Source: Haloarcula halophila | Lineage (GTDB): Archaea > Halobacteriota > Halobacteria > Halobacteriales > Haloarculaceae | Reading direction: 5' to 3' | Length of the DNA: 64,000 nucleotides | NCBI RefSeq assembly: GCF_029278565.1 | Contig: NZ_CP119559.1 | Span: 2,418,001-2,482,000, forward strand | Part shown: positions 1-64,000 of the stretch, in pieces | How positions within the stretch are numbered: position 1 is the first letter of the stretch | Layout of the letters: every line of letters starts with the position of its first letter | Made by a program: the position numbers and the translations under genes | Notes under the pieces: model-generated | What the model was told of the DNA's origin: nothing | Databases searched by the model: none | Seen by the model: only the letters and a program-made list of their open reading frames with translations

Positions 1-210
1 GATCTCCGCCTCGCGTGCTGCCAGTCGTTCCTCCGTCTCCAGGGTCAGTCCCCGTCCACACGCTTCGAAGTGGTTCGTGTCCACCGTCGCCTGTCGCTCC
101 TGGATCACTGAGGGTCGGAGTTCCACCCGCTCCGCTCTGGTGATCTCTTCCCCATCCGCCGTTTGTTCGTCGTGCGAAACTTCATATCGAATCGAGTTCT
201 CAGTACTCAT
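1..210 (-). CDS. Hypothetical protein, N-terminal part (cut by window start)
   Basis: An open frame on the minus strand starts with ATG at 210 and runs through the left window edge, giving at least 70 residues. The peptide begins MSTENSIRYEV and is rich in Glu and Arg (ITRAERVELRP, ETEERLAAREAEI), without a membrane segment, signal peptide or recognisable catalytic motif. I do not recognise the family. It lies at the edge of a palindrome-rich noncoding stretch (211-901), which would hold its promoter. The acidic composition and open frame make it look like a real haloarchaeal gene; the function is unknown. Confidence 0.6.
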   Translation of the reverse strand, partial: MSTENSIRYEVSHDEQTADGEEITRAERVELRPSVIQERQATVDTNHFEACGRGLTLETEERLAAREAEI

Positions 211-300
211 TGCAATCCTCGAAGGCGCCCACTCAGCGTCTTCACTGCTTTCCACGACTCTCCAGCCGTGGCTCTCCATCTCGCGACAGGCTCTCGCGTG

Positions 301-337
301 CTGGCCGCGCCTTCATGCGCCCGGAGGGCGCGGCCAG
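301..337. repeat. 11-bp perfect inverted repeat
   Basis: CTGGCCGCGCC at 301-311 is matched by its exact reverse complement at 327-337 with a 15-base spacer. It lies 90 bases upstream of the minus-strand start at 210 and could form a GC-rich hairpin. Function unknown. Confidence 0.6.
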
Positions 338-503
338 CGCGCGCCGTCGAGAACTACCCTACCAGCACCGCGCGCCCGGCCAGCCCGGCCGAGCGGCCAG
401 TTTCACGCCGCTTTCGCGTCTGAGGCCCGGTCGAGCCGGTGCGAGGCCGGGCGAGGACCGAAAGCGCACGTGATACTGGCGTCCCGAAAGGGCGAGCGAG
501 GAG

Positions 504-525
504 CACAGCGAACGCGTTCGCTGTG
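504..525. repeat. 22-bp perfect palindrome
   Basis: Positions 504-514 (CACAGCGAACG) are followed with no spacer by their exact reverse complement at 515-525. A spacer-less 22-bp palindrome is a better candidate for a dimeric-protein binding site than for an RNA hairpin. No gene overlaps it. Confidence 0.65.
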
Positions 526-680
526 ACCCGGGCGTCGGCTGGGCGAGCGGGGCGGACCGTGACGTCTGTTTTGGGACTCTCTGTTTCTAGTGCCTACCCA
601 CGAGGATTCCATTCTGCACGGACAGGAAGCCACGCTCACTGCCGGTCATACAACTGGCTATGGGTGGGGATGAAAGGGGC

Positions 681-759
681 GGCTGGCTCCGGGAAGACGG
701 CCGATGCAAGGACCGCAACGTAGTGAGGACCGCAGCGAGGCCCTCGACCGGAGCCAGCC
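681..759. repeat. Long-span inverted repeat GGCTGGCTCCGG
   Basis: GGCTGGCTCCGG at 681-692 pairs with its perfect reverse complement at 748-759, enclosing 55 bases that contain the near-repeat GGACCGCAACG / GGACCGCAGCG. From memory similar GGGATGAAAGGGGC...GGAGCCAGCC stretches occur in other haloarchaeal genomes, so this may be a dispersed structured element; that is recollection, not something shown here. Confidence 0.5.
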
Positions 760-901
760 GGGGCTTTCTGGCTGTTTGAGCGTCGATCAGCTCACCTAAA
801 CACCACCTTCCAGGTAAACGAGAGTTATGCAGTCGATAATATGATCTTGCACATAGCGATGAGTCTCCACACCGAACGATGGCGAGGACGGCTGCGTCGA
901 C

Positions 902-1333
902 CTACTGTCGTTCCCACAACGATTCGATGCGTTCCTCTACCCGGCCAAGGACGAGTCGGCACATGTCGCGATGGTCTACCGGCCACTGTGCATCCGTTGC
1001 GTCGGAGCGGCTGGCGTTTGGCGAGGGGTGAAAGTGATCGCGTGAGTTGTGGCTGCTTGGATGGCGATCCCACCGACACTTCCAGACGCCGTCCTCGCGC
1101 TCTTCTTGATACTGGAAATTGAAATCATCGTTGCGGTACCAGCGAATCTCCACCCAGGCAGCTGTCTCCCCTGGATAGTACTCACTGGCGAATTCAGCAC
1201 GGAGACAGAGCTTCCCCTCCTCGATAACCGCTACTGATTCGAACAATCGATGGCCACGGAAGCGAGACCGTATCCGCTCCACCACCGACCGGTCAATTGG
1301 CGCGGGACTCGCACCATCGCCTGCGGGCACCAT
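902..1333 (-). CDS. Small hypothetical protein, possible toxin-like partner (DUF6516-like)
   Basis: 143 residues, starting only 2 bases after the stop of the upstream winged-helix gene on the same strand, so the two form one operon. The protein has a WVEIRWYRNDDFNFQYQ segment followed by a KCRWDRHPSSHNSRDHFHP segment and ends in a helix. The His-rich motif after a beta-rich core resembles DUF6516-type proteins, some of which are annotated as toxins of toxin-antitoxin pairs. That assignment is from motif memory and is weak. The tight link with a DNA-binding partner fits a TA-like module or a small regulatory pair. Confidence 0.6.
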   Translation of the reverse strand: MVPAGDGASPAPIDRSVVERIRSRFRGHRLFESVAVIEEGKLCLRAEFASEYYPGETAAWVEIRWYRNDDFNFQYQEEREDGVWKCRWDRHPSSHNSRDHFHPSPNASRSDATDAQWPVDHRDMCRLVLGRVEERIESLWERQ

Positions 1334-1335
1334 CG

Positions 1336-1854
1336 TCAGCCCAGCGAGGAAGCGGCCGCACTGGCTGCTTTCCTCCGGGCGCGTTCGTGGAGCCGACGCT
1401 CCTCGATAGCGGTGGCCCAGTCACCCAAATCAACGTATACCTCGTTGACTTGCTCCGCGTCGAATTCGAGGACATCGACTTCGGCGGGCGAGTCAACGCC
1501 GTAGGTCGTACGGTATGTCTCGATCTTCTCAGTCAGTTCCGACACTCTGGTCTGTAACTCCTCAACAGTGTGGCTCTTTGCTAACTCGTTCACTCGCCGC
1601 CACTCGAAGTAGTCATCATTGCGCTCGTATCTGACCGGCCGACCGTCGTGCTGGATGACGATGCCGAGATCAGTGTAGAAGGAGAGGTGTGTCCGGGCTG
1701 CCTCCTCCGAACAGTCTGCCCGCTCGGCGATCTCGGCTGCCGTCATCGAGTCGCGAGCATGCAACACTGCACCGTATATCCGCTGTTTCGTATCTTCGCC
1801 TTCGAACGGAGTGTCAAACGGCGGTGGGCCGTCGTGGCTCGCGTTGTCCGTCAT
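1336..1854 (-). CDS. Winged-helix transcriptional regulator (DUF7342-like)
   Basis: 172 residues from the ATG at 1854 (MTDNASHDG). The N-terminal half contains a helix-turn-helix pattern (DSMTAAEIAERADCSEEAARTH, about residues 35-57) followed by a wing-like IQHDGRPVRYERND strand pair. The C-terminal half (about residues 90-130) is a predicted coiled coil (VEELQTRVSELTEKIETYR). This layout matches haloarchaeal ArsR-like winged-helix proteins annotated as DUF7342. An ATG at 1881 is possible but would add nine residues overlapping the AT-rich promoter at 1870-1900. The downstream small protein is likely co-expressed and may be its partner. Confidence 0.75.
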   Translation of the reverse strand: MTDNASHDGPPPFDTPFEGEDTKQRIYGAVLHARDSMTAAEIAERADCSEEAARTHLSFYTDLGIVIQHDGRPVRYERNDDYFEWRRVNELAKSHTVEELQTRVSELTEKIETYRTTYGVDSPAEVDVLEFDAEQVNEVYVDLGDWATAIEERRLHERARRKAASAAASSLG

Positions 1855-1908
1855 AGGTGAACTACCGGCCGCCACACACATATATCTTCTTTATCCAATA
1901 TATATGGT

Positions 1909-3300
1909 TCACTCGCTCAGCGCGGTGACGACATCCCCAACGGAGAAGAGCCGAAGGTCGTCGCGGTCTGTGGCCGCCTCTTCGACGGATGGGTTGAACC
2001 CGCTTCGAGAGAAGAGTGCATACCGCTCTGTTCGGTCTCCTCCGTCCGATGGCGTCCAGCGGAGCTCCTCGACGTGATCTTCGAGCTTCGAGAGCGCATC
2101 GTATCCGAGCGGTGACTGTTGGAACTTGCATTCCCCGGCGATCAGTGTCCGTTCGTGGGTGAAGCCGACAACGTCGATTTCGTGCTCGCCGTACCACCAC
2201 TGTCCAGTCTGCGTGATGGTGTACTCGGGATACAGGGTTCGAAGTGCCGAACAACACAACGCTTCGAACGATCGACTCACGAAATCCGGTAATTCGGGCT
2301 CGATGAGCGTCTCATAGGCTTCTGCCCCGAGTTCGTCGTATCGTTCGTCGGTCCCGTAGACGAAGCGGAACCAGAACCGAACGAACGAATCCCGGATACG
2401 GTATCGACTGCGCTTGCTCCGCTCTTTTTGCTCGGTAATGGGGACGTGCTGGTCGACGAGCCGGAGGCGAGATAGTCGATCGAGATATTTCGAGAGCTGG
2501 TTATACTCGATTCCCGTCGTCCCCGCGATTTCGTTACGACTTGTACTTCCGCCGGCGATGGCTTCCAGGATCGAAAAGTACCGCGTCGGCGTCGTCAACT
2601 CCATTCGAAGGACGTAATCCGGTTCGTTGTGCAGCGTGCCGTGACGTGAGAGTATCGTCCGCTGGATATTTTCCCCCAGCGTTGCCTCGGGTGACACTTC
2701 CTCGAGATAGTACGGGACACCACCGAACACACCCCAGGTGAGGACCTGCTCGTCAGCGGTGTACGCGTCGTCGAAGAACGCCATGGCAGCGTCGAAGGGG
2801 AGCTGTCTGATATCGAGTTTCAGCGACGACCGACCGTATAGCGGGCTGTTGCCCAGCAGTGCGGCCTCCTCCATCATACTGATCGACGAGCCGACGAGGA
2901 CGAACGTCGCAGCAGACTCGTCGAGTTCGTAATCGAACATCGCCTGAAGCACGGACGGGAGACTTTCGTCCTGTTCGACGAGATACGGGAACTCGTCGAG
3001 GACGACAAGCGCGTCCTGCTCGGCGAGATACCCGAGCACTTCTTCCCAGTCTTCCCGTATCCGAGTCACACCGGGATACGACTCCGAAGCCACATCGATG
3101 AACTGCGCAAGCTGGAGGGCACTCGTTTTTTGTTTTGCCTGATAGACGACGGCGTCGTCGTACTCAGTGAGAGACTGTTTGATGAGGGCTGTCTTGCCGA
3201 GTCGTCGTCGACCGTATACGACCGCGAGCTCGGCTTCGTCTGACTCGTAGAGCGCGTGAAGCCGAGAGAGCTCTTCAGTTCGGTTAACGAAGACTGTCAT
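1909..3300 (-). CDS. Archaeal AAA ATPase with C-terminal DUF234 nuclease-like domain
   Basis: 463 residues from ATG at 3300. Walker A is YGRRRLGKTAL (about 29-39) and Walker B is LVVLDEF (98-104), the typical pattern of the archaeal ATPase/DUF234 family. A winged-helix part (about 245-300, SRNEIAGTTGIEYNQLSKYL) follows, then a DUF234 C-terminal domain with E/D...ECK residues (GEHEIDVVGF then GECKF, about 375-400), the layout of a PD-(D/E)XK nuclease fold. Such proteins are widespread in archaeal mobile or stress loci, but their physiological role is unsettled. It diverges from the HerA-like gene across a 179-base region with repeated TACTTCAAAGTA sites. Confidence 0.85.
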   Translation of the reverse strand: MTVFVNRTEELSRLHALYESDEAELAVVYGRRRLGKTALIKQSLTEYDDAVVYQAKQKTSALQLAQFIDVASESYPGVTRIREDWEEVLGYLAEQDALVVLDEFPYLVEQDESLPSVLQAMFDYELDESAATFVLVGSSISMMEEAALLGNSPLYGRSSLKLDIRQLPFDAAMAFFDDAYTADEQVLTWGVFGGVPYYLEEVSPEATLGENIQRTILSRHGTLHNEPDYVLRMELTTPTRYFSILEAIAGGSTSRNEIAGTTGIEYNQLSKYLDRLSRLRLVDQHVPITEQKERSKRSRYRIRDSFVRFWFRFVYGTDERYDELGAEAYETLIEPELPDFVSRSFEALCCSALRTLYPEYTITQTGQWWYGEHEIDVVGFTHERTLIAGECKFQQSPLGYDALSKLEDHVEELRWTPSDGGDRTERYALFSRSGFNPSVEEAATDRDDLRLFSVGDVVTALSE

Positions 3301-3343
3301 AGTTCTCATAGCCGATCTGCAATTATAGTACTTTGGATAATCG

Positions 3344-3370
3344 TACTTCAAAGTATGATACTTCAAAGTA
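3344..3370. promoter_or_regulatory. Tandem TACTTCAAAGTA operator-like repeats
   Basis: TACTTCAAAGTA occurs exactly at 3344-3355 and 3359-3370, spaced 15 bases. Each copy has dyad symmetry (TACTT..AAGTA). A reverse-orientation relative (TACTTTGGATA) precedes them at about 3329-3339. They lie 44 bases upstream of the minus-strand ATPase start (3300) and 110 bases upstream of the divergent large ATPase gene, so a regulator bound here could control both. Confidence 0.6.
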
Positions 3371-3479
3371 TTATTGTCGGGTACATGTTCCGCCCGCACC
3401 GGTGCCACCAGCACTCCACCTAACTCCCCATCCACAGCAGTATTTATGCCATCACCTGACGTGGTGTAGTCGTTCATCG

Positions 3480-6400
3480 ATGGGAGACGCCGCCACCCCG
3501 ACAGCACCCGACCTCCCGGTCACAGCCGAGGACACCGATACGTATCTCCGGATTCAGCCAGCACTCGATCCGCTCGATCCATCGGTGGTCGAGACACAGC
3601 TCCGGCGCTTGCACCGTCTCGACACACAGTCCGACACGACGTGGTTCACATCGCTCTTCGAGACGACATCGACCCCGACGATCGAGTGGCTGCTCGTCGG
3701 GACCGACCAGCGGCTGACCTACTACGTTCGGACGGACCGACCGGATACGATCGACCCACTCGAACGCCTCCTCCGTGGGCTCTTTCCCGACAGCTACCGG
3801 TTCGAACGAGTCCAGCTGCGACGCGAGATCCTCCTCGAACCGATTCGGACTGCATCCGCACAGGGAGAGACGCAGCCGCCTGTTGGCGTCGAGTACGTCC
3901 GTCGCTGTCCTGCCCACCCGAAAGACTGGCAGACCACGCTCACTCCATTCGAAGCGCACTACGACGCCGAGACAGCCCGTATCCCCCTCGCAGGCATCGT
4001 CGAGACGATCGCCACCAGCACTGCGCCGATCGTCGTTCAGGTCCTCGTCCGTGCTCGGCCTGACTGGTCACTCCAGCGCGAGGAACGCCGCCTGGCCCTT
4101 GAAACCCGGACGGACACGCTGGGCGGAAAGATCGTGAACACGCTCTTTGGTCCACCGGACGACGAGGAGGGCCTGGAACTCCCCAGGCCGGACGAGCACC
4201 GTCTCGCCGAACTCGACGAGCGAGAGCCACGCTACTCCTTCGACGTGAACGCCCGGGCACTCGTTGGGGAGGTCTCGTCCCAGGCGAGTCACCAGACGTC
4301 GACGGATATCGCTAATGACCTCACGACGGCGTTCACGGGGGTCTCGCATACCACCTACGAGATCAGGGGACAGCTCCGAACCGGGAGCGCACGGAATCGA
4401 CTGGAAGTTGCCGTCCGCGACGCCTCTTTCCGCGATGAAACAGGCCTCACCAGCCGTCTCGGGATAGCCAGACGGAATCATCCGTGCCTCGTCGCCGACG
4501 CCCGCGAGGTCGGAAACTTCTGCCTGCTCGACGGGGCAGCCCTGACCGCGTCTGGGCGACGCCTCGTCGACTCGACGCCCGTCGAACGCCAGCCCCTCTC
4601 GCTCCCACCGGCGACGACGCTTCGCCGGTACCACTCCCCCGGACTACCCATCGGCCAGCCACTGACAAGTGACGGCAACCCGACACCACGGCCGATCTCG
4701 TTGCCGCCCGCTCTCCAGTCGCTCCACGTCGCCTGGTTCGGCAAGACCGGATCAGGAAAGTCGACCGCCCTGGAGAGCGCGCTCCTCGAAAACCACGTCG
4801 GGACCGACGGCGCGGACATCCTCATCGACGGGAAAGGCGACGGCATGCCCCTGGAGTATCTGCGCATCCACTACGAGCGCTTCGGGACGCTGGAGAACGT
4901 GCTGTACTTCGACTGTGCAGAGCTTCTTCCCGCCTTCTCGTTTTTCGATATCCGCGACGAACTCGATCGAGGTATCGACCGGACGGCGGCTGTCGAGGAC
5001 CGAGTCGACCACTACGTCGAGATACTCAGTCAGCTGATGGGCCGTGAGCGCTTCGAGCAGGCAGTCCGCTCGCCGGACATCATCCGCTACATGGTCAAGG
5101 CCATGTTCGACCCGGTCAGCGGTTCGGACGCCTTCAGTCATCGCGACCTGCATGGCGCGATCCAGGAGATGCACGACCGATCCAGCGCGCCGCCGGTCTC
5201 GGATGGCGACCTCGAACGGATGCTCGCCGGCGTCGTCGCGAACCGTGCCCGCACGTTCGACGAGATAATGCAGGGCGTGGCAAACCGCGTCGAGAAGATC
5301 CCCGTAAACCCGCGTCTTGCCCGGATCTTCAATCACGTTCCTGAGACGACAGCGGACGGCGAAGCGACCGAGGAGCCGCAGTTCGACCTCGTGGACTATC
5401 TGGATGAGGACGTCGTCGTCATCTTCGATCTGGGCGGCCTCCGCAGCGAGTCCCAGCGAGCCCTGACGTTGCTCGTCCTCTCGAACCTCTGGTCCGCGCT
5501 GAAACGGCGAGCGCAGACCAATGCAGAGATGATTCCAGATACCTCGGCCGAAGTGCCCCAGGCTGAACCCTCTGAAGAGGAGTCCCTGCCACTGGTCAAC
5601 CTCTACATCGAAGAGGCAGCGAGCGTCGCCGACTCGTCACTACTCTCGGAGTTGCTCTCGCAGGCTCGCAGCTTCGGCTGTGGCGTCACCCTTGCCATGC
5701 AGTTCCCGGCACAGCTCCGCGAACGGAGCCAGCGGGCCTACCTGGAGGTCCTGAACAACGTCTCGACGATCGTCTCGGGGAACGTCGCCGTCGACAACCA
5801 CCTCGCGAAGCGGCTCTCCACCGACGAGATGGACCCCGCCGCGGTCGCGACACGTTTGCGTGCACTCCGGCGTGGCGAGTGGCTCGTCTCCCTCCCAGCA
5901 GCGTTCGATACCGACGAACCTCACCCCTTTCTAGTTCGCTCGCTCACGCCACCACGAGGCCATCCTGCAGCGCCGCGGACGCCAGGACGACCTGGATTCG
6001 GTACTGCCGTCCAGCAAGGGCAGCGCCGGCTCGAAACCACGGCGGCACTCGGCCTCATCGAACCCAGTTCAGTTGACGAGGAAGGGCAAGCCGAGGAGAC
6101 ACCCGACCGCGTCGACAGCGCCCTACCGTATACGAACCGGCTGCCGCCGACCGTCAGCTACGACGACGATATCCACGGACTGGCCTGTCGAGAGTGTGAG
6201 AGTCGCTACGACCCAGACAACTCGGGGATGCGGCGGGCAATCGAATGTTGTTCCAGCTTGGAGGCTGTCGACCGTGACGATATCCCCATCTGTGAGGTTA
6301 ATCTGAAGCTTACTGCCGAGGAGCGTGCCGACGCCGAATTCGCCGATAGACAGCTCCTGTTCCTCCAGGCGGTCTACAACGCTCAGCAACTCCGCTACGA

Positions 6401-7151
6401 CGACATCGAGTACGACATCGTCCACGACAGCATGCTCCGCCTGCAGGAGTACCTCGACGTCGAGAGCGAGGCGATACAGGACCTCTTGGACGCAGGGCTG
6501 CTCTCACACGACACGGACCGCCCCCACCGACTCTACACCGTCACGCCCGAGGGTCGCGGCACCATCGGCGAGCACTACCGCAAGGGCGTCGATTACGGCC
6601 ACGGCAAGGGCGACCTTGAGGAGACCAGCCAGCACGTCGTCGCCGTCGAAGTCGGCCGCCGCTATCTGGAGACGACGTATGTGGACGATCCGGAGTCACC
6701 GGTCGTGACCGTCGTCCCTTACTTCGAACTCGACGAACGCGATACGACGGCCGTCCCCGCTGCCAGTGCCATGGGGACCGACTCCGGTGAATTGAAAGAC
6801 GCTGCCAGCGAGTACGACCGCCACCGGATCGATGCCGTCGGTCTCGACGAGGACGGTCGCATCGTCGTCACCCTCGAAGCAGAGCGCGTCAACCACGACC
6901 TTCGGCGTGCTGTCCCCGAAGACTTCGACAAGATGGCTGCCTGTGATCCCGACGACGCGATCTGGGTGACTATGTCGCACTCCGAAGCTCACCGCGTCCT
7001 CGATGCGCTCAACGATCCCCTGGACGGTTCCCCCCGTATCGAGAAGACGTACGCCCAGAGCACGCCAGCCAGTGAGTTCCGTCTGGATACACCGGGCTGT
7101 ACGGCGATGTATACCCTGGAGCAAGTGCGTGACATGGTCGACCGCGCATAG
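3480..7151 (+). CDS. Large HerA/VirD4-like P-loop ATPase
   Basis: 1223 residues from ATG at 3480, preceded by TATTTATG at 3441. The N-terminal 400 residues have no recognised catalytic motif (RIQPALDPLDP, then an alpha/beta region). Walker A is GKTGSGKST near residue 421; a Walker B-like DEDVVVIFDLGG lies near 642 and an LYIEEAAS acidic motif near 702, as in HerA/VirD4/TraD DNA-pumping ATPases. Near residue 900 a Cys cluster (ACRECE, later ECC) suggests a zinc site, followed by a winged-helix-like and a beta-rich tail. Family members in haloarchaea sit in integrated elements and are thought to move DNA in conjugation-like transfer or defence. The role here is inferred from the P-loop family only. 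Confidence 0.8.
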   Translation: MGDAATPTAPDLPVTAEDTDTYLRIQPALDPLDPSVVETQLRRLHRLDTQSDTTWFTSLFETTSTPTIEWLLVGTDQRLTYYVRTDRPDTIDPLERLLRGLFPDSYRFERVQLRREILLEPIRTASAQGETQPPVGVEYVRRCPAHPKDWQTTLTPFEAHYDAETARIPLAGIVETIATSTAPIVVQVLVRARPDWSLQREERRLALETRTDTLGGKIVNTLFGPPDDEEGLELPRPDEHRLAELDEREPRYSFDVNARALVGEVSSQASHQTSTDIANDLTTAFTGVSHTTYEIRGQLRTGSARNRLEVAVRDASFRDETGLTSRLGIARRNHPCLVADAREVGNFCLLDGAALTASGRRLVDSTPVERQPLSLPPATTLRRYHSPGLPIGQPLTSDGNPTPRPISLPPALQSLHVAWFGKTGSGKSTALESALLENHVGTDGADILIDGKGDGMPLEYLRIHYERFGTLENVLYFDCAELLPAFSFFDIRDELDRGIDRTAAVEDRVDHYVEILSQLMGRERFEQAVRSPDIIRYMVKAMFDPVSGSDAFSHRDLHGAIQEMHDRSSAPPVSDGDLERMLAGVVANRARTFDEIMQGVANRVEKIPVNPRLARIFNHVPETTADGEATEEPQFDLVDYLDEDVVVIFDLGGLRSESQRALTLLVLSNLWSALKRRAQTNAEMIPDTSAEVPQAEPSEEESLPLVNLYIEEAASVADSSLLSELLSQARSFGCGVTLAMQFPAQLRERSQRAYLEVLNNVSTIVSGNVAVDNHLAKRLSTDEMDPAAVATRLRALRRGEWLVSLPAAFDTDEPHPFLVRSLTPPRGHPAAPRTPGRPGFGTAVQQGQRRLETTAALGLIEPSSVDEEGQAEETPDRVDSALPYTNRLPPTVSYDDDIHGLACRECESRYDPDNSGMRRAIECCSSLEAVDRDDIPICEVNLKLTAEERADAEFADRQLLFLQAVYNAQQLRYDDIEYDIVHDSMLRLQEYLDVESEAIQDLLDAGLLSHDTDRPHRLYTVTPEGRGTIGEHYRKGVDYGHGKGDLEETSQHVVAVEVGRRYLETTYVDDPESPVVTVVPYFELDERDTTAVPAASAMGTDSGELKDAASEYDRHRIDAVGLDEDGRIVVTLEAERVNHDLRRAVPEDFDKMAACDPDDAIWVTMSHSEAHRVLDALNDPLDGSPRIEKTYAQSTPASEFRLDTPGCTAMYTLEQVRDMVDRA

Positions 7152-7786
7152 CTGGATTCTCGTGAGTGCCGTTGTTGGGCCACGTGGTGTCGCTTCCTTG
7201 GACGGCTCCCGGAGTCAGTCTATTGTGGCAATCTCCCTGCAGATACTCTGCGTGAGCCAACCTTGGATGGAATCCCCGCCAATGAGGAACGAGTGGATCT
7301 GGACTGTGACTAGAACGTATGCGTAGCGCTGCGCGGTGCTTACTGATCGACACCCCTGTCGAGGCCGGATCCCTCCGTAGAGAGCGTCGCAGCCCCGATA
7401 CATCTGTCTCGGTAGATCGTCCTGGCTACAGCACGTTCCGTTCGTATGATGATTTCCAGACATGTGTTGCAAACAGCGTCTCCAACCTTGGCATCGTCTT
7501 TGGGTTTTGCTATCCTTGGAATAGTCTAGTGTCATGGTAGTTCCCCCGATAGCCGATCGTCTTTCTGTGTATCCCCCTGGTACCTGGCCAGCAGCCCCAG
7601 TCTCTGCAATTACCGTCCAGGCAACCCGATTCCACGACAGTCTAGGTTCGATACAGTCCGATTTTCCTTTCTCTAGCGGGAGAATCTGCTAACGTTGCGG
7701 TGGTTGACGCTCCTATAGCGCCCTCTGAGCGAGGTTAGAGCGATCCCGGTTATGCGACAGCGCGACTCATCCACTAACGGGGGGAT
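7152..7786. other. Gene-free stretch between convergent genes
   Basis: No open frame here has a convincing protein. The base composition is closer to balanced than in the surrounding genes and stop codons are scattered in all frames, as in decayed accessory DNA. I found no tRNA, CRISPR-like repeat or strong hairpin. Confidence 0.4.
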
Positions 7787-8080
7787 TCAGATTCGGCTCG
7801 CCCAGCAAACTACCACTATTCCATCTTGCATTGAGTCAGTGTAGCGGTCGTGGGGGTCGAACTCGACGTACTCTAGCGGGTAGTGGCAGACGAACTGGTC
7901 GACCGACTCGTGAGCGTCGTGATCGAGCCATTCCCTTGCGACGGTGTGAATATCCTCTCTGAGTGCGGCAAGCGAACTGCGATCGTACAATTGTGTCGAG
8001 TCATAGGCCGGCCACTCGTTGTGGGGTGTCTGGGCGACAGCGGGAAAAATAGCTCGGCAGGACGACTCCGTTGGTGCCAT
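7787..8080 (-). CDS. Small acidic hypothetical protein
   Basis: 97 residues from ATG at 8080. The sequence has a compact, plausible core (LAALREDIHTVAREWLDHDA then FVCHYPLEYVEFDPHDRY), rich in Asp and His, with a hydrophobic end (GIVVVCWASRI). No signal peptide, membrane span or known catalytic motif is seen. It is transcribed away from the MazE/MazF pair and lies alone. The periodic hydrophobic pattern suggests a real folded protein, but I cannot name the family. Its promoter would overlap the region upstream of the antitoxin gene at 8081-8161. Confidence 0.5.
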   Translation of the reverse strand: MAPTESSCRAIFPAVAQTPHNEWPAYDSTQLYDRSSLAALREDIHTVAREWLDHDAHESVDQFVCHYPLEYVEFDPHDRYTDSMQDGIVVVCWASRI

Positions 8081-8118
8081 CAGTCAGTGATATGGGCGCC
8101 TGTGGAAAATGGGTAATG

Positions 8119-8151
8119 GTGGGCAAGAGTAATATGGGCGTGGGCAATAGT
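8119..8151 (+). promoter_or_regulatory. Direct repeats GTGGGCAAKAGT before the mazE-like gene
   Basis: GTGGGCAAGAGT at 8119-8130 and GTGGGCAATAGT at 8140-8151 differ at one base and are spaced 21 bases (two helical turns). The second copy ends 10 bases before the ATG at 8162. Their position fits an autoregulatory operator of the antitoxin. Confidence 0.55.
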
Positions 8152-8161
8152 GGGTTATGAG

Positions 8162-8398
8162 ATGAAAGTTGACGCCGACAAACTCCAGACGAACGAGACC
8201 GATGACCGGGGACGGGTGTATCTCGGCACTGAGTACGCGAACAAGCGCGTCACAGTGGCTGTCGTCGAGGTTGAGTCCGAGACTCCTGACGAGGAGGAAC
8301 TAGCTGCCGCGTATCGTGAGGCGTCGGAAAGCGCCAGTGAGCTTGCCGACGAGTGGGGAGGGGCTTCGGACGAGGCGTGGTCGGGACTTGATGAATGA
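8162..8398 (+). CDS. Antitoxin of a MazE/MazF-type pair
   Basis: 78 residues from ATG at 8162 (MKVDADKLQTNETDDRGRVY). The first 40 residues form a short beta-rich DNA-binding-like domain (GRVYLGTEYANKRVTVAVVE), and the tail is very acidic (EEELAAAYREASESASELAD), as in antitoxins that wrap around a toxin. Its stop overlaps the start of the MazF-like gene (ATGA at 8395-8398), so translation is coupled. An upstream GTG at 8150 is in frame, but it lies inside the operator repeat. The role is assigned mainly from linkage to the toxin. Confidence 0.75.
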   Translation: MKVDADKLQTNETDDRGRVYLGTEYANKRVTVAVVEVESETPDEEELAAAYREASESASELADEWGGASDEAWSGLDE

Positions 8399-8748
8399 GC
8401 GAGGATACCGAGATTCGACGTGGTGATGTCGTTATCGTTCGGCTCGATCCTGCCGAGGGGCACGAAATGCGGAAAATACGGCCCGCGGTGGTAGTCCAGA
8501 ACGATGTCGGAAACAAGAACTCAAACACCACTATCGTGGCACCGGCGACGGGAACGTACAGAGGCTATCCCTTCGAGGTACTCCTGGAAGCGTCGGACTC
8601 ACCGTTCGAGAAAGATTCTTCGGTGCGGCTCGATCAAATTCGAGTCGTGTCTGTCGAGAAGCGTATCCATTCGGTGGCTGGCAGTCTCGACGACTCGACA
8701 ATGGGAAAGATCGACGAGGCGCTCAAATTGAGCCTCGGACTCGACTGA
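8395..8748 (+). CDS. PemK/MazF-family toxin (mRNA endoribonuclease)
   Basis: 117 residues. The N-terminus has the hallmark of the family: RRGDVVIVRLDPAEGHE followed by KIRPAVVVQND and a TTIVAPATG strand. The central RLDQIRVVSVEKR segment is also typical. Family members are ribosome-independent endoribonucleases that cleave mRNA and are neutralised by the cognate antitoxin, here encoded immediately upstream with a 4-base overlap. Length and motifs are intact, so it is probably functional. The cleavage sequence cannot be predicted. Confidence 0.92.
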   Translation: MSEDTEIRRGDVVIVRLDPAEGHEMRKIRPAVVVQNDVGNKNSNTTIVAPATGTYRGYPFEVLLEASDSPFEKDSSVRLDQIRVVSVEKRIHSVAGSLDDSTMGKIDEALKLSLGLD

Positions 8749-8790
8749 TCGGGAGACCCTTTGGGCAAATCGGTGGCAGGACCGTATGCA

Positions 8791-8809
8791 TTGAGACAGC
8801 CAGTCTCAA
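8791..8809. repeat. Hairpin TTGAGAC-5-GTCTCAA
   Basis: A perfect 7-bp inverted repeat with a 5-base loop lies between the MazF stop (8748) and the TnpB remnant stop (8810). It could terminate the toxin operon or be a leftover insertion-sequence end. Confidence 0.45.
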
Positions 8810-8995
8810 CTACTGCCATGTGCGGAGTCGCCGGTTCATGAATTTGCCGCAGTCAAGCGACTCGCGGATGTACGACAGGTCTTTCATCACCAGAACCGGC
8901 TTCTCGAATTGTTGAGCGTATTCGACGGACAGCCGAGACGCCTTCTCGACAATATCGGTGAGGGCGTTCTGATGGGTCTGGGAAACGGCGGTGAA
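8810..8995 (-). pseudogene. IS200/IS605 TnpB (OrfB) remnant
   Basis: The minus strand encodes 61 residues, FTAVSQTHQNALTDIVEKAS onward, ending KFMNRRLRTW and a stop. From memory of haloarchaeal TnpB proteins this matches the internal segment around RuvC motif II. Both the N-terminal two-thirds and the zinc-ribbon/RuvC III C-terminus are missing. The catalytic glutamate expected in an EDLSYIRE motif is replaced by lysine (VMKDLSYIRE), so the piece is dead. Its 5' side is cut directly at the promoter of the downstream antitoxin gene. It marks past insertion of a transposon of the RNA-guided nuclease family. Confidence 0.75.
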
Positions 8996-8997
8996 CT

Positions 8998-9026
8998 TAT
9001 GTATGTGTAAAGTCTACACATACATA
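8998..9026. promoter_or_regulatory. Perfect 12-bp inverted repeat operator
   Basis: TATGTATGTGTA at 8998-9009 is repeated as its exact reverse complement at 9015-9026 with a 5-base spacer. It ends 2 bases before the ATG at 9029, overlapping where the core promoter or transcript start would be. Ribbon-helix-helix antitoxins usually repress their own operon at such sites. Confidence 0.7.
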
Positions 9027-9028
9027 GC

Positions 9029-9421
9029 ATGGCGGAAGAGAAAACACGCGTTGATTTCAACGCTCCAGCCACGCTCGTCGAGCGGGCAGACCGGGTCGTT
9101 GACGTCCTTGACATCTCCCGGACGCGTCTCCTCATCGAGGCGCTTGAAGACGAACTCGAGGAGATTACCGACGACAAGGAGTTCTGCCGCCGACTCGGTG
9201 ACGCCTACTACGATGACCGTGTAGACTTCGAGACGGTCGAATCGATCCTGGGTCGCGAGGAGGCCATGCGGATGAAACTGCTCAAGGAGTCGATCGACCG
9301 CGAACCGCCAGAGCCGACGTTAGCGGACGATCTCCCGAGCGACGAGACGTTCTACGACGGCCCTGTTTCGGAGTGGGCACCTGATGAGGAGTCGAACGAC
9401 GACGGCGAGTCGCTCATGTAA
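9029..9421 (+). CDS. Ribbon-helix-helix-type antitoxin
   Basis: 130 residues from ATG at 9029. The N-terminus (KTRVDFNAPATLVERADRVV then LDISRTRLLIEALEDELEE) has the beta-strand plus two-helix layout of ribbon-helix-helix DNA-binding proteins. The rest is acidic (PDEESNDDGESLM) and would serve as the toxin-binding tail. It overlaps the downstream PIN gene by one base (TAATG). A perfect inverted repeat covers its promoter, consistent with autoregulation. The N-terminal domain call is good; the antitoxin role rests on linkage with the PIN protein. Confidence 0.8.
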   Translation: MAEEKTRVDFNAPATLVERADRVVDVLDISRTRLLIEALEDELEEITDDKEFCRRLGDAYYDDRVDFETVESILGREEAMRMKLLKESIDREPPEPTLADDLPSDETFYDGPVSEWAPDEESNDDGESLM

Positions 9422-9981
9422 TGATGGGAGGACACGCTGTCTGTGTCGTCGACGCGAACGTCTTATTGAATCTTGCGACGCCCGTCGTCGATGATCGGTC
9501 GAACGCTCCATCGGGTGCAGACCCGCTGAAGGTCCTGCTCGTCACGTACGACGTACACGTCCCAGCGAGTGTCCTGGGTGAGATCACCGATGCGACTGGG
9601 AGTGGTGATCTGCTGTCTGCTGCGGCCGACCTCGTTTTACAGGCATCACGTCACTTGACGACTCACGACGTCGAAGGCCAGATCGATGGCCCACTCGAAT
9701 ACGGTCTCGACCAGGGTGAATCAGAGGGCATTTGGCTGGCCAACGACCTCGACGCGGATCTGTTCGTCACCGACGAGTTCAACTCGACGAACTACCTCTT
9801 TGTCAACCTCGCGCTCAACGATCGGAACATCCTGTTCACGACACCCCATATACTCTGTACGTTCGCTACTGCGGATGTTCTCGCGCCCGAGTACGTCGAT
9901 GCCGTACTCACCTACTACAGCGAGACGAAAGGATGGGACCAACAGTACGTGAGCCAACTTCGAAGGCGATACATCTCGTAG
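9421..9981 (+). CDS. PIN-domain protein, VapC-like toxin
   Basis: 186 residues. Acidic residues expected in a PIN nuclease are present: Asp11 in VVDANVLLN, Glu54 in VLGEITD, a DQGESEGIWLAN helix near 97-108, and Asp112/Asp118 in DADLFVTDEF. VapC-type PIN toxins cleave tRNA, rRNA or other structured RNA using metal ions. Starts at 9421 and 9424 are both possible (ATGATG). The coupling with the upstream ribbon-helix-helix protein makes a type II toxin-antitoxin module likely. At 186 residues it is longer than a typical VapC (about 130), with an extended C-terminus. Confidence 0.82.
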   Translation: MMGGHAVCVVDANVLLNLATPVVDDRSNAPSGADPLKVLLVTYDVHVPASVLGEITDATGSGDLLSAAADLVLQASRHLTTHDVEGQIDGPLEYGLDQGESEGIWLANDLDADLFVTDEFNSTNYLFVNLALNDRNILFTTPHILCTFATADVLAPEYVDAVLTYYSETKGWDQQYVSQLRRRYIS

Positions 9982-10005
9982 TAGGCGATTTTTGCCGACA
10001 CATTT

Positions 10006-11082
10006 TTACGAAAGATGCTCCCACACAGTCGTCGGATCGGTCTCGTTTAGTTCAGCGTTTGTCTTCATCTTGCGGAGTTCGGTGATACAGCGTTCGGCGA
10101 CGAGGGGATACACGTCGGCGGGCGTGAACGAGACGTCGAGACCCATCAGTTCCGGCCAGTTCTCGGCCCACATGTCCTCGACGACGCGAGGATACAGGTC
10201 GTCGTTCAGATGGAGGCCGAATTCGCGACCGTCTTCGAGGACCATCGTCCGAATCTGTTTGCGGATTCGCGCCGGCGTGCAGTAGCACGCGACCACGTAC
10301 TCCGCCCCCGATTCGGCGTCCTCGGGCTGCCGACCGAACTGTTCGCGGTTCAACTCCTCGAACGCCTCACGGACGAGTTTGACTCGCCGAGCGTGCTCGT
10401 CGCTCCTCGCGACCACTCCCTCCACCGTGACGGCAGGTGTCAGCGACGAGGACGGGAACGTGTAGGCTGCCGGGTCGAATCCACCACTGTGCGTCTCGAG
10501 AATCGTCGCCGGGACGAACGAGAGATCAGTCGGGGCGGTCTCGACACGGATCCGTTCGAAACAGTCCCAGGCCGCCTCCGTCGGGAGAAAGCCCTCGAAC
10601 GTCTCATCGTAGGGGTTTCCAGGCGGCGTCATCGTCTCGATCTCAGCATACGGCAGGATGTCGAATCCGATGAGTGCTGGCAGGTCATGCTCGGTGTAGC
10701 CGTAGTCCAGCGTCGAGTAGACGAGGTTTTCGGCGTAGACGACCAGTGGTGAGTCGGATTCCGCATGCAGGCTTCGGAGTGCCGCGGTATCGACACTCTC
10801 GCGTAGACAGCGAACCGCGCGGTGGAGGGCACCGTCGATGTCTTCGAGGTCGTCTCGGTGACTGCCTCTGATGGCTTTGCGAGTGCCGAAGACGAGGCTG
10901 CCGTCGCCGGCCGCCGCGGATTCGACTTGCTCCGGATAGCGGTCCGAAAACCGCTCGTCGTACAGCGTGAACCGGAAGCTACTCCCGTCGAACTTCTCGA
11001 CAAGCGTGAGGCCTTCGCTCTCAAAGAACGACTCTGGAACACTCGGATGATCGTATCGCGGTATCTTCGGATACACTTTCAC
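10006..11082 (-). CDS. RNA ligase family nucleotidyltransferase
   Basis: 358 residues from ATG at 11082. The N-terminus carries the covalent nucleotidyltransferase motif I, VEKFDGSSFRF, with the adenylated lysine at Lys30. Further family motifs are PLVVYAENLVYSTLDYGY (motif III/IIIa region), VEGVVARS (motif IV) and RRVKLV (motif V). These are the signatures of T4 Rnl-type RNA ligases and mRNA capping-like enzymes, which seal RNA ends through AMP intermediates. All motifs are intact. It stands alone, convergent with the PIN gene (24-base gap). Its place among RNA-cleaving toxins suggests RNA repair, but that is inference. Confidence 0.85.
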   Translation of the reverse strand: MKVYPKIPRYDHPSVPESFFESEGLTLVEKFDGSSFRFTLYDERFSDRYPEQVESAAAGDGSLVFGTRKAIRGSHRDDLEDIDGALHRAVRCLRESVDTAALRSLHAESDSPLVVYAENLVYSTLDYGYTEHDLPALIGFDILPYAEIETMTPPGNPYDETFEGFLPTEAAWDCFERIRVETAPTDLSFVPATILETHSGGFDPAAYTFPSSSLTPAVTVEGVVARSDEHARRVKLVREAFEELNREQFGRQPEDAESGAEYVVACYCTPARIRKQIRTMVLEDGREFGLHLNDDLYPRVVEDMWAENWPELMGLDVSFTPADVYPLVAERCITELRKMKTNAELNETDPTTVWEHLS

Positions 11083-11142
11083 GAGTTCTCACCATGAGAT
11101 CGAACCGTCGTCTATGATCCCGTACGTTGGCTTCTGGGAAGA

Positions 11143-11532
11143 ATGACGAAAAAGTATCGGGACCTGCTGTCATGCTACCAGTCACCAATGGGCCGTTCAG
11201 GTCAATACCGTGGCGAAGAGTGGACGATTCTCGCGATTGTCCCATGGGAATCGTACAAGGCCCAGTCGTCGAGAAGTCAAATGATCGAGACACAAAACAC
11301 TCTCCAGTCGAACTTCGACCGGATTCTCAACGTTACCGATGATACAGCACTCGAAGCGGCGTATCTCGGTGAAAAGCTACAGTCTCACGGTGTTTCTCTC
11401 GACGCCGCCAACCTGCTGAACCTGGCGGCGACCCACGAGCAAGGGGCGACCTTTGTCACCCACAACAGCAACGACTTTGACAAGGGGCCGGTCAGGCAAC
11501 TAGCCGATGTCGATGTTGTCCCCACCGAGTGA
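11143..11532 (+). pseudogene. PIN-domain (VapC-like) C-terminal fragment
   Basis: Only the last 60 residues of this 129-codon frame look like a PIN domain: DDTALEAAYLGEKLQSHGVS, then DAANLLNLAATHEQGATFVT and HNSNDFDKGP. The N-terminal part (MTKKYRDLLSCYQSP) shows neither the first strand nor the first catalytic Asp of a PIN domain. The gene is therefore most likely a truncated toxin fused to unrelated upstream sequence. No antitoxin gene is adjacent. A divergent intact gene cannot be fully excluded. Confidence 0.55.
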
Positions 11533-11699
11533 CCAGTGGCTGCAGCTTCGATTTACAGATATTCGGGGGGAATACTTGGGATCAGGATGAATGTTTTGTG
11601 AACCACGCTTTGCCGACACGATCGGATATTCCACGTCTGGAATCCATTCTTTCAAACCATTTCACCGCGTATCTCAAGAGCTACGAACGCTACGATAAC

Positions 11700-12244
11700 C
11701 CCCATTCTCAGCAGTGTTGTACTCGGAACTCGATTTCGGCATCAAACCGTGTGGCAGCTACACAAGAGAGGGGTTCCTTGATCTCCTCTCTCAACTCGCG
11801 TTCGAACAAGAGTTTGTTAACACCGGCGGGAAAACGTACCAACTCGGTCAGAGCGAGCCGGTCGACGTCACGTCGACGGCTCGCAACCACCCAGCGAAAT
11901 CGTTCCTCTAGCATCTTCGCAACCTCTCAGCGGACGCTATCGACGCTCAGTTCGATAGCGTCTGCGATTGACTAGTTACGATTCTCCGAAAACGGGGACT
12001 CCTGCCAGACCGTGTCGATCCCGCCATCGATCTCCACAAGCGGCGCTACTACGGCACTGCCGACACCGACCACGTTCTCACTGACAAGCCCCGCGCACGG
12101 TGGCGTGGGCCGTTGACGATCCGGTTGCACACGACGTTCATTGCCCTAGCATCGGTTGTCGTCGATAGCCGGACGCTGGCCGGTGTTCTCGGTTGGACCC
12201 ACAGAAACTATTTAGAACAACCTGCTCTCTGTGACGATAGATGA
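11700..12244 (+). pseudogene. Decayed IS transposase
   Basis: The reading frame from about 11708 gives LYSELDFGIKPCGSYTREGF, FEQEFVNTGGKTYQLG and TARNHPAKSFL, then a TAG at 11909-11911. Downstream in the same frame come HLRNLSADAIDAQFDSV, another TGA/TAG pair near 11969, and AIDLHKRRYYGTADTDHVLT, ending at a stop at 12242-12244. From memory these strings resemble haloarchaeal (ISH-type) transposases. With at least two in-frame stops and a probable internal deletion after residue TDKPRARW, the gene is dead. A stretch near 11600-11700 in another frame may be its broken N-terminus. Confidence 0.65.
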
Positions 12245-12270
12245 GAGGCCGACCGTTGGTCCGGTTCTAG

Positions 12271-12309
12271 CCGGGAGCCCAGTCACACGGCGTGACTGAC
12301 GGTTCCCGG
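12271..12309. repeat. Imperfect inverted repeat before the 12320 gene
   Basis: CCGGGAGCCCAGTCAC at 12271-12286 is mirrored imperfectly by GTGACTGACGGTTCCCGG at 12292-12309. The dyad lies 10 bases before the ATG at 12320 and just after the transposase remnant, so it may be an operator or an insertion-sequence end. Confidence 0.45.
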
Positions 12310-12319
12310 TTAGATACCA

Positions 12320-12940
12320 ATGACCGAGAATACCGACTCAAACGAATCGCAGAAGCCAGGGAGTGCAAACAGCGGGTGTTCCAACCACGCCGAACAGCGA
12401 TCATTCTCCGGATGCCAGAGCAGTGGTGCTTCCCCGCCGTGCGATGCATGTGACACCATCCAGTACGACAAACTCCACGAAGTCTCCCTTGGTGAGCGGG
12501 CGTATGATGTGTGTGGCGATTGCCTCCAGCTCCTCGTTGACGATGTCGAGGTGTACCACTGGTGGGATCGCCTTACTGAAGCGCACTACAATCGCGCTGC
12601 CGAGTTTCTGCGCTCCCTTGATGCAGTCTGGTGTGTCAAAGATCAGGCGTACGCTGGCGGGGAACTGTGGGTACACACGCCCTATTGCGATGCTGCAGTC
12701 GTCAGAGATGTGTGTGACCACTTTGGTTTCCAGATTCGCTGGTTTAGTGTTGTATACCCCTTTGACGATGGCTTCGAGTGCGTCTCAGAGCACGGCCCCT
12801 GTGTCGAAATCAACCTCACGTTCACGACCCACCGTTCGGATCCACTCCCGCTTGAATACGACATTCAGAATGACGTAACGTACCACGAGATCGAGTGGCT
12901 TGATGAGTATCGGCGCCTGTTCAGGTCACCTCTCGAGTAG
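12320..12940 (+). CDS. Hypothetical protein with zinc-ribbon-like Cys pairs
   Basis: 206 residues from ATG at 12320. After a low-complexity Ser/Asn-rich leader of about 40 residues, Cys pairs CDAC (about 41-44) and CGDC (about 65-68) could bind one zinc. The rest is a mixed alpha/beta region rich in aromatic residues (YHWWDRLTEAHYNRAAEFL, WVHTPYCDAAVV) and acidic residues. No catalytic motif is recognised. Cysteine and codon use (more AT-rich than the core regions) fit accessory-island origin. Function unknown. Confidence 0.6.
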   Translation: MTENTDSNESQKPGSANSGCSNHAEQRSFSGCQSSGASPPCDACDTIQYDKLHEVSLGERAYDVCGDCLQLLVDDVEVYHWWDRLTEAHYNRAAEFLRSLDAVWCVKDQAYAGGELWVHTPYCDAAVVRDVCDHFGFQIRWFSVVYPFDDGFECVSEHGPCVEINLTFTTHRSDPLPLEYDIQNDVTYHEIEWLDEYRRLFRSPLE

Positions 12941-13079
12941 TTCGACTCGTAGATCGAACTGTCTCTCCGAAATACGTTTGTACAAACGCCTCACCATTTG
13001 ATGACCCACACTGAGTCTCCAGAGTCTGTATTCCACTTTTACCGATATAAGTATCAATACATCGGTGAAATTGGAATAT

Positions 13080-14741
13080 ATGAGGGGAGCGGAGCTACGG
13101 GTCATCGACTGTTTGCGGGATCGGTCCTACTCGGTTGGCGAATTAGCCGATGCAATCGATAACAGTCAGAGCTGGACGTCGGAGATCGTTGGCGACCTCG
13201 AAAACGCCCATTTTGTGGACCGAACCGACGGCGTCCAATTGGCAACCACATACGAAGCATCACTGCTTGCCGAGCTCCTCGACCGCTACGCACTCGAGAA
13301 CGTGCTAACAGGGACGAAAGAGGACATTTTGGGTGCGCTGCTCGGTGATCCGAAGACGATTTCGGAGTTACAAATACAGGGCTTCGCCAAGTCCACGCTC
13401 TACAAGCATTTGAACGAGATTCAGGAGACCGGCGCGATCGCACACACGGACGACGGGTATGCTATCACCGATGACACGCTTCGGTCGTTCCTCGAAGCGA
13501 GAGTCCGAACGACACCGTTCGAAACCGAATACCGCGCGAACGGCGACCGACTCGTCGCGACGAGCAAGGACACCGTTGATGGGACGCCGACTGCGTTCTC
13601 GGCGTTCACTCGCTACGGTGTTGACTATCACCCAGCGAAGACCTACGTCTATCACGGTGATCGGTCCCTGGGACTCGAAGCGGTGCTGATTCATGCGGTG
13701 ACCGTCGTTGAGACCAAGAAACAGATGGCGATGGCTGGCGTGTTCTATCTGACGCACCGCGCGACCCTCGACGCCAGTGACCTGTGGCGGCTCGCAAACA
13801 GGTGGGAGTGCGTCGAGAAATGGGCAGATCTCTTTGCATACCTCGATCAGCGGGAGGTCCACCACAATGAGCTCTTTCTCCCGTGGGAGGAATTCATCGA
13901 TCTCGCGAACGACTATGGGATCTATCCGCGCGGTCACCATCCGGAAGATAGCCTTCGACGGGGGCTCGAAGAGCTTGGCGACCATCTGGAGACGCCTGTC
14001 GACGTGTATCTTCTCGGGGGCGGCAACCTCATTCTGCGTGGGTTGAAAGATTCGACGAAAGATGTCGACATCGTCGTTGCGGACGGACAGACGTTCTTTG
14101 CAATCGCCGAATCGCTCCAGGACCTGGGATACGAGGAGCGTCGTGATTTGGAAGCGGCATACAACCAGCTCGATCCCAGTATTGTGCTGGAGAAGGACGG
14201 GTTTCCGCGCTGGGATATTTTCGTGGAGGCGGTCGCCGGCCAGCTCCAGCTGACGCCGGCGATGATCGAGCGGTGCGACCAATCATTCGAGTACGGCAAT
14301 CTTCACGTACATCTGCTCCCACTGACCGACATCTTCGTGTTCAAATCGATCACGGAACGCGAAGGCGATCTCGAAGATGTCGCACTGATCGCCAGACAAG
14401 CCGACCTCGACTGGGAGAGCATCTTCCAAGAGATCACAACCCAGGAAGATCGCACTGGCCAATTCTTCTCGTTTGCTGTGCTCGATACGCTCGATGTCCT
14501 CGACGAGCGGCACAATATTGTTACGCCAATCACGGACCGGCTCGCCTCGTACTGTCTCGAGAACGCGTTGCTCGTCTCGCTGGAGGCCCCGAAAACGATC
14601 GAAGATCTCCGAGAAGAGCTGGAGTTCCCCGATCACCAGATCTACAACAAACTCCGGAAGCTCGAAGAGGAGGGACAGATCACCGTCGACCGGAGCGGTC
14701 GGCTCAATACGTACCAGCGAGCTGAATCAACTGACCGTTAA
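13080..14741 (+). CDS. Winged-helix protein with nucleotidyltransferase domain (DUF6036-like)
   Basis: 553 residues from ATG at 13080. Two N-terminal winged-helix units (about 1-60, SYSVGELADAIDNSQSWTSE; about 80-135, KSTLYKHLNEIQETG) are followed by a middle region of unknown fold. A nucleotidyltransferase motif LLGGGNLILRGLKDSTKDVD, IVV (about 315-340) has the GG...DxD pattern of MNT/AbiEii-like enzymes. A C-terminal winged helix (IEDLREELEFPDHQIYNKL) closes the protein. TATA-like sequence near 13043 lies about 33 bases before the ATG, consistent with a leaderless transcript; an in-frame GTG at 13065 is less likely. It could be a toxin-like nucleotidyltransferase or a regulator; no partner gene is adjacent. 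Confidence 0.75.
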   Translation: MRGAELRVIDCLRDRSYSVGELADAIDNSQSWTSEIVGDLENAHFVDRTDGVQLATTYEASLLAELLDRYALENVLTGTKEDILGALLGDPKTISELQIQGFAKSTLYKHLNEIQETGAIAHTDDGYAITDDTLRSFLEARVRTTPFETEYRANGDRLVATSKDTVDGTPTAFSAFTRYGVDYHPAKTYVYHGDRSLGLEAVLIHAVTVVETKKQMAMAGVFYLTHRATLDASDLWRLANRWECVEKWADLFAYLDQREVHHNELFLPWEEFIDLANDYGIYPRGHHPEDSLRRGLEELGDHLETPVDVYLLGGGNLILRGLKDSTKDVDIVVADGQTFFAIAESLQDLGYEERRDLEAAYNQLDPSIVLEKDGFPRWDIFVEAVAGQLQLTPAMIERCDQSFEYGNLHVHLLPLTDIFVFKSITEREGDLEDVALIARQADLDWESIFQEITTQEDRTGQFFSFAVLDTLDVLDERHNIVTPITDRLASYCLENALLVSLEAPKTIEDLREELEFPDHQIYNKLRKLEEEGQITVDRSGRLNTYQRAESTDR

Positions 14742-15039
14742 CGCTACACAACGCCCATCACAGAAATCTCCGCTTTTCGAACGATGCCGAAGCACTCCCC
14801 ACGCTGTGGCTGTAGAAATCCCGAGGGGTGAGCGCTGTCGGCCGAGTGATTTCGTCTCCCTTTGCTGTCAAAGAGCCTCGGACTCTCCTGATCGCGGCAT
14901 CAGTCTGCCCCCCCAAGTCTGTCGCGTGTGACATTCGATAGTGGTGTTGCACCGACAGTAGCGGTGGGCCTGTTCTTGGATTTGTTTGTACCCCCCGGGT
15001 TGGGTGAAGGGCGTGTGAGACACAGCGCCCGGTGAAAGA
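14742..15039. other. Gene-free stretch
   Basis: I see no convincing gene here. Long antisense frames lack sensible composition. The segment 14985-15010 contains a C/G-rich run (ACCCCCCGGG) of no clear meaning. Confidence 0.4.
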
Positions 15040-15333
15040 ATGCCTACTGAGAGAACTGAGACCACGACTCGATCCGTTCCGAGCAGTTGTACCACGCCAC
15101 AGAGCACTGCGACACCCACGCAACCAATGACCCGACCCACTCGCTGTGAGGAAATCGTTGAGTTTACCGACCAATCCGGGACGCGACGCCGTATCCGGTT
15201 CGTCCCCCAGTCCAACACCGGTGATCGGTGGCAGCGTCTCGAGGAGGTCTGGCGGACCCGAGAGTGGCAGCTCGTCGGCCAGGATACCGTCACCGACGTC
15301 GACCACTGGACGCGACCCGTCCAGACACCCTAA
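15040..15333 (+). CDS. Small hypothetical protein
   Basis: 97 residues from ATG at 15040; an internal ATG at 15127 would give a 68-residue product starting MTRPTRCEEIV. The C-terminal half (EEIVEFTDQSGTRRRIRFVP then WQRLEEVWRTREWQLVGQDT) has an alternating strand pattern typical of a small beta-rich domain seen in short haloarchaeal proteins. The first 29 residues are Thr/Ser-rich and may be untranslated, so the shorter start is at least as likely. No known function. Confidence 0.5.
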   Translation: MPTERTETTTRSVPSSCTTPQSTATPTQPMTRPTRCEEIVEFTDQSGTRRRIRFVPQSNTGDRWQRLEEVWRTREWQLVGQDTVTDVDHWTRPVQTP

Positions 15334-15404
15334 TTCCCCGACCGACACTTCGCCGAGTCCCCTCGACTATCGCACACCGTAGTAAGCGGACCCCACTGCA
15401 CGGC

Positions 15405-15530
15405 TCGATCCACTTTTTCTATAATACGGATGAATCTGACGAGGTTGAATCCTACCTTGCGGAAATTCAAGACGATATTCACTTTTTATATCCAAGAAAA
15501 ACCATTAGACCACGAGAATATTTAGTATAG
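15405..15530 (+). pseudogene. AT-rich coding fragment (C-terminal remnant)
   Basis: A 41-codon frame ending at TAG 15528-15530 encodes SIHFFYNTDESDEVESYLAE followed by IQDDIHFLYPRKTIRPREYL. Its composition is plausible for a real protein C-terminus, and its AT content is far above the surroundings. No start codon or upstream continuation in frame is present. It is probably the tail of a gene destroyed by deletion at the island border. Confidence 0.4.
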
Positions 15531-15591
15531 GGACTTATCGGTTTGGTGATCGTGCCTTATGAGCCCTGACTTCTAGTAGCAGTGAGGCGTT

Positions 15592-16227
15592 TCAATTGCA
15601 ATACACCCCCGTGTCCAGCATCTCGCAGGTGAGGACGATTCCGTAGCTTGCGACGGCCCGTGGGTCGTCGACCTGTATTGACGCCGTGACCGACGAGGTT
15701 TCCCCGGGTTCGAGCGTCAATGTCTCGCTCCTGAGCGACCTCGCGGTCACCGCCAGTTCCGAGCCGTCGTCGTCGTAGGGGGTGATCCTGTAGGTGTACT
15801 CGGCGGGTTCGGTCGCCTGGTCCCCCGTGTTCCTGAGGATCATCTCCACGGAGAACGTGCTGTCCCCGCTGTTGACCGTCGAGGTCCAGCCGGCGATTTC
15901 GAGTCCGCCAGTCGTGTTCTCCTCGACCTCGCCGATCTTCTCTTTGGTGTACTCGCTACCGGAGCCACTGGTGGTTGTCTGCTCGCGACTGGGCGCTTCA
16001 GTCGTTTCCGTGGGCGTTTCGGTGGACACCTCAGTCGTTTCCGTGGATGCTTCGGTCGTCTCCGTGGGCGTTGGCTCGGGTGTCGAGGATTCGGTCTGTA
16101 CACCGTCGCCACCGCCACTGCACCCCGCGAGACCGAGGCCGGTCACGGTCCCGAGCATCCCGAGTACCTCGCGTCGCGTCGGCAGTCGATCCGATTTGCC
16201 GTGAACATCGGCAGGTCGTTCGACCAT
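15592..16227 (-). CDS. Twin-arginine lipoprotein with FxLYD-like beta domain
   Basis: 211 residues from ATG at 16227. The N-terminus has a twin-arginine signal (RRE at 18-20, then VLGMLGTVTGLGLAGC) with a lipobox ending at Cys36, so it is exported folded and lipid-anchored outside the cell. A long Thr/Glu/Pro/Ser linker (about 40-95) is typical of halobacterial surface proteins. The C-terminal domain (about 105-211: LEIAGWTSTVNSGDSTFSVE, NTGDQATEPAEYTYRI, LEPGETSSVTASIQ) is a beta sandwich like FxLYD/DUF proteins. Function unknown. Confidence 0.75.
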   Translation of the reverse strand: MVERPADVHGKSDRLPTRREVLGMLGTVTGLGLAGCSGGGDGVQTESSTPEPTPTETTEASTETTEVSTETPTETTEAPSREQTTTSGSGSEYTKEKIGEVEENTTGGLEIAGWTSTVNSGDSTFSVEMILRNTGDQATEPAEYTYRITPYDDDGSELAVTARSLRSETLTLEPGETSSVTASIQVDDPRAVASYGIVLTCEMLDTGVYCN

Positions 16228-16369
16228 CGTGAAGGCGAACGGCGCAGCAGAGGGTAAATTCAGAGTCTAGACACTTAGAGCGTGTCGAGGTATCGTGTGT
16301 CTCAGCGGTGGATTTGGGTGGCGATGACTGCTGCAACAGCCCTCGAACCGCTTCGTCCCGTGGACCACG

Positions 16370-17044
16370 CTATCCGTAGACCTGCCCGAGTGCCGCGAGC
16401 ACCCAGACGAGGACGTGCGCACCGGTGACCGGGACGAGCGTCCGGCGTCGCAGATACACCACGGTGAGCACCGCCGAGACGGCTGCGATCTGGAGGAGGT
16501 TCCCGAGCGGCCAGACCACGGCGTGGCCGACGGTGAACGCGCCCCACGTGATGCCGCCGGCGACGAGAGGGCTTCCCGTATACGCCAGCAGGCGCTCGAT
16601 GGGGTACCCCCGGAAGAGCACTTCCTCGACGATACCCGTCGTCACCGCGCTCGCGAGCGCCAGTCCGATCCCGACGCCAGCGGACATCGCGCCGGCACCA
16701 GACTCGACTGGCAAGCCGAGTGCAGCGACCAGTGGATCGGTCGCGACGAAGACGACGAGCGCGACCACTGCCGTTCCCAGCAGGTAGCCAACGTCGAGCC
16801 AGCCCGGCCGTCGACAGCCGATCTCGGCGAACGAGCGGCCGTTGTAGCCGACCGCGACGCCGACCACGAGCGCGACGACTAGCCACTGGAGCGCAATCTG
16901 TGCCAGCGGGGAAACCGAGAGCCCACCCGTCTCCGTCAGCAGTGCAAGCAGCGGGAGCCCGAACAGTGACAGCGCCAGGCAACAGATCGTCAGCGGCGGG
17001 ATCGCCCCGAGTCCAGGAGCCTCGACATGTGGCTGGTCTGTCAT
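16370..17044 (-). CDS. CPBP-family intramembrane metalloprotease
   Basis: 224 residues, with about six hydrophobic segments. The family signature is present: EEVLFRGY (Glu140-Glu141 and Arg145), a WGAFTVGHAVVW segment with His174, and a late His210 in GAHVLVW. CPBP/CAAX-type proteases cleave or bind prenylated or other membrane proteins; bacterial relatives confer bacteriocin immunity. Start at 17044 gives a short soluble N-terminus. It stands alone between the lipoprotein gene and a PIN fragment. Substrate unknown. Confidence 0.85.
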   Translation of the reverse strand: MTDQPHVEAPGLGAIPPLTICCLALSLFGLPLLALLTETGGLSVSPLAQIALQWLVVALVVGVAVGYNGRSFAEIGCRRPGWLDVGYLLGTAVVALVVFVATDPLVAALGLPVESGAGAMSAGVGIGLALASAVTTGIVEEVLFRGYPIERLLAYTGSPLVAGGITWGAFTVGHAVVWPLGNLLQIAAVSAVLTVVYLRRRTLVPVTGAHVLVWVLAALGQVYG

Positions 17045-17105
17045 CGACGCAGTCTACTAGTGGAACCCGGATAACGGTCGGAACAGCGTCTCGCGCCGTG
17101 AAACA

Positions 17106-17303
17106 CTACGGAGAGCTACCTGTGTCGTCGAAACCGCTGTCGGTCGTGATCAGGTAATCGGCGTCGTATTCCCGCGCGAGGGCACGGCCGAACGAACCGT
17201 ACAGGTCGTGATTTTTCGCAGTGCTGACCTCGTAGGCGTCCAGAACGGTGGTCCCGGTTGCACTGACGAGTCGCGCAGGACCACGGTGGAGCGTCGATTC
17301 CAC
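17106..17303 (-). pseudogene. PIN-domain fragment
   Basis: The minus frame encodes VLDAYEVSTAKNHDLYGSFG, RALAREYDADYLITTDSGFD and then a stop. The DADYLITTDSGF string resembles the last acidic motif of PIN nucleases. The N-terminal catalytic Asp region is absent and only about 65 codons remain. Likely a relic of a VapC-like gene. Confidence 0.4.
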
Positions 17304-17642
17304 ATTCGGGTGTGTTTGCTGGTGGCTCGAAGGCGGCTACAGTCGCTTTATCCAAGCCAGTTTCTGGGCCAGAAACTCACTCCCGACGTATATGATGTAG
17401 TCGTCCGTCTACCCAACTGCGGTGGTCACTCATCCCCCGACACTGTACCACCGTCCGTGGCTCGGTCCGCGGGGCACGTGGCCGGTACTCCCACCCCACC
17501 CCTCTCCCTGTCCCACGCTGTTTCCCGCGGACGCCCCCATCGGTCCGCTGACGCTGTGACCCTCCCATGTCGAGTCCCGACGGGTTCGAGACGGACCCTG
17601 CATTTATATCCAGTCCAGACAACCTTCCAACACAAACGACCG
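17304..17642. other. Gene-free stretch upstream of the 17643 lipoprotein
   Basis: No gene is supported here. It holds a perfect 9-bp inverted repeat AGTTTCTGG-G-CCAGAAACT at 17359-17377 and a TATA-like ATTTATATCC at about 17600, 38-43 bases before the lipoprotein start. Confidence 0.45.
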
Positions 17643-18866
17643 ATGCGCACACGCCCGAATACCGGTTCGGTACGGCTCCGGCGGCTCGCGCGGCTCTCGC
17701 TCGTCGTCGTCGTCCTCCTCGCGAGCGGTTGTAGTGCGATCGGGAGCGGTAGCCTGTCCGGGACAGCCGAGCAACTCCCGACCGAGCGCGAGGCGGCGGA
17801 CCGTTACGCGGAGTTGGAGACCATCAACGCGACGGTGACGACCGTCCAGGAGCGGGACAACGCAACGACAACGACCGTTTCGCGGAAACAGCAACGCCTC
17901 GACCCGTACGCGTATCACGACCGTGTGCTGTCGGTGAACGCGTCCGCCGACGCGAACCCGCCGCTGGTGGCCGAAGGCGGATTCGTCATCGCCAACGGAT
18001 CGACGCTGGTGTTCTACGACCCGGCAGCCGAGCGGCTCCATCGGGCGTCGATCGCATCGGACAACGACTCAGTGAAGCCCGACTACCCCGAACTCCTCGG
18101 CGCAGCCCGGAGCGGCCGGGCCGTCGGGAAGCCGACCGTGACGCCCGGGATCTCGCCGCTACCGGCCGTCCCGCGGACGGACGGCGAGCAGAACAGCTCG
18201 ACAGCCTACGGACAGGGGAACGTCACGGTCACGTACGCCGGGACCGAGACGGTCGACGGGCGGACTACCTACCGACTCGAGGTGACGCCCGCGTCCGACG
18301 CGATGGCGCTCGAATCACAGACGCTCTGGCTCGACCGGGAGTACGTGTTCCCGATCAAACGGCAGACTGTCTCGACGTACAACGGAAATACCTACGAATC
18401 CACCATCACGTACCGGAACGTGTCGTTCAATCCGACGATCGAACCGGAGACGTTCGAACTCCAGGCCGACGAGGTTCCGGACGACGCCGAGCGGGTACGC
18501 TCCAGCAGCTACGACTCCCGGGCCGCGTTGGCCAACGCCACCGAGTTGTCGATTCCCGATCCCACGGTCCCATCCGGGTTCGAGTTCGCGTCGGCGTCCC
18601 ATCGGACGACCGAGCCGGAGTTCGCTGTGCTCCAGTACGAACAGCCACGCGGTGACGGCCAGATCACTGTCTCTATCGTCGACGAGCCACGCACTGTTTC
18701 GAACGGGACGACCGTCCAGATCGGCCCCTACGAAGCCAGACAGACCCGGACCGACGACCGGACGAGCATCACCTGGAACGCAGACGGTGACCGGTATCAC
18801 GTGACAGGCCAGGTCGACAACGCCACGCTCCGCCGCGTCGCCCGCTCCGTGGCCGAGACGACCTGA
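17643..18866 (+). CDS. LolA-like outer-surface lipoprotein
   Basis: 407 residues from ATG at 17643. The N-terminus is a signal peptide with lipobox LASGC (Cys30), preceded by RLRRLARLSL, so it may use the Tat or Sec route and be lipid-anchored. The mature part alternates strands with Asn-rich possible glycosylation sites (NATVTT, NATTTT) and a FELQADEVPDDAE segment typical of LolA/DUF-type lipoprotein-sorting-like proteins of haloarchaea. A TATA-like element near 17600 precedes it. Its ligand and function are unknown; archaea lack the Lol outer membrane pathway, so the fold name does not give the role. Confidence 0.75.
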   Translation: MRTRPNTGSVRLRRLARLSLVVVVLLASGCSAIGSGSLSGTAEQLPTEREAADRYAELETINATVTTVQERDNATTTTVSRKQQRLDPYAYHDRVLSVNASADANPPLVAEGGFVIANGSTLVFYDPAAERLHRASIASDNDSVKPDYPELLGAARSGRAVGKPTVTPGISPLPAVPRTDGEQNSSTAYGQGNVTVTYAGTETVDGRTTYRLEVTPASDAMALESQTLWLDREYVFPIKRQTVSTYNGNTYESTITYRNVSFNPTIEPETFELQADEVPDDAERVRSSSYDSRAALANATELSIPDPTVPSGFEFASASHRTTEPEFAVLQYEQPRGDGQITVSIVDEPRTVSNGTTVQIGPYEARQTRTDDRTSITWNADGDRYHVTGQVDNATLRRVARSVAETT

Positions 18867-18974
18867 GTGCCCGCCCGGGTTCTGTCCTGGAAATCGACGG
18901 TGTGCCGTCGGGTCCGGCTACACGCACGAGCGTGAGACGACGGTCGACATCGCGGCAGTCTCGGCCGAGGACGA

Positions 18975-20543
18975 TCATCCCGAACTCCGGTTTTCCGGCA
19001 CCTGCTCGACGACGTACTCCTGACCGACCATCGGATCGAGCAGGCTGTCGATCGGAGCGCGGTCGTCCCGGAGGATCGGCACGTCTTCGGTGGGGGGTGG
19101 GTCCTGATAGCTGCCGACCTCGTCCGTGAGATCGATACCGATGTCGCGCTCGGCGTTACGCTGTCGGAGGTCGGCTTCGGAGAGTCGCTCGGTGTCTTTC
19201 GTCGCGACGAGTTCGATGTTCTGCACGACGGTCGACCCCGAGGCCGTCGAGAAACTGTAGACCTGGGGGTAGACCTCGTTCACGGTTCGATACTCCGAGC
19301 GGTAGAACTGCGAGGCGGGCCCGCTGGGTGCGGAGATGAGGTTCGAGACGAGGATGCCGTCCTCGGAGAGGCGGTCCCGGGTCAGTTGCATGAACTCCAC
19401 TGTCGTCAACTGGAAGGGGACCTTGTCCTTCTTGTAGGCGTCGAGGACGATGAGGTCGTAGGTGTGGTTCGTCTGGCGGAGGAACCGCCGGCCGTCGTCG
19501 GTGTGGATGTTCAATTGCTCCGATTCCTCGACGGCGAAGTACTCCTTGGCGACGCGGACGACGGTCGGATCGATCTCGACGACGTCGACGGTCGCGTCGT
19601 ACTCCGAGACGAACCGCTTGGGACCGCTGAACCCCCCGCCGCCGACGAACAGCACCCGATCGATGTCGTCGGGGTCCTCGGCCACGAGATACGGCAGGTG
19701 GAAGTACCGCGTGTACCTGAAGACGTGTCTGTCGGGGTCGTCGACGTCCATCGCGCTGTGGCGCTGGCCGTCGAGGTACAGCGTCCGCGTCCCGCCGAGT
19801 TCGGTCACCTCTAGCTCCTGGTACGGCGTCTGGGTCTGGTAGACGACCTGGCCGCCCGTCGAGACGCCGATCGCACCACTGGAGACCGCGGCGAGGAGGA
19901 GGACGCCGACGGCGACGGTCGAGTACACCGGCTCGCGTGGGGTCGAGGTGAGCACGAGTCCCGCGGCGGTCGCGACCAGCAGGGCACCGAAGACGAACCC
20001 GATGACTTCGATGCTAAACGACGGGATCAGTAGGAACGTCGTCCCGAACGCGCCGATGATACTGCCGATCGTGCCGACGGCGTACACCTGGCCGGACGCC
20101 TCGCCGACCCCTTCGGTCTCCGAGAGCTGTGCCGCGTACGGACTGATGAACCCGAGCAGATACGTCGGCGGCCCGAACAGTAGGGTGATCGCCGGAAGCG
20201 AGGCGAACCGACTGGGCAGCGGGAACGACCCGCCCAGCGAGAGCAGGAGGTCGCTCGCGAAGATCACCAGCGCGACGTAGGCGGCCGTCCAGAGGAGTAG
20301 TCGGGCGAGTCGCGGTCGACTGGCGCGCTCGGCGGCCCGCTTGCCGCCGTAGTGATAACCCAGGCTCAACGCCGCGAGGAAGACGCCGATGATACTCCCC
20401 CAGGTGTAGATGCTGCTGCCGAACTGCGGGGCGACGATCCGGCCGGCGAGGATCTCCAGCCCCATACTCGCCACCCCGGAGACGAACACCGCGACTCCGG
20501 GGCCGGTGAACCGCCCGTCCGTCAGTTCTCCGACCCAACCCAT
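18975..20543 (-). CDS. Membrane-fused spermidine-synthase-like protein
   Basis: 522 residues from ATG at 20543. About seven hydrophobic segments fill residues 10-230 (e.g. LLFGPPTYLLGFISPYAAQL). A soluble SAM-binding domain follows, with VLFVGGGGFSGPKR (motif I), VDVVEIDPTV and LIVLDAYKK, the pattern of aminopropyltransferases. The fusion matches membrane-bound spermidine/spermine synthase-like proteins found in many bacteria and haloarchaea. The aminopropyl donor-binding residues cannot be judged from the sequence alone, so true polyamine synthesis is uncertain. Confidence 0.85.
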   Translation of the reverse strand: MGWVGELTDGRFTGPGVAVFVSGVASMGLEILAGRIVAPQFGSSIYTWGSIIGVFLAALSLGYHYGGKRAAERASRPRLARLLLWTAAYVALVIFASDLLLSLGGSFPLPSRFASLPAITLLFGPPTYLLGFISPYAAQLSETEGVGEASGQVYAVGTIGSIIGAFGTTFLLIPSFSIEVIGFVFGALLVATAAGLVLTSTPREPVYSTVAVGVLLLAAVSSGAIGVSTGGQVVYQTQTPYQELEVTELGGTRTLYLDGQRHSAMDVDDPDRHVFRYTRYFHLPYLVAEDPDDIDRVLFVGGGGFSGPKRFVSEYDATVDVVEIDPTVVRVAKEYFAVEESEQLNIHTDDGRRFLRQTNHTYDLIVLDAYKKDKVPFQLTTVEFMQLTRDRLSEDGILVSNLISAPSGPASQFYRSEYRTVNEVYPQVYSFSTASGSTVVQNIELVATKDTERLSEADLRQRNAERDIGIDLTDEVGSYQDPPPTEDVPILRDDRAPIDSLLDPMVGQEYVVEQVPENRSSG

Positions 20544-20917
20544 ATCTACCCGTCGTTAGGTCTCGGTCCGTAAGTAATGACGGCCGGGCAGGTGGGCCGA
20601 TGTACTCCCGCCCGCTGTGGTATTTATCCGGGCGAAAGCTCTCAGGGCGATCGACAGTTCTCGATTCCTCGGTATGTCAGAATTCTCCCCCTCTTCTCGG
20701 TCGAAAATCCTGATATCAATACGCTTCTAGCTGTATCATGAATATATTTGAGATATATCGAACCATATTCCGGATATTCAGTAACAAAAGGGGTAAAAAG
20801 AGATACTATGGGAGAATCTGGTAGTGTCTGCGAACTCTCGTCACGATAGCCAATACGCGACGATCTCGTCTCGTTCGGTAGTCGATCCCCGATACCGCAG
20901 TCGGCCACGACTCGGGA
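20544..20917. other. Gene-free stretch with AT-rich core
   Basis: An AT-rich core (about 20690-20815) separates the spermidine-synthase-like gene from a zinc-ribbon gene. An 88-codon minus frame here has poor composition and is not accepted. TATA-like sequences near 20620 could serve the minus-strand gene at 20543. Confidence 0.4.
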
Positions 20918-21025
20918 TCAGTCCGCTCCTTTCGGCGCGTGGTAGCCGCAGTGTTCACAGACGACGGCCGGTATGTAGTACTCTGTCTGGACGCTCATGC
21001 TGGTGTTGCAGTCGGGACACCGCAT
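20918..21025 (-). CDS. 35-residue zinc-ribbon microprotein
   Basis: The minus strand from ATG at 21025 encodes MRCPDCNTSMSVQTEYYIPA followed by VVCEHCGYHAPKGAD and a TGA at 20918-20920. Two CxxC knuckles (CPDC, CEHC) 19 residues apart form a classic zinc ribbon. A TATA-like AT stretch (about 21048-21060) lies 25-30 bases upstream of the ATG, as expected for a leaderless transcript. Small zinc-finger proteins are common and functionally important in haloarchaea. No partner gene is evident; function unknown. Confidence 0.75.
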   Translation of the reverse strand: MRCPDCNTSMSVQTEYYIPAVVCEHCGYHAPKGAD

Positions 21026-21218
21026 CGTATACCGATAAAGTTCGACAATACATATATATTTATACGACAGATGTCGAACCACTCGGGTGACGACGCCCGC
21101 CGGGACCGGAGAGGTGTCCCGCCATCGGTAGCAACCGATCCCCGCAGTGAGACGGCGGCCTCGGCGAGAACTGTCTCGACCGTAACTATTCTATATCTCG
21201 ATCACCCGATCCTAGGCG

Positions 21219-22667
21219 ATGGCGGAAACGCACAATTACGTTAGCGGAGAGTGGATCGAATCCGAGAGCGGGGAGACCGCTCAGAGTCGCAACCCTGCTG
21301 ACCCGAGTGAAGTCGTCGGCACGGTGCAGTCCTCGACGGCGGCGGATACCCGACGTGCGATCGCCGCCGCGGACGAAGCGGCCGAGGAGTGGGGTGCCAC
21401 ACCGGGGCCGGAACGGGGCGCGATCCTCCGGGAGACGGGGACGATCCTCGCCGACAGGAAAGCGTCGATCGTCGAGACGCTCGTCCGCGAGGAGGGGAAA
21501 ACGCGGTCCGAGGCCGGTGGCGAGGTCCAGCGTGCCATCGACATCTTCCACTACTACGCCGGCAAAGCCAGCGATATCGGCGGTGAGGGCAAGGAAAGCA
21601 GTGCTCGGGACGCGACGCTGTCGGTCCGGCAGGAACCCGTCGGTGTCGTCGCGGCGATCACCCCCTGGAACTACCCCATCGCGATCCCGGCCTGGAAGGT
21701 CGCGCCGGCGCTGGCGGCGGGTAACACGGTCGTTCTCAAACCGGCGACCGTGGCGGGAGTCACGGGTGCGAAACTCGTCGAGGCGCTCGACGACGCGGGG
21801 CTCCCGGACGGCGTCCTCAATTTCGTCACGGGATCCGGAAGCGTCGTCGGTTCGGTACTCACCACCGACGAGCGCGTCGACGCCGTCTCGTTCACCGGTT
21901 CGGAATCGGTCGGCGACACGGTCTATCAGGCGGCCGCCGAAGACCAGAAGCGCGTCCAACTGGAGATGGGTGGGAAGAACCCCACGGTGGTGGCGGCCGA
22001 CGCGGATATCGACGAGGCCGTCGACATCGTGGGGAGCGGGGCGTTCGGTGTGACGGGCCAGGCCTGTACCGCCTGCTCGCGTGCCGTCGTCCACGAGTCC
22101 GTCTACGAGGACTTCGTCGCGGGTATCGCCGAGTATGCCGACGCGCTCGATATCGGGGCCGGCATGACCGACCCGGACATGGGACCCCAGGTCACCCAGT
22201 CCGAACTCGACGGGACCCTGGAGTACATCGACATCGCACAGTCGGAGGGTGCCCGTCTGGTCACCGGCGGGGGACGCCCGACGGGGGAGCCATACGAGGA
22301 CGGCTACTTCGTGGAGCCCACGGTGTTCGCCGACGTAGACCCGGACATGCGGATCGCACAGGAGGAAGTGTTCGGCCCGGTGCTTTCCGTCATCCCGGTC
22401 GACGGCTTCGAGTCGGCGTTGGACGTCGCCAACGGCGTCGAACAGGGGCTGTCGGCGAGTATCGTCACCGACGACCTGCGGAAAGCCCACCGGTTCGTCG
22501 ACGAGGCCGAAGCCGGCGTCGTGAAGACAAACGAGAAGACGACCGGGCTCGAACTCCACGTCCCCTTCGGCGGGATGAAAGCCTCTTCCAGCGAGACCTA
22601 CCGCGAGCAGGGCGACGCGGGACTCGATTTCTACACCCTCAGCAAGACCGTCTATCTCAACTACTGA
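21219..22667 (+). CDS. xacF: Alpha-ketoglutarate semialdehyde dehydrogenase (XacF-like)
   Basis: 482 residues, an aldehyde dehydrogenase with catalytic Cys283 in GQACTACSR, Glu249 in LEMGGKNP, and ITPWNYP and FTGSESVG cofactor-site motifs. Sequence pattern and neighbours point to 2,5-dioxovalerate (alpha-ketoglutarate semialdehyde) dehydrogenase, the last step of oxidative pentose degradation, producing alpha-ketoglutarate with NAD(P)H. In Haloferax volcanii this is XacF. Here it is the first gene of the cluster, followed after 488 bases by the FAH-family gene. The family is certain; substrate is inferred from context. Confidence 0.85.
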   Translation: MAETHNYVSGEWIESESGETAQSRNPADPSEVVGTVQSSTAADTRRAIAAADEAAEEWGATPGPERGAILRETGTILADRKASIVETLVREEGKTRSEAGGEVQRAIDIFHYYAGKASDIGGEGKESSARDATLSVRQEPVGVVAAITPWNYPIAIPAWKVAPALAAGNTVVLKPATVAGVTGAKLVEALDDAGLPDGVLNFVTGSGSVVGSVLTTDERVDAVSFTGSESVGDTVYQAAAEDQKRVQLEMGGKNPTVVAADADIDEAVDIVGSGAFGVTGQACTACSRAVVHESVYEDFVAGIAEYADALDIGAGMTDPDMGPQVTQSELDGTLEYIDIAQSEGARLVTGGGRPTGEPYEDGYFVEPTVFADVDPDMRIAQEEVFGPVLSVIPVDGFESALDVANGVEQGLSASIVTDDLRKAHRFVDEAEAGVVKTNEKTTGLELHVPFGGMKASSSETYREQGDAGLDFYTLSKTVYLNY

Positions 22668-23155
22668 GTGTCGTCCGCGGCTGAGTCGGCCCACTATCGG
22701 CGACCGTTCTCGACTGGACCCCGTCCCCGAAGCCCCGGGGCTCTCGATCGAGACCGTCCCGTATCACGCTCGGGTCCGCACACGTCGCGTGATGACCGTT
22801 CGGCCGCCCGATATCGTCGACCATCTGTTCACGAAGGTCCACTCCCCCGATGCTATGCTCGCAACTCTGTTCACCACTGTGGAACAACGGTGTGTGATTA
22901 CGGGAGATGACAGTCAGAAATTCAACCTTAACGACAGATTCCTGAGAGTGTCGGTACGGTCCCGCTCACGATTGGAGACCCATGTTAACAGCTTTCACGA
23001 CTTTTTCGAACTAACGCGGGTACACCCGTTATTCCCTCTGTTTGACCATTTGGAACAGAACGGCGAGATAGTCCAATACGTACGGGCCAGTCGGAGATCG
23101 GGCGTTACAGCCGCCAGCACCACATTTTATTATCGAGGCCGGATAGACTTCTGGC
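22668..23155. other. Intergenic region with 12-bp palindrome
   Basis: No gene is supported in this 488-base gap. AGCCCCGGGGCT at 22731-22742 is a perfect 12-bp palindrome 64 bases after the dehydrogenase stop and could act in termination. The right end contains a TATA-like TTTTATTATCG about 25-30 bases before the next start. A longer frame crossing into the next gene in the wrong phase was rejected. Confidence 0.45.
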
Positions 23156-24019
23156 ATGAGGTATCACCAGCTACGCGACGGAGCGGGGAGCCGACTGGCC
23201 GTCTCCAGCGACGATGGCGTCTACGATCTGACAACGGCGAAACCACGGTTGTCCTCGTTTCGGGCCCTGCTACGGGCGGCGAGTATCGCGGACGAATCCC
23301 CGGACGCCATCGCGTCCCGGCACCTCGATGCCGCGACGGAACTGTCCCCGGCCCACGTCGAGCAACGGCGCCGGATACCGATCGACGTCGACGAGGTGTG
23401 GGCGGCGGGCGTGACGTACCGGATCAGCGAGGAGGCCCGGCGGGAGGAGAGCTCCATGCCGGACATGTACGTCGACGTCTACGACGCCGACAGACCGGAG
23501 ATCTTCTTCAAGTCCACCCCCAACCGGACGGTCGGACCGGACGAGGACGTCGGGATCAGGGGCGACTCGAAGTGGGACGTCCCGGAGCCCGAACTCGGCA
23601 TCGTTCTCTACGAGGGTGATATCGTCGGCTACACCGTCGGCAACGACATGAGTAGTCGCTCTATCGAGGGCGAAAACCCGCTGTATCTCCCGCAGGCGAA
23701 GGTCTACGACCGGTGTTGTTCGCTGGGACCGTGCGTGGCGACCGACATCGACGATCCGCACGCGCTCACCCTCACGATGGCGATCTCCCGCGACGGCGAC
23801 CGTATCTACAGCGGCGAGACGGGGACCCAGGAGATGGTCCGTAGTTGCGAAGAACTCGTCTCGTACTTCCGGGACCACAACGCCGTCCCCGAAGTGGCCG
23901 TGTTGCTCACCGGCACGTCGCTCGTCCCCGAAGACGGGTTCACGCTCCAGGACGGGGATCGCGTCGAGATCGAGATCGAGGGTATCGGACGGCTTCAAAA
24001 CACTGTCACGACGGTTTGA
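23156..24019 (+). CDS. xacE: FAH-family 2-keto-3-deoxy sugar acid dehydratase/hydrolase (XacE-like)
   Basis: 287 residues from ATG at 23156, with a TATA-like element 25-30 bases upstream. The fumarylacetoacetate-hydrolase fold is shown by ELGIVLYEGDIVGYTVGNDM, SSRSIEGENPLYLPQAK and a VLLTGTSLVPEDGF tail; the metal-binding Glu/Asp residues are in the first of these. In Haloferax the family member XacE dehydrates 2-keto-3-deoxyxylonate to alpha-ketoglutarate semialdehyde. FAH enzymes also hydrolyse 2,4-diketo-3-deoxy acids in the L-rhamnose/L-fucose route, which is the main alternative. Context (KGSA dehydrogenase, XacA-like enzyme) favours the pentose route. Confidence 0.8.
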   Translation: MRYHQLRDGAGSRLAVSSDDGVYDLTTAKPRLSSFRALLRAASIADESPDAIASRHLDAATELSPAHVEQRRRIPIDVDEVWAAGVTYRISEEARREESSMPDMYVDVYDADRPEIFFKSTPNRTVGPDEDVGIRGDSKWDVPEPELGIVLYEGDIVGYTVGNDMSSRSIEGENPLYLPQAKVYDRCCSLGPCVATDIDDPHALTLTMAISRDGDRIYSGETGTQEMVRSCEELVSYFRDHNAVPEVAVLLTGTSLVPEDGFTLQDGDRVEIEIEGIGRLQNTVTTV

Positions 24020-24147
24020 ACCGCAGTGGCGGGCGCGACGCCCGACCACCAGTCGCGTCTCCCCGCACCGAGCACGTCGCCACTGGCTGGGTCCGGGGGG
24101 CACTCTCGAAAGTATTTTCAAGGTCGATGCGAATTCGTCAGTGACGC

Positions 24148-25383
24148 ATGAACTACGGAGACCTGCGAGACCCTAACGCGGAGTATACCATGCGCGACCT
24201 CTCGGCCGAGACGATGGGACTCACCGAATCCCGCGGCGCTGGTCGCGACGTCGAGATCACCGACGTACAGACGGTCATCGTCGACGGGAACTACCCGTGG
24301 ACGCTGGTCCGACTCTACACCGACGCCGGCGTCGTCGGTAACGGCGAAGCCTACTGGGGCGGTGCGCTCCCGGAGATCATCGACCGTCTCCGGCCGTTCA
24401 TCGTCGGCGAGAACCCGCTGGATATCGATCGGCTCTACGAGCACATGGTCCAGAAGATGTCCGGCGAGGGGTCCATCGGCGGGAAGGACATCGCGGCCAT
24501 CTCCGGGATCGAACTGGCGCTCCACGACGCGGCCGGCAAGATCCTCGACGTACCCGCCTACCAGCTACTGGGCGGGAAGTACCGCGACCGGGTCCGGACC
24601 TACTGTGACTGTCACACCGAGGACGAGGCCGACCCCGAAGCCTGTGCCGACGAGGCCGAGCGCGTGGTCGAGGAACTCGGCTACGACGCGTTGAAATTCG
24701 ATCTGGACGTGCCCTCCGGCCACGAGAAGGACCGGGCGAACCGTCACCTCCGCCAGCCCGAGATCGAGCACAAGGCCGAGATCGTCAGACGCGTCACCGA
24801 ACGGGTCGGCGACGAGGCCGACGCCGCCTTCGACTGTCACTGGGCGTTCGCCAGCGGGAGCGCGAAACGCCTCGCCCGGGAACTCGAACAGTACGACGTC
24901 TGGTGGCTCGAAGACCCCGTTCCGCCGGAGAATCACGACGTCCAGCGCGAGGTGACACAATCGACCGGCACGCCGATCGCGGTCGGCGAGAACGTCTACC
25001 GGACACACGGCCAGCGCCGCCTGCTCACCGAGCAGGCCGTCGACATCGTCGCCCCGGACGTTCCGAAGGTCGGCGGGATGCGTGAGACCATGAAGATCGC
25101 CACGCTCGCCGACATGTTCTACATCCCGGTGGCGATGCACAACGTCTCCTCGCCCATCGGGACGATGGCGTCCGCACACGTCGGGGCGGCCATCCCGAAC
25201 TCGCTGGCCGTCGAGTACCACTCCTACGAACTCGGCTGGTGGGAGGACCTCGTCGAGGAAGACGACCTCATCGAGGACGGCTACATGGCGATCCCCGAGA
25301 AACCCGGGTTGGGACTGACGCTGGATCTCGATGCCGTCGAGACCCACCTCGCAGCGGGTCAGGAACTGTTCGACGAGGCCTGA
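24148..25383 (+). CDS. xacD: Sugar-acid dehydratase, enolase superfamily (XacD-like)
   Basis: 411 residues. The enolase/mandelate-racemase layout is clear: an N-terminal capping domain, then a barrel with ALKFDLDVPSG, DCHWAFASGSAKRLARELEQ, WWLEDPVPPEN and GENVYRTHGQR motifs that supply the metal-binding Asp/Glu/Glu triad, and a late MHNVSSPIG segment. In the Haloferax Xac pathway XacD dehydrates xylonate or arabinonate to the 2-keto-3-deoxy acid. The gene lies 128 bases after the FAH gene, with its own TATA-like stretch. Exact substrate (xylonate, arabinonate, or a hexonate) cannot be told from sequence. Confidence 0.82.
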   Translation: MNYGDLRDPNAEYTMRDLSAETMGLTESRGAGRDVEITDVQTVIVDGNYPWTLVRLYTDAGVVGNGEAYWGGALPEIIDRLRPFIVGENPLDIDRLYEHMVQKMSGEGSIGGKDIAAISGIELALHDAAGKILDVPAYQLLGGKYRDRVRTYCDCHTEDEADPEACADEAERVVEELGYDALKFDLDVPSGHEKDRANRHLRQPEIEHKAEIVRRVTERVGDEADAAFDCHWAFASGSAKRLARELEQYDVWWLEDPVPPENHDVQREVTQSTGTPIAVGENVYRTHGQRRLLTEQAVDIVAPDVPKVGGMRETMKIATLADMFYIPVAMHNVSSPIGTMASAHVGAAIPNSLAVEYHSYELGWWEDLVEEDDLIEDGYMAIPEKPGLGLTLDLDAVETHLAAGQELFDEA

Positions 25384-25456
25384 CCGCGTCTTTCCGGTTC
25401 CTCGTACCTTCGACCACCGATAAATTTAACAGATAGTGCTCACACCTCGATACTGT

Positions 25457-26836
25457 ATGGTCGAACATGACAGTTTAGACTCGGTTATGAAGCGGCGACA
25501 GTACCTCACAGCACTCGGCGTCGGTGCCGCGGCCAGCGTGGCCGGCTGTTCGGGTGACGGTGGTTCGGGTGACGGTGGCTCCGGTGGCTCGGACGGATCG
25601 AGTGGCTCGGGTGGCTCGGGCGATACCGACAGCTCCAGCGGTTCTGGGGGCGGACAGTGGGACGGTGAACTCGAAGTCCTCCACGGCTGGGCCGGCGGTG
25701 ACGGCGAGGCGGCGGTCAACGCCCTCATCGAGGTATTCCAGGAGGAGTTCCCCGAGATGTCGACGAACTTCCAGGCGGTCGGGGCGAGCGCGAACGTCAA
25801 CCTGAACGCGACGATCCTCCGGCGGCTGGTCAACGGCAACCCGATGAGTTCCTTCGCCAACTGGCCGGGACAGAACCTCGAACGGTACCGCGGGAACCTC
25901 ATGGACCTCGAAGCGGACGTCTGGGACGCCGAGGGGTACAAGGACGTGATGCAACAGCGGGCGATCGAACTCAACACGTTCAACGGGAAGATGCCCGCCG
26001 TCCCGCTTGGCTCCCACCGGATGAACAACCTCTTCTACAACATCTCGGCGTTCGAAGAGGCCGGCATCGACCCCGACAGCCTCGACAGTATCGAGGCGTT
26101 GATGAGTGCGCTCGATACGCTCCAATCGGAGACCGACATCGTGCCGATGGGGCAGGCCATGGTCGCGCCGTGGACGGTCCTCCAGCTGTGGGCGCAGGTA
26201 CTCATGGGACAGGCCGGCATCGACGCCTACATGGACTTCATCGAGGGCAACGGCGACCGCGCGGCGATGATCGAGGCCCTGGAAATCGTCCGGGACATCC
26301 AGCAGAACTACATCACCGACGACGCCTCCACGTCCAGTTTCACCGATATGGGCGGGAAGATGATCAACGGCGAGGTCGCCTGTATGCACCAGGGTAACTG
26401 GCTCGCGGGCCAGTTCCGCGTCGACGACTCGTTCAACTACCAGGAGCAGTGGGACTGGGTCCCCTTCCCGGGCACCGAGGGCACCTACACCTACCACATC
26501 GACTCCATCGTCGCTCCGGCGAACAACCCGACGAGAGACGAGACCGTCGCCTGGCAGAAGTTCGTCGGAACCAAGCAGGCTCAGATCGCGTTCAACAATC
26601 TCAAGGGTTCGGTCCCGCTGCGGACCGACATCGATCCGGGCGAACTGGGCGATTTCATCGCCATGAACTACGAACACCTGACGAGTTCGGACCGCTACCC
26701 GCCGACCATCGCCCACGGGCTGGCGGTGCCGCCCGAGCAACTCGGTGCGTGCCGGACGGCGCTGAGCAACAACATGATGGGACCGTACGACGTCGAAGCC
26801 GCGGCCGACGCGCTGCTGGACGCCGTCTCCGGATAG
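25457..26836 (+). CDS. xacG: ABC sugar-binding lipoprotein (XacG-like)
   Basis: 459 residues from ATG at 25457, about 28 bases after a TATA-like AAATTTAACA, suggesting a leaderless transcript; an in-frame ATG at 25487 would begin at MKRRQYL. A twin-arginine signal (Arg13-Arg14) leads to lipobox VAGC (Cys31), then a Gly/Ser-rich linker (about 32-65) as in haloarchaeal solute-binding lipoproteins. The rest is a family-1 extracellular sugar-binding protein (LEVLHGWAGGDGEAAVNALI, FANWPGQNLERY, GEVACMHQGNWLAGQF). It heads the importer operon and would deliver a sugar to the permeases XacH/XacI-like below. Confidence 0.85.
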   Translation: MVEHDSLDSVMKRRQYLTALGVGAAASVAGCSGDGGSGDGGSGGSDGSSGSGGSGDTDSSSGSGGGQWDGELEVLHGWAGGDGEAAVNALIEVFQEEFPEMSTNFQAVGASANVNLNATILRRLVNGNPMSSFANWPGQNLERYRGNLMDLEADVWDAEGYKDVMQQRAIELNTFNGKMPAVPLGSHRMNNLFYNISAFEEAGIDPDSLDSIEALMSALDTLQSETDIVPMGQAMVAPWTVLQLWAQVLMGQAGIDAYMDFIEGNGDRAAMIEALEIVRDIQQNYITDDASTSSFTDMGGKMINGEVACMHQGNWLAGQFRVDDSFNYQEQWDWVPFPGTEGTYTYHIDSIVAPANNPTRDETVAWQKFVGTKQAQIAFNNLKGSVPLRTDIDPGELGDFIAMNYEHLTSSDRYPPTIAHGLAVPPEQLGACRTALSNNMMGPYDVEAAADALLDAVSG

Positions 26837-26887
26837 CCGAGCCGGTACCTACACGTTTTATTACGTAGGAGAGAAACCACTACAGCT

Positions 26888-27838
26888 ATGGGTACGCACG
26901 AAACCAAAGAGACGACCACACAGTCGTCGGAGGAAGTCGGCTGGGAGACGAAGCTCAGATACTTCCTCAACAGCGACTTCGTCCGGTCGTCGCCGTTCTG
27001 GGGGATCCCGCTCGTCATCATGGGTATCGCCGTCTACGGCGGGATGGGGTTCAACATCGCCATCTCGCTGACCGACGCCCGGGGGTTGACGCCGCCGGAC
27101 TACAGCAACCTCGACCTAGATATGTACGGACAGGTGCTGGGGAGCGAGGCCTTCCTCACGGCGGCACAGAACAACCTCGTCCTGCTCGTGGTGTTTACCA
27201 CCATCTGTCTGTTCCTCGGGCTGTTCCTCGCTATCCTGCTCGACCAGGGGATCCGCTACAACAACACGGTCCAGACGATCTATCTGCTGCCGATGAGCCT
27301 CTCGTTCGTCATCACGGCACAGATGTGGCTCTGGATGTTCAACACCAACAACGGGCTGTTGAACATCATCGTGACGACGCTGGGGTTCCAGCCCGTCCAG
27401 TGGATCGGGAACCCCGGCATCGCGTTGGGGTCGGTCATCTTCGCGCTCATCTGGCAGTTCAGCGGCTACACGATGGTCGTCTACCTCGCCGGCCTGCGCT
27501 CCCTCCCGGACGATCAGTTCGAAGCCGCCCGCGTCGACGGCGCGAGCACGATCAAGACCTACCTCCGCATCATCGTCCCACAGATGAAGGAGGCCTCGGT
27601 CAGCGCGGCCGTCGTGTTGATGGTGTTCGCCCTCAAGGCCTTTACTTTCCTGTACTCGCTGACCGGGCGCTACCGGCCACCCAACGGGACGGACATCCTG
27701 GCGACGCTGATGGTCCGGGAGGCGTTCAAGTTCGGGAAGTGGGCCTACGCCGCGAGTATCGCGACGTACCTCCTGATTCTCGCGCTCGGGGTCATCGCGC
27801 CGTACCTCTACTACCAGTACAGACAGGGGAGTCTCTGA
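26888..27838 (+). CDS. xacH: ABC sugar permease subunit 1 (XacH-like)
   Basis: 316 residues with six hydrophobic segments. The cytoplasmic EAA loop is visible as FEAARVDGASTIKTYLRIIV, the contact site for the ATPase. The MalF-type N-terminus starts with a short acidic leader (MGTHETKETTTQSSEEVGW). The stop is 1 base before the start of the next permease gene, so the two are co-transcribed. It pairs with the following permease to form the membrane channel of the importer. Confidence 0.88.
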   Translation: MGTHETKETTTQSSEEVGWETKLRYFLNSDFVRSSPFWGIPLVIMGIAVYGGMGFNIAISLTDARGLTPPDYSNLDLDMYGQVLGSEAFLTAAQNNLVLLVVFTTICLFLGLFLAILLDQGIRYNNTVQTIYLLPMSLSFVITAQMWLWMFNTNNGLLNIIVTTLGFQPVQWIGNPGIALGSVIFALIWQFSGYTMVVYLAGLRSLPDDQFEAARVDGASTIKTYLRIIVPQMKEASVSAAVVLMVFALKAFTFLYSLTGRYRPPNGTDILATLMVREAFKFGKWAYAASIATYLLILALGVIAPYLYYQYRQGSL

Positions 27839-27839
27839 C

Positions 27840-28775
27840 ATGTCACAATCAACACCTGATTCGACGTTCGACGTCGCATCGCTCGTCGAGGACGTGAGCC
27901 TGAAACGCATCGGCCAGTACGTGCTGGTCATCCTCTTCATCGGCTTCTTCCTCTCGCCGCTACAGACCGGTCTCATGACCGCGTTCAAGACCAACGAGGC
28001 GGTCGCGCGGACGATCCCGCTCGTCCCGCCGAGCGCCTCCGGGTTCACGCTGGGCAACCTCCAGTTCGCGCTCAACGAACTCTCGGGTGCCTTCTTCAAC
28101 TCGCTGTTCATGGCCATCCCGGCGACCATCGGGAGCGTCCTGTTCGGGAGCATGGCTGCCTACGGGCTGACGATGGTCCGCTGGCGCGGTCAGACCGCGG
28201 TCCTGATGCTGTTCCTCGTCGGCATCTTCCTGCCCTATCAGGCCGTGCTGGTCCCGCTGGCCCGCTTCTGGAACAACATCTTCCCGCTCGCGTCCATGCT
28301 CGCCCCGGCGTTCGGTGCGCTCCCGGTTCTCGAACCCTACCACTCGAACCTCGTCCCGCTGATGATCACCCACATCGCCTACGGGATTCCGATCTGTACC
28401 ATCCTGTTCCGGTCGTACTACCAGAGCCTCCCGGGTTCGCTCGTCGAGGCCGCGAAGATCGACGGGGCCTCCCTCTCGAAGATCTACCGCCGGGTGTTGC
28501 TCCCCATCTCGAAGCCGATGTTCGGCGTCGTGTTCATCTACCAGTTCACGCAGATCTACAACGAGTTCCTCTTCGCGTTCACGCTCATCACGGGGTCGGA
28601 CACCCCCGAGGCTGTCGTGACGCTCATCCTTCCGGCCGTGGGAGCGTCCACCTCCGGTGTCGACTTCGGCATCAGGATGTCCGCGTCGTTCCTCGCGGCC
28701 ATCCCGACGTTGTTGATCTACGTCGCCTTCGCCGAACAGTTCGCCAAAGGGCTCCAGACCGAGGGAGGTGCCTGA
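27840..28775 (+). CDS. xacI: ABC sugar permease subunit 2 (XacI-like)
   Basis: 311 residues, six hydrophobic segments, MalG type. The EAA loop is LVEAAKIDGASLSKIYRRVL. It starts one base after the previous stop. It ends just before the first ATPase gene, whose start lies 1 base beyond the stop and whose ribosome-binding sequence (GGGAGGTG, 28763-28770) overlaps the end of this gene. With the previous permease it forms the translocation pore. Confidence 0.88.
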   Translation: MSQSTPDSTFDVASLVEDVSLKRIGQYVLVILFIGFFLSPLQTGLMTAFKTNEAVARTIPLVPPSASGFTLGNLQFALNELSGAFFNSLFMAIPATIGSVLFGSMAAYGLTMVRWRGQTAVLMLFLVGIFLPYQAVLVPLARFWNNIFPLASMLAPAFGALPVLEPYHSNLVPLMITHIAYGIPICTILFRSYYQSLPGSLVEAAKIDGASLSKIYRRVLLPISKPMFGVVFIYQFTQIYNEFLFAFTLITGSDTPEAVVTLILPAVGASTSGVDFGIRMSASFLAAIPTLLIYVAFAEQFAKGLQTEGGA

Positions 28776-28776
28776 G

Positions 28777-29922
28777 ATGGGAGCGATCACGATCGACCGG
28801 CTGACCAAGGAGTTCGGCGACACGACGGCGGTCGAGGACCTCTCGATCGCGATCGAGGACGGCGAGTTCCTCGTGCTGGTCGGTCCCTCCGGCTGTGGGA
28901 AGTCGACCACGCTTCGCTGTCTGGCGGGGCTGGAGACGCCCACGTCCGGCGACGTCTACATCGCCGAGGATCACATGAACTACCGGGTGCCACAGAACCG
29001 TGACATCGCCATGGTGTTCCAGGACTACGCGCTGTATCCACACATGACCGTCCGGGAGAACATGCGCTTTGGCCTCGAAGAGGAGGCGGGGTACACCGCC
29101 GCCGAGCGCGAGGAACGCGTCGAGGAGATCGCCGCGATGCTCAGCATCGAGGAGTTGCTCGACCGCAAACCCGAGGAACTCTCGGGCGGCCAACAACAGC
29201 GGGTGGCGCTGGGACGGGCGATCGTCCGGGACCCCGAGGTGTTCCTGATGGACGAACCGCTCTCGAACCTGGACGCGAAACTCCGGGCCGAGATGCGCAC
29301 CGAACTCCAGCAACTCCAGGAGCAGTTCGGGGTCACCACCGTCTACGTCACCCACAACCAGACCGAGGCGATGACGATGTCAGACCGCATCGCCGTGATG
29401 AACGACGGGCAACTCCAGCAGGTCGGCCGGCCCCTGGAGCTGTACCACGCGCCCGCGAACCGTTTCGTCGCCGGCTTCATCGGCGAGCCATCGATGAACT
29501 TCATCCACGGGCGCGTCGAGCGCGGGACGTTCCTCGGCCGGTTCGTCGAGTACCCCTTCGACAGCGGCATCCGAGAAGCCGTCGACGGCGTCGAGAACGT
29601 CGTGTTGGGCGTCCGGCCGGAGGACATCGGGCTCGAACCGGCCGACAGACACGCCGGCCCGCCCCGCGACCACGAGTTCCCTATGGAGGTGACGGTCGTG
29701 GAGCCACACGGCGACCAGAACGTCGTCCACCTGAACCACCCCGAAGATACGGCGGCCGAGGAGCTCTTACACGCTCTGACCGGCGGGACCGACATCTTCG
29801 AGGCCGGCCAGTCGGTCGTCGCCACCCTCGATCCCGACGACGTCCACGTCTTCGACGCCGAGAGCGGCGAGGCGTTGCACACGCGCCGAGAGGTCGAGGC
29901 CACGGAGGTGACGAACGTCTGA
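28777..29922 (+). CDS. xacJ: ABC transporter ATPase 1, MalK-like (XacJ-like)
   Basis: 381 residues from ATG at 28777. Walker A GPSGCGKST, Q-loop region MVFQDYALYPH, signature LSGGQQQRVALGRAI, Walker B VFLMDEP and the H-loop VTHNQTEAM are all present. The C-terminal 140 residues form a regulatory TOBE-like domain (VLGVRPEDIGL). The Asn after the switch His differs from the more usual Asp (seen in its neighbour). A GTG at 28768 is a less likely start. It forms a tandem pair with the next ATPase; together they could work as a heterodimer, as proposed for Haloferax XacJ/XacK. Confidence 0.9.
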   Translation: MGAITIDRLTKEFGDTTAVEDLSIAIEDGEFLVLVGPSGCGKSTTLRCLAGLETPTSGDVYIAEDHMNYRVPQNRDIAMVFQDYALYPHMTVRENMRFGLEEEAGYTAAEREERVEEIAAMLSIEELLDRKPEELSGGQQQRVALGRAIVRDPEVFLMDEPLSNLDAKLRAEMRTELQQLQEQFGVTTVYVTHNQTEAMTMSDRIAVMNDGQLQQVGRPLELYHAPANRFVAGFIGEPSMNFIHGRVERGTFLGRFVEYPFDSGIREAVDGVENVVLGVRPEDIGLEPADRHAGPPRDHEFPMEVTVVEPHGDQNVVHLNHPEDTAAEELLHALTGGTDIFEAGQSVVATLDPDDVHVFDAESGEALHTRREVEATEVTNV

Positions 29923-31067
29923 TGGCCCGACTCGTACTTGACGACGTGACCAAGGTGTTCGAGGACGGCGACGAGGAGATCGTCGCGGTCGAGGATATCT
30001 CCGTCGAGATCCCCGACGGCGAGTTCCTGGTGCTGGTCGGCCCCTCCGGCTGTGGGAAATCCACGACGCTCCGGATGATCGCCGGGCTGGAGACGGTCAC
30101 GGACGGCGAGATCCGTCTCGACGACGCGGTCCAGAACGGCGTGCGGACACAGGACCGCGACATCGCCATGGTGTTCCAGTCCTACGCGCTGTATCCACAC
30201 AAGACTGCCCGGGGGAACATGTCCTTCGGGCTGGAGGAGGCGACCGACCTCTCGGACGCCGAGATCGACGAGCGGGTCACCGAGGTCGCGTCGATGATGG
30301 GCATCGAGGACCTGCTGGACCGCCACCCCGGCGAGCTCTCGGGCGGCCAGCAACAGCGGGTGGCGCTTGGACGGGCGATCGTCCGGGATCCCGAGGTGTT
30401 CCTGATGGACGAGCCACTCTCGAACCTCGACGCGAAGCTCCGGGCCGAGATGCGTACCGAACTCCAGCAACTCCAGGAGCAACTCGGCGTCACGACGGTC
30501 TACGTCACCCACGACCAGACCGAGGCGATGACGATGTCCGACCGCATCGCCGTGATGAACGACGGCCGCCTCCAGCAGGTCGGCCGGCCACTGGAGCTGT
30601 ACCACGAGCCGACGAACCTCTTCGTGGCGCAGTTCATCGGCGAGCCCTCGATGAACTTCCTGTCGGGTCGCCACGAGAACAGCACCTTCGTCGCCGACCG
30701 GCTCCAGTACCCGTTCCCCGAGACAGTCGCCGACGCCGTCGGGGGAGCGACAGACCTCGTGTTGGGCATCCGTCCAGAGGACATCGAACTCGACGGTGCC
30801 GACGGCGATAGCGCTCACGAGTTCGAGATGACGGCGACGGTCGTCGAGCCGATGGGCAACCAGAACGTCGTCCACCTCGCGTTCCCCGGCGAGACCGAGG
30901 GGACCGAGGACCTCGTCGCGACGACGGACGGCCGACAGCGAATCGAGAGCGGCGCGACGGTGACGGCTCACGTGCCCGTCGAGGCGATCCACGTCTTCGA
31001 CGCCGAGAGCGGCGAGGCGCTCTACACCCGTGACATGGCGTTCGCCGAGCAGGAACCGATGTTGTAA
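29922..31067 (+). CDS. xacK: ABC transporter ATPase 2, MalK-like (XacK-like)
   Basis: 381 residues. The start overlaps the previous stop by one base (TGATG), so the pair is translationally coupled. Walker A GPSGCGKST, signature LSGGQQQRVALGRAI, Walker B VFLMDEP and H-loop VTHDQTEAM are intact, with a C-terminal TOBE-like domain (LGIRPEDIELDGADG). The central third is nearly identical in DNA to the upstream ATPase while both ends differ, so the pair arose by tandem duplication with later gene conversion or strong constraint. It energises sugar uptake. Confidence 0.9.
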   Translation: MARLVLDDVTKVFEDGDEEIVAVEDISVEIPDGEFLVLVGPSGCGKSTTLRMIAGLETVTDGEIRLDDAVQNGVRTQDRDIAMVFQSYALYPHKTARGNMSFGLEEATDLSDAEIDERVTEVASMMGIEDLLDRHPGELSGGQQQRVALGRAIVRDPEVFLMDEPLSNLDAKLRAEMRTELQQLQEQLGVTTVYVTHDQTEAMTMSDRIAVMNDGRLQQVGRPLELYHEPTNLFVAQFIGEPSMNFLSGRHENSTFVADRLQYPFPETVADAVGGATDLVLGIRPEDIELDGADGDSAHEFEMTATVVEPMGNQNVVHLAFPGETEGTEDLVATTDGRQRIESGATVTAHVPVEAIHVFDAESGEALYTRDMAFAEQEPML

Positions 31068-31105
31068 GGATCGCTACGTTCCACCGAACGACTTCTCCGG
31101 CCGGG

Positions 31106-31879
31106 TCAGAACGCGCTGTCCGCGAAGCCGCCGTCGACGGTGAGGACCTCGCCCGTGACGAACGAGGCGGCGTCGCTGGCCAGGAAGACGGCCGCGCCGA
31201 CGATCTCCTCGCGCTCCGCGACCCGGCCCAGCGGGGTTCGCTCGTCGATCTCCACTCGCTTTTCGGTCCCCTCGGCGTAGGTGTCCTCGTTCTGCGGCGT
31301 GATGACGAACCCGGGGGCGATGGCGTTGACCCGTATCTCTGGGGCGAGTTCTTTCGCCGACGCGCGTGTGAACGATTCCACACCGCCCTTGGCCGCGGCG
31401 TAGGCCGGGAGGTCGGCCATCGCGAGGCGGGCCGCCAGCGACGAGATGTTGACGACCGCGCCGTCGCCGTCCATGCCCGGGACCAGCGCCTGGGTCACCC
31501 GCCGGACCCCGTCGAGAGCCACGTCGGTGACGAAGTCCCAGTCGTCGTCGCCGATCCCGAGTACCGATTCGCGGGAGATCGCGCCCTGTGAGGCGACGAC
31601 GACGTCGATCCCGCCCAACTCCGACACGGCGGTCTCCCGGAGGTCGTCGAGGGTCTCCCGCTCGGTCACGTCACAGGTCTGACGGGCGGTGTCGACGCCG
31701 CGGGCCTCGATCGCGTCGGCCGTCTCCGCGACGGCGTCCGTGCTCCGGCTGGTAGCGATGACGTCGGCACCCTCGCTCGCGAACCCGAGGGCGATGGCCT
31801 GTCCGATCCCGCTCGTGCCGCCGACGACGACGGCGCGTTTGCCCGCAAGCGAGACTGGCGTGTGCTCGTAGGAAGGCAT
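31106..31879 (-). CDS. Short-chain dehydrogenase/reductase
   Basis: 257 residues from ATG at 31879 (MPSYEHTPVSLAG). Motifs are GGTSGIGQ (cofactor), VVASQGA, NISS and catalytic YAAAK. The pattern matches gluconate or 2-keto-3-deoxygluconate dehydrogenase-like SDRs; the exact substrate is not given by motifs. It is divergent from the zinc alcohol dehydrogenase across a 97-base shared promoter region and convergent with the ATPase operon. It may oxidise a deoxy-keto sugar acid in a diketo-hydrolase type route. Confidence 0.82.
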   Translation of the reverse strand: MPSYEHTPVSLAGKRAVVVGGTSGIGQAIALGFASEGADVIATSRSTDAVAETADAIEARGVDTARQTCDVTERETLDDLRETAVSELGGIDVVVASQGAISRESVLGIGDDDWDFVTDVALDGVRRVTQALVPGMDGDGAVVNISSLAARLAMADLPAYAAAKGGVESFTRASAKELAPEIRVNAIAPGFVITPQNEDTYAEGTEKRVEIDERTPLGRVAEREEIVGAAVFLASDAASFVTGEVLTVDGGFADSAF

Positions 31880-31976
31880 ACAGGCGGTGTCGTCGCGGCC
31901 GTATTTGGTCTTTGTGGAGCCTCCCGGACGGGTCGCCAACCATAGAATTATTAGGGGCGACCAAGTTGTTCGGGGT

Positions 31977-33020
31977 ATGAGAGGGTTAGCGAAAGTGCGC
32001 CGTAGCCACGGCGCGATGGAACTCGTCGACCGGGACCGTCCGGAACCAGCGCCCGACGAAGCACTCGTCGAGGTCGACTACGCCGGCCTCTGTGGCAGCG
32101 ACGCCGGGATCTACGAGTTCGAGTCGGCCTTCGAGCGGATGGATCTGCCGACGGTCATCGGTCACGAGTACGCCGGCCGGATCGTCGAAACCGGCGACGC
32201 GGTCTCGAAGTTCGCCGTCGGCGACCGCGTCGTCGAGCGACCGATCCGGGGCTGTGGGGACTGCTATCAGTGCGAGATCGGCGAATCGAACGTCTGCCAG
32301 GACGCGGTCATCACCGGCGTCGACCACGACGGGGCCTACGAGCAGTTCGTCGCCGTCCCGGAACGGGCGCTCCACCCCGTCCCGGAGTCGGTCCCCCAAC
32401 AGCACGCCGCCGTCGTCGAACCGACGAGCATCGGCGCTCGGGCCGTCATCGAGAACTCCCGGGTGACCGCCGGTGACCGCGTCCTCGTCGAGGGTCCCGG
32501 CCCGATCGGCCTCCTGACCGCCCAGATCGCGCGCGCACAGGGCGGGACGGTCGTCGTCTCCGGCGTCGGCCAGGACGCGGAGTACCGGCTCCCGCTGGCC
32601 CGGGAGCTGGGGTTCGAGACGATCAACATCGCCGAGGAGGACGCGGCCGCCCGGCGAACGGAACTCACCGACGGGGTCGGCTACGACGTCGTCTTCGACA
32701 CGACGGGTCACCCGTCGGGGCTGCCGTCGGCCGTCGAGGAGGTCCGGAAAGGGGGCCAGATCGTCCTCGTCGGACAGACCGGCGAGACGACGATGGAGTA
32801 CTCCCCGCTGGTCCGCTCGGAGATCGACCTCCAATGCTCGTACGCCTCGATGTACGACGACTTCGAGCGGTCGCTCCGCCTGATCGACAGCGGTGCGGTC
32901 GACTGCGAGACGTTCGTCGACGACCGGTTCTCGCTGACGGCGGCCGACGAGGCGTTCGAGGCGTTCCTCGCGGGCGAGACCTGCAAGCCGGTGTTCGATG
33001 TCAGCGAACTCCACGGCTGA
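31977..33020 (+). CDS. Zinc-dependent alcohol/sugar dehydrogenase
   Basis: 347 residues from ATG at 31977. Catalytic zinc ligands Cys39, His63 and Glu64 (GLCGSD, GHEYAG) and four structural-zinc Cys (93, 96, 99, 107; RGCGDCYQCEIGESNVC) place it in the medium-chain alcohol dehydrogenase family, threonine/sorbitol dehydrogenase type. A Rossmann motif VLVEGPGPIGLLTA follows. It heads a run of genes on the plus strand. The substrate is probably a sugar or polyol entering the oxidative pathway, but this is context only. Confidence 0.82.
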   Translation: MRGLAKVRRSHGAMELVDRDRPEPAPDEALVEVDYAGLCGSDAGIYEFESAFERMDLPTVIGHEYAGRIVETGDAVSKFAVGDRVVERPIRGCGDCYQCEIGESNVCQDAVITGVDHDGAYEQFVAVPERALHPVPESVPQQHAAVVEPTSIGARAVIENSRVTAGDRVLVEGPGPIGLLTAQIARAQGGTVVVSGVGQDAEYRLPLARELGFETINIAEEDAAARRTELTDGVGYDVVFDTTGHPSGLPSAVEEVRKGGQIVLVGQTGETTMEYSPLVRSEIDLQCSYASMYDDFERSLRLIDSGAVDCETFVDDRFSLTAADEAFEAFLAGETCKPVFDVSELHG

Positions 33021-33081
33021 CATACACGATCGCTTACACCTTTCAGAAGGTTTTACACCGCCCGGTCGGTAGCCCGTCGCA

Positions 33082-34155
33082 ATGAAAGAGTGGTTCGACA
33101 ACTACGACGCCCGCGACTGGCAGACGACCACCGAGGGAACCGTCCGGTTCGCGCTACTCGGCCTGGGCTGGTGGACGATCGACGTGGCACTTCCGGCCAT
33201 CGCGAACTCGGAACTCGCCGAGGTGACGACGCTGGTCAGTTCCTCGGTGGAGAAAGCCCAACGCCTGGCCGCCGACAACGGCGTCGAACACGGCATCAGC
33301 TACGACGGCTTCCACGACGGCGAGGCGGCCGACGCGTACGACGCGGTCTACGTCGGGACGCCCAACGCCTACCACCTGGAGTACGTCGAGACCGCGGCCG
33401 ACCTCGGCAAGGCAGTGCTCTGTGAGAAACCCATGGAGTCGACCGTCGAGCGCGCGGAACGGCTCGTCGAGACCTGCGAGCAGGCCGGCGTCGACCTGAT
33501 GATCGCCTACCGGATGCACACCGACCCGGCCGTCCGGCAGGCGCGAGCGCTCATCGAGGACGGGTTCATCGGCGAGCCCGTGTCGGTCTACGGGAACAAC
33601 AGCCAGCCGCTGCTGGAGATGATCCCCGACCACGACCAGTGGCGCGTCGACCCGGAGCTCTCGGGCTACGGGACGTCCGTCATGGACCTGGGTATCTACT
33701 CGCTGAACACCGCCCGGTTCCTGCTGGGTCGGGACCCGGTCACGGTCCAGGCCCGAATGAGCAGCCACCACGAGGCGTTCTCGGCCGTCCCCGACGAGCG
33801 CTCCGGCGCGCTGCTCACGCTGGAAGACGGCGTGACGATGGTGACCACCTCCAGCCAGCGGGCCCAGGAGGACACCCAGCTCAAAATCACCGGCACGGCG
33901 GGGCAGATCGACATGCACCCGGCGTTCCACGGCGAGTGCCGGCTCCACCTCTCGCGGGGCGAGGTCTCGGGCACCGTCGAACAGACGGCCTTCGACTCAC
34001 AGCGGGAGATGCGCGAGGAGTTCGACTACTTCGCAGACCGCGTCCTCACCGGCGGGGAGATCGTCGCCGACGGGCGCCACGGGCTCGAAGACATGCGCAT
34101 CATCCGGGCGATCCACGAGGCCGCCGACACGGGCGAGATCGTCACCCTCGACTGA
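33082..34155 (+). CDS. xacA: D-xylose 1-dehydrogenase (NADP+), Gfo/Idh/MocA family (XacA-like)
   Basis: 357 residues. The start MKEWFDNYDARDW and RFALLGLGWWTIDVALPAIA are close to haloarchaeal xylose dehydrogenases (gfo6/XacA), which oxidise D-xylose or L-arabinose to the lactone with NADP+. A Rossmann fold (GLGWWTID) and the EKPMES motif with its catalytic Lys are present, followed by the characteristic C-terminal beta sheet. The gene precedes the IclR regulator by 38 bases. Gene name is from memory of homologs, so moderately confident. Confidence 0.83.
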   Translation: MKEWFDNYDARDWQTTTEGTVRFALLGLGWWTIDVALPAIANSELAEVTTLVSSSVEKAQRLAADNGVEHGISYDGFHDGEAADAYDAVYVGTPNAYHLEYVETAADLGKAVLCEKPMESTVERAERLVETCEQAGVDLMIAYRMHTDPAVRQARALIEDGFIGEPVSVYGNNSQPLLEMIPDHDQWRVDPELSGYGTSVMDLGIYSLNTARFLLGRDPVTVQARMSSHHEAFSAVPDERSGALLTLEDGVTMVTTSSQRAQEDTQLKITGTAGQIDMHPAFHGECRLHLSRGEVSGTVEQTAFDSQREMREEFDYFADRVLTGGEIVADGRHGLEDMRIIRAIHEAADTGEIVTLD

Positions 34156-34193
34156 CACCAACCGTTTTGTAGGTTTATCACGATAGTTCCTGC

Positions 34194-34958
34194 ATGTCCA
34201 AACCAGCAAAGAACCCACTCCAGTCGGTCACGACGACGTTCGAGATCCTCAACGCGCTGAAGGCGCTCGACGGGGCGGGCGTGACCGAGTTGGCGCGACA
34301 TCTCGACATTCCGAAAAGCACCGTGCACAACTACCTCAGTACGCTCGAACAGGAGGAGTACGTCGTCAGGGAGGACACCGAGTACCGGGTCGGACTCCGG
34401 TTTCTCGAACTCGGGGCGTACGCCCGACACGTCCAGCAGCTCTTCGAGATCGCGAAGCCCGAGGTCGACCGCCTCGCCGAGGAGACCGGAGAGCTCGCCA
34501 ACCTGCTCGTCGAGGAACACGGCCGGGGATCGTATCTCTACCGTACGTACGGCGACCAGGCGGTCCGAGTGAAAGCACACGTCGGGACTCGCGTCCCGCT
34601 GCACACGACCGCGCTCGGAAAGGCCATCCTCGCCTTTCTCTCCCCCGAAGAGGTCGACGAGATCGTCGACCGTCACGGGCTCGACGCGCCGACCGAGCAG
34701 TCGATCAGCAGCCGAGAAGAACTCGACGAGGCGCTCGCGGAGATCCGCGACCGTGGCGTCGCCTTCGACGACGAGGAGCGGATCGACGGCCTGCGCTGTG
34801 TCGCCGCGCCGGTCAGGGACGACGGTGACGAGGTCATCGGCGCGATCAGCGCCTCCGGCCCGACGAACCGACTCCAGGGCGACCGGTTCCGCGAGGAGCT
34901 AGCACAGAAGGTGTTGGAGGTCGCCAACGTCATCGAACTCAACGTGACCTACTCGTAG
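34194..34958 (+). CDS. xacR: IclR-family transcriptional regulator (XacR-like)
   Basis: 254 residues. The N-terminal winged helix (about 8-60) has GVTELARHLDIPKSTVHNYL; the C-terminal IclR effector domain (about 80-250) has RVPLHTTALGKAILAFLS and FDDEERIDGLRCVAAPVRDD. IclR proteins bind small sugar acids or aromatics and act as repressors or activators. In Haloferax XacR controls the pentose genes, and this gene sits immediately after the XacA-like gene, so it probably senses a pathway intermediate. The operator sites are not identified. Confidence 0.82.
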   Translation: MSKPAKNPLQSVTTTFEILNALKALDGAGVTELARHLDIPKSTVHNYLSTLEQEEYVVREDTEYRVGLRFLELGAYARHVQQLFEIAKPEVDRLAEETGELANLLVEEHGRGSYLYRTYGDQAVRVKAHVGTRVPLHTTALGKAILAFLSPEEVDEIVDRHGLDAPTEQSISSREELDEALAEIRDRGVAFDDEERIDGLRCVAAPVRDDGDEVIGAISASGPTNRLQGDRFREELAQKVLEVANVIELNVTYS

Positions 34959-35021
34959 ACAGTCGACGCCGACGACCCCTGCGACGGCAACATTTATGCC
35001 CTTCTCGGCCGCCCTGTGGGT

Positions 35022-35999
35022 ATGCGCTTTGGCGTCCTCGGCACGGCAGCTATCGGTATCGACTCGGTCATCCCCGGCATCCAGGCGAGCCCACACGAGG
35101 TCGCGGCGATCGCCTCGCGGGACGGCGACCGGGCGGCCGCGGTGGCCGACCGGCTGGATATCCCGACGAGCTACGGCGGCTACGAGCAGTTGCTCGACGA
35201 CGACACGCTCGACGCCGTCTACATCCCGCTCCCGAACGGTCTCCACGCCGAGTGGGTCCGGGCGGCCGCCGACGCCGGTCTCCACGTCGTCTGTGAGAAG
35301 CCGCTCACCGCGAGCGCCGAGGAGACCGCGGCCGTCTTCGACTACTGCGAGGAGCGCGGCGTCACGTTGATGGAGGCGTTCATGTACCGCTACCACCCGC
35401 TGACCGAACGTGCCGTCGAGGTTGTCGACGACGAACTCGGCCCGGTCAGGAACGTCACGTCGACGTTCACCTTCCGGATGCCCGACGGCGCCGAGGACAT
35501 CAGACTCGATCCCGACCTGGCCGGTGGAAGCGTGATGGACGTGGGCTGTTACGCCGTCAGCGCCGCCCGGCTGTTCCTCGGCGATCCCGACCGGGTGTAC
35601 GCGACGACGACCGACCGGCGCGACTGCGGCGTCGAGACGGAGATGGCCGCGGTCATGTCGTACGGCGACGGGGCGAGCGCACGGCTCCAGTCGGGCTTCG
35701 AGACGCCGCTGACCCAGTACTACCGCGTCGAGACGACGGACGGCTGGCTCCGGGCCGAACCGACGTTCGACGTCGGCGTCGACAACCCGACCGAACTGAC
35801 CTACGCCGTCGACGGGCGCGAGGTCACCGAGCGGTTCGACCCGGTCGACCACTACCGCCGTGAGATCGAACAGTTCGCCGACTGCGTCGACAGCGGCGCG
35901 ACCCCGCGGGTCGACCGCACCGAGAGCGTCGCCATCATGCGCGTCATCGACGCGCTCTACGAGAGCGCGCGGACGGGACAGCCAGTCGAGTTGGACTGA
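35022..35999 (+). CDS. Second Gfo/Idh/MocA-family oxidoreductase
   Basis: 325 residues from ATG at 35022; a TATA-like ACATTTATG lies about 30 bases upstream, so it may have its own promoter. Rossmann motif VLGTAAIG, then VCEKPL with the catalytic Lys and a FMYRYHP segment like trans-dihydrodiol/D-xylose dehydrogenases. It is distinct from the XacA-like gene, with a shorter N-terminus. Substrate is unknown. It is probably a second sugar or sugar-lactone oxidoreductase of the locus. Confidence 0.8.
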   Translation: MRFGVLGTAAIGIDSVIPGIQASPHEVAAIASRDGDRAAAVADRLDIPTSYGGYEQLLDDDTLDAVYIPLPNGLHAEWVRAAADAGLHVVCEKPLTASAEETAAVFDYCEERGVTLMEAFMYRYHPLTERAVEVVDDELGPVRNVTSTFTFRMPDGAEDIRLDPDLAGGSVMDVGCYAVSAARLFLGDPDRVYATTTDRRDCGVETEMAAVMSYGDGASARLQSGFETPLTQYYRVETTDGWLRAEPTFDVGVDNPTELTYAVDGREVTERFDPVDHYRREIEQFADCVDSGATPRVDRTESVAIMRVIDALYESARTGQPVELD

Positions 36000-36419
36000 C
36001 GCCGGGGCCACGTCCAGAACTGCGGGAGCTTGTCCCGCCCGTAGCGGTCCAGCCATCGGACTCGGACGGGTGAGTATATCCGAGACACAGGGGCCAGGGA
36101 CTCAGTCGCCCCGACCCGGTATCGAACGCTCCGGTCCCGTCTGCGCGATGGCACGCCGATCGTCGTCCCGATACGTCGACCATCCGAATATGTTCCTCCC
36201 ACTGTTCACGTCTGTGGGTGGTTGCATAGTCGCGTGGCAGTATATAACGATCTATAGAGGAGAAATACACGCACCTACCCGGTTCACGGGCAGAAGCCGG
36301 CAGAAAAACTCGGCAGACGTTCCAAGAGCGTGAATACAGTGATAAATACCCGCATTATCGAGGTGTCTCGGACCTATTCGATCGTCGACCGTCCTCGCAG
36401 ACTCGCGATCGATCTGTGG
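36000..36419. other. Gene-free stretch at the end of the sugar locus
   Basis: No gene is supported here. GCGGGA-5-TCCCGC at 36022-36038 forms a perfect 6-bp hairpin 23 bases after the preceding stop and may terminate transcription. The remainder is moderately AT-rich near 36230-36280 with no clear motif. Confidence 0.4.
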
Positions 36420-37010
36420 TCACGCGTTTGCTTCGCTCACCCCTTCGGGCCACGACTGGTCGGCCGCTGACCGTTCGATCTCGTCGAGGCGGGCGGTCAC
36501 GTCCGCGACGAACGACTGGTCGTCGATCCGCGTCAGGTTCCCCCGTGCGGTGAACGCCGTCGCCCGCATCGCCGCGTGCGCGAGCAGGCGGCCGGTCACC
36601 GCGTCGGGCCGGGCGTTCTCGTTCCCGTGAGCCGTAACCACCGCGCCGATCTCGACGACGGCCAGACACGCCTCGGCGATGGTCAGCGGGACGCCGGTCG
36701 CCCGCTTCAGCTCGGCCGTGGCGTCGTCCGCGGGCAGTGTGGCGAGCAGGTCGTCGACGGCCGATGCGTCCGTCTCCCCCAGTGTCATGAGGCGGGTCCG
36801 GAGTTCCTGTAAGTCCGCACGGGCGTCGCGCAGTTCGGCCGCGGCGTCGGCGCGACACTCCCCCCGTTCGAGCGTGTGGAGACAGACCATCTCACAGAGG
36901 GCCGCGCCGGTCGCGCCGACGACTGCCGCGGCCGTCCCGCCGGCCGGCGTCACCGCTGTCGACGCGATGTCGTCGAGGAACTGGTCGAGCGAACGGGTGC
37001 CGTAGTCCAT
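36420..37010 (-). CDS. Cyclodeaminase/cyclohydrolase family protein
   Basis: 196 residues from ATG at 37010. All-helical FTCD-type domain with the phosphate-loop-like TPAGGTAAAVVGATGAALCE and a C-terminal helix bundle. Family members (formiminotransferase-cyclodeaminase, methenyl-THF cyclohydrolase) act on folate one-carbon units: deamination of formimino-THF or hydrolysis of methenyl-THF to formyl-THF. It follows the MetF-like gene by 45 bases on the same strand, so the two form an operon. An ATG at 37022 is the alternative start. Confidence 0.8.
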   Translation of the reverse strand: MDYGTRSLDQFLDDIASTAVTPAGGTAAAVVGATGAALCEMVCLHTLERGECRADAAAELRDARADLQELRTRLMTLGETDASAVDDLLATLPADDATAELKRATGVPLTIAEACLAVVEIGAVVTAHGNENARPDAVTGRLLAHAAMRATAFTARGNLTRIDDQSFVADVTARLDEIERSAADQSWPEGVSEANA

Positions 37011-37055
37011 GTGGGCCACCACTCACCGAGCGGCCATAGGCGATTCCCCGTGAGA

Positions 37056-37916
37056 CTACTGGTCGAGTCTGCCCAGCCGCCACTCCTCGGTGTCGGGCGT
37101 CTGGTTGAACGTGTAGATGTGGACGCCCCGGATGCCGTACTCCTCGTCGTCGACGTACGGTGCGAGGCCGTCGATGAGTGAATCGGGCTCGTAGGTCCCT
37201 CGCGAGCCGACGAGTTGTCGGACGAACCCGAGGACGCCGGTGGTCTTCCGGAGGAACTTGATCGAGTCGCCCACGCCGACCTTCTGTGAGATCTTCATCA
37301 GCCGCTGGTACTTCATGACACCGGGGATGCCGACCTCGACAGGGAGGTCGACGCCCCGCTCGCGGACCGCTTCGATCCACTCGATGACGGCGTCGGGATC
37401 GTAACACAGCTGCGTGACGATGTACGTCGCGTAGGGGGCCTTCTTCTCCATCGCCTCGGCCAACGTGGCCTCGTCGAGGAAGTCGTGGCCCTCCGGGTAG
37501 CCGGTGATCCCCACTTCCTCGAAGGAGTAGGGTGTCTCGGACAGCGCCGCGAGCAGATCGTGGGCCGATTCGAACTCGCCGGCGGGCTCCTCGCGGTCGC
37601 CGCCGGGGACGAAGATGTCGGTGACGCCGGCCTCGGTCAGCCGCCGGGCGATCTCTTCGAGGTGCTCCCGGTCCTCGACGTAGCGGGCCGCGACGTGGGG
37701 GACGACGTCGAAGCCCAGCGCGACCGCCTCTTCGGTCTTCTCGACGGTCGTGTCGATGCCCAACTGGGGCGACGTCGTGATCGCGATCGTCGCGTCCGCG
37801 GGGAGATGGGTTATCTCCTCGTCGAAGCTCTCGAACGGCATCAACTCGAAGCGTGCGTTCGTGAGGAGTGTCTCGACCCCACGGCGGTCCGTCGTACGGC
37901 TGGTTCCTAAGGACAT
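37056..37916 (-). CDS. Methylenetetrahydrofolate reductase (MetF-like)
   Basis: 286 residues. An alpha/beta barrel of the MTHFR family, with FVPGGDREEPAG (about 95-106), VGITGYPEGHDF and GIPGVMKYQRLMKISQKVGV segments that form the flavin and folate site. The enzyme interconverts methylene- and methyl-tetrahydrofolate with a reduced cofactor. The cluster with the cyclohydrolase and demethylating enzymes suggests it handles one-carbon units released from betaine breakdown rather than only methionine synthesis. The ATG is preceded by a 15-base motif shared with the gene at 37976-38995 (see promoter entries). Confidence 0.82.
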   Translation of the reverse strand: MSLGTSRTTDRRGVETLLTNARFELMPFESFDEEITHLPADATIAITTSPQLGIDTTVEKTEEAVALGFDVVPHVAARYVEDREHLEEIARRLTEAGVTDIFVPGGDREEPAGEFESAHDLLAALSETPYSFEEVGITGYPEGHDFLDEATLAEAMEKKAPYATYIVTQLCYDPDAVIEWIEAVRERGVDLPVEVGIPGVMKYQRLMKISQKVGVGDSIKFLRKTTGVLGFVRQLVGSRGTYEPDSLIDGLAPYVDDEEYGIRGVHIYTFNQTPDTEEWRLGRLDQ

Positions 37917-37929
37917 TGTTTAGCTATGA
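37915..37929 (-). promoter_or_regulatory. Start-proximal shared motif, MetF-like gene
   Basis: ATTGTTTAGCTATGA on the plus strand (minus: TCATAGCTAAACAAT) ends at the start codon of the MetF-like gene. The same motif with one mismatch precedes the gene starting at 38995 (38999-39013). It may be a translation or regulator site shared by two island genes. Confidence 0.5.
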
Positions 37930-37968
37930 AAAGTGGGCTGAGTACTTTGTAGTAGGGGTGTGCCAGGG

Positions 37969-37980
37969 AACCCATTTAAG
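37969..37980 (-). promoter_or_regulatory. TATA-ATGGGT promoter core, MetF-like gene
   Basis: On the minus strand CTTAAATGGGTT lies about 60 bases upstream of the start at 37916, inside the end of the upstream gene. The same core occurs before the 38995 gene and the Rieske gene at nearly the same distance. Confidence 0.5.
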
Positions 37981-38995
37981 AGTGATCGCTCGGGGCACAC
38001 TGTCTGATGCGAGCCACGGCCTGCTCGTAGGACGTTTCCTGCTGGTCGCCGTCGGAGATGCGGTGGAGGACGAGGCCGATGAGATTGAGTTCCCGCAGGA
38101 GGTCACGGGTCTGCTGGCGCTCTAGTCCCAGCGAACGTTGGACCTCGTAGACCGCCGAGGCGTCCACGACGGCCTCGACGACGCCCTCCAGCGTGACGCC
38201 CTCGGGCATCCCGATGCCGTCGGTGACGAGTTGCTCGTCGGGCATCGCCGCCGTCGGGTCGGTCTCCGTGTCGGCCGCGCTCGCGTCGTGGGCGCTCGTA
38301 TCCGCCGTGCTCCCGCGCGCGTCGTCCGACCCGGTGTCGTACGTGTCGGGTTTGTGGACGCCGGCCTCGATCATGTACCGGCGGACCGTCTCCGCCGAGA
38401 TCTCCATCTCTATCTCGCGGCTCATCTCGGTGAAGGTGTCGTAGGCGTCGTACAGCGCTCGGAGGTACTCCGTGTCCTCGTAGGGTGGAACGGAGTCGTC
38501 CCGGACCGCCTGCGGGCCGGTCACTGTCGGATCGTCGTCCCCGTGGTCCTCGTTATCCACCGAATCGGCGGCGCTATCGTCGGTTCGGTCACTCGTCGGC
38601 TCCCCGGTCCGACGCGGTTCGTCCGCTGTCGTCGGGTCGGTGTCGTCGGGATCGATGGTCAGTTCGACGGTAAGCAGGAGGCCGTCGTCGGCAACCCGGA
38701 CGGCACCTTCGGTGGCCGCGACCCCCGGGAGGTCGTCGGGCAGCGTGCCTGGTGTCGACCTGTCGAACTCCACCTGGAGCCCACCGTTGTCGGTCAGCGT
38801 GGCCGTCTCCGCGGTGAGTGTCGAGTCGCCCTCGGCCCCGGCGGGACACAGCGACACGGGGACATCCAGCGTGACCGACAGTCCGTCACCCGAGCCGTCG
38901 TCGGCCGTCGCCTCGACGTTCCGGATCTCACGGCCGCGTGACTCGTACTCGTCGATGATGTCGGAAAGGATATCGAACGAATTCTGTAATCCCAT
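37976..38995 (-). CDS. Predicted DNA-binding regulator with two HTH-like segments
   Basis: 339 residues from ATG at 38995. The N-terminal 110 residues form a beta-rich domain (EIRNVEATADDGSGDGLSVT), followed by a long acidic, low-complexity linker (DDTDPTTADEPRRTGEPTSD). A helix-turn-helix-like segment (EISAETVRRYMIEAGVHKP) sits near 195-215 and a second (VYEVQRSLGLERQQTRDLLR) near 285-305. The family resembles haloarchaeal multi-HTH regulators but I cannot name it. It is transcribed in the same direction as the MetF-like gene just downstream and shares promoter and leader motifs with it, so it is a candidate regulator of the one-carbon island. Confidence 0.65.
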   Translation of the reverse strand: MGLQNSFDILSDIIDEYESRGREIRNVEATADDGSGDGLSVTLDVPVSLCPAGAEGDSTLTAETATLTDNGGLQVEFDRSTPGTLPDDLPGVAATEGAVRVADDGLLLTVELTIDPDDTDPTTADEPRRTGEPTSDRTDDSAADSVDNEDHGDDDPTVTGPQAVRDDSVPPYEDTEYLRALYDAYDTFTEMSREIEMEISAETVRRYMIEAGVHKPDTYDTGSDDARGSTADTSAHDASAADTETDPTAAMPDEQLVTDGIGMPEGVTLEGVVEAVVDASAVYEVQRSLGLERQQTRDLLRELNLIGLVLHRISDGDQQETSYEQAVARIRQCAPSDHS

Positions 38996-38998
38996 GGT

Positions 38999-39013
38999 AT
39001 TGTTTATCTATGA
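38999..39013 (-). promoter_or_regulatory. Start-proximal shared motif, regulator gene
   Basis: ATTGTTTATCTATGA on the plus strand lies 3 bases from the start codon at 38995 and differs at one base from the motif before the MetF-like gene. Confidence 0.5.
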
Positions 39014-39015
39014 CA

Positions 39016-39032
39016 CGTTATGGTGGATAACG
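39016..39032. promoter_or_regulatory. Inverted repeat CGTTAT-5-ATAACG
   Basis: CGTTAT at 39016-39021 and ATAACG at 39027-39032 with a 5-base spacer, placed between the promoter core and the start of the regulator gene. Candidate operator, possibly for self-regulation. Confidence 0.5.
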
Positions 39033-39048
39033 CTATGTGCGGAATAGC

Positions 39049-39061
39049 AAACCCATTAAAA
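39049..39061 (-). promoter_or_regulatory. TATA-ATGGGT promoter core, regulator gene
   Basis: Minus-strand TTTTAATGGGTTT lies about 60 bases before the start at 38995, matching the spacing seen for the MetF-like and Rieske genes. Confidence 0.5.
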
Positions 39062-39086
39062 TACCCCCAAAATAATCGGGACACTC

Positions 39087-40049
39087 TCACCGACGGTCCG
39101 ACTCAGCACGGGTCGCGATGGCGGCGACGCGTTCCCCGGCGGCGACGACCGCTTCCCGGGCGAGCGAGTACGGGACTCCGCCGTCGTCGGTGGTGACGGT
39201 CTGGAGTGACTCGAAGGTGGCCGGACAGTAGACGGTCCCCAGTTCGGCACCCGGGGGGACGTAGTCGCCCACGTCGACGCCGGGACGGAGTTCGAACAGC
39301 CCCGAGGCCTGTGCGCGGACCGTCTCGCCGTCGTCCCGGAGGGTCGTCCGGTCGGGCGCCGACGCCGGCGTGTCCGGGAGCACCGAGAGCGACCGGAGGA
39401 CGTTCACGAGTCCGCCCACACCCGTCCGGATGGCGTCGTGAGAGACCTGGCGGCTGTTGCCGAGTTCGGCCGTCACGGCCGGAATCCCGGCGTTCGCGGC
39501 GGCCTCCCGGAAAGTGCCCTCGGCCGACGCCTCACTGTCGGTGTCGGCCAGCACGAACTCGGTCCCGAAGGCGGTCGCCAGGTCCCTGGCCGCCTCGTCG
39601 TCGGCGCGATAGCGCACGTGTTCGAGCATGTCGGCGGTTCCGGTGTGGAGATCCACGGCCGCGTCGGCGTTGCCGGCGAGGCCCCACAGGCGGGCGGCCA
39701 GGCGCTCTTGGAGGCTTCCCTCGCCGTCCCCGGGCCAGACGCGGTTCAGGTTCGGGTTCACCACGTCGTAGGCCGACGGGGTGGTGTACGAGCGGTGGTC
39801 GAACGCCGGCGGGTTCGCCACCGGGACGGCGATCACCGTCCCGGCGATCTCGGCGCCGTCGAGTCGCTCGTCGAGGCGGCGCAGGACCGCCGGCCCGTTC
39901 AGTTCGATGCCGTGCTGTGCGGCCTGGAGGTAGACGGTCGGTCCCGGGCCGCCCGTGTACCGGTGGACCGTCACGGTCAGGTCCGCGCCCGAGGGCAGTC
40001 GGCCGAGGCGACGGTCGGTCTGCGTGTGCGTGACGGGTTGGTGTTCCAT
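39087..40049 (-). CDS. Succinylglutamate desuccinylase/aspartoacylase-family deacylase
   Basis: 320 residues. Zinc ligands of the M14-like fold are His46 and Glu49 (AAQHGIELNG) and His135 (VDLHTG), and a probable catalytic Glu lies in VTAELGNS. The C-terminal beta domain (FELRPGVDVGDYVPPGAELG) is lipoyl-like, as in the AstE/DoeB subgroup. Members remove acyl groups from amino acids, for example N-acetyl-diaminobutyrate in ectoine degradation (DoeB). Its presence beside a betaine island fits a compatible-solute role, but the substrate is unproven. Confidence 0.8.
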   Translation of the reverse strand: MEHQPVTHTQTDRRLGRLPSGADLTVTVHRYTGGPGPTVYLQAAQHGIELNGPAVLRRLDERLDGAEIAGTVIAVPVANPPAFDHRSYTTPSAYDVVNPNLNRVWPGDGEGSLQERLAARLWGLAGNADAAVDLHTGTADMLEHVRYRADDEAARDLATAFGTEFVLADTDSEASAEGTFREAAANAGIPAVTAELGNSRQVSHDAIRTGVGGLVNVLRSLSVLPDTPASAPDRTTLRDDGETVRAQASGLFELRPGVDVGDYVPPGAELGTVYCPATFESLQTVTTDDGGVPYSLAREAVVAAGERVAAIATRAESDRR

Positions 40050-40106
40050 ACCCTGTCAGGGTACTGTGGGGACAAAAAAGGCGAGCGTGGCGGGAGTTTA
40101 TTTCCA

Positions 40107-40124
40107 CCGGCCCCGAGGGGCCGG
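40107..40124. promoter_or_regulatory. 18-bp palindrome before the creatininase-like gene
   Basis: CCGGCCCC-GA-GGGGCCGG at 40107-40124 is a near-perfect palindrome two bases before the start codon at 40127; a TATA-like TTTATTTCC lies just upstream. It could be an operator or a hairpin masking the start. Confidence 0.6.
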
Positions 40125-40126
40125 AT

Positions 40127-40855
40127 ATGCACATCGAGACGGAGACGTGGACCGATCTAGCCGACACCGAGACGGAGCTGGCGCTGGTCCCGGTCGGTAG
40201 CACCGAGCAACACGGCCCGCACGCCCCGCTGGGGACGGACACGCTCAACGCCGAGGCGGTCGCCGACGCGGCCGCCGACCGCTACGACGGCGACGTCGTC
40301 GTCGCACCGGCTATCCCGGTCGGCGTCGCCGAAGAACACCGGGCGTTCACCGGGACGCTCTGGACCAGCGAGTCCACGTTCCGGGCGTACGTCCGGGACG
40401 TCGTCGACAGCCTCGCCGCTCACGGGTGGGACCGGGTCGTCCTGGTCAACGGCCACGGCGGGAACATCGCCGCCCTCCGGGAGGTGGCCGGCCGGATCGT
40501 GCGCCACGACGACGCCTACGCCGTCCCGTTCACGTGGTTCGACGAGGTGGGCGAACAGGAGGTCGACATGGGCCACGGCGGACCGATGGAGACCGCACTG
40601 TTACAGCACGCGAACCCCGAGACGGTCCACGAGGACCGCTTCGCGGAGGCCGCCTCGGGCGGGGCCGACCGCTGGGGCGACTGGCAGGGGCGTGTCAACC
40701 TCGCGTTCGACTCCGACGAGTTCACCGAGAACGGCGTCGTCGGCGACCCCCGCGACGGGAGCGCCGACCTGGGCGAACAGTTGCTCGAATCGGCCACGGC
40801 GTCGCTTGTCGCCCTGCTGGAGACCGTCGCCGACCGGGAACTTCCCGAGCGCTAG
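40127..40855 (+). CDS. Creatininase-family amidohydrolase
   Basis: 242 residues. Metal-binding and catalytic residues of the family are in GSTEQHGPHAPLGTDT (Glu27, His29, Asp38), LVNGHGGN and DMGHGGPMETA (late Glu). Creatininase itself converts creatinine to creatine, which leads to sarcosine; other members act on cofactors such as F420 or mycofactocin intermediates. No creatinase is seen nearby, so the substrate is open. Its stop overlaps the stop of the convergent gene by sharing CTAG (40852-40855). Confidence 0.82.
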   Translation: MHIETETWTDLADTETELALVPVGSTEQHGPHAPLGTDTLNAEAVADAAADRYDGDVVVAPAIPVGVAEEHRAFTGTLWTSESTFRAYVRDVVDSLAAHGWDRVVLVNGHGGNIAALREVAGRIVRHDDAYAVPFTWFDEVGEQEVDMGHGGPMETALLQHANPETVHEDRFAEAASGGADRWGDWQGRVNLAFDSDEFTENGVVGDPRDGSADLGEQLLESATASLVALLETVADRELPER

Positions 40856-41271
40856 GCCTGGAGTTCGTCCCAGCGCTCGACGCCTGCCTCGGCGACCTCG
40901 CGATCCTGGGAGACCGCGCCGCCGGAGACGCCGATCGTCCCGACGATCTCGCCGTCCCGCTTCAGGGGGTAGCCGCCGCCGAAGATGACGATGCGGCCCT
41001 CGTCGGTCGACTGGAGTCCGTACAGCGAGTTCCCCGGTTCCGACGGCTCGGCGAGTTCGTGGGTCGGTGTCTCGAGCGCCGCGGCGGTGTAGGCCTTGTT
41101 CCGCGAGATGCTCACCGACGCGAGCCACGCCCCGTCCATGCGGTGCTGGGCGACGAGGTTCCCCTCGCTGTTGGCGACGGTGACGACCATCGGGTTGTCG
41201 ATCTCCTCGGCTTTCTGTTCGGCTGCTTCGATAACATCTGTCGCCGTCTCAAGTGCAATAGACTGGACCAT
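40852..41271 (-). CDS. GlcG/HbpS-family heme-binding-like protein
   Basis: 139 residues from ATG at 41271 (MVQSIALETATDVIE). The GlcG/DUF336 pattern is clear: MVVTVANSEGNLVAQHRMDG and a glycine-rich IVGTIGVSGG end. Proteins of this family bind heme or small molecules and often accompany catabolic operons, but the function is rarely known. It is convergent with the creatininase gene. A longer start at 41298 is possible but unlikely. Confidence 0.8.
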   Translation of the reverse strand: MVQSIALETATDVIEAAEQKAEEIDNPMVVTVANSEGNLVAQHRMDGAWLASVSISRNKAYTAAALETPTHELAEPSEPGNSLYGLQSTDEGRIVIFGGGYPLKRDGEIVGTIGVSGGAVSQDREVAEAGVERWDELQA

Positions 41272-41506
41272 GCAATCCCCCGCTTCGCCGGGTACCATCT
41301 TAGAACCCAGGTTTCAGTCAACCGACACCGCTGTCGTGGCCCTCCGGCGTCGCCCGGGACCCGGCAGCGATCGGGACCCCACTCCTTCACAACGATGGCG
41401 TTGTGAACTACGAACCACTACTGGTCAGTACACCTACTTTTTGAAAAGCCCGCCCCGGCCAGCGGAAACTATTTGCCGACCCCACCGTCATCCTCAGACT
41501 AGATTT

Positions 41507-44092
41507 ATGCAACCGACCGAGAACTTACCGGAGCAGGCCGACACCGTCATCGTCGGCGCCGGTATCGTGGGGTGTAACCTCGCGTATCAACTGACCGAGA
41601 TGGGGAGAGAGGACGTCGTCGTCGTCGACCAGGGGCCGATGCCCACCACGGGTGGCTCCTCGACGCACGCGCCGGGGATCATGTTCCAGACGGCCGAGCC
41701 GAAGACGCTCAGCCAGTTCGCGAACTACAGCCGGAAGCTCTACTCGGACTTGGAGGGCGCAGACGGCAAGCAGGCCTACAGCGAGACCGGCGGTATCGAG
41801 GTGGCACGCAGCGAGGAACGGATGGCGTTCCTCCAGCGCCGTGTCGAACACGCCAAGGCCTGGGGGATCCCCGATCCACAGATCCTCTCGCCCTCGGAGG
41901 TGACGGACCACCTCCCGCTGGTCGACGAGGAGGAGATCCTGGGCGGGTACTACTCCCCGACCGACGGCCAGGTCTCCGGCGTCGTCGCCTGTGACGCGCT
42001 CGCGAGGGAGGCGATGGACCGGGGCGCGAAGTTCGTCCCCCACACCCGAACCGAGGACGTCGACGTCGAGGGCGGCGCTGTCCAGCGCGTCGTCACCGAG
42101 AACGGGAGTATCGAGTGTGACGAGGTGGTCGTCGCGACGAACATCTGGGCGCGGCAACTGGGCGAGAAACTCGGCGTCCACCTCCCAGTGACGCCGGTCG
42201 AACACCAGTACACGATGACCGAGTCGCTGGAGGAACTGGCGGACAACGCGATCGACGTCACCGACCACCCGCTGTTCGAGAACTACGAGAACGTCTCCGG
42301 CGAGAAGACCAAACGGCTCCTGGCCGACCCGGACCGCCCCATCCTCCGGGACCAGGACAACGCGATGTACTACCGGACCCACGGGGACGCCTACGGCATC
42401 GGCTCGTACAACCACGAGCCAATCGTCCCGGACCCACGGGACCTGGGCGGCAACGACCCGGACGGCGAACAGGGCTCTGTCCACGAGTTCACCGACTTCC
42501 ACATGGACAACGCGACCCATCCGGATCGGCCCCACAAGGCCCCGCGCCAGGCCAGCGACGAACTCCTGCCGGCGACGGCCGGGAAAGAACTCGAACACAA
42601 GTACAACGGGATGTTCGCCGAGTCCCCCAACGGGCTGCCCGTGATGGGGCCTGTCCAGGAGTACGACGGGCTCTGGACCGCGGCGGCAATCTGGGTCACC
42701 CACGCCGGCGGCGCGATGAAAGCGCTGGCCGAGTGGATGGAGACGGGTGTCCCGCGGCTCGACGACGGCCCCATCGACCTGGCACACTGTGACGTCAACC
42801 GGTTCGACGACCACGAGGGAAGCTGGGACTTCGCCCGCGACATCGGCGGCGAGGAGTACCGCATCGTCTACAACATCATGCACCCCAAGTGGGTGTGGAC
42901 GGACAAACAGCGCGACATCCGGCGGACGCCGATGTATCACACCCACAAGGAGTACGACGCGGAACTGTGGGCCGAGGCCGGCTGGGAGGAACCCCAGTGG
43001 TTCGAGTCCAACGCGGACCTCGTCGACCGCTACGAGGACCAGATCCCCGACCGGAACGGCTGGGAGGGCGTCTACTACTCGCCCATCGAGGGCGCCGAGG
43101 CGCTGAACGTCCGGGAGAACGTCGGCCTCCACGACATGACCTCGTTCAACAAGATGGAGGTCGTCGGCAGCGACGCCGGCGAGTTCGTCCAGTACCTCTG
43201 TACGAACGACATGGACATCGGCGTCGGTGACGTGAAGTACACGCTGATGTGTAACGAGGGCGGCGGCGTCCGGGCCGACATCACCGTCACCCGGACCGAC
43301 GAGGACCGCTACCTCCTGTTGACGACCGGCCGCGAGGTGGGGAACAACCACGTCGCGTGGGTCCGCGAGCAGGCCCCCGACGGCGTCGTCGTCAACGACG
43401 TCACTTCCAGCCTGGCGGCGATGGTCTGTACCGGCCCGAACGCCCGGAAGGTCCTCTCGAAGGTCACCGACGTCGACCTCTCGGACGAGGCCTTCCCGTT
43501 CTTCACGAGCCAGCAGTTCTTCGTCAAGAACGTCCCCGTGACGGCGCTGCGGGTCTCGTATGCCGGCGAACTCGGCTGGGAGCTGTACACCCCCTCGGAG
43601 TACGGGGAACGCCTCTGGGAATACCTGCTGGAGGCCGGCGAGGAGTACGGTCTGCGCCCCTACGGCAACGGCGCGCTCAACGCCCTGCGCATCGAGAAAG
43701 GGTTCCGGCTGTGGGGGAAGGACCTCCACACCGAGCACACGCCACACGAAGCGGGCCTCGGCTGGGCCGTCGATATGGACACCGACTTCATCGGGAAGGA
43801 GGCGCTCCAGGAGACCGCCGAGGCGGCGGCGGACGGCGGTGCCCGACGCAAGGAAGTGGCCTGTCTCACGCTGAACGACGAGGACGCGACCATCCTCGAC
43901 AACCGTCCGGTCCTCGACGGCGAGGAGTCCATCGGCTACGTCCACAGCGCCGAGTACGGCTACACCGTCGGGGCCTGTGTCGCTTATAGTTATCTCCCGC
44001 CGGAGTACACCGACCCCGGTACCGAGGTCGACATCCTCTACGAGGGCGACCGCTACACCGCGACCGTCCGCGAGGAACCGCTGGTCTCCTAA
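41507..44092 (+). CDS. FAD-dependent dimethylglycine/sarcosine dehydrogenase with GcvT domain, copy 1
   Basis: 861 residues from ATG at 41507 (leader AGATTTATG). N-terminal FAD-binding DAO domain with GAGIVG (17-22) and a GGSSTHAPG motif at about 49-57 in which His54 aligns with the covalent-FAD His of dimethylglycine dehydrogenase. The C-terminal half (from about 450) is an aminomethyltransferase (GcvT/FolM-type) domain: ADITVTRTDEDRYLLLTTGR, LRVSYAGELGWELYTPSEYG and IGYVHSAEYGYTVGA. Such fusions demethylate dimethylglycine or sarcosine and deliver the methyl carbon to THF as methylene-THF. Substrate not decided between the two copies. Confidence 0.85.
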   Translation: MQPTENLPEQADTVIVGAGIVGCNLAYQLTEMGREDVVVVDQGPMPTTGGSSTHAPGIMFQTAEPKTLSQFANYSRKLYSDLEGADGKQAYSETGGIEVARSEERMAFLQRRVEHAKAWGIPDPQILSPSEVTDHLPLVDEEEILGGYYSPTDGQVSGVVACDALAREAMDRGAKFVPHTRTEDVDVEGGAVQRVVTENGSIECDEVVVATNIWARQLGEKLGVHLPVTPVEHQYTMTESLEELADNAIDVTDHPLFENYENVSGEKTKRLLADPDRPILRDQDNAMYYRTHGDAYGIGSYNHEPIVPDPRDLGGNDPDGEQGSVHEFTDFHMDNATHPDRPHKAPRQASDELLPATAGKELEHKYNGMFAESPNGLPVMGPVQEYDGLWTAAAIWVTHAGGAMKALAEWMETGVPRLDDGPIDLAHCDVNRFDDHEGSWDFARDIGGEEYRIVYNIMHPKWVWTDKQRDIRRTPMYHTHKEYDAELWAEAGWEEPQWFESNADLVDRYEDQIPDRNGWEGVYYSPIEGAEALNVRENVGLHDMTSFNKMEVVGSDAGEFVQYLCTNDMDIGVGDVKYTLMCNEGGGVRADITVTRTDEDRYLLLTTGREVGNNHVAWVREQAPDGVVVNDVTSSLAAMVCTGPNARKVLSKVTDVDLSDEAFPFFTSQQFFVKNVPVTALRVSYAGELGWELYTPSEYGERLWEYLLEAGEEYGLRPYGNGALNALRIEKGFRLWGKDLHTEHTPHEAGLGWAVDMDTDFIGKEALQETAEAAADGGARRKEVACLTLNDEDATILDNRPVLDGEESIGYVHSAEYGYTVGACVAYSYLPPEYTDPGTEVDILYEGDRYTATVREEPLVS

Positions 44093-44162
44093 GCCGGACC
44101 CCCGACCACCGTTTCTTGCCGCCGATCGAACGACCTGTCGAGTCCTCGGTTTCCCCCGTCGT

Positions 44163-44175
44163 CTTTTAAATGGGT
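44163..44175 (+). promoter_or_regulatory. TATA-ATGGGT promoter core, Rieske gene
   Basis: CTTTTAAATGGGT at 44163-44175 lies 57 bases before the ATG at 44227. The same core occurs before the MetF-like and regulator genes at about 60 bases. It also argues against the ATG at 44170, which falls inside this element, as the true start. Confidence 0.5.
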
Positions 44176-44226
44176 GTAGTATCGGTGGCCAATGGTGATA
44201 GAGTCCACGAGAAGAAAACCACACGT

Positions 44227-45366
44227 ATGACTAGATGGAACGCGTCTGACGACGGTGTTACTGCTGTTAGTCCAGATATAACTGACGAAACGAACGCATT
44301 GCCCGCAAAATACTTTACAGAACCACAGATCCATGAACTCGAAAAGGAGAAGATATTCGGTCGATACTGGGTGTACGCCGGACACGCGAACGCGATTCCG
44401 GAGACCGGAGCGTACTTCACGCGGACCATCGGCGACAAGCAAGTGATCGTCGTCCGTGACCACGACGACGAGATACGCGCGTTCTTCAACGTCTGTGCAC
44501 ACCGCGGGTCGAAGATGGTCGAGGATACGCCCATGACCAACCCCGGCAACATGGGTCGTATCCGCTGCCCGTATCACATGTGGTCGTACGACCTGGACGG
44601 CGACCTCGAAAGCACGCCGAAGAGCTTCGAGGAGGCCGGGCTCAACCCTGACCTGGATGACGAGGAAGTCTGTGGTTTGGACGCCAGCGAGAACGGACTC
44701 AACGAGGTCCGGACCGACCGGATCGGACCGTTCGTCTTCCTCAACTTCGCCGACGACCCGATGGCGCTGGCCGAGCAGGCAGGGACGCTGAAAACGGAGC
44801 TGGAAGCCATGCCCTTAGAAGAGTACGAACACGCGGCGCGGTACGTGTCGGAAGTCGACTGCAACTGGAAGACGTTCGCCGGCAACTACTCGGAGTGCGA
44901 TCACTGTCACGCGAACCACCAGGACTGGATAACCGACATCGAACTCGACGAGTCCAACCTCGAAGTCAACGACTACCACTGGATTCTCCACTACACCCAC
45001 GACGAGGACGTCGACGACGAACTCCGCATCCACGAGGAAAAAGAGGCGAAGTTCTACTACTTCTGGCCGAACTTCACGGTGAACATGTACGGCACGGCCG
45101 ACGGGTACGGGACGTACATCATCGACCCGATCGACGAGGGCCGGTTCCAGTTGATTGCCGACTACTACTTCAGTTCCGCGGAGATGACTGACGCGGAGCG
45201 AGAGTTCGTCCAGACGAGCCGCCAGCTGCAGGAAGAGGACTTCGAACTCGTCGAACGCCAGTACGAAGGGCTACAGTCCGGCGCGCTTGCCCAGGCACAA
45301 CTGGGACCGAACGAACACACCGTCCACAAACTGCACCGACTCGCACAGGAGGGCTACGACGCGTGA
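44227..45366 (+). CDS. Rieske [2Fe-2S] oxygenase, glycine betaine demethylase type
   Basis: 379 residues from ATG at 44227. The Rieske cluster is C90-x-H92 and C114-x2-H117 (CAHRGS then CPYHMW), with 21 residues between His92 and Cys114 instead of the usual 15-17. The mononuclear iron site is N220-x2-E223-x2-H226-x4-H231 (NYSECDHCHANH). Architecture and neighbours match the oxygenase subunit of glycine betaine monooxygenase (GbcA), which removes one methyl as formaldehyde to give dimethylglycine; carnitine or stachydrine demethylases are alternatives. No GbcB-like reductase is seen. It overlaps the next gene by 4 bases. Confidence 0.8.
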   Translation: MTRWNASDDGVTAVSPDITDETNALPAKYFTEPQIHELEKEKIFGRYWVYAGHANAIPETGAYFTRTIGDKQVIVVRDHDDEIRAFFNVCAHRGSKMVEDTPMTNPGNMGRIRCPYHMWSYDLDGDLESTPKSFEEAGLNPDLDDEEVCGLDASENGLNEVRTDRIGPFVFLNFADDPMALAEQAGTLKTELEAMPLEEYEHAARYVSEVDCNWKTFAGNYSECDHCHANHQDWITDIELDESNLEVNDYHWILHYTHDEDVDDELRIHEEKEAKFYYFWPNFTVNMYGTADGYGTYIIDPIDEGRFQLIADYYFSSAEMTDAEREFVQTSRQLQEEDFELVERQYEGLQSGALAQAQLGPNEHTVHKLHRLAQEGYDA

Positions 45367-45743
45367 CTCCGGTGTCCCGGACAGACCAGCGAGCGGACGT
45401 GCCGTTCGTCGCTCGATCCACCGAGACGGGTGCCCGTGTCGAGGCGTCGACGGCGAACGAGGTGATCGCGTTCTATCGACGCCAGCAGGGACTGCTGGAC
45501 ACGGATCTCGAATGGGTCTTTGCGGACCATCCGGCAGTCACGACGGTTTCGGACTCGGGCGGTATCGAAACTGTCCTGCGGGCGCTCGACGACGACTTCG
45601 AGAACGGTGTCCCGCTTGGGATTCTCGCCGCCGCGATGAGTAAACAGGGCTGGACCGTCGGGGACACGCTGGCCGAAGTGTACGACTTGCGTATGGACGG
45701 TTCGCTCTGGGAACCCCGGTCGGATCACGTCCGGCCGGTCTGA
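45363..45743 (+). CDS. Small hypothetical protein coupled to the Rieske oxygenase
   Basis: 126 residues starting with GTG at 45363 inside the Rieske stop (GTGA overlap), so it is translated from the same message. The N-terminus contains FVARSTETGARVEASTANEV and IAFYRRQQ, and the C-terminus GWTVGDTLAEVYDLRMDGSL and WEPRSDHVRPV has a helix-turn-helix-like pattern. It has no ferredoxin or flavin motif, so it is not the missing reductase. It may be an assembly, regulatory or electron-transfer helper; function is unknown. Confidence 0.6.
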   Translation: MTPVSRTDQRADVPFVARSTETGARVEASTANEVIAFYRRQQGLLDTDLEWVFADHPAVTTVSDSGGIETVLRALDDDFENGVPLGILAAAMSKQGWTVGDTLAEVYDLRMDGSLWEPRSDHVRPV

Positions 45744-46043
45744 CGGATCGATACCTGTACTTTCGGTCACGATCACTTGCTGGGAGCTATTTGCGTCGCC
45801 CCACCAGTCACAGCGGCAGCCACGTTGTTTCGTAACACCTGTCCATCCAGTCCGCTCCCAGAAAATGTTAGCTGCGTATAATACTGTGGTTCGTCGTGGC
45901 CCGTGTTGCAAACTGTCTCGGCCCGAAATCCTATTCTGGTATCTGTGGGCCATAGAATCCCTCTATATCCCAAATTCCCGATTTCGATATCCCCGCCATC
46001 GGTGTTTTTATACTTGTGTCAGAAGCAGTCTCAAACGAGATAT

Positions 46044-48596
46044 ATGAGCACAGAGACTCCCCCATCACGGGCGGATACCGTTATTATCGGTGCCGGGGCT
46101 GTCGGCTGTAGCGTCGCCTACCACCTGTCGGAACTCGGCGCGGCGGACGTCACCGTCGTCGATCAGGGACCGCTCCCGGTCACCGGCGGTTCGTCCGTTC
46201 ATGCGCCAGGTATCATGTTTCAAACGTCGCCGTCGAAGATACAGACGAAGGCGGCCCACTACACCAGCCGATTGCTCTCTGAGGCGGGTGTCTACGACGA
46301 GGTCGGCGGGATCGAACTCGCCCGTAGCGAGGACCGGATGGACTTCCTGCGCCGCCGGAAGGAGTGGGCGACCTCGTACGGACTGCCGGAGCCACAACTG
46401 CTCGACCCCGAAGAGGTGACCGACCACCTCCCGATGGTCGATGAGGACGAGATCCTGGGCGGGTACTACTCCCCGACCGACGGGCGCGTCGACGGGATCG
46501 GGGCCCTCCAGTGGTACATGGAGGAGTCGGCGGCCGACTTCGTCGGGAACACCGAGGTCGAAGACATCGAGGTCGAGGACGGCGCCGTCCAGGCCGTCGT
46601 GACCGACCGCGGCCGCATCGAGTGTGACCGCTGTGTGATGGCGACGAACAACTGGGGGTACCAGACCGGGCAGTTGGCCGGCCTCGACCTCCCGATCGCG
46701 CCCGTCGAACACCAGTACGTCGTCACCGAACCGCTGGACGAACTGGCCGACGAGGAGAGTTCGGTCGGCGACAACACCACCGGGCTGGACGTGCCCGGCG
46801 ACCGCTCCATCGCGGAGTACATGAGCGAGGGACCGACCCAGCCAGTCGGGCGCGACCAGGACCACTCGCTGTACTTCCGGAACCACGGCGACGCCCTGGG
46901 GATGGGGTCGTACAACCACGAGACGCTCTCGGTCGACCCCGAGGCGATGGGGAAAAACACCGACGAACACCAGGCCTCTGTCAGGGGATTCACGAAGGAG
47001 CACTGGGAGAAGCCGACCCACCGTGGCCGGGACAAGTCCGCCAAGCAGGCCTTCGACGAACTCCTGCCGGCAACGCAGGACGTCGAATACGAAGCCACCG
47101 AGAACGGCATCTTCGTGTTCACGCCCGACGGGATGCCCGCCGTCGGCCCGACCGCCGCCGTCGACGGGCTCTGGAGCGGGCTGGCGATCTGGTGGACGCA
47201 CTCGGGGGGCTACGGCAAGATCCTCGCCGAGTGGATGGAGAACGGCGTCCCGCGGCTCCCGTCCGGGCCGGTCGACACCGGCGGCATCCACGTCCGGCGG
47301 TTCGAACCCCACGCGGGCGAGAAAGAGTACTTCGTCGACCGGGGGGCAAAACGGTACGAACAGGTCTACAGCATCGTCGAGCCCCGGTGGCAACCCGACG
47401 ACCACCGTGGGCTGCGGCGAAGTCCGTTCTACAGCCAACAGGAGGACCTGGGTGCGGAGTTCTACCAGAGCGGCGGCTGGGAGACCCCCCAGTACTACGA
47501 GTCCAACGCGGACCTCGTCGACCGCTACGAAGACCAGATCCCCGAACAGGACGGCTGGCAGGCGATCAACCGCTCGCCCATCGAGGCGGCCGAACACCTC
47601 CACACCCGCGAGAAGGTGTCGATGTTCGACATGACCACGTTCAGCTCCATTGTGGTCGAGGGCGAGGGCAGCGGCGAGTTCCTCCAGTCGGTCTGTAGCA
47701 ACGACATCGACATCGACATCGGACAGGTCCGCTACTCGCTGTTGTTGAACGAGGGTGGGGGCATCCTCGCGGACGTGACGGTCGTCCGCTTGGACGACGA
47801 GGAGTACTTGGTCACTACCGGAGGCGGGAGCTCGCCGGGCATCCACGGCGGGTGGCTCGAAGAGCACGCCCCGGAGACGGTGGGTGTCCACGTCGAAGAG
47901 GGCGCGCGCTCGACCATCGGCCTGTGGGGACCGAACGCCCGGCTGCTCCTCCAGCGCTGTACCGACGCCGACGTGACAAACAGCGGCTTCCCGTACTTCC
48001 GGGCCAAGCAGATCTACGTCGGCGAGGTGCCGGTCGTCGCGTTGCGGGTCTCCTACGTCGGCGAACTCGGCTGGGAGCTGTGGGCACCGACCGAGTACGG
48101 CCAGCGCCTCTGGGAGACGCTCTGGGAGGCCGGCCAGGATCTGGGCGTGCGGCCGATGGGCGGGGGCGCGCTCAGTTCGATGCGGCTGGAGAAGGGGTAC
48201 CGGCTGTGGGGCACCGACATCGACACGGACGCCAACCCGTTCGAGGCGGGCCTACCCTTCGCCGTCGACATGGACACCGACTTCGTCGGGAAGGAGGCGC
48301 TCCAGGCGGCACGCGAGGACGGCATCGACAACCGCATCACGCCGCTGACGCTCGACGACTCGACGGACATCATGTTGAGCGGGCGGCCGGTCACGAAAGA
48401 CGGCGAGACGCTCGGGTACGTCCAGGCGGGGGACTACGGCTACACCCTCGGCGAGTCCATCGCCTACACGTACGTCCCGAGCGAGTACGCCGAGGCCGGC
48501 ACCACGGTGCAGGTCCACTGCGAGGGCGAGACCTACGACGCTACCGTTCGCGACGAACCCCTGTTCGATCCGGGCCGGGAGAAGATCATCCGGTAA
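46044..48596 (+). CDS. FAD-dependent dimethylglycine/sarcosine dehydrogenase with GcvT domain, copy 2
   Basis: 850 residues from ATG at 46044, with a TATA-like TTTTTATACT 35 bases upstream. Same two-domain layout as copy 1: GAGAVG at 16-21, GGSSVHAPG with His53, and a GcvT half with SNDIDIDIGQVRYSLLLNEG, LRVSYVGELGWELWAPTEYG and LGYVQAGDYGYTLGES. The paralogs share a long identical DNA stretch around 41930/46450, evidence of duplication. One copy probably acts on dimethylglycine and the other on sarcosine. Its stop is 3 bases before the ammonia-lyase gene, so they are co-expressed. Confidence 0.85.
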   Translation: MSTETPPSRADTVIIGAGAVGCSVAYHLSELGAADVTVVDQGPLPVTGGSSVHAPGIMFQTSPSKIQTKAAHYTSRLLSEAGVYDEVGGIELARSEDRMDFLRRRKEWATSYGLPEPQLLDPEEVTDHLPMVDEDEILGGYYSPTDGRVDGIGALQWYMEESAADFVGNTEVEDIEVEDGAVQAVVTDRGRIECDRCVMATNNWGYQTGQLAGLDLPIAPVEHQYVVTEPLDELADEESSVGDNTTGLDVPGDRSIAEYMSEGPTQPVGRDQDHSLYFRNHGDALGMGSYNHETLSVDPEAMGKNTDEHQASVRGFTKEHWEKPTHRGRDKSAKQAFDELLPATQDVEYEATENGIFVFTPDGMPAVGPTAAVDGLWSGLAIWWTHSGGYGKILAEWMENGVPRLPSGPVDTGGIHVRRFEPHAGEKEYFVDRGAKRYEQVYSIVEPRWQPDDHRGLRRSPFYSQQEDLGAEFYQSGGWETPQYYESNADLVDRYEDQIPEQDGWQAINRSPIEAAEHLHTREKVSMFDMTTFSSIVVEGEGSGEFLQSVCSNDIDIDIGQVRYSLLLNEGGGILADVTVVRLDDEEYLVTTGGGSSPGIHGGWLEEHAPETVGVHVEEGARSTIGLWGPNARLLLQRCTDADVTNSGFPYFRAKQIYVGEVPVVALRVSYVGELGWELWAPTEYGQRLWETLWEAGQDLGVRPMGGGALSSMRLEKGYRLWGTDIDTDANPFEAGLPFAVDMDTDFVGKEALQAAREDGIDNRITPLTLDDSTDIMLSGRPVTKDGETLGYVQAGDYGYTLGESIAYTYVPSEYAEAGTTVQVHCEGETYDATVRDEPLFDPGREKIIR

Positions 48597-48599
48597 GCC

Positions 48600-49850
48600 A
48601 TGTCAGACATCGACTCGGCGGAACTCCCCGTCACGTACGCCGACATCGAGCGTGCCCGCGAGCGGCTGGACGATGACACTGTCGTCAAGGAGACGCCGGT
48701 CGAGCGGAGTTCGTCGCTCGACGACCTCGTCGGCGGCGAGGTGTACCTCAAGATGGAACACCTCCAGTGGACAGGGTCGTTCAAGACCAGAGGGGCGTAC
48801 AACAAGATCTCCCAGGCCGTCGCCCGCGGCGTCGACGAGTTCGTCGCCGCGAGCGCGGGCAACCACGCCCAGGGAGTCGCCCTCGCCGCGACCAAGTGTG
48901 ACGCGGAGTCGACGATCTTCATGCCGACGACCGCGCCACAGGCGAAAGTCGACGCCACCCGCCACTACGGTGCGACGGTAGAACTCGTCGGGAAGGACTT
49001 CCAGGAGGCGATGACCCGCGCCCAGTCGGCCGTCGAGGAGACCGACGCCGAGTTCGTCCACGCCTACGACGACACCGACATCATCGCCGGGCAGGGGACG
49101 CTTGGCTCCGAGATGTACCACGACAACCCCGACACCGACACCGTCGTCGTCCCCATCGGCGGGGGCGGCCTCATCAGCGGCGTCTCGACGGCGATCAAAC
49201 ACCTCTCGCCGGAGACCCGCGTCGTCGGCGTCCAGGCGACGGGCGCTTCGACCGTCCACGAGAGCCTCGATAAGGGGATGCCGGTGACGCTGGACGAGGT
49301 CGACACCATCGCTGACGGCATCGCCACGGGCGGCATCTCCGAGACGACGCTTCGCATCATCAAGGCGAACGTCGACGAGGTGGTCACGGTTACCGACACC
49401 GAGATCGCCAGCGCCATCCTGTTGTTGATGGAGCGGGCCAAACAGGTCGTCGAGGGGGCCGCGGCCGCATCCGTCGCCGCCATCCTGAGCGACGACCTGG
49501 ACGTCAGCGGTGAGACGGTGATGCCGCTGCTCTGTGGCGGGAACCTCGACATGACACAGATGCGAGAAGTTCTCATCCACGCACTGACGGAGCGCCAGCA
49601 GCTCCTCCAGTTGCGGGTCCGTATCGACGACCAGCCGGGGGTCATGGAGGAGATCTCCGGCATCATCGCCAGACAAGGAGCGAACATCCACGACGTGCGC
49701 CACGAACGCTCCGTCGAGGACCTGGAGATCGGTGAGGCCTACCTCGTGTTCAACGTCGAGACGAGCGGGGCCGAGCACGCGGGTAGCATCATCAAGGCCA
49801 TCCGCGGTGCGGGGTACCCTGTCGACAACGTCGCCCAGGCCAGTCGGTGA
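48600..49850 (+). CDS. ilvA: Threonine/serine ammonia-lyase with ACT domain (IlvA/TdcB type)
   Basis: 416 residues. PLP lysine Lys62 in WTGSFKTRGAYN, a glycine-rich phosphate loop VVPIGGGGLISGVSTA near 185-200, and a C-terminal ACT regulatory domain (about 330-416). The enzyme deaminates threonine or serine to 2-oxobutyrate or pyruvate plus ammonia. Its gene follows the second demethylase by 3 bases, suggesting it converts serine made from glycine and methylene-THF to pyruvate. It could instead be the housekeeping isoleucine enzyme; the ACT domain suits amino-acid control. Confidence 0.87.
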   Translation: MSDIDSAELPVTYADIERARERLDDDTVVKETPVERSSSLDDLVGGEVYLKMEHLQWTGSFKTRGAYNKISQAVARGVDEFVAASAGNHAQGVALAATKCDAESTIFMPTTAPQAKVDATRHYGATVELVGKDFQEAMTRAQSAVEETDAEFVHAYDDTDIIAGQGTLGSEMYHDNPDTDTVVVPIGGGGLISGVSTAIKHLSPETRVVGVQATGASTVHESLDKGMPVTLDEVDTIADGIATGGISETTLRIIKANVDEVVTVTDTEIASAILLLMERAKQVVEGAAAASVAAILSDDLDVSGETVMPLLCGGNLDMTQMREVLIHALTERQQLLQLRVRIDDQPGVMEEISGIIARQGANIHDVRHERSVEDLEIGEAYLVFNVETSGAEHAGSIIKAIRGAGYPVDNVAQASR

Positions 49851-49911
49851 GGCACTGGCCCGGGGAAAGTTATATGACCGCTGTTATGGAAATCAACACG
49901 AGTCGTCAGAT

Positions 49912-50355
49912 ATGTACGAACACATACTTGTTCCGTACGACGGGAGTGACGAGGCACAGAAGGGGGCCAAACACGGTATCGAACTCGCAGCAGTGCTCGG
50001 TGCGACAGTCCACGGGCTCTACGTGATCGGCCTCCCGGGGACGCCGCGCGCACTGTCACTGAGAGACGACGAGGAGGAGATGCGCGAGGAGTACCGCGAG
50101 TACGGCGAACAGGCCCTGTCGGAGTTGGGCGACATCGCCGAGGAACACGGCGTGACCTTCGAGCGCGCGATCCGGACCGGGAAGGCGAGCGAGGAGATCG
50201 TCGAGTTCGCCGAGGAGGAGGGGATGGACGCTATCGTCCTCGGGTCGGCCTACCGGGGGAAACTCGGCAACCTGATCGGGGGGACGACCGACAAGGTGGT
50301 TCGCTCGGCGACCGTTCCGGTCATCAGCCAGCGGATGGAAGCGGACGAAATCTGA
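49912..50355 (+). CDS. UspA-family universal stress protein
   Basis: 147 residues from ATG at 49912. Alpha/beta nucleotide-binding fold: MYEHILVPYDGSDEAQKGAK at the N-terminus and the ATP-binding loop GSAYRGKLGNLIGGTTDKVV at the C-terminus. A TATA-like TTATATGACC lies about 40 bases upstream. These proteins bind ATP and respond to stress; a substrate-specific role cannot be assigned. It is frequently near catabolic or osmotic genes. Confidence 0.88.
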   Translation: MYEHILVPYDGSDEAQKGAKHGIELAAVLGATVHGLYVIGLPGTPRALSLRDDEEEMREEYREYGEQALSELGDIAEEHGVTFERAIRTGKASEEIVEFAEEEGMDAIVLGSAYRGKLGNLIGGTTDKVVRSATVPVISQRMEADEI

Positions 50356-50416
50356 AACGACGCCGTTCCGGCAGGACACGGGGCCACTGACAGCCTGCCT
50401 TACGGTGGCTTCGCGG

Positions 50417-50578
50417 TCAATCGTCGAGCAGGCGCGTCTCCCGGAGGTAGATGACGAGACTCGCACTGAGAAAACTGAAGCCGCCGAGACGGAGGTTCCC
50501 GACGACCATCCCTACTATTCCGAGTCCCATCAGGAGTGCCGCCACGAGGGCTGCCCCGGTCGCTATCGTGTTCCCCAT
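50417..50578 (-). CDS. Small two-helix membrane protein
   Basis: 53 residues from ATG at 50578: MGNTIATGAALVAALLMGLG, IVGMVVGNLRLGGFSFLSAS, LVIYLRETRLLDD. Two hydrophobic helices separated by a short loop. A TATA-like CTTTATGC (minus strand, about 50601-50608) lies 27 bases upstream, as expected for a leaderless transcript. Function unknown. Confidence 0.65.
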   Translation of the reverse strand: MGNTIATGAALVAALLMGLGIVGMVVGNLRLGGFSFLSASLVIYLRETRLLDD

Positions 50579-50718
50579 GCAGTCACTTGAACGGGTACGA
50601 GCATAAAGACGGGCGACCCGTTCGCTCCCGGATCGGAAACACAAAATATAATAAAATTGTTACTATTGGGGCGGGTTTCGATCAGAACCGCGGCCCGACC
50701 CCTATTCTACGGGTTTTG

Positions 50719-50732
50719 AATAAAGTTTTATT
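50719..50732. promoter_or_regulatory. AT-rich dyad AATAAA-GT-TTTATT
   Basis: Perfect 6-bp arms with a 2-base centre in the leader of the BCCT gene, about 250 bases before its start. It contains TATA-like sequence and may be a promoter or operator. Confidence 0.45.
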
Positions 50733-50791
50733 AGAGTTCAACAGCGAATGCGCATGAGGTTGTGTAACACGCGGTTGGTACAAGTGCGACA

Positions 50792-50806
50792 ACCCGTCTG
50801 ACGGGT
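50792..50806. repeat. Hairpin ACCCGT-CTG-ACGGGT
   Basis: A 6-bp inverted repeat with a 3-base loop about 175 bases before the BCCT start. It may form a hairpin in a long 5' leader. Confidence 0.45.
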
Positions 50807-50982
50807 GCATGGATACTCGTCGCGCGGAACAGCGAGACGAACGAACCGAACTGCGGTGCGAGTCAGTATGGCACCGACACTCGTCGTTGATCCGGCTCAG
50901 CACCGTGACGTGACCGAACTGCGAACAACGACAATGACACGACACAGACGATTACAACGGCTACGGAAGATGGGGGTAACGC

Positions 50983-52737
50983 ATGTCAGAAAGTGACGAT
51001 ACTGCTGGGGAGATGTCGGATGGACTTCAGGTAGAGCTGTTCCATCCGGAATCGGACCGCGAACCCGGTGACACGAACATCCAGGCGCTCGGGTTCGACA
51101 TCCACCCGATCGTCTTCCCGGTTGCTCTGGTGATCATCGCGTTGTTCATCGCGGTGACTGTCCTGCTCGGGGATACCGCCTCGTCGGCGTACACCTGGCT
51201 GTTCAACTTCATCGGGGACACGTTCGGCTGGTTCTACTTGCTGGCGGTGAACGTCTTCATCGCCGTATTGCTGTTCTTCGCGTTCAGCAAGTACGGGAAG
51301 ATCAAGATCGGTGGCGTCGAAGCCGAGAAGGAGTTCAGCGACTTCTCGTGGATGGCGATGCTGTTCAGTGCCGGGATGGGGATCGGCCTCATGTTCTTCA
51401 GCGTCTCCGAGCCGCTGTACTACTTCCAGAACGTTCCGAGCTTCTTCGGCGCGGAGGCGGGAACCGGCGCGGCGGCCTCCGCGGCGATGGCACAGACGTT
51501 CTTCCACTGGGGCTTTCACCCGTGGGCGGTGTACGGACTCGTCGGCCTCGGGCTGGCGTTCTTCTCGTTCAACCGCGGGTTGCCGCTGACGTTCCGGTCG
51601 ATCTTCTGGCCCCTGCTCGGCGAGCGGATCTACGGCTGGCCCGGACACATCATCGATCTCGTGACGGTGTTCGCGACGCTGTTCGGCCTGTCGACGTCGC
51701 TCGGTCTGGGCGTCGCACAGGTCAACACCGGCCTCTCGTACGTGGGCGGTGACATGCTCGGCCTCGTCAGCATTCCGACGGGGACCTGGCCACAGGTCGC
51801 CCTCATCGCCGGGATCACCCTGATCGCCACGATGTCGGTCGCGGCCGGCCTCGACGGCGGCGTCAAGCGACTCAGCACCATCAACCTCTACCTGATGTTC
51901 GCGCTGCTCGGCTTCCTCCTCATCGTCGGACCCACGGTGTACATCCTGGGGTCCTGGGTCGAGGGGCTGGGCGCGTACTTCGGGAACATCCTCGCGCTGG
52001 GCTTCTTCACTGGCACGCTCGGACCGGCCGAGAACGGGACGGTGACGGCCTGGACGGTGTTCTACTGGGGCTGGTGGATCGCGTGGTCGCCGTTCGTCGG
52101 GATGTTCATCGCGCGCATCTCGAAGGGCCGTTCGGTCCGTGAGTTCGTCCTAGGCGTGCTGTTCCTGCCCGCGCTGTTCTCGACGCTGTGGCTGTCGGTG
52201 TTCGGCGGGAGCGCGCTGTTCAACTCCTTGCAGGGCAACGGTGCGGCGCTCGCGACCTACAACGAACTCGGCCAGACCGTCGCGATGTTCGCCATGCTCG
52301 AACAGTTCCCGCTGGGAGCCGTTTCGGGCCTGCTCGCGACGCTGCTGGTCATCACCTTCTTCGTCACGTCCTCTGACTCCGGGTCGCTGGTCATCGACCA
52401 CCTGACCTCCGGCGGGAAACACGACGTGCCGAGGGTCCAGCGGATCTTCTGGGCACTGGTCGAGGGGCTGGTCGCCTCGATCCTGCTCATCGGTGGCGGC
52501 CTGACGGCGCTGCAGACGGCCGCTATCACGACCGGACTGCCGTTCGCGGTCATCCTGTGTCTGATGTGTTACACGGTGTATCTGGGGCTCAGCAACGAGT
52601 ACCAGATCCTCGAATCCGAGGAGTTCGCCGAGACGATACAGGACCTCACCGAAGAGAGCGACGTCGACATCACGACGGCCGGCGACGCGACGGTAACGGA
52701 CGTTTCGGACAGAGACGAGACGCCGAGCGGCGACTGA
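50983..52737 (+). CDS. BCCT-family betaine carrier 1
   Basis: 584 residues with about 12 hydrophobic segments and acidic tails at both ends. The glycine-rich segment AGMGIGLMFFSVSEPLYYF corresponds to the substrate site helix of BetP-type carriers, and the Trp box is WTVFYWGWWIAWSPFVGMF. The GIGLMFF form resembles sodium-coupled betaine carriers rather than CaiT-type exchangers. It would import glycine betaine for osmoprotection and for the demethylation pathway nearby. No regulatory C-terminal domain beyond about 40 acidic residues is seen. Confidence 0.88.
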   Translation: MSESDDTAGEMSDGLQVELFHPESDREPGDTNIQALGFDIHPIVFPVALVIIALFIAVTVLLGDTASSAYTWLFNFIGDTFGWFYLLAVNVFIAVLLFFAFSKYGKIKIGGVEAEKEFSDFSWMAMLFSAGMGIGLMFFSVSEPLYYFQNVPSFFGAEAGTGAAASAAMAQTFFHWGFHPWAVYGLVGLGLAFFSFNRGLPLTFRSIFWPLLGERIYGWPGHIIDLVTVFATLFGLSTSLGLGVAQVNTGLSYVGGDMLGLVSIPTGTWPQVALIAGITLIATMSVAAGLDGGVKRLSTINLYLMFALLGFLLIVGPTVYILGSWVEGLGAYFGNILALGFFTGTLGPAENGTVTAWTVFYWGWWIAWSPFVGMFIARISKGRSVREFVLGVLFLPALFSTLWLSVFGGSALFNSLQGNGAALATYNELGQTVAMFAMLEQFPLGAVSGLLATLLVITFFVTSSDSGSLVIDHLTSGGKHDVPRVQRIFWALVEGLVASILLIGGGLTALQTAAITTGLPFAVILCLMCYTVYLGLSNEYQILESEEFAETIQDLTEESDVDITTAGDATVTDVSDRDETPSGD

Positions 52738-52794
52738 ACGGCGGTCGTCTCGTTTTCCCGCTCTCTCCTTTGCCCGACAGCCGCGGCTGTCCCC

Positions 52795-53400
52795 TCAACG
52801 CTGACGTTCGGTTTCGACGGTCCGGTCGGTGTGGAGCCACACCCGTGCCGAACCGCCGATGCCGAACGCCGCGAGCCCGAACCAGACTACCGCGCTCCAC
52901 GGGAGCGGCAACAGTATCCAGCTGACCGCACTGAGTGTAGCCCCGACGAGGAGGCCGTACTGCGGGCGGCGTTCGCGCTGGATGTCGGTCAGCAGGGTCC
53001 CGAGGACGAGGAAGCCAAAGCCGCTGAGCACCAGGATCGCGATCCCGATACCGATGATACCGGCCTGCACCAGACGCCCACCGCCGATCCCGATCCGGAC
53101 GACCTGGTTGACGCCGTAGAGACCCAACAGCAGGACGACGGCGTACGACATCGCTCCGTAGAGGACGGCACGGACCGGTTCGTCGTACAGTGTGTCGACT
53201 GCCTCGTCGACCCGTCCGGGGGAGCGAACGAGGACGAGCCACCCGGCCGCGAGGACGAGCAGGAACGACACCACCCCCTGGAGGAGTCCGGACGCGTCGG
53301 TGAGGATACTCGGGTCCATCTGTCCCGGGACGAACGTCCCGACTGCACCGTTGCCCCCCGACGCCGTCACGACGACTCGAACAGCGGTCCCGACTGCCAT
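52795..53400 (-). CDS. Polytopic membrane protein of unknown function
   Basis: 201 residues with about five hydrophobic segments (LLQGVVSFLLVLAAGWLVLV, VLYGAMSYAVVLLLGLYGVN, GIIGIGIAILVLSGFGFLVL). The protein resembles haloarchaeal membrane proteins of the bactofilin-neighbour type, but I cannot assign a family. A short acidic loop (RVDEAVDTLYDEPVRAVLYG) separates the first two spans. It is transcribed toward the BCCT gene. Function unknown. Confidence 0.7.
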   Translation of the reverse strand: MAVGTAVRVVVTASGGNGAVGTFVPGQMDPSILTDASGLLQGVVSFLLVLAAGWLVLVRSPGRVDEAVDTLYDEPVRAVLYGAMSYAVVLLLGLYGVNQVVRIGIGGGRLVQAGIIGIGIAILVLSGFGFLVLGTLLTDIQRERRPQYGLLVGATLSAVSWILLPLPWSAVVWFGLAAFGIGGSARVWLHTDRTVETERQR

Positions 53401-53489
53401 GGCACCACGTTCCGAGAGGCGGCGGGAAAACCTGTCGCCTACGCCCCGTGAGTGTCCGCGTCCGACAAGCGCACCCAGGGCTTATACAG

Positions 53490-53930
53490 ATGGAACGCCT
53501 GAAACTGTCCGTGACTGGCCGACTCCGCACGCTCTTCTCGAAACTCCGCTGGATCGCGGAACGGGTCGCCGCGCCGCTCCGTACCGGCGACGGGCCGAAC
53601 AAGTTCCGACTGTCGAGCGTGGACACGGCGACGACCACGTACGACGGGGACATCGGCTGGGCGAGTCGGCCGCCGGCGACCGTTCGCTGTCCCCAGTGTG
53701 ACGCCGAGATCTTCCAGCACAACGCCCGGGACGATCTCGACTGTCCCCGCTGTGTCGGGGAGTTCGATCCCGAGGCGTTCGGCGACCTGGAGCTGTTGCA
53801 CCTCACGTGTCCGGTCTGTCGCGGGCGCATGGAACACGGCCAGCGCCACCCCGGCAGCTTCGACATCCCCGAGTGGGCGACCTGCACGAGCTGTCGGTAC
53901 CACTGGGAGTTCGAACACTCCTACGACTAG
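53490..53930 (+). CDS. Zinc-ribbon hypothetical protein
   Basis: 146 residues from ATG at 53490. Four CxxC pairs: CPQC and CPRC, then CPVC and CTSC, which could bind two zinc ions. The N-terminus is basic and helix-rich (LSVTGRLRTLFSKLRWIAER). It overlaps no neighbour and is divergent from the membrane-protein gene. No catalytic motif is seen. It may bind nucleic acid, but this is unproven. Confidence 0.7.
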   Translation: MERLKLSVTGRLRTLFSKLRWIAERVAAPLRTGDGPNKFRLSSVDTATTTYDGDIGWASRPPATVRCPQCDAEIFQHNARDDLDCPRCVGEFDPEAFGDLELLHLTCPVCRGRMEHGQRHPGSFDIPEWATCTSCRYHWEFEHSYD

Positions 53931-53939
53931 TCGGCGCGC

Positions 53940-54164
53940 TCAGTAGAACTCCCACTCGTCGTCGTCGCCCCCGCGGCTGACGCCGTCCTCCTGCTCGGTC
54001 TCCTCCGTCTCGTCGGGCCAGCGGATCCCGTCGCCACTGAGGCTCTTGTACGCGAAGCTCCCGAGAGCGACCAGCATCAACAGGAGGACGAAGGCGCCAG
54101 CGGCGGCTGCCACCTGACTGACCGATTCGAGGATCCCCGAGCCGACCTGCATCTGGAGCAGCAT
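53940..54164 (-). CDS. Small single-span membrane protein
   Basis: 74 residues from ATG at 54164. One hydrophobic helix (VAAAAGAFVLLLMLVALGSF) is followed by a polar, acidic tail (TEETEQEDGVSRGGDDDEWE). The protein looks like a minor membrane-anchored component of unknown role. The start is 25 bases downstream of the FolC-FolP stop (54190) on the same strand, so it could share that transcript. Confidence 0.6.
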   Translation of the reverse strand: MLLQMQVGSGILESVSQVAAAAGAFVLLLMLVALGSFAYKSLSGDGIRWPDETEETEQEDGVSRGGDDDEWEFY

Positions 54165-54189
54165 ACTGGCTGTCGGTGCTGGACCGGTA

Positions 54190-56610
54190 TCAGTGTTTTC
54201 GGCGGCTGTCGGCGGGCCCGCCCGACCCGGCGGTCGCTGAGACGGTGTCAAGCACCGCGGCGTTTGCCGCGACGTCGTGGACGCGGACCACGTCCGCTCC
54301 GCGTTCGGCTGCCAGCGCCGTCGCCGTCAGCGTCGGGACGAGGCGGTCGTCGGTCGCTCCCTTGACGTCCGCGAACATCGACTTGCGGGAGTGGCCGATC
54401 ATGACGGGACAGCCCAGCGCCCGGAACTCCCGCAGACGGTCCAGCAGTTCGAACGACTCGGCGGCGTCCTTGCCGAACCCACAGCCGGGGTCGACGAGGA
54501 TACGCTCGCGGTCGATACCGGCCTGCTCGGCGAGCAGGACCCGCTCGGTCAACTCCCGGAGGACCGACTCGACGACGTCGTCGTAGTCGGCCGAGCGGTC
54601 GGGGTCGACCGGAGCGGCGAGGCTGTGCATCAGGACCAGGCCGGCGTCGTGGTCGGCGACGACGAAGCGCATCTCCGGGTCGTCGAGCCCGGAGACGTCG
54701 TTGACGATGTCCGCGCCCGCCGACAGCGCCGCGTCGGCGACGGCGGCCTTGCGCGTGTCGACCGAAATGGGGGCGTCCAGGTCCGCGAGCGCCTCGACGA
54801 CGGGGACGACGCGAGCGATCTCCTCCTCGACGGGGACCGGGTCCGCCCCGGGTCGGGTACTCTCGCCGCCCACGTCGACGATGTCCGCGCCGTTTGCGAC
54901 CATCTCCCGGGCGCGTTCGACGGCGGCCCGCTCGGTGTCGTACTCGCCGCCGTCGTGGAAACTGTCCGGTGTGACGTTCAGGATGCCCATCACGGCCGTT
55001 TCCGAGCCGTCGACCGGCCAGTCGTCGGGGGGGCCGTCGAGCGCCTGAGAGAGCTTCCGCCCGACGCTGGCGAGGCCGTGTCCCTCGCTCGGAGCCCCAT
55101 CTGCGAACGCCTGGAGCTGTGAGACGGTCCCCGACAGCGCGGTCGAGACGACGTGTTCGGGCTGTCCGGCGTCGGTACTGACGCTCTCGCCGCCCAGCGA
55201 CTGGAGCCCCTCGGTGACCCGGTCGGCCTGCGTGGTCCGGAGGTGGGTCGCCAGGTGTCGCTGGGAGATCTCGGCGGCTGCCCCGTCCTCGAACGCCGCA
55301 CGGGGGAGGACGGCGTCGTCGGACTGGACGTGTCGCTCTTTGGGGACAACGAGGCGGGTCCAGCGCTCGCGGGCCTCCGCGACGGCGTACAGCGATCCGG
55401 TCACGAGCACGAAGTCGTCGGGACCGGCCGCCGCGATCGCGCGCTCGGTGGCCTCCGGGACGGAGTCGATCCGGCGGACCGTGTCGGCCTGGCCGTCGAA
55501 GACGTCCGCGAGCGTCTCGATGGATTCCGCACGGTCGACGTCCGGCCGGCTCACGTAGGCGGTGTCGACCCGCGGGAGCGCCGCGACCATCCGGTCGTGA
55601 TCCTTGTCGGCCATCGCGCCGAAGACGACGTGTAGGTCCGCGTAGTCGTAGCGGGCCAGCAGGTGCTCCACGGTCGCCATCGCGCCGGGGTTGTGTGAGC
55701 CGTCGAGGACGATCATCGGCTCGGTCGACCGGATCTCGAACCGCCCGGGCCAGGTCGCGCTTCGGAGGCCCCCTGCGACGGTCTCGGGGTCGACGTCGGC
55801 GACCTGCCGGGCGAGCGTCGCGGCCACCCCCGCGTTGCTCGCCTGATGCTGACCCAACAGTTTGAGGTTGGTCTCCGTGGACCAGTCGGGGCCGGTGATC
55901 GAGACGTTGTTCTCGACGGCACAGCGCATCCCCGTCTCGACGGCCACGACGTCGGCGTCGGTCGCACCGACGGTCACGGTGTCGGCGACGGAACGGATCG
56001 CGTCCAGCGCCTCGCCCTCGGCCCCCGTGACCAGCGGGTTCGACTCCGGGGCGACCTGGGCCTTGTCGCGGGCGATCTCGGCGACGGTGTCGCCCAGCAG
56101 GTCCGTGTGTTCGAGACTGACCGACGTGACGGCGCTGGCAACCGGATCGACGGCGCTGGTCGCGTCGTAGCGTCCGCCGATGCCGACCTCCAGGACCGCG
56201 ACGTCGACGTCCTCGTCCCCGAAGTGGGCGATCGCCAGCGCGGTCAACACTTCGAAGTGGGTCGGCAGGTCGTCGTCGGCGTCTAATCGCTCGATGCACG
56301 GATCGATTCGTTCGACGAGGTCGACGACGCTCGATTTCGGGATCGGTCGGCCGTTGACGGTGATCTGCTCGCGAAAATCGGTGAGACTCGGAGACGTGAA
56401 CAGCCCGACGTCGAGGCCCGCGTGCCGGAGGACGCTCTCGAGCATGCACGCGGTGCTGCCTTTGCCGTTGGAACCGGCGACCTGCACGAAGTCGGGGCCA
56501 CGCTGTGGGTCGCCGAGGTGCGCGAGCATCCGCGCCGTCGTCTCGGTCCCGAGTTTCGGCCGCCGACGCTGTAGCGACTGCAGGTAGTCGGCCGCTTCGT
56601 GGTACTCCAT
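54190..56610 (-). CDS. folCP: FolC-FolP fusion (folylpolyglutamate/dihydrofolate synthase + dihydropteroate synthase)
   Basis: 806 residues from ATG at 56610. The N-terminal domain (about 1-430) is FolC with P-loop VAGSNGKGSTACML (46-52) and HTDLLGDTVAEIARDKAQV. The C-terminal domain (about 540-790) is dihydropteroate synthase: VMGILNVTPDSFHDGG, ESTRPGADPVPVEEEIARVV, NDVSGLDDPEM and a GHSRKSM motif. The fused bifunctional enzyme is known in haloarchaea, which use folate coenzymes, and supplies THF for the one-carbon island. A stop TGA lies at 54190-54192. Confidence 0.92.
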   Translation of the reverse strand: MEYHEAADYLQSLQRRRPKLGTETTARMLAHLGDPQRGPDFVQVAGSNGKGSTACMLESVLRHAGLDVGLFTSPSLTDFREQITVNGRPIPKSSVVDLVERIDPCIERLDADDDLPTHFEVLTALAIAHFGDEDVDVAVLEVGIGGRYDATSAVDPVASAVTSVSLEHTDLLGDTVAEIARDKAQVAPESNPLVTGAEGEALDAIRSVADTVTVGATDADVVAVETGMRCAVENNVSITGPDWSTETNLKLLGQHQASNAGVAATLARQVADVDPETVAGGLRSATWPGRFEIRSTEPMIVLDGSHNPGAMATVEHLLARYDYADLHVVFGAMADKDHDRMVAALPRVDTAYVSRPDVDRAESIETLADVFDGQADTVRRIDSVPEATERAIAAAGPDDFVLVTGSLYAVAEARERWTRLVVPKERHVQSDDAVLPRAAFEDGAAAEISQRHLATHLRTTQADRVTEGLQSLGGESVSTDAGQPEHVVSTALSGTVSQLQAFADGAPSEGHGLASVGRKLSQALDGPPDDWPVDGSETAVMGILNVTPDSFHDGGEYDTERAAVERAREMVANGADIVDVGGESTRPGADPVPVEEEIARVVPVVEALADLDAPISVDTRKAAVADAALSAGADIVNDVSGLDDPEMRFVVADHDAGLVLMHSLAAPVDPDRSADYDDVVESVLRELTERVLLAEQAGIDRERILVDPGCGFGKDAAESFELLDRLREFRALGCPVMIGHSRKSMFADVKGATDDRLVPTLTATALAAERGADVVRVHDVAANAAVLDTVSATAGSGGPADSRRKH

Positions 56611-56706
56611 AGCACATATCGTCGGCGGTGGCCTGATTAACCTATCGCCGTCGGGGATTCGGACCGGAACGCGCGATTTAAGCCCGCGTCCCGTAACATA
56701 TCGTGT

Positions 56707-57894
56707 ATGCCTGCCGATGCATCGCGCGCCTCGGGGGAGCCGTACGTCACGTCCTTCGAGGCGACGGTCGACTCGGTCGACGGTCGCACGGTCACGCTCG
56801 AACACACCTACTTCTACGCCGAGGGCGGCGGCCAACCCGCCGACCGGGGAACCCTCGACGGCGTCGACGTCGCCGACGTCCAGTCTCTGGACGGCGAGAC
56901 AGTCCATACCCTCGCGTCGGCCCCCGACTTCGCGGCCGGCGACACCGTCACGGGGGCCATCGACGAGTCTTTCCGGACCTACAGTATGCGGGCACACACC
57001 GCCAGCCACATCGTCTACGGTGCCGGTCGGCGGCTGTTCGACGGGCACGGCTACGGCGGCTTCGACATCGGCGAGGAGACGGTCCGGCTCGACTTCGAGA
57101 CGGCGGCAAGCGCCGAGAGGGTCGACCCGCTGACCGTCCAGGAGATGGTCAACGAGGTGGTCTGGGAGGACCGCGCCGTCGACTGGTACGAGATGGGCGT
57201 CGAGGCGGCCCGCGACCACGAGGACATCGTCTTCAACCTCGGTGATACGACGCCGACCGAGAGCGTCCGGATCGTCGAGATAGCGGACTGGGATATCTCG
57301 GCCTGTGGGGGGACACACGTGGCCTCGACCGTCGAGGTCGGTCCCATCAAGGTTCTCGACGTCTCCAACCCCGGCGCGGACCTGGTCCGGGTCGAGTACG
57401 CCGTCGGCCCGGCGGCGATCGAACGGCAGGTCGCGGAGACACGCAGCGCGCGCCGCGGGGCGGACGCACTGGACACGAGCGTCGAGGGACTCGGCGAGCG
57501 GGCCGAGGGGCTGCTCGACGAGAAGAAGGCGCTCCAGGAAGAGTGTGCCCGGCTCCGCGGGGACCTGCTGGACGCACGGCTGTCGGCGCTCGCGAGCGAG
57601 ACGCACACGCGCGACGGGCGGGAGTGGCTCGTCGGCACCGTCGAGGGCGTCGACTCCAACGCCGTCGCCGATCACCTCAGAACACGCGACGGGGCGGCCG
57701 ATGTCGTCGTCCTGACCGGCACCGACGGCGCGACGTTCGTGGTCGTCGGCACCGACGGCGAGACGGACGCCAACGACGTGATCGGCGAGATCACCGACGA
57801 GTTCGGCGGTGGGGGTGGCGGTCAGCCGACGCTCGCACAGGGCGGCGGTCTCTCGGCGGAGCCCGAGGCGGTCGTCGACTACCTCACCGACTGA
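56707..57894 (+). CDS. Alanyl-tRNA editing protein (AlaX-type, DHHA1 C-terminus)
   Basis: 395 residues. The editing domain has zinc ligands HTASH (His97, His101) and CGGTH (Cys200, His204), which remove mischarged Ser or Gly from tRNA-Ala. The C-terminal part (about 290-395), with GGGGGGQPTLAQGGG, is the DHHA1-like tail of AlaX-L or AlaRS. It lacks the AlaRS aminoacylation domain, so it is a free-standing editor. Divergent from the FolC-FolP gene (97-base gap). Likely a housekeeping gene within the island. Confidence 0.9.
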   Translation: MPADASRASGEPYVTSFEATVDSVDGRTVTLEHTYFYAEGGGQPADRGTLDGVDVADVQSLDGETVHTLASAPDFAAGDTVTGAIDESFRTYSMRAHTASHIVYGAGRRLFDGHGYGGFDIGEETVRLDFETAASAERVDPLTVQEMVNEVVWEDRAVDWYEMGVEAARDHEDIVFNLGDTTPTESVRIVEIADWDISACGGTHVASTVEVGPIKVLDVSNPGADLVRVEYAVGPAAIERQVAETRSARRGADALDTSVEGLGERAEGLLDEKKALQEECARLRGDLLDARLSALASETHTRDGREWLVGTVEGVDSNAVADHLRTRDGAADVVVLTGTDGATFVVVGTDGETDANDVIGEITDEFGGGGGGQPTLAQGGGLSAEPEAVVDYLTD

Positions 57895-58036
57895 GTCGGT
57901 TCGGGAAACTCGTCACGACAGCGAACCGACGGGATGGGAGTATCGGTGTCGTCCGACGCCGAAGAGAACACATCGTATCCGGCTTCTATCAGCTATACGA
58001 ACTTTCATACGCCGGTACAGGGAACCCAATGACGAG

Positions 58037-59764
58037 ATGTCATCAGAGGACGAGTCACAGGAGCCGATCCCGACCGACTACGATATCGCACAGTCGACAG
58101 ACATGGAACCGATCTGGGAACTCGTCGAGCCCTGGGGGCTCGGCCTCGACGACCTCCAGTACTTCGGGGAGTACACAGCCAAGGTCAAACACCACGCCAT
58201 CGAGCGCCTGCGGGACCAGGCCGAGGACCGCGAGCAGAACCTCGTCCTCGTGACCGGGATGACGCCGACGCCGAAAGGCGAGGGCAAGACGGTGACGACG
58301 GTCGGCCTCGGGCAGACGCTCAACCACCTCGGCGAGGAGGCGATGATCGCCATCCGCGAACCCTCGCTGGGGCCGGTGTTCGGGGTAAAGGGCGGTGCGG
58401 CCGGCGGCGGCCGCTCGCAGGTACTGCCGATGGAGGACATCAACCTCCACTTCACCGGCGACCTCCACGCACTGACGGCGGCACACAACCTCATCGCGGC
58501 GATGCTCGACGCCCGCCTCTCCCAGGGTAACGACCTCGACATCAACATCAACGACGTGGCCTGGCAGCGTGCGCTCGACATGAACGACCGCGCGCTCCGC
58601 CAGACCGTCGTCGGCCTGGGTGGCGAGACCGGTGGGACCCCCCGCGAGGACGGGTTCAAACTGACCGCGGCCTCGGAACTGATGGCCGCGCTCTGTCTGG
58701 CCGAGGACCTCGGCGACCTCAAGGAACGGGTCTCCCGCATCATCGTCGCCTACGGCGAGGACGGCGAGCCCATCACGGTCGACGACATCGAGGCGACCGG
58801 GCCGGCGACGATGCTCCTTCGGGACGCCATCAAGCCCAACGTCGTCCAGACGATCGAGGGAACGCCCGCGTTCGTCCACGGCGGTCCCTTCGCCAACATC
58901 GCCCACGGGACGAACTCGCTCATCGCGGACAAGGCCGCCTTCGGCATGGGCGACTACCTCGTCACCGAGGCCGGCTTCGGCTCCGACCTGGGTGCCGAGA
59001 AGTTCATGAACATCGTCTGCCGGCTGGGCGATATGACGCCCAACGCAGTCGTGCTGGTCTCCTCGGTCCGTGCACTGCAGTACCACGGGCTCGACCAGTG
59101 GCCGGTCGACTTCGACGAGATCGACGAGTCCGGCATCGACGCGCTCGAACGCGGCTTCGAGAACCTCGATCGCCACGTCTCGAACCTCCAGAAGTTCGGC
59201 GTGCCGGTCGTCGTCGCCCTCAATCGCTTCCCCGACGACACCGAGGAGGAAGTCCAGGCGGTGCTGGACCACTGCCAGGAGGACCTCGGCGTCAGAGCGG
59301 CCGAGTCGGAGGTCTTCGAGAAGGGCAGCGAGGGCGGTGTCGACCTCGGCGAGCACGTCATCGACGCCGTCGACGAGAGCGACGAGGACGAGTTCCGCTA
59401 CCTCTACGACGAGGAGGCTCCCATCGAGGAGAAGATCGAGACCGTCGCCACCGAGATCTACGGCGCCGACGGCGTGAAGTTCACCGGCAGCGCGCTCGAC
59501 GACATCGAGCGCATGGAGGAACTGGGCTTCGGTGACGTCCCCGTCTGCATGTCGAAGACGTTCCACTCGTTCAGCGACGACGCCAGCAAGAAGGGCGCGC
59601 CGGAGGGGTGGGAACTGGAGATCAGCGAGGTGTACCCATCGGCCGGTGCCGGCTTCATCGTCGCACTGACTGCCGACGCGCTGACGATGCCGGGCCTCCC
59701 CCAGCGGCCCGCCGCCGCGGACATGGACATCGACGAGGACGGCAACATCTCCGGGCTGTTCTGA
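58037..59764 (+). CDS. fhs: Formate-tetrahydrofolate ligase
   Basis: 575 residues from ATG at 58037. P-loop TPTPKGEGKT (77-86) and the family segments FGVKGGAAGGGRSQVLPMED, FTGDLHALTAAHNLIAAMLD and GFGSDLGAEKFMNI. It forms 10-formyl-THF from formate, ATP and THF, or, when run backwards, makes ATP and formate from formyl-THF. In the context of betaine demethylation it would drain excess formyl-THF or recapture formate from formaldehyde. Length (about 560-580 usual) and motifs are intact. Confidence 0.92.
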   Translation: MSSEDESQEPIPTDYDIAQSTDMEPIWELVEPWGLGLDDLQYFGEYTAKVKHHAIERLRDQAEDREQNLVLVTGMTPTPKGEGKTVTTVGLGQTLNHLGEEAMIAIREPSLGPVFGVKGGAAGGGRSQVLPMEDINLHFTGDLHALTAAHNLIAAMLDARLSQGNDLDININDVAWQRALDMNDRALRQTVVGLGGETGGTPREDGFKLTAASELMAALCLAEDLGDLKERVSRIIVAYGEDGEPITVDDIEATGPATMLLRDAIKPNVVQTIEGTPAFVHGGPFANIAHGTNSLIADKAAFGMGDYLVTEAGFGSDLGAEKFMNIVCRLGDMTPNAVVLVSSVRALQYHGLDQWPVDFDEIDESGIDALERGFENLDRHVSNLQKFGVPVVVALNRFPDDTEEEVQAVLDHCQEDLGVRAAESEVFEKGSEGGVDLGEHVIDAVDESDEDEFRYLYDEEAPIEEKIETVATEIYGADGVKFTGSALDDIERMEELGFGDVPVCMSKTFHSFSDDASKKGAPEGWELEISEVYPSAGAGFIVALTADALTMPGLPQRPAAADMDIDEDGNISGLF

Positions 59765-59839
59765 GCGGACTCCCCGCGAACCGCTATCCTCGGGGTCGAG
59801 TTCGATAACAGCGATAGAAGTGTGATTTTTTCCGGTCCG

Positions 59840-60220
59840 CTACTCCGTCGTCGCGATGGCCTCGATCTCGACGGCAGCACCTTTCGGCACCGCGCCGGCG
59901 CCGACGGCGCTCCGGGCGGGTGGCTCGTCCTCGAAGAACTCGCCGTAGGCCTCGTTGAACGCGTCGAAGTCGTCGATGTCGTCGAGGAAGACGGTCGTCT
60001 TGAGTACGTCGTCGAGCGAGCAGTCCTCGGCCGCCAGGATCGCCTCGACGTTGCGCAGACACTGTCTGGTCTGTTCGGCGACGGACTCGTCGTCGAGCAG
60101 TTCGCCGTCGGTCGTCAGTGGGAGCTGTCCGGCCGTGATGAGCAGGTCACCGTTCGTCGTCGCCTGACTGTAGGCGCCGACCGCTGCCGGTGCGTCGTCG
60201 GTACTGATGGTTCGTTTCAC
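59840..60220 (-). CDS. RidA/YjgF-family enamine/imine deaminase
   Basis: 126 residues from GTG at 60220 (MKRTISTDDAPAAVGAYSQA). Core motifs: GAYSQAT, LLITAGQLPL, DDVLKTTVFLDDIDDFDAFN and PPARSAVGAGAVPKGA. RidA destroys 2-aminoacrylate and related enamines released by serine/threonine dehydratases, so it fits the ammonia-lyase in the same island. A TATA-like TTTATG lies about 27-30 bases upstream of the GTG; the ATG at 60247 overlaps this promoter and is less likely. Confidence 0.85.
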   Translation of the reverse strand: MKRTISTDDAPAAVGAYSQATTNGDLLITAGQLPLTTDGELLDDESVAEQTRQCLRNVEAILAAEDCSLDDVLKTTVFLDDIDDFDAFNEAYGEFFEDEPPARSAVGAGAVPKGAAVEIEAIATTE

Positions 60221-60352
60221 GGGAACGGCTACCTCGCCGGCTGACATAAATCCCGGTCGCGTCGGCGGGCCAGCACACATCCACTCGGAAGTCCGACCAG
60301 TTGTGCGAGGCGGCCGGTACTCTCACAGGAGAGGCCGTGCCTCCCCCGGCGG

Positions 60353-60763
60353 TCACTGGTTGACGACGACGATCGCGGCGATGGCGAGCCCGATGGCCGC
60401 CAGTTTCTCCGCCGAGAGCGGTTCGCCGAACGCGACCGTGGCGATGAGTGCCGCGGCGACGAAGTACATCCCGCCGATGGTCGAGACGACGGTGACCGAC
60501 CCGACGCTGACGCCGACGAACGTCGAGACGACGCCGATCGCGGCCGCGACACCCGCGACGGCGGCGAACGCTACCCCGCGGTTCGTCACCGCCAACGAGG
60601 CGTCCGAGACGAGGACGTAGACCCCGGTGACCACCGCGGCGGTGGCGTAGGAGATGAACGCCGCCGTCTTCGGGTCGATGGCGTTCGAGGCCACGTCGCC
60701 GAAGGTGATCCAGAACCCCCACGCGATCATCGTCCCCAGACCGAAGAGGATCCCCGAGTTCAC
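60353..60763 (-). CDS. Small EamA/DMT-superfamily transporter half
   Basis: 136 residues with four hydrophobic segments and no long soluble part (MNSGILFGLGTMIAWGFWIT, AVTNRGVAFAAVAGVAAAIG, STIGGMYFVAAALIATVAFG). The size and layout match a single EamA repeat, which would act as a homodimer, as small multidrug or drug/metabolite exporters do. Substrate unknown. It is divergent from the potassium-channel gene (163-base gap). Confidence 0.7.
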   Translation of the reverse strand: MNSGILFGLGTMIAWGFWITFGDVASNAIDPKTAAFISYATAAVVTGVYVLVSDASLAVTNRGVAFAAVAGVAAAIGVVSTFVGVSVGSVTVVSTIGGMYFVAAALIATVAFGEPLSAEKLAAIGLAIAAIVVVNQ

Positions 60764-60926
60764 CGATGCTCACCCGTCCAGCGGGGGACTGATTGTTCGA
60801 CCTGCTCCGTCCCGATCCACGCCCACGGTCGTTCCATCGGTCGACCGGTTGTGGCCCCGCCGTGTTGAGTCTCCCGGCGTGTCTCACCGCCTGCTTTTTT
60901 ATGCGGAGTTCGACAATACCGTGGTA

Positions 60927-62165
60927 ATGGGTACCCCACCTGACGGTCAGGAGCCGGCACTGGAAGAGGTGTTCTATCCGGCAGAGCGGGTCCCGTTCGT
61001 CGAGTGGGGGGCGTTCTCCGGTGGGAAGTCGACGGTGCTCGCGACCGGCGTCGTCACGCTCGTCTCGTTCCTCACGGGACTGTCACACTTGAGCGAGGCG
61101 ACGCCGACGCTCGACGGCCCGCTGACGGTCGTGCTGGCCGTCCCACCGGCGGTGGTCCAGTTCGGGGGCGTGCTGTTCGCGTTCGTCCTGGGGATCGTCA
61201 CGGTCGGCCTCCAGCGGCGCAAGCGGATCGCCTGGCGGGTCGCGGTCGTCCTCGTCCCCGCGCTGGCGGCGATCCCGCTGCTCACGCTCCAGACGACCGA
61301 CGTTCCCCTGCTGGCGGCAATCGTGCTCGCGGTCCCCCTACTGGTCCGGAACCGCGACCGGTTCGACCAGTCGGTCGATCTCTCGCCGCTCCAGCTCGCC
61401 TCGCTGCTCTCCATCGTCGGGGTGGTTATGTACGGCACCGTCGGGGCCTACGGCCTGCGTGACCAGTTCACCGGCGAACCGATGAGTTGGGCCGACGCCT
61501 TCTACTTCGTGATGGTCACCATCGCGACCGTGGGCTACGGCGACTTCACGCCGACGACACCGGAGGCGAAGCTGTTCTCGCTCTCGATCATCCTCTTCGG
61601 GACGGGCGCGTTCACCGTCGCCGTGGGGGCGCTCGTCGGCCCGCTCATCGAATCGCGGATGGCGAACGCGTTCGGAATCATGACAGCATCAGAACTCACC
61701 CTGTTGGACGACCACGTCGTCGTGCTCGGCTACGGCGACGTGACGGACTCGCTCCTGGACGAACTGACCGACGAGACGGACCTCGTGGTCGTCACGGACG
61801 ACGCAGACGTGGCGGCGTCGCTCGACGAGGACCTGAACGTTCTCACCGAGGATCCGACCGACGAGACTGTCCTCTCGGACGCCCGCGTCGACGCTGCCCG
61901 GGGTGTCGTCGTCGGGAGCGACGACGACGCCCGGGACGTACTCGCCGTGCTCGCGGCCAAGCGGGTCAACCCCGAAGTCCGGGTCGTCGCGGCGGCGACC
62001 GAGGAGAAACACGTCGAGAAGTTCGAGTCGGTCGGCGCGGACGAGATCATCAACCCCCGGACCATCGGCGGCCAACTGCTGGGGCGGTCCGTGCTGGACG
62101 AGGCCGCCACGGAGTCGGTCGTCGAGGACCTGGACCCGGTCGCCGGGGACGATGCACCGGACTGA
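60927..62165 (+). CDS. Potassium channel protein with RCK/TrkA-N domain
   Basis: 412 residues from ATG at 60927. About five or six hydrophobic segments including a pore with selectivity filter TVGYGD (TIATVGYGDFTPTT) precede a cytoplasmic Rossmann-like RCK domain starting VVVLGYGDVTDSLLDEL with motifs VVTDDADV and AAKRVNPEVRVVAAATEEKH. Channels of this type conduct K+ and gate on ligand binding. Potassium is the main cytoplasmic cation of haloarchaea, which fits its neighbours in an osmotic-solute island. Confidence 0.85.
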   Translation: MGTPPDGQEPALEEVFYPAERVPFVEWGAFSGGKSTVLATGVVTLVSFLTGLSHLSEATPTLDGPLTVVLAVPPAVVQFGGVLFAFVLGIVTVGLQRRKRIAWRVAVVLVPALAAIPLLTLQTTDVPLLAAIVLAVPLLVRNRDRFDQSVDLSPLQLASLLSIVGVVMYGTVGAYGLRDQFTGEPMSWADAFYFVMVTIATVGYGDFTPTTPEAKLFSLSIILFGTGAFTVAVGALVGPLIESRMANAFGIMTASELTLLDDHVVVLGYGDVTDSLLDELTDETDLVVVTDDADVAASLDEDLNVLTEDPTDETVLSDARVDAARGVVVGSDDDARDVLAVLAAKRVNPEVRVVAAATEEKHVEKFESVGADEIINPRTIGGQLLGRSVLDEAATESVVEDLDPVAGDDAPD

Positions 62166-62236
62166 GCCGCCCGGGACCGTTTCGTGCCACTGTCCCCTCG
62201 ATACAATTAACACGACGCGTCCGAGTATGGTAACGT

Positions 62237-64000
62237 ATGGCAACCTCTGAGGGGGGCGTCGAGTCGTCGCTCGCGAAGCTCCTGGCCCCGCTGGCAGCGC
62301 TCTCCGGGGCCATCGTCTTCGCGGGCTTTTTCTTCGGCGATCTCGTCGGCGAGGTGGTGACCGGGCAGGGATGGCTGGCCGTCTCGCTGGTGTTTTTCGG
62401 GTCGGGACTGGGGTATCTGGCGGTGCTCCCGTACGCCGACGACCAGCGGGACACCGGCACCGACGAGTCGTACCTGCTCGCCGTCCGGCGACGACAGGTC
62501 CGGCACACGCTCCGGGGGTTCCTGGCGAACCAGGACCCGCTGGCCTTCGGCGTGCCGGTGACGGTGTTCGCCGCCTTCTTCGCGTTCCAGACGGCGTTTC
62601 CGGCACGGACGACGGCGGCCGTCGACGCCGTCTCCGGAACCATCCTCCGGACTGGCGGCCCCCTGTTCCTCGTCGCCATGCTGCTGGCGGTGTGTTACTG
62701 CGCCGTCCTCCTGTTGGGGCCGTGGGGTGACATCAAACTGGGTGGCCCCGACACCGAACCGACCTACACCTACCCGACCTACTTCAGTCTCGTCTTCACC
62801 GCCGGTATCGCGGCCGGCCTCGTGTTCTGGGGGCCTGCGGAGGCGCTCTTTCACTACCAGACGCCGCCACCGTACTTCGGGGCGGCCCCGGAGTCTAGCG
62901 CCGCGCTGGCCGATTCGCTGGTGTACGTCCTGTTCCACTGGGGGGTTTCGGCCTGGAGCGCCTACGCCGTCATCGGCGTCCCCGTCGCGTACTTCGTGTT
63001 CACGCGCGGTGCCCCGCTGCGGGTCTCGACGGTTCTCGCGCCGTTTCTGGGCGTCGACGGCCTCGATTCGCTGTGGAGCCGTCTGGTCGATACGCTGGCT
63101 GTCTTCGCGACCATCGGGGGTATCGCTACCTCGGTGGCGCTGGTCGGCCAGCAGTTCCTCGCGGGCATCTCCTTCCAGTGGAACGTCGCCATCGGGCCGA
63201 CCGGCCCGCTCCTGTTCGTGGGCGGGTTGACGCTGATATTCGTCCTCTCCAGCGTCACCGGTATCCACCGCGGCATCCGGCGGATCGCCGCCCTCAACGT
63301 CGTCCTCTTCGGCCTGTTCGCCCTGCTGATAGCCGTTCTCGGCCCCCACGGGTTCGTCCTCGAACGGGGCACCCGGGCGCTGGGCCGGTACGTCGTCCAC
63401 TTCGTCCCGCTGAGTCTCTACACCGGCGGGGAGTGGGTCGCCAACTGGACCGTCTGGAACTGGTCGTGGTGGTTCTCGTGGGCACCTTTCGCCGGCCTGT
63501 TCGTCGCCGCGCTGTCGCGTGGCCGCAGGGTCAGGACCGTCGTGTTCACGACCGTCGTCGCCACCTCGGCCGCGACCATCGTCTGGTTCCTGTTGCTCGG
63601 CGGCACGTCGCTGTTCGTCCAGCACACCGGGCAGGCGAGCGTCCTCGCCGCTATCGCTCGGCGTGGCGGGTCCGAGTCCGTGGCCGGCTTCCCGCTGTTC
63701 GCGGCGCTCCCGCTGGGGGAACTGCTGATGTTCCTGTTCCTGGCGCTCATCGTGGTGTTCATCACCACCTCGGCGGACACGTCGACGCTGGTGGTCTCGA
63801 TCCTGGCGACCCGGCGCGGGCTGTCCCCCTCGAACGGGAGCATCGTCTTCTGGGGCGCCTTCCAGGGGGCGGTGGCCGTCGCGGTGTTGCTCGGCGGCGG
63901 TGCCGAGACGCTACAGGCGCTTGCGGTCCTCACCGGCGGTCCGTTCGCCGTCGTCTCGCTGGTCGCCGTCGGGGGGCTGACGATGACGTGGTATCGACAG
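62237..64000 (+). CDS. BCCT-family betaine carrier 2, partial (runs off window)
   Basis: 588 codons are open to the window end from ATG at 62237, so the C-terminus is missing. The N-terminus is MATSEGGVESSLAKLLAPLA, and the BCCT signature is AGIAAGLVFWGPAEALFHYQ with Trp box WTVWNWSWWFSWAPFAGLF. It is clearly diverged from carrier 1 (different glycine helix and N-terminal extension of about 160 residues with four spans). A second substrate such as choline, dimethylglycine or another methylated amine is plausible. It is 71 bases after the potassium-channel gene. Confidence 0.85.
   Translation, partial: MATSEGGVESSLAKLLAPLAALSGAIVFAGFFFGDLVGEVVTGQGWLAVSLVFFGSGLGYLAVLPYADDQRDTGTDESYLLAVRRRQVRHTLRGFLANQDPLAFGVPVTVFAAFFAFQTAFPARTTAAVDAVSGTILRTGGPLFLVAMLLAVCYCAVLLLGPWGDIKLGGPDTEPTYTYPTYFSLVFTAGIAAGLVFWGPAEALFHYQTPPPYFGAAPESSAALADSLVYVLFHWGVSAWSAYAVIGVPVAYFVFTRGAPLRVSTVLAPFLGVDGLDSLWSRLVDTLAVFATIGGIATSVALVGQQFLAGISFQWNVAIGPTGPLLFVGGLTLIFVLSSVTGIHRGIRRIAALNVVLFGLFALLIAVLGPHGFVLERGTRALGRYVVHFVPLSLYTGGEWVANWTVWNWSWWFSWAPFAGLFVAALSRGRRVRTVVFTTVVATSAATIVWFLLLGGTSLFVQHTGQASVLAAIARRGGSESVAGFPLFAALPLGELLMFLFLALIVVFITTSADTSTLVVSILATRRGLSPSNGSIVFWGAFQGAVAVAVLLGGGAETLQALAVLTGGPFAVVSLVAVGGLTMTWYRQ

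Follow-up and report, generated by a model that had tools for sequence, protein, structure and literature searches.

A conserved element adjoining the TATA box before one-carbon and betaine genes of Haloarcula halophila, with its probable regulator

The window, meaning the whole stretch of 64,000 nucleotides (64 kb) analysed here, contains an island of genes whose site-bearing members in haloarchaea probably serve in glycine betaine breakdown and the handling of one-carbon units. An IclR-type protein is also encoded in the window, at 34194-34958. Sites were scored with a model, R1, that was built without the MetF or the present Rieske sequence; the site before the candidate regulator, here called Reg, is one of its training sequences, whereas the Rieske site is not among the sequences that built it. 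The features are as follows.

36420..37022, minus strand: FTCD_C cyclodeaminase/FchA-like protein, one-carbon context
37056..37916, minus strand: MetF-like protein (PF02219), its start at 37916 supported by relatives
37915..37929, minus strand: TCATAGCTAAACAAT at the MetF start
37956..37980, minus strand: MetF promoter element CTTAAATGGGTTCCCTGGCACACCC, ranked third by R1 in the window (6.5 bits, E 0.88), with TATA-like 37975-37980, GGGT 37970-37973 and inverted ACCC 37956-37959
37976..38995, minus strand: Reg, candidate regulator of 339 aa, with a beta-rich N-terminal part and a disordered linker flanked by two helical HTH-like regions
38999..39013, minus strand: TCATAGATAAACAAT in the predicted 5' UTR of Reg, kept at some of the Reg loci
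39027..39062, minus strand: putative Reg operator/promoter ATTTTAATGGGTTTGCTATTCCGCACATAGCGTTAT, best R1 site in the window and the whole genome (28 bits), with TATA 39056-39061, GGGT 39051-39054, TATTCC 39041-39046 and initiator-like TTAT 39027-39030
41507..44092, plus strand: dimethylglycine/sarcosine dehydrogenase-like protein (DAO and GCV_T), whose conserved promoter is of a different type
44164..44182, plus strand: Rieske promoter element TTTTAAATGGGTGTAGTAT, ranked second by R1 in the window (11 bits, E 0.032) and third genome-wide, with TATA 44164-44170, GGGT 44172-44175 and TAT 44180-44182
44227..45366, plus strand: GbcA-like Rieske oxygenase alpha subunit, start at 44227
46044..48596, plus strand: second dimethylglycine/sarcosine dehydrogenase-like protein, with yet another conserved promoter type
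50983..52737, plus strand: BCCT betaine/carnitine/choline transporter
57809..59764, plus strand: formate-tetrahydrofolate ligase, true start probably near 58037

Three cores that a sequence-only reading had reported before the MetF, Reg and Rieske genes (37969-37980 and 39049-39061 on the minus strand, 44163-44175 on the plus strand) were found where it had placed them. Measured from the initial T of TTWAATGGGT, the start codon's A lies 63 nt away for MetF, 65 nt for Reg and 61 nt for the Rieske gene. A genome search for the core, which the same reading had proposed, gave three exact matches in 4,041,616 bases, all three of them in the island, and four matches for the reversed pattern used as control. 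Allowing one mismatch returned the same three places and no others in the window, and none of 1000 dinucleotide shuffles equalled the 10-mer upstream of the Rieske gene, which matches both other regions at 9 or more of its 10 positions. The core consists for the most part of a TATA box, its informative part being the GGGT immediately after it. Because the Reg stop codon (TAA, 37976-37978) falls within the MetF core, some of the TATA-like sequence there is under coding constraint. This overlap in one of the three cores and the general likeness of AT-rich TATA boxes would fit a chance resemblance; that explanation is extremely improbable, being contradicted by all the shuffle controls, by the rarity of the core genome-wide, by conservation across families and by the prediction of folD, whose footprint refutes it.

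Both 15-mers described at the starts of MetF and Reg are likewise present at the coordinates and strands claimed for them (37915-37929 and 38999-39013). Their agreement at 14 of 15 positions is real here, as 400 shuffles reached 13 at most, and the pattern has two exact places in the genome, at MetF and Reg only. Before Reg the 15-mer is kept in relatives, e.g. as TCATAGATAAACAA; as a shared regulatory motif it was rejected because it is not conserved before the MetF genes of relatives.

The element at Reg is longer in relatives and reads TTTnAAtGGGT-N4-TATTCCnCA...TTAT. With a PWM of TATA and operator derived from Reg promoters, all 28 non-redundant Reg loci gave p<0.01. A strong dyad was looked for at the Reg and folD sites and none was found, and a palindromic operator at these two genes was accordingly dropped.

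A search of the genome with the Reg-derived pattern gave four matches (control, two), including Reg itself and, as an out-of-sample case, the promoter of folD (methylene-THF dehydrogenase). The folD site lies 27 kb away, beyond the window, and was the only further convincing match. Its layout, GGGT-N4-TATTCC, is that of Reg, and the encoded protein scores 556 bits against NF010764, the NCBIfam FolD-type methylene-THF dehydrogenase/cyclohydrolase family, above the curated cutoff of 477. The element is present in 21 of 22 island-type folD loci and absent from all nine housekeeping-type loci. In the genome of the present strain the Reg, folD and Rieske sites are the three best matches to R1 and the only ones at E<=10. 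Pattern matches at C1:534278, C4:84175 and C1:2261820 were set aside, as their TATA and gene context were unconvincing. Another, at C3:85740 (TAAATGGGTT), lies 54 nt upstream of a permease-like reading frame. The sequence-only reading had not foreseen that the core is mostly TATA, that the Reg element extends to TATTCC or that folD is a fourth and stronger member.

The element is restricted to genomes that contain Reg. Among 60 genomes, uncorrected for relatedness, a site at E<=0.05 was found in 39 of the 44 with Reg and in none of the 16 without it (best 0.32); this comparison is circular in part, since Reg's own promoter is the strongest site, with folD and Rieske as the independent part. 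The Reg-promoter PWM gave p<0.05 at 34 of 55 MetF loci and 9 of 28 Rieske loci, compared with 3 of 124 at five neighbouring genes. The element was searched for and not found at the dimethylglycine dehydrogenase, AstE-like, creatininase and HbpS genes, and the upstream regions of the BCCT transporter and formate-THF ligase genes, when read, proved to be without it. Haloarchaea possess multiple TFBs and TBPs, and one paralogue of either might read a basal promoter variant consisting of TATA and a downstream contact, with no specific operator. The several TFBs and TBPs, the fixed distance at which the element abuts TATA and the initiator-like TTAT that it includes are all consistent with such a variant. 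Nevertheless we regard it as quite improbable: the genome has only three to four convincing sites, each of them before Reg or a betaine or one-carbon gene; the 16 genomes lacking Reg that were searched gave no site at E<=0.05; the housekeeping-type folD genes are devoid of the element; and the adjacent dimethylglycine dehydrogenase genes use other conserved promoters. The earlier suggestion of a common regulator or promoter class holds for a shared regulatory element before three genes and for the 37976-38995 protein as its likely binder. A basal promoter class is unlikely, since the pattern and model searches of the genome did not show the core to be frequent upstream of unrelated genes.

MetF is the least certain member of the set, although it is probably included. 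It shares only the TATA and GGGT half with the others, its 3' half being a conserved sequence of its own, ACCCACAGACAAAAGTA. TATA and GGGT...ACCC align in 29 non-redundant island-type MetF loci from many genera. Two overlapping systems might therefore exist, in which Reg acts on its own gene, folD and the Rieske gene of some lineages, while TATA and GGGT at MetF are convergent and another factor acts through ACCCACAGACAAAAGTA. Such an arrangement, which would modify rather than replace an operator for Reg, is possible but doubtful. It agrees with the weak R1 score at MetF, with the dyad GGGT-N10-ACCC, absent at Reg and folD, and with the independent conservation of the 3' half, which survives in part at Halobellus-type loci that lack TATA and GGGT. 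On the other hand, the position of TATA and GGGT(T) is nearly constant in the 29 island-type loci and the pair is absent at MetF homologues outside the island, and the MetF site ranks third in the 64 kb and second in 25 kb of Haloarcula hispanica pHH400.

For the Rieske gene, the start at 44227 proposed earlier is preferred over 44170: for nearly all the orthologues examined the alignment begins with the Met at 44227, and the 44170 ATG falls within the TATA-GGGT element. The best family for the protein is the glycine betaine monooxygenase GbcA (NF058607), at 146.5 bits, far under the equivalog cutoff of 670. Membership of this gene is lineage-dependent, as the element occurs before it only in some lineages and GGGT is missing in some genomes with Reg. 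The median promoter score, again uncorrected for relatedness, is 1.1 with Reg (51 promoters) and -12.7 without it (27 promoters), and the latter promoters retain a conserved CTAYCTGYGRTCAAC of their own. Reg homologues also adjoin Rieske genes in other families.

Reg was compared with Pfam, NCBIfam, PDB sequences and, by Foldseek, with structures; there was no match in Pfam or NCBIfam and nothing significant from any of these searches. The top Foldseek matches of its C-terminal part include many DNA-binding proteins, all at E>1, and Reg has predicted helices with an invariant ETVRRYM. Scattered weak TrmB/MarR/IclR matches occur in a few relatives; assignment to the TrmB family (PF01978) was rejected, as Reg itself has no match and only 3 of 39 relatives match weakly (best E 0.013). 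Homologues were found in 32 of the 86 genera sampled, and the listed plasmid relatives are all annotated as hypothetical protein; in Haloarcula hispanica ATCC 33960 the homologue is HAH_RS18280 and metF is HAH_RS18285. A literature search of limited coverage found no report of a Reg-type regulator.

Reg, which is encoded in the same cluster, is the most likely protein to dock at the element. It is improbable that the binder is instead another regulator, such as the IclR-type protein or one encoded elsewhere, with Reg a regulated passenger. IclR-like genes do occur near some other Rieske loci as well as in the window, and the Rieske promoters contain a conserved element independent of Reg, but the sites track the presence of Reg across genomes, no IclR relative was found within the fetched flanks of most Reg-MetF loci, and the strongest and most conserved site is Reg's own promoter.

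We infer that the element is probably an operator adjoining TATA, bound by an autoregulated Reg that controls betaine and one-carbon genes, probably by repression. In each promoter TATA would be followed by the operator, in the form GGGT-N4-TATTCC at Reg and folD, GGGT-N4-TAT at the Rieske gene and GGGT-N10-ACCC at MetF. Transcripts are predicted to start near 39030 (Reg), 37950 (MetF) and 44194 (Rieske), each to within a few bases; counted from the expected start, the operator would span about -22 to -9, so that bound Reg would block recruitment of RNA polymerase. Besides its own gene, Reg may in this way repress folD and the Rieske oxygenase gene, and probably metF as well, and glycine betaine or a derived one-carbon metabolite may release it from the operator.

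The predicted repression follows the rule for TrmB-type regulators, which inhibit polymerase recruitment when bound downstream of TATA and activate when bound upstream (PMC10817205). The TrmB regulons likewise comprise a few haloarchaeal metabolic promoters with a conserved cis motif positioned relative to TATA, although the motif is different, Reg is not a TrmB protein by sequence, and the genes concern betaine and one-carbon rather than sugar metabolism (PMC10817205). The 5' half of the element is a TATA box of the haloarchaeal core promoter type (BRE CGAAA, TATA TTWT, -10 WW; PMC4983044), but that consensus lacks GGGT and TATTCC, which mark only a few promoters here. The predicted leaders are about 30-40 nt, whereas 72% of transcripts in Haloferax volcanii are leaderless (PMC4983044). 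Clustering of Rieske, dimethylglycine dehydrogenase-like (with a folate domain), BCCT and folate enzymes resembles bacterial GbcA-type betaine catabolism, which is linked to folate one-carbon metabolism; the regulator is unrelated by the searches made and the Rieske protein falls far below the GbcA cutoff.

These results suggest a function for the so far unnamed Reg family and predict a betaine and one-carbon regulon with defined sites across many haloarchaeal genera. Glycine betaine probably serves as a nutrient in salty waters; that haloarchaea use it was raised only as a possibility in a comparative study (PMC3102087). The Reg sites also represent a case of an operator that changed between genes across lineages. 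More tentatively, Reg may stand for a new family of archaeal regulators whose recognition site adjoins TATA, is in two parts and is not palindromic, with the Rieske promoter rewired by lineage; such a site, GGGT plus TATTCC or, at metF, ACCC, could conceivably be read by the two HTH-like regions on the disordered linker.

According to a genome pattern search, the 4.04-Mb genome contains three copies of the core TTWAATGGGT, all of which lie in the window and begin 63, 65 and 61 nt upstream of the start codons of the MetF-like gene, the gene of a 339-aa candidate regulator (Reg; 37976-38995, minus strand) and the Rieske oxygenase gene respectively. On the coding strand the cores read CTTAAATGGGTT, TTTTAATGGGTTT and CTTTTAAATGGGT, each being a haloarchaeal TATA box with TGGGT immediately after it. 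Re-inspection of the sequence confirmed the positions given by the sequence-only reading for the cores and for two 15-base motifs at the MetF and Reg starts. Agreement over ten bases as good as that of the real upstream regions was never reached in shuffled ones and the genome holds only these three sites; the core, taken in that reading as the mark of a common regulator or promoter class, is therefore not common before unrelated genes.

The comparison covered 43 MetF loci (nearly all haloarchaeal, two bacterial) together with additional loci from 391 members of the class. The Reg promoter is strikingly conserved in the alignment of relatives (TTTnAAtGGGTTnnnTATTCCnCACnTAnnnnTTATG), and all 28 non-redundant Reg loci scored at p<0.01 against dinucleotide shuffles, with five neighbouring genes as negative controls. 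Island-type MetF promoters retain TTWAAAyGGGTT at a near-constant distance, followed by CACCCACAGACAAAAGTA to give GGGT-N10-ACCC, and this element was absent from the upstream regions compared for MetF homologues outside the island. The Rieske promoters of Haloarcula read TTTAAACGGGTGTACTATCCGTGG, and those of another genus (CTTATACGGGTCCACTATTCCCGACG) have the Reg layout.

The Reg-derived pattern AANGGGTNNNNTRTYC gave four matches in the whole genome against two for a control pattern, among them Reg itself and one site before a folD gene, which was identified by family match:

C1:2484330-2484365 (C1, a contig of the genome), 2.3 kb past the window end: folD site, ATTTCAATGGGTGGACTATTCCGCGTCGGCAGTTAT

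The spacing from TATA to the initiator-like TTAT is identical to that of Reg. Island-type folD genes are ~70-81% identical and most relatives carrying one also have a housekeeping-type folD. The element is present in 21 of 22 island-type loci (the exception being L211; in locus L209 the GGGT half is altered) and in none of nine housekeeping-type loci. This footprint is the strongest evidence for the element because folD lies outside the original finding and its product suits the pathway. The element is real, conserved and operator-like, and its out-of-sample prediction was confirmed.

A sequence-only model, R1, was trained on 21 Reg, 11 folD and two Rieske sites, including the Reg and folD sites of this genome and excluding its MetF and Rieske sites. 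With both strands of the window searched, Reg ranks first at 28 bits, followed by Rieske at 11 bits (E 0.032) and MetF at 6.5 bits (E 0.88); in the whole genome no site other than Reg, folD and Rieske reaches E<=10. Of 60 genomes, 44 have a Reg homologue and 39 of these carry a site at E<=0.05, versus none of the 16 that lack Reg, a comparison that is partly circular through the Reg promoter itself, the folD and Rieske sites not being so. A further R1 site (G380:C6:55519-55802) lies upstream of a short stretch resembling folD, which may be a decayed copy of that gene.

Rieske promoters, scored with a matrix built without any Rieske sequence, have a median of 1.1 with Reg (51 promoters) versus -12.7 without (27 promoters; Mann-Whitney p about 5e-9, kinship ignored). 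In several low-scoring Reg-positive genomes, such as G118, G298, G375 and G383, the Reg matches are weak and lie close to the limit of the search. Others, including G299 and G368, possess a close Reg, yet their Rieske promoters lack GGGT; judged from these promoters, membership of the Rieske gene is thus lineage-dependent. In one group of Rieske promoters TGTTCAATATCAC stands in place of GGGT. Genomes without a close Reg conserve CACTTATAGGTACGAACTACCTGCGATCAACCCTTATT at this gene (e.g., loci L085, L094 and L128), and the L151 promoter contains the inverted repeat GTTCAATATCACTGGTGAAC, with variants in L144 and L153; such promoters are likely to answer to a different regulator.

MetF itself is a fairly probable member of the regulon. 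Alternatively, a different factor may control it by way of the conserved half that is peculiar to its promoter: Halobellus-type MetF upstream regions (L034, L110, L113, L118, L119) have lost TATA and GGGT and retain GCCAATAGACAAAAGTA, so ACAGACAAAAGTA is an element in its own right. The start motif reported as shared by MetF and Reg is conserved only at Reg, and there only in some relatives. The 14/15 match of 37915-37929 and 38999-39013 (both minus strand) exceeds all shuffles and may be due to recent local copying or to chance. Two further conserved promoter types occur at the dimethylglycine dehydrogenase genes, so the pathway is not under a single operator type:

41398-41506: promoter of the first dimethylglycine dehydrogenase-like gene, about GGCGATAaCTATATTtGncCGCCAyaGTCAC, in most relatives (L005-L030)
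45975-46043: promoter of the second such gene, CACCGGTGTATTTAAGATnGTGACAG, conserved across most relatives

GTGAC/GTCAC may link the two.

Reg has no match in Pfam or NCBIfam, and its listed plasmid relatives are annotated as hypothetical proteins. The predicted structure (mean pLDDT 72) comprises a helix and beta-rich N-terminal part, a disordered linker and two helical regions, the first of which contains ETVRRYM, invariant in 39 sequences. Foldseek returned nothing significant for Reg, although many top entries for its C-terminal part are DNA-binding proteins, all at E above 1. From this search, the neighbouring targets, the Rieske gene neighbourhood in other families and the co-occurrence with the site, we infer that Reg binds DNA. 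With TATA near -26 (PMC10817205), the GGGT-TATTCC block would lie at about -22 to -9. Archaeal TrmB-type regulators reportedly inhibit polymerase recruitment when they bind downstream of TATA (PMC10817205), and by this analogy Reg on the block would more likely act by repression with autoregulation. Leaders of about 30-40 nt (Reg, MetF, Rieske) and about 100 nt (folD) are predicted; in Haloferax volcanii, by contrast, most transcripts are leaderless (PMC4983044). The regulon is new, of a familiar kind and with an uncharacterised regulator.

The genome is haloarchaeal, and the nearest named relatives that the searches brought up are Haloarcula and allies. The island encodes a GbcA-like Rieske oxygenase (scoring under the GbcA cutoff in a family profile search), two dimethylglycine/sarcosine dehydrogenase-like proteins with folate-binding domains, the MetF-like protein, an FTCD_C/FchA-like protein, a BCCT transporter and a formate-tetrahydrofolate ligase. 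These families suggest glycine betaine breakdown and handling of the released one-carbon units; betaine use by haloarchaea has been raised as a possibility in published comparative work (PMC3102087). After the Rieske gene, 45363-45743 encodes a small protein whose C-terminal domain is of the HVO_B0008 type; almost every locus with a close Rieske orthologue has this protein downstream as well.

Follow-up and report, generated by a model that had tools for sequence, protein, structure and literature searches.

A small winged-helix protein of the HVO_B0008 family as a candidate accessory protein of haloarchaeal CntA/GbcA-like Rieske oxygenases

Directly behind a Rieske oxygenase gene of Haloarcula halophila lies the gene of a 126-residue protein, here called protein X, that may be a dedicated non-catalytic accessory protein, most likely bound to the Rieske-bearing oxygenase subunit. 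We put the chances of this reading at about even, and regard X as a plausible component of the demethylase. The accessory role is favoured because the junction between the two genes is fixed, the winged helix of X is of a protein-binding type, its metal ligands are dispensable, and X is associated with the Rieske-bearing protein. X would serve a single clade among the group-V (CntA/GbcA-like) Rieske oxygenases of haloarchaea and would be made together with the oxygenase, binding the Rieske-bearing subunit through its winged helix and small N-terminal domain; once bound, it might aid the assembly or stability of the oxygenase, or provide a docking site for a free-standing electron donor. The window, in what follows, is the whole stretch of DNA analysed, 64,000 nucleotides of contig NZ_CP119559.1.

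Results

The oxygenase-X gene pair

Protein X is encoded on the forward strand at 45363..45743, a frame that reads from a GTG start through 126 residues without an internal stop. The GTG (45363-45365) overlaps the TGA stop codon of the oxygenase (45364-45366) by 4 nt, the two being fused as GTGA at 45363..45366 on the same strand, and sequence and translation thus bear out the coordinates, the length and the four-base overlap from which the initial annotation had deduced coupling. A possible alternative start of X in the window is GTG 45372. Pairwise dN/dS within Haloarcula is 0.14-0.34 (15 pairs of six sequences), a sign of purifying selection, and X is therefore a real gene. The 4-nt overlap is not universal: with start codons picked by rule, 21 of the 72 pairs overlap, 11 of these by 4 nt, while gaps of 0-30 nt are seen in 40 and of 31-110 nt in 11, the median gap being 8 nt. 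In H. marismortui the orthologue, as annotated, begins after a gap of 5 nt.

The oxygenase (44227..45366, forward strand) would comprise 379 residues from ATG 44227, which is most likely its start, rather than 44170 where the open reading frame opens, because homologues begin there. Its best solved relative is the carnitine monooxygenase CntA (6y8j, 1.7e-38), whose motif NYMECYHC aligns with NYSECDHC here, placing Y240, E242, C243, H245 and C246. The other iron ligands, from the CntA alignment, we take to be H250 and D357. By the motif alignment, the tyrosine Y203 and the bridging glutamate E205 described for CntA in PMC7948474 correspond to Y240 and E242. Against the NCBIfam GbcA model NF058607 the oxygenase scores 146.6 bits, below the cut-off of 670 and hence outside strict membership of that family. 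We infer that betaine is the substrate, given the CntA/GbcA-like residues and because the adjoining genes, all on the forward strand, encode two FAD oxidoreductase-GcvT proteins, one upstream (41504..44092; dimethylglycine/sarcosine dehydrogenase-like) and one downstream (46044..48596), a threonine/serine ammonia-lyase-like protein (48600..49850; the H. marismortui orthologue is annotated ilvA) and a BCCT family transporter (50983..52737).

Conservation of the pair in reshuffled surroundings

In an even draw of 391 Halobacteria genomes, the X family was matched in 68 (E<=1e-6) and the oxygenase in 72 (E<=1e-30), with both in 67, a family match alone in one and the oxygenase alone in five. The lone family match (G366, 31.2 bits in a 1238-aa frame) is weak and probably an MCM protein rather than X. 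Weak C-terminal matches in long open reading frames, present in most genomes with the family, were likewise read as probable MCM winged helices and were not counted as X; seven weak matches (L135-L141) have no adjoining oxygenase. In all of the 72 loci X has the oxygenase directly upstream and in the same orientation. These loci comprise 71 matches and the window, come from 69 genomes (G050 and G054 entered through the family search; G289, G297 and G428 carry two copies each) and were read in stretches of 12.5 kb, shortened to 7 kb where a copy lay close to the end of its contig (two cases). X also stands behind the oxygenase in 40 of 40 loci of a second set from named genomes, which largely overlaps the class draw in organisms, and a phylum draw of 294 genomes contained five with an X match, all already met in the class draw. 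The initial annotation had made its proposal of a coupled partner depend on conservation of the pair across haloarchaeal genomes, and conserved it proved to be. The pair also occurs in a metagenome-assembled genome titled 'Euryarchaeota archaeon' (L171:906-2492), with 73% oxygenase identity.

The five genomes with an oxygenase and no X (G218, G343, G358, G369 and G437) have complete, distant enzymes (44-54% identity), which branch as a group of their own in an oxygenase tree of 57 sequences built by a quick method (SH-aLRT 99), and X is therefore not needed for the chemistry as such. No DMG-type genes were found beside these five in the short stretches read.

What surrounds the pair is far less constant. 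By a codon-usage gene call, the gene at position -1 of X is the oxygenase in all 70 loci where both genes were called, while the -2, +1 and +2 neighbours vary among many kinds of gene: in these 70 loci the -2 position holds an FAD enzyme (31 on the opposite and 6 on the same strand), a member of a family that we call c5 (14), an IclR gene (6), an MTHFR-like gene (5) or another, and at +1 stands a Bat-type regulator in opposite orientation (33), followed by many others. The oxygenase-X junction is thus fixed, whereas its surroundings have been reshuffled many times. This contrast, together with the retention of X beside oxygenases ranging from 52 to 100% identity to that of the window, makes it highly improbable that X is a passenger of the operon that plays no part in the oxygenase, even though most loci share descent and X is less constrained than the oxygenase, whose dN/dS in Haloarcula is 0.05-0.18. 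Against the accessory role, too, the adjacency may be inherited gene order, the loci not being independent.

Two further features of the neighbourhood were observed. Aminomethyltransferase-like and MTHFR-like genes lie directly before or near the oxygenase-X pair in L126, L128, L131-L133 and L127, which suggests one-carbon capture by folate. The c5 family (about 260-430 aa) recurs in 24 of the 72 loci, has no Pfam match over cut-off and, by eye, begins much like the window's open reading frame at 37976-38995 on the reverse strand.

Family and predicted fold of protein X

Protein X belongs to the uncharacterised HVO_B0008 family (PF25214/PF25215), for which the Pfam output gives no function. 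Its C-terminal domain matches HVO_B0008_C at 93.5 bits (cut-off 27.4), and its N-terminal domain, at 18.7 bits, stays below the cut-off of 27; the canonical relative L126 matches both domains, the N-terminal one at 77.1 bits. At E<=1, the Pfam matches of X comprise three families only, none of which points to a sequence relation with the beta subunits of Rieske oxygenases, and neither Pfam nor NCBIfam returns a flavin, [2Fe-2S], FAD/NAD-binding or ferredoxin family at that threshold, in keeping with the initial annotation, which had seen no flavin or iron-sulphur motif.

AlphaFold2 models, with a mean pLDDT of 88.9 for the window's X and 90.9 for L126, predict a beta-beta-alpha-beta N-terminal domain (about residues 14-54; 45402..45524, forward strand) and a C-terminal winged helix of MCM/RPA32 type (residues 66-126; 45558..45740, forward strand). 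Together with the HVO_B0008_C match, this winged helix shows that the HTH-like C-terminus noted initially was rightly recognised. A plain Foldseek search of the model against the PDB gave no match at E<=0.001. In a second look at the Foldseek candidates with VIA-align, residues 66-126 superposed on the MCM C-terminal winged helices 2ma3 (Z 7.4, rmsd 1.5, 61 residues) and 2m45 (Z 7.3, rmsd 1.7, 61 residues) and on RPA32C 4ou0 (Z 5.9, rmsd 2.0, 58 residues), values that, being under 8, may by themselves mean only a common arrangement of elements. The sequence of X also resembles haloarchaeal MCM ends, with an EPR-DH wing pattern common to both, and matches the Pfam MCM winged helix PF21120 at 13.1 bits (cut-off 26.1); this likeness and this weak match point the same way as the modelled fold. 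X thus shares its fold with the archaeal MCM C-terminal and RPA32 winged helices; unlike these, it is a small stand-alone protein encoded beside an oxygenase, does not belong to a replication protein and falls below the Pfam MCM cut-off.

According to PMC11686378, the winged helices of RPA2 and Stn1 contact their protein partners with strands 2 and 3 and the end of helix 3, while the MCM winged helix is an allosteric regulator. In the same region of X, R110, G113, E117 and P118 are invariant and D121 nearly so. These conserved wing residues also occur in MCM and may be structural. An adjacent Arg-Arg pair is invariant in all 70 aligned X sequences, the alignments omitting two G428 copies (L076 and L081) with undetermined bases.

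Loss of the ancestral Cys/His motif

In 63 of the 72 family members, the N-terminal domain carries the motif C-x2-C-x18-H-x5-H with a single fixed spacing, its four ligands being 100% conserved among those of these members that were aligned. The nine members without it belong to the window, to seven other genomes of its genus and to G114 of its family; Cys-2 and both His are never kept in them, Cys-1 is kept in four, and the two Cys and two His of a C2H2-type zinc site are accordingly found neither in the window's X nor in its eight relatives. The initial annotation, though right in its description of X, overlooked the four putative metal ligands of the ancestral protein, as they are gone from the window's clade. 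X was also considered as an electron carrier, and this was rejected: no redox family is matched, and nine relatives have lost the ligands yet retain the oxygenase, which speaks against a redox function.

The ancestral C2H2-like motif and the winged-helix fold would both suit the main rival of the accessory role, in which X would be a small autoregulator that binds DNA or RNA and acts on the betaine operon, with the winged helix as the DNA-reading part and with Brz, which regulates the adjacent bop gene, as the precedent; we consider this somewhat unlikely. Winged helices often bind DNA, which counts against the accessory role. Nor does charge tell X apart from the DNA-binding Bat domain: the net value per residue is -0.116 in the winged helix of X (70 members), -0.109 in the HTH end of Bat (39), -0.008 in the IclR HTH (14) and -0.130 in MCM (17). 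Against a regulator, helix 3 of X has an acidic consensus. Brz, in PMC2253796, is a small zinc-finger regulator encoded directly beside bop, and X resembles it in being a small haloarchaeal protein that adjoins its presumed target and, in most members, has a CPxC start; unlike Brz, X has H-x5-H as its second pair in relatives and an added winged helix, and its ligands are lost in the window. The definition of CPxCG-related zinc fingers given in that paper (two Cys/His pairs spaced 2-3 residues, one of them CPxCG-like) excludes X, with its H-x5-H pair in relatives and no such pair in the window. Moreover, Brz is reported there to have needed its Cys/His residues, whereas nine X members have lost theirs.

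The operons themselves bear on autoregulation in both directions. A Bat-type, IclR or c5-family gene is present in 62 of the 72 loci (Bat in 40, IclR in 10), so many operons have other regulator candidates, with a DNA-binding assignment for Bat and IclR only; in the remaining 10 loci none of the three occurs within the stretch read, which would leave room for X as the regulator. That X keeps its position behind the oxygenase whatever else the operon holds, and that it tracks the Rieske-bearing paralogue described below, both speak against it.

Split paralogues and electron supply

The association of X with the Rieske-bearing protein is seen where the oxygenase (OX1) has a paralogue of about 336 aa, OX2, in which the Rieske ligands are gone (SR or SN replaces the first C and H, and the second pair is deleted) and the catalytic residues are kept. 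OX2 occurs in 16 of the 391 genomes, the G428 copy being a fragment; every one of these genomes has OX1 and X, and X stands behind OX2 in none of the 16. In five genomes of one genus, Natronococcus by the matching named records, OX1 has kept its Rieske ligands and lost the His/Asp ligands of the iron (at least one His in all five by pairwise alignment, both in the L089 row of alignment A1), and X follows this Rieske-bearing degenerate OX1 in 5 of 5. Median dN/dS over 10 pairs each is 0.26 for the Rieske half and 0.57 for the catalytic half of the degenerate OX1 (one of the five being cut short), 0.36 and 0.13 for OX2, and 0.15 and 0.06 for the intact OX1 of relatives. In the oxygenase tree the degenerate OX1 form one group (100), apart from that of the X-less oxygenases, and OX2 needs two changes.

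Electron transfer in these enzymes runs between subunits, from a Rieske centre to the iron of the neighbouring subunit (PMC7948474; PMC12445004), so Rieske-only and iron-only halves can form a working pair. The staying of X with the electron-entry half fits an action on the Rieske side without proving it; X may perhaps follow OX1 and not OX2 only as a result of the downstream placement of the duplicate.

The complementary split, with OX1 and OX2 in the same cluster and selective constraint exchanged between their two halves, is found in L089, L090, L094, L098 and L101, and OX2 also in L074, L083, L086, L088, L095, L102 and L149-L153. In Halocatena, OX1 and OX2 (L074:4857-5990 and L074:6786-7796) have nearly identical catalytic halves and differing Rieske halves, as after gene conversion.

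Among 64 oxygenases, degenerate and short ones dropped, only six columns (81, 106, 137, 168, 247 and 339, numbered from the opening of the reading frame at 44170) carry a different fixed residue in the clade with the ligand-less X. Four of the six lie in the Rieske half, 106 and 137 being 3 and 1 residues from cluster ligands, a pattern that comprises small numbers and is confounded by descent. Such a pattern, with the same reservation, and the association of X with the Rieske-bearing protein only, would also agree with a transient maturation factor that inserts or protects the [2Fe-2S] cluster or the iron and does not stay in the enzyme. We regard this as quite improbable: the loss of ligands in nine X members argues against the handing over of metal, and the other Rieske-domain proteins of the window genome have no X, the genome containing a single strong X match.

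No match to PF00175, the ferredoxin/NADP reductase-type NAD-binding domain, was found at E<=0.01 in the whole window genome, the same search giving matches in 10 of 14 control genomes; the genome has six Fer2 and four Rieske-domain matches. Hence the genome seems to lack a reductase of the CntB type, and the oxygenase probably receives its electrons from a ferredoxin. The system resembles CntA/CntB and GbcA/GbcB in having a CntA-like oxygenase with aligned catalytic-motif residues, and differs from them in the lack of a CntB-type PF00175 domain in the window genome and in the extra partner X. A more specific form of the accessory role, which we deem unlikely, would have X on the Rieske subunit dock a free ferredoxin, with no CntB-type reductase, and would make the Natronococcus enzyme an obligate hetero-oligomer of Rieske-only and iron-only subunits with X on the electron-entry half.

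Discussion

As an accessory protein, X would have a counterpart in the beta subunits of alpha3beta3 Rieske oxygenases, for which alpha-beta is the usual gene order and which, like X, are small, cofactor-free and encoded directly after the oxygenase. It departs from them in that no sequence relation was found and in that its modelled fold presumably differs from theirs. A role of beta subunits in stability and in contact with the redox partner is described in PMC12445004. Among openly licensed PMC papers, we found no functional report on HVO_B0008 or five neighbouring tags, and none that treats haloarchaea, Rieske proteins and betaine together as one system. The family already has a Pfam name; with such an architecture, X would add a new form to the known kinds of accessory component in Rieske systems.

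The split paralogues amount to a natural experiment on the electron transfer between subunits that PMC7948474 describes for CntA. The accessory role would provide a testable function for a Pfam family of unnamed role that is present in 67 of 391 sampled Halobacteria genomes, and it bears on electron delivery to Rieske oxygenases in these archaea, where the usual reductase domain is missing.
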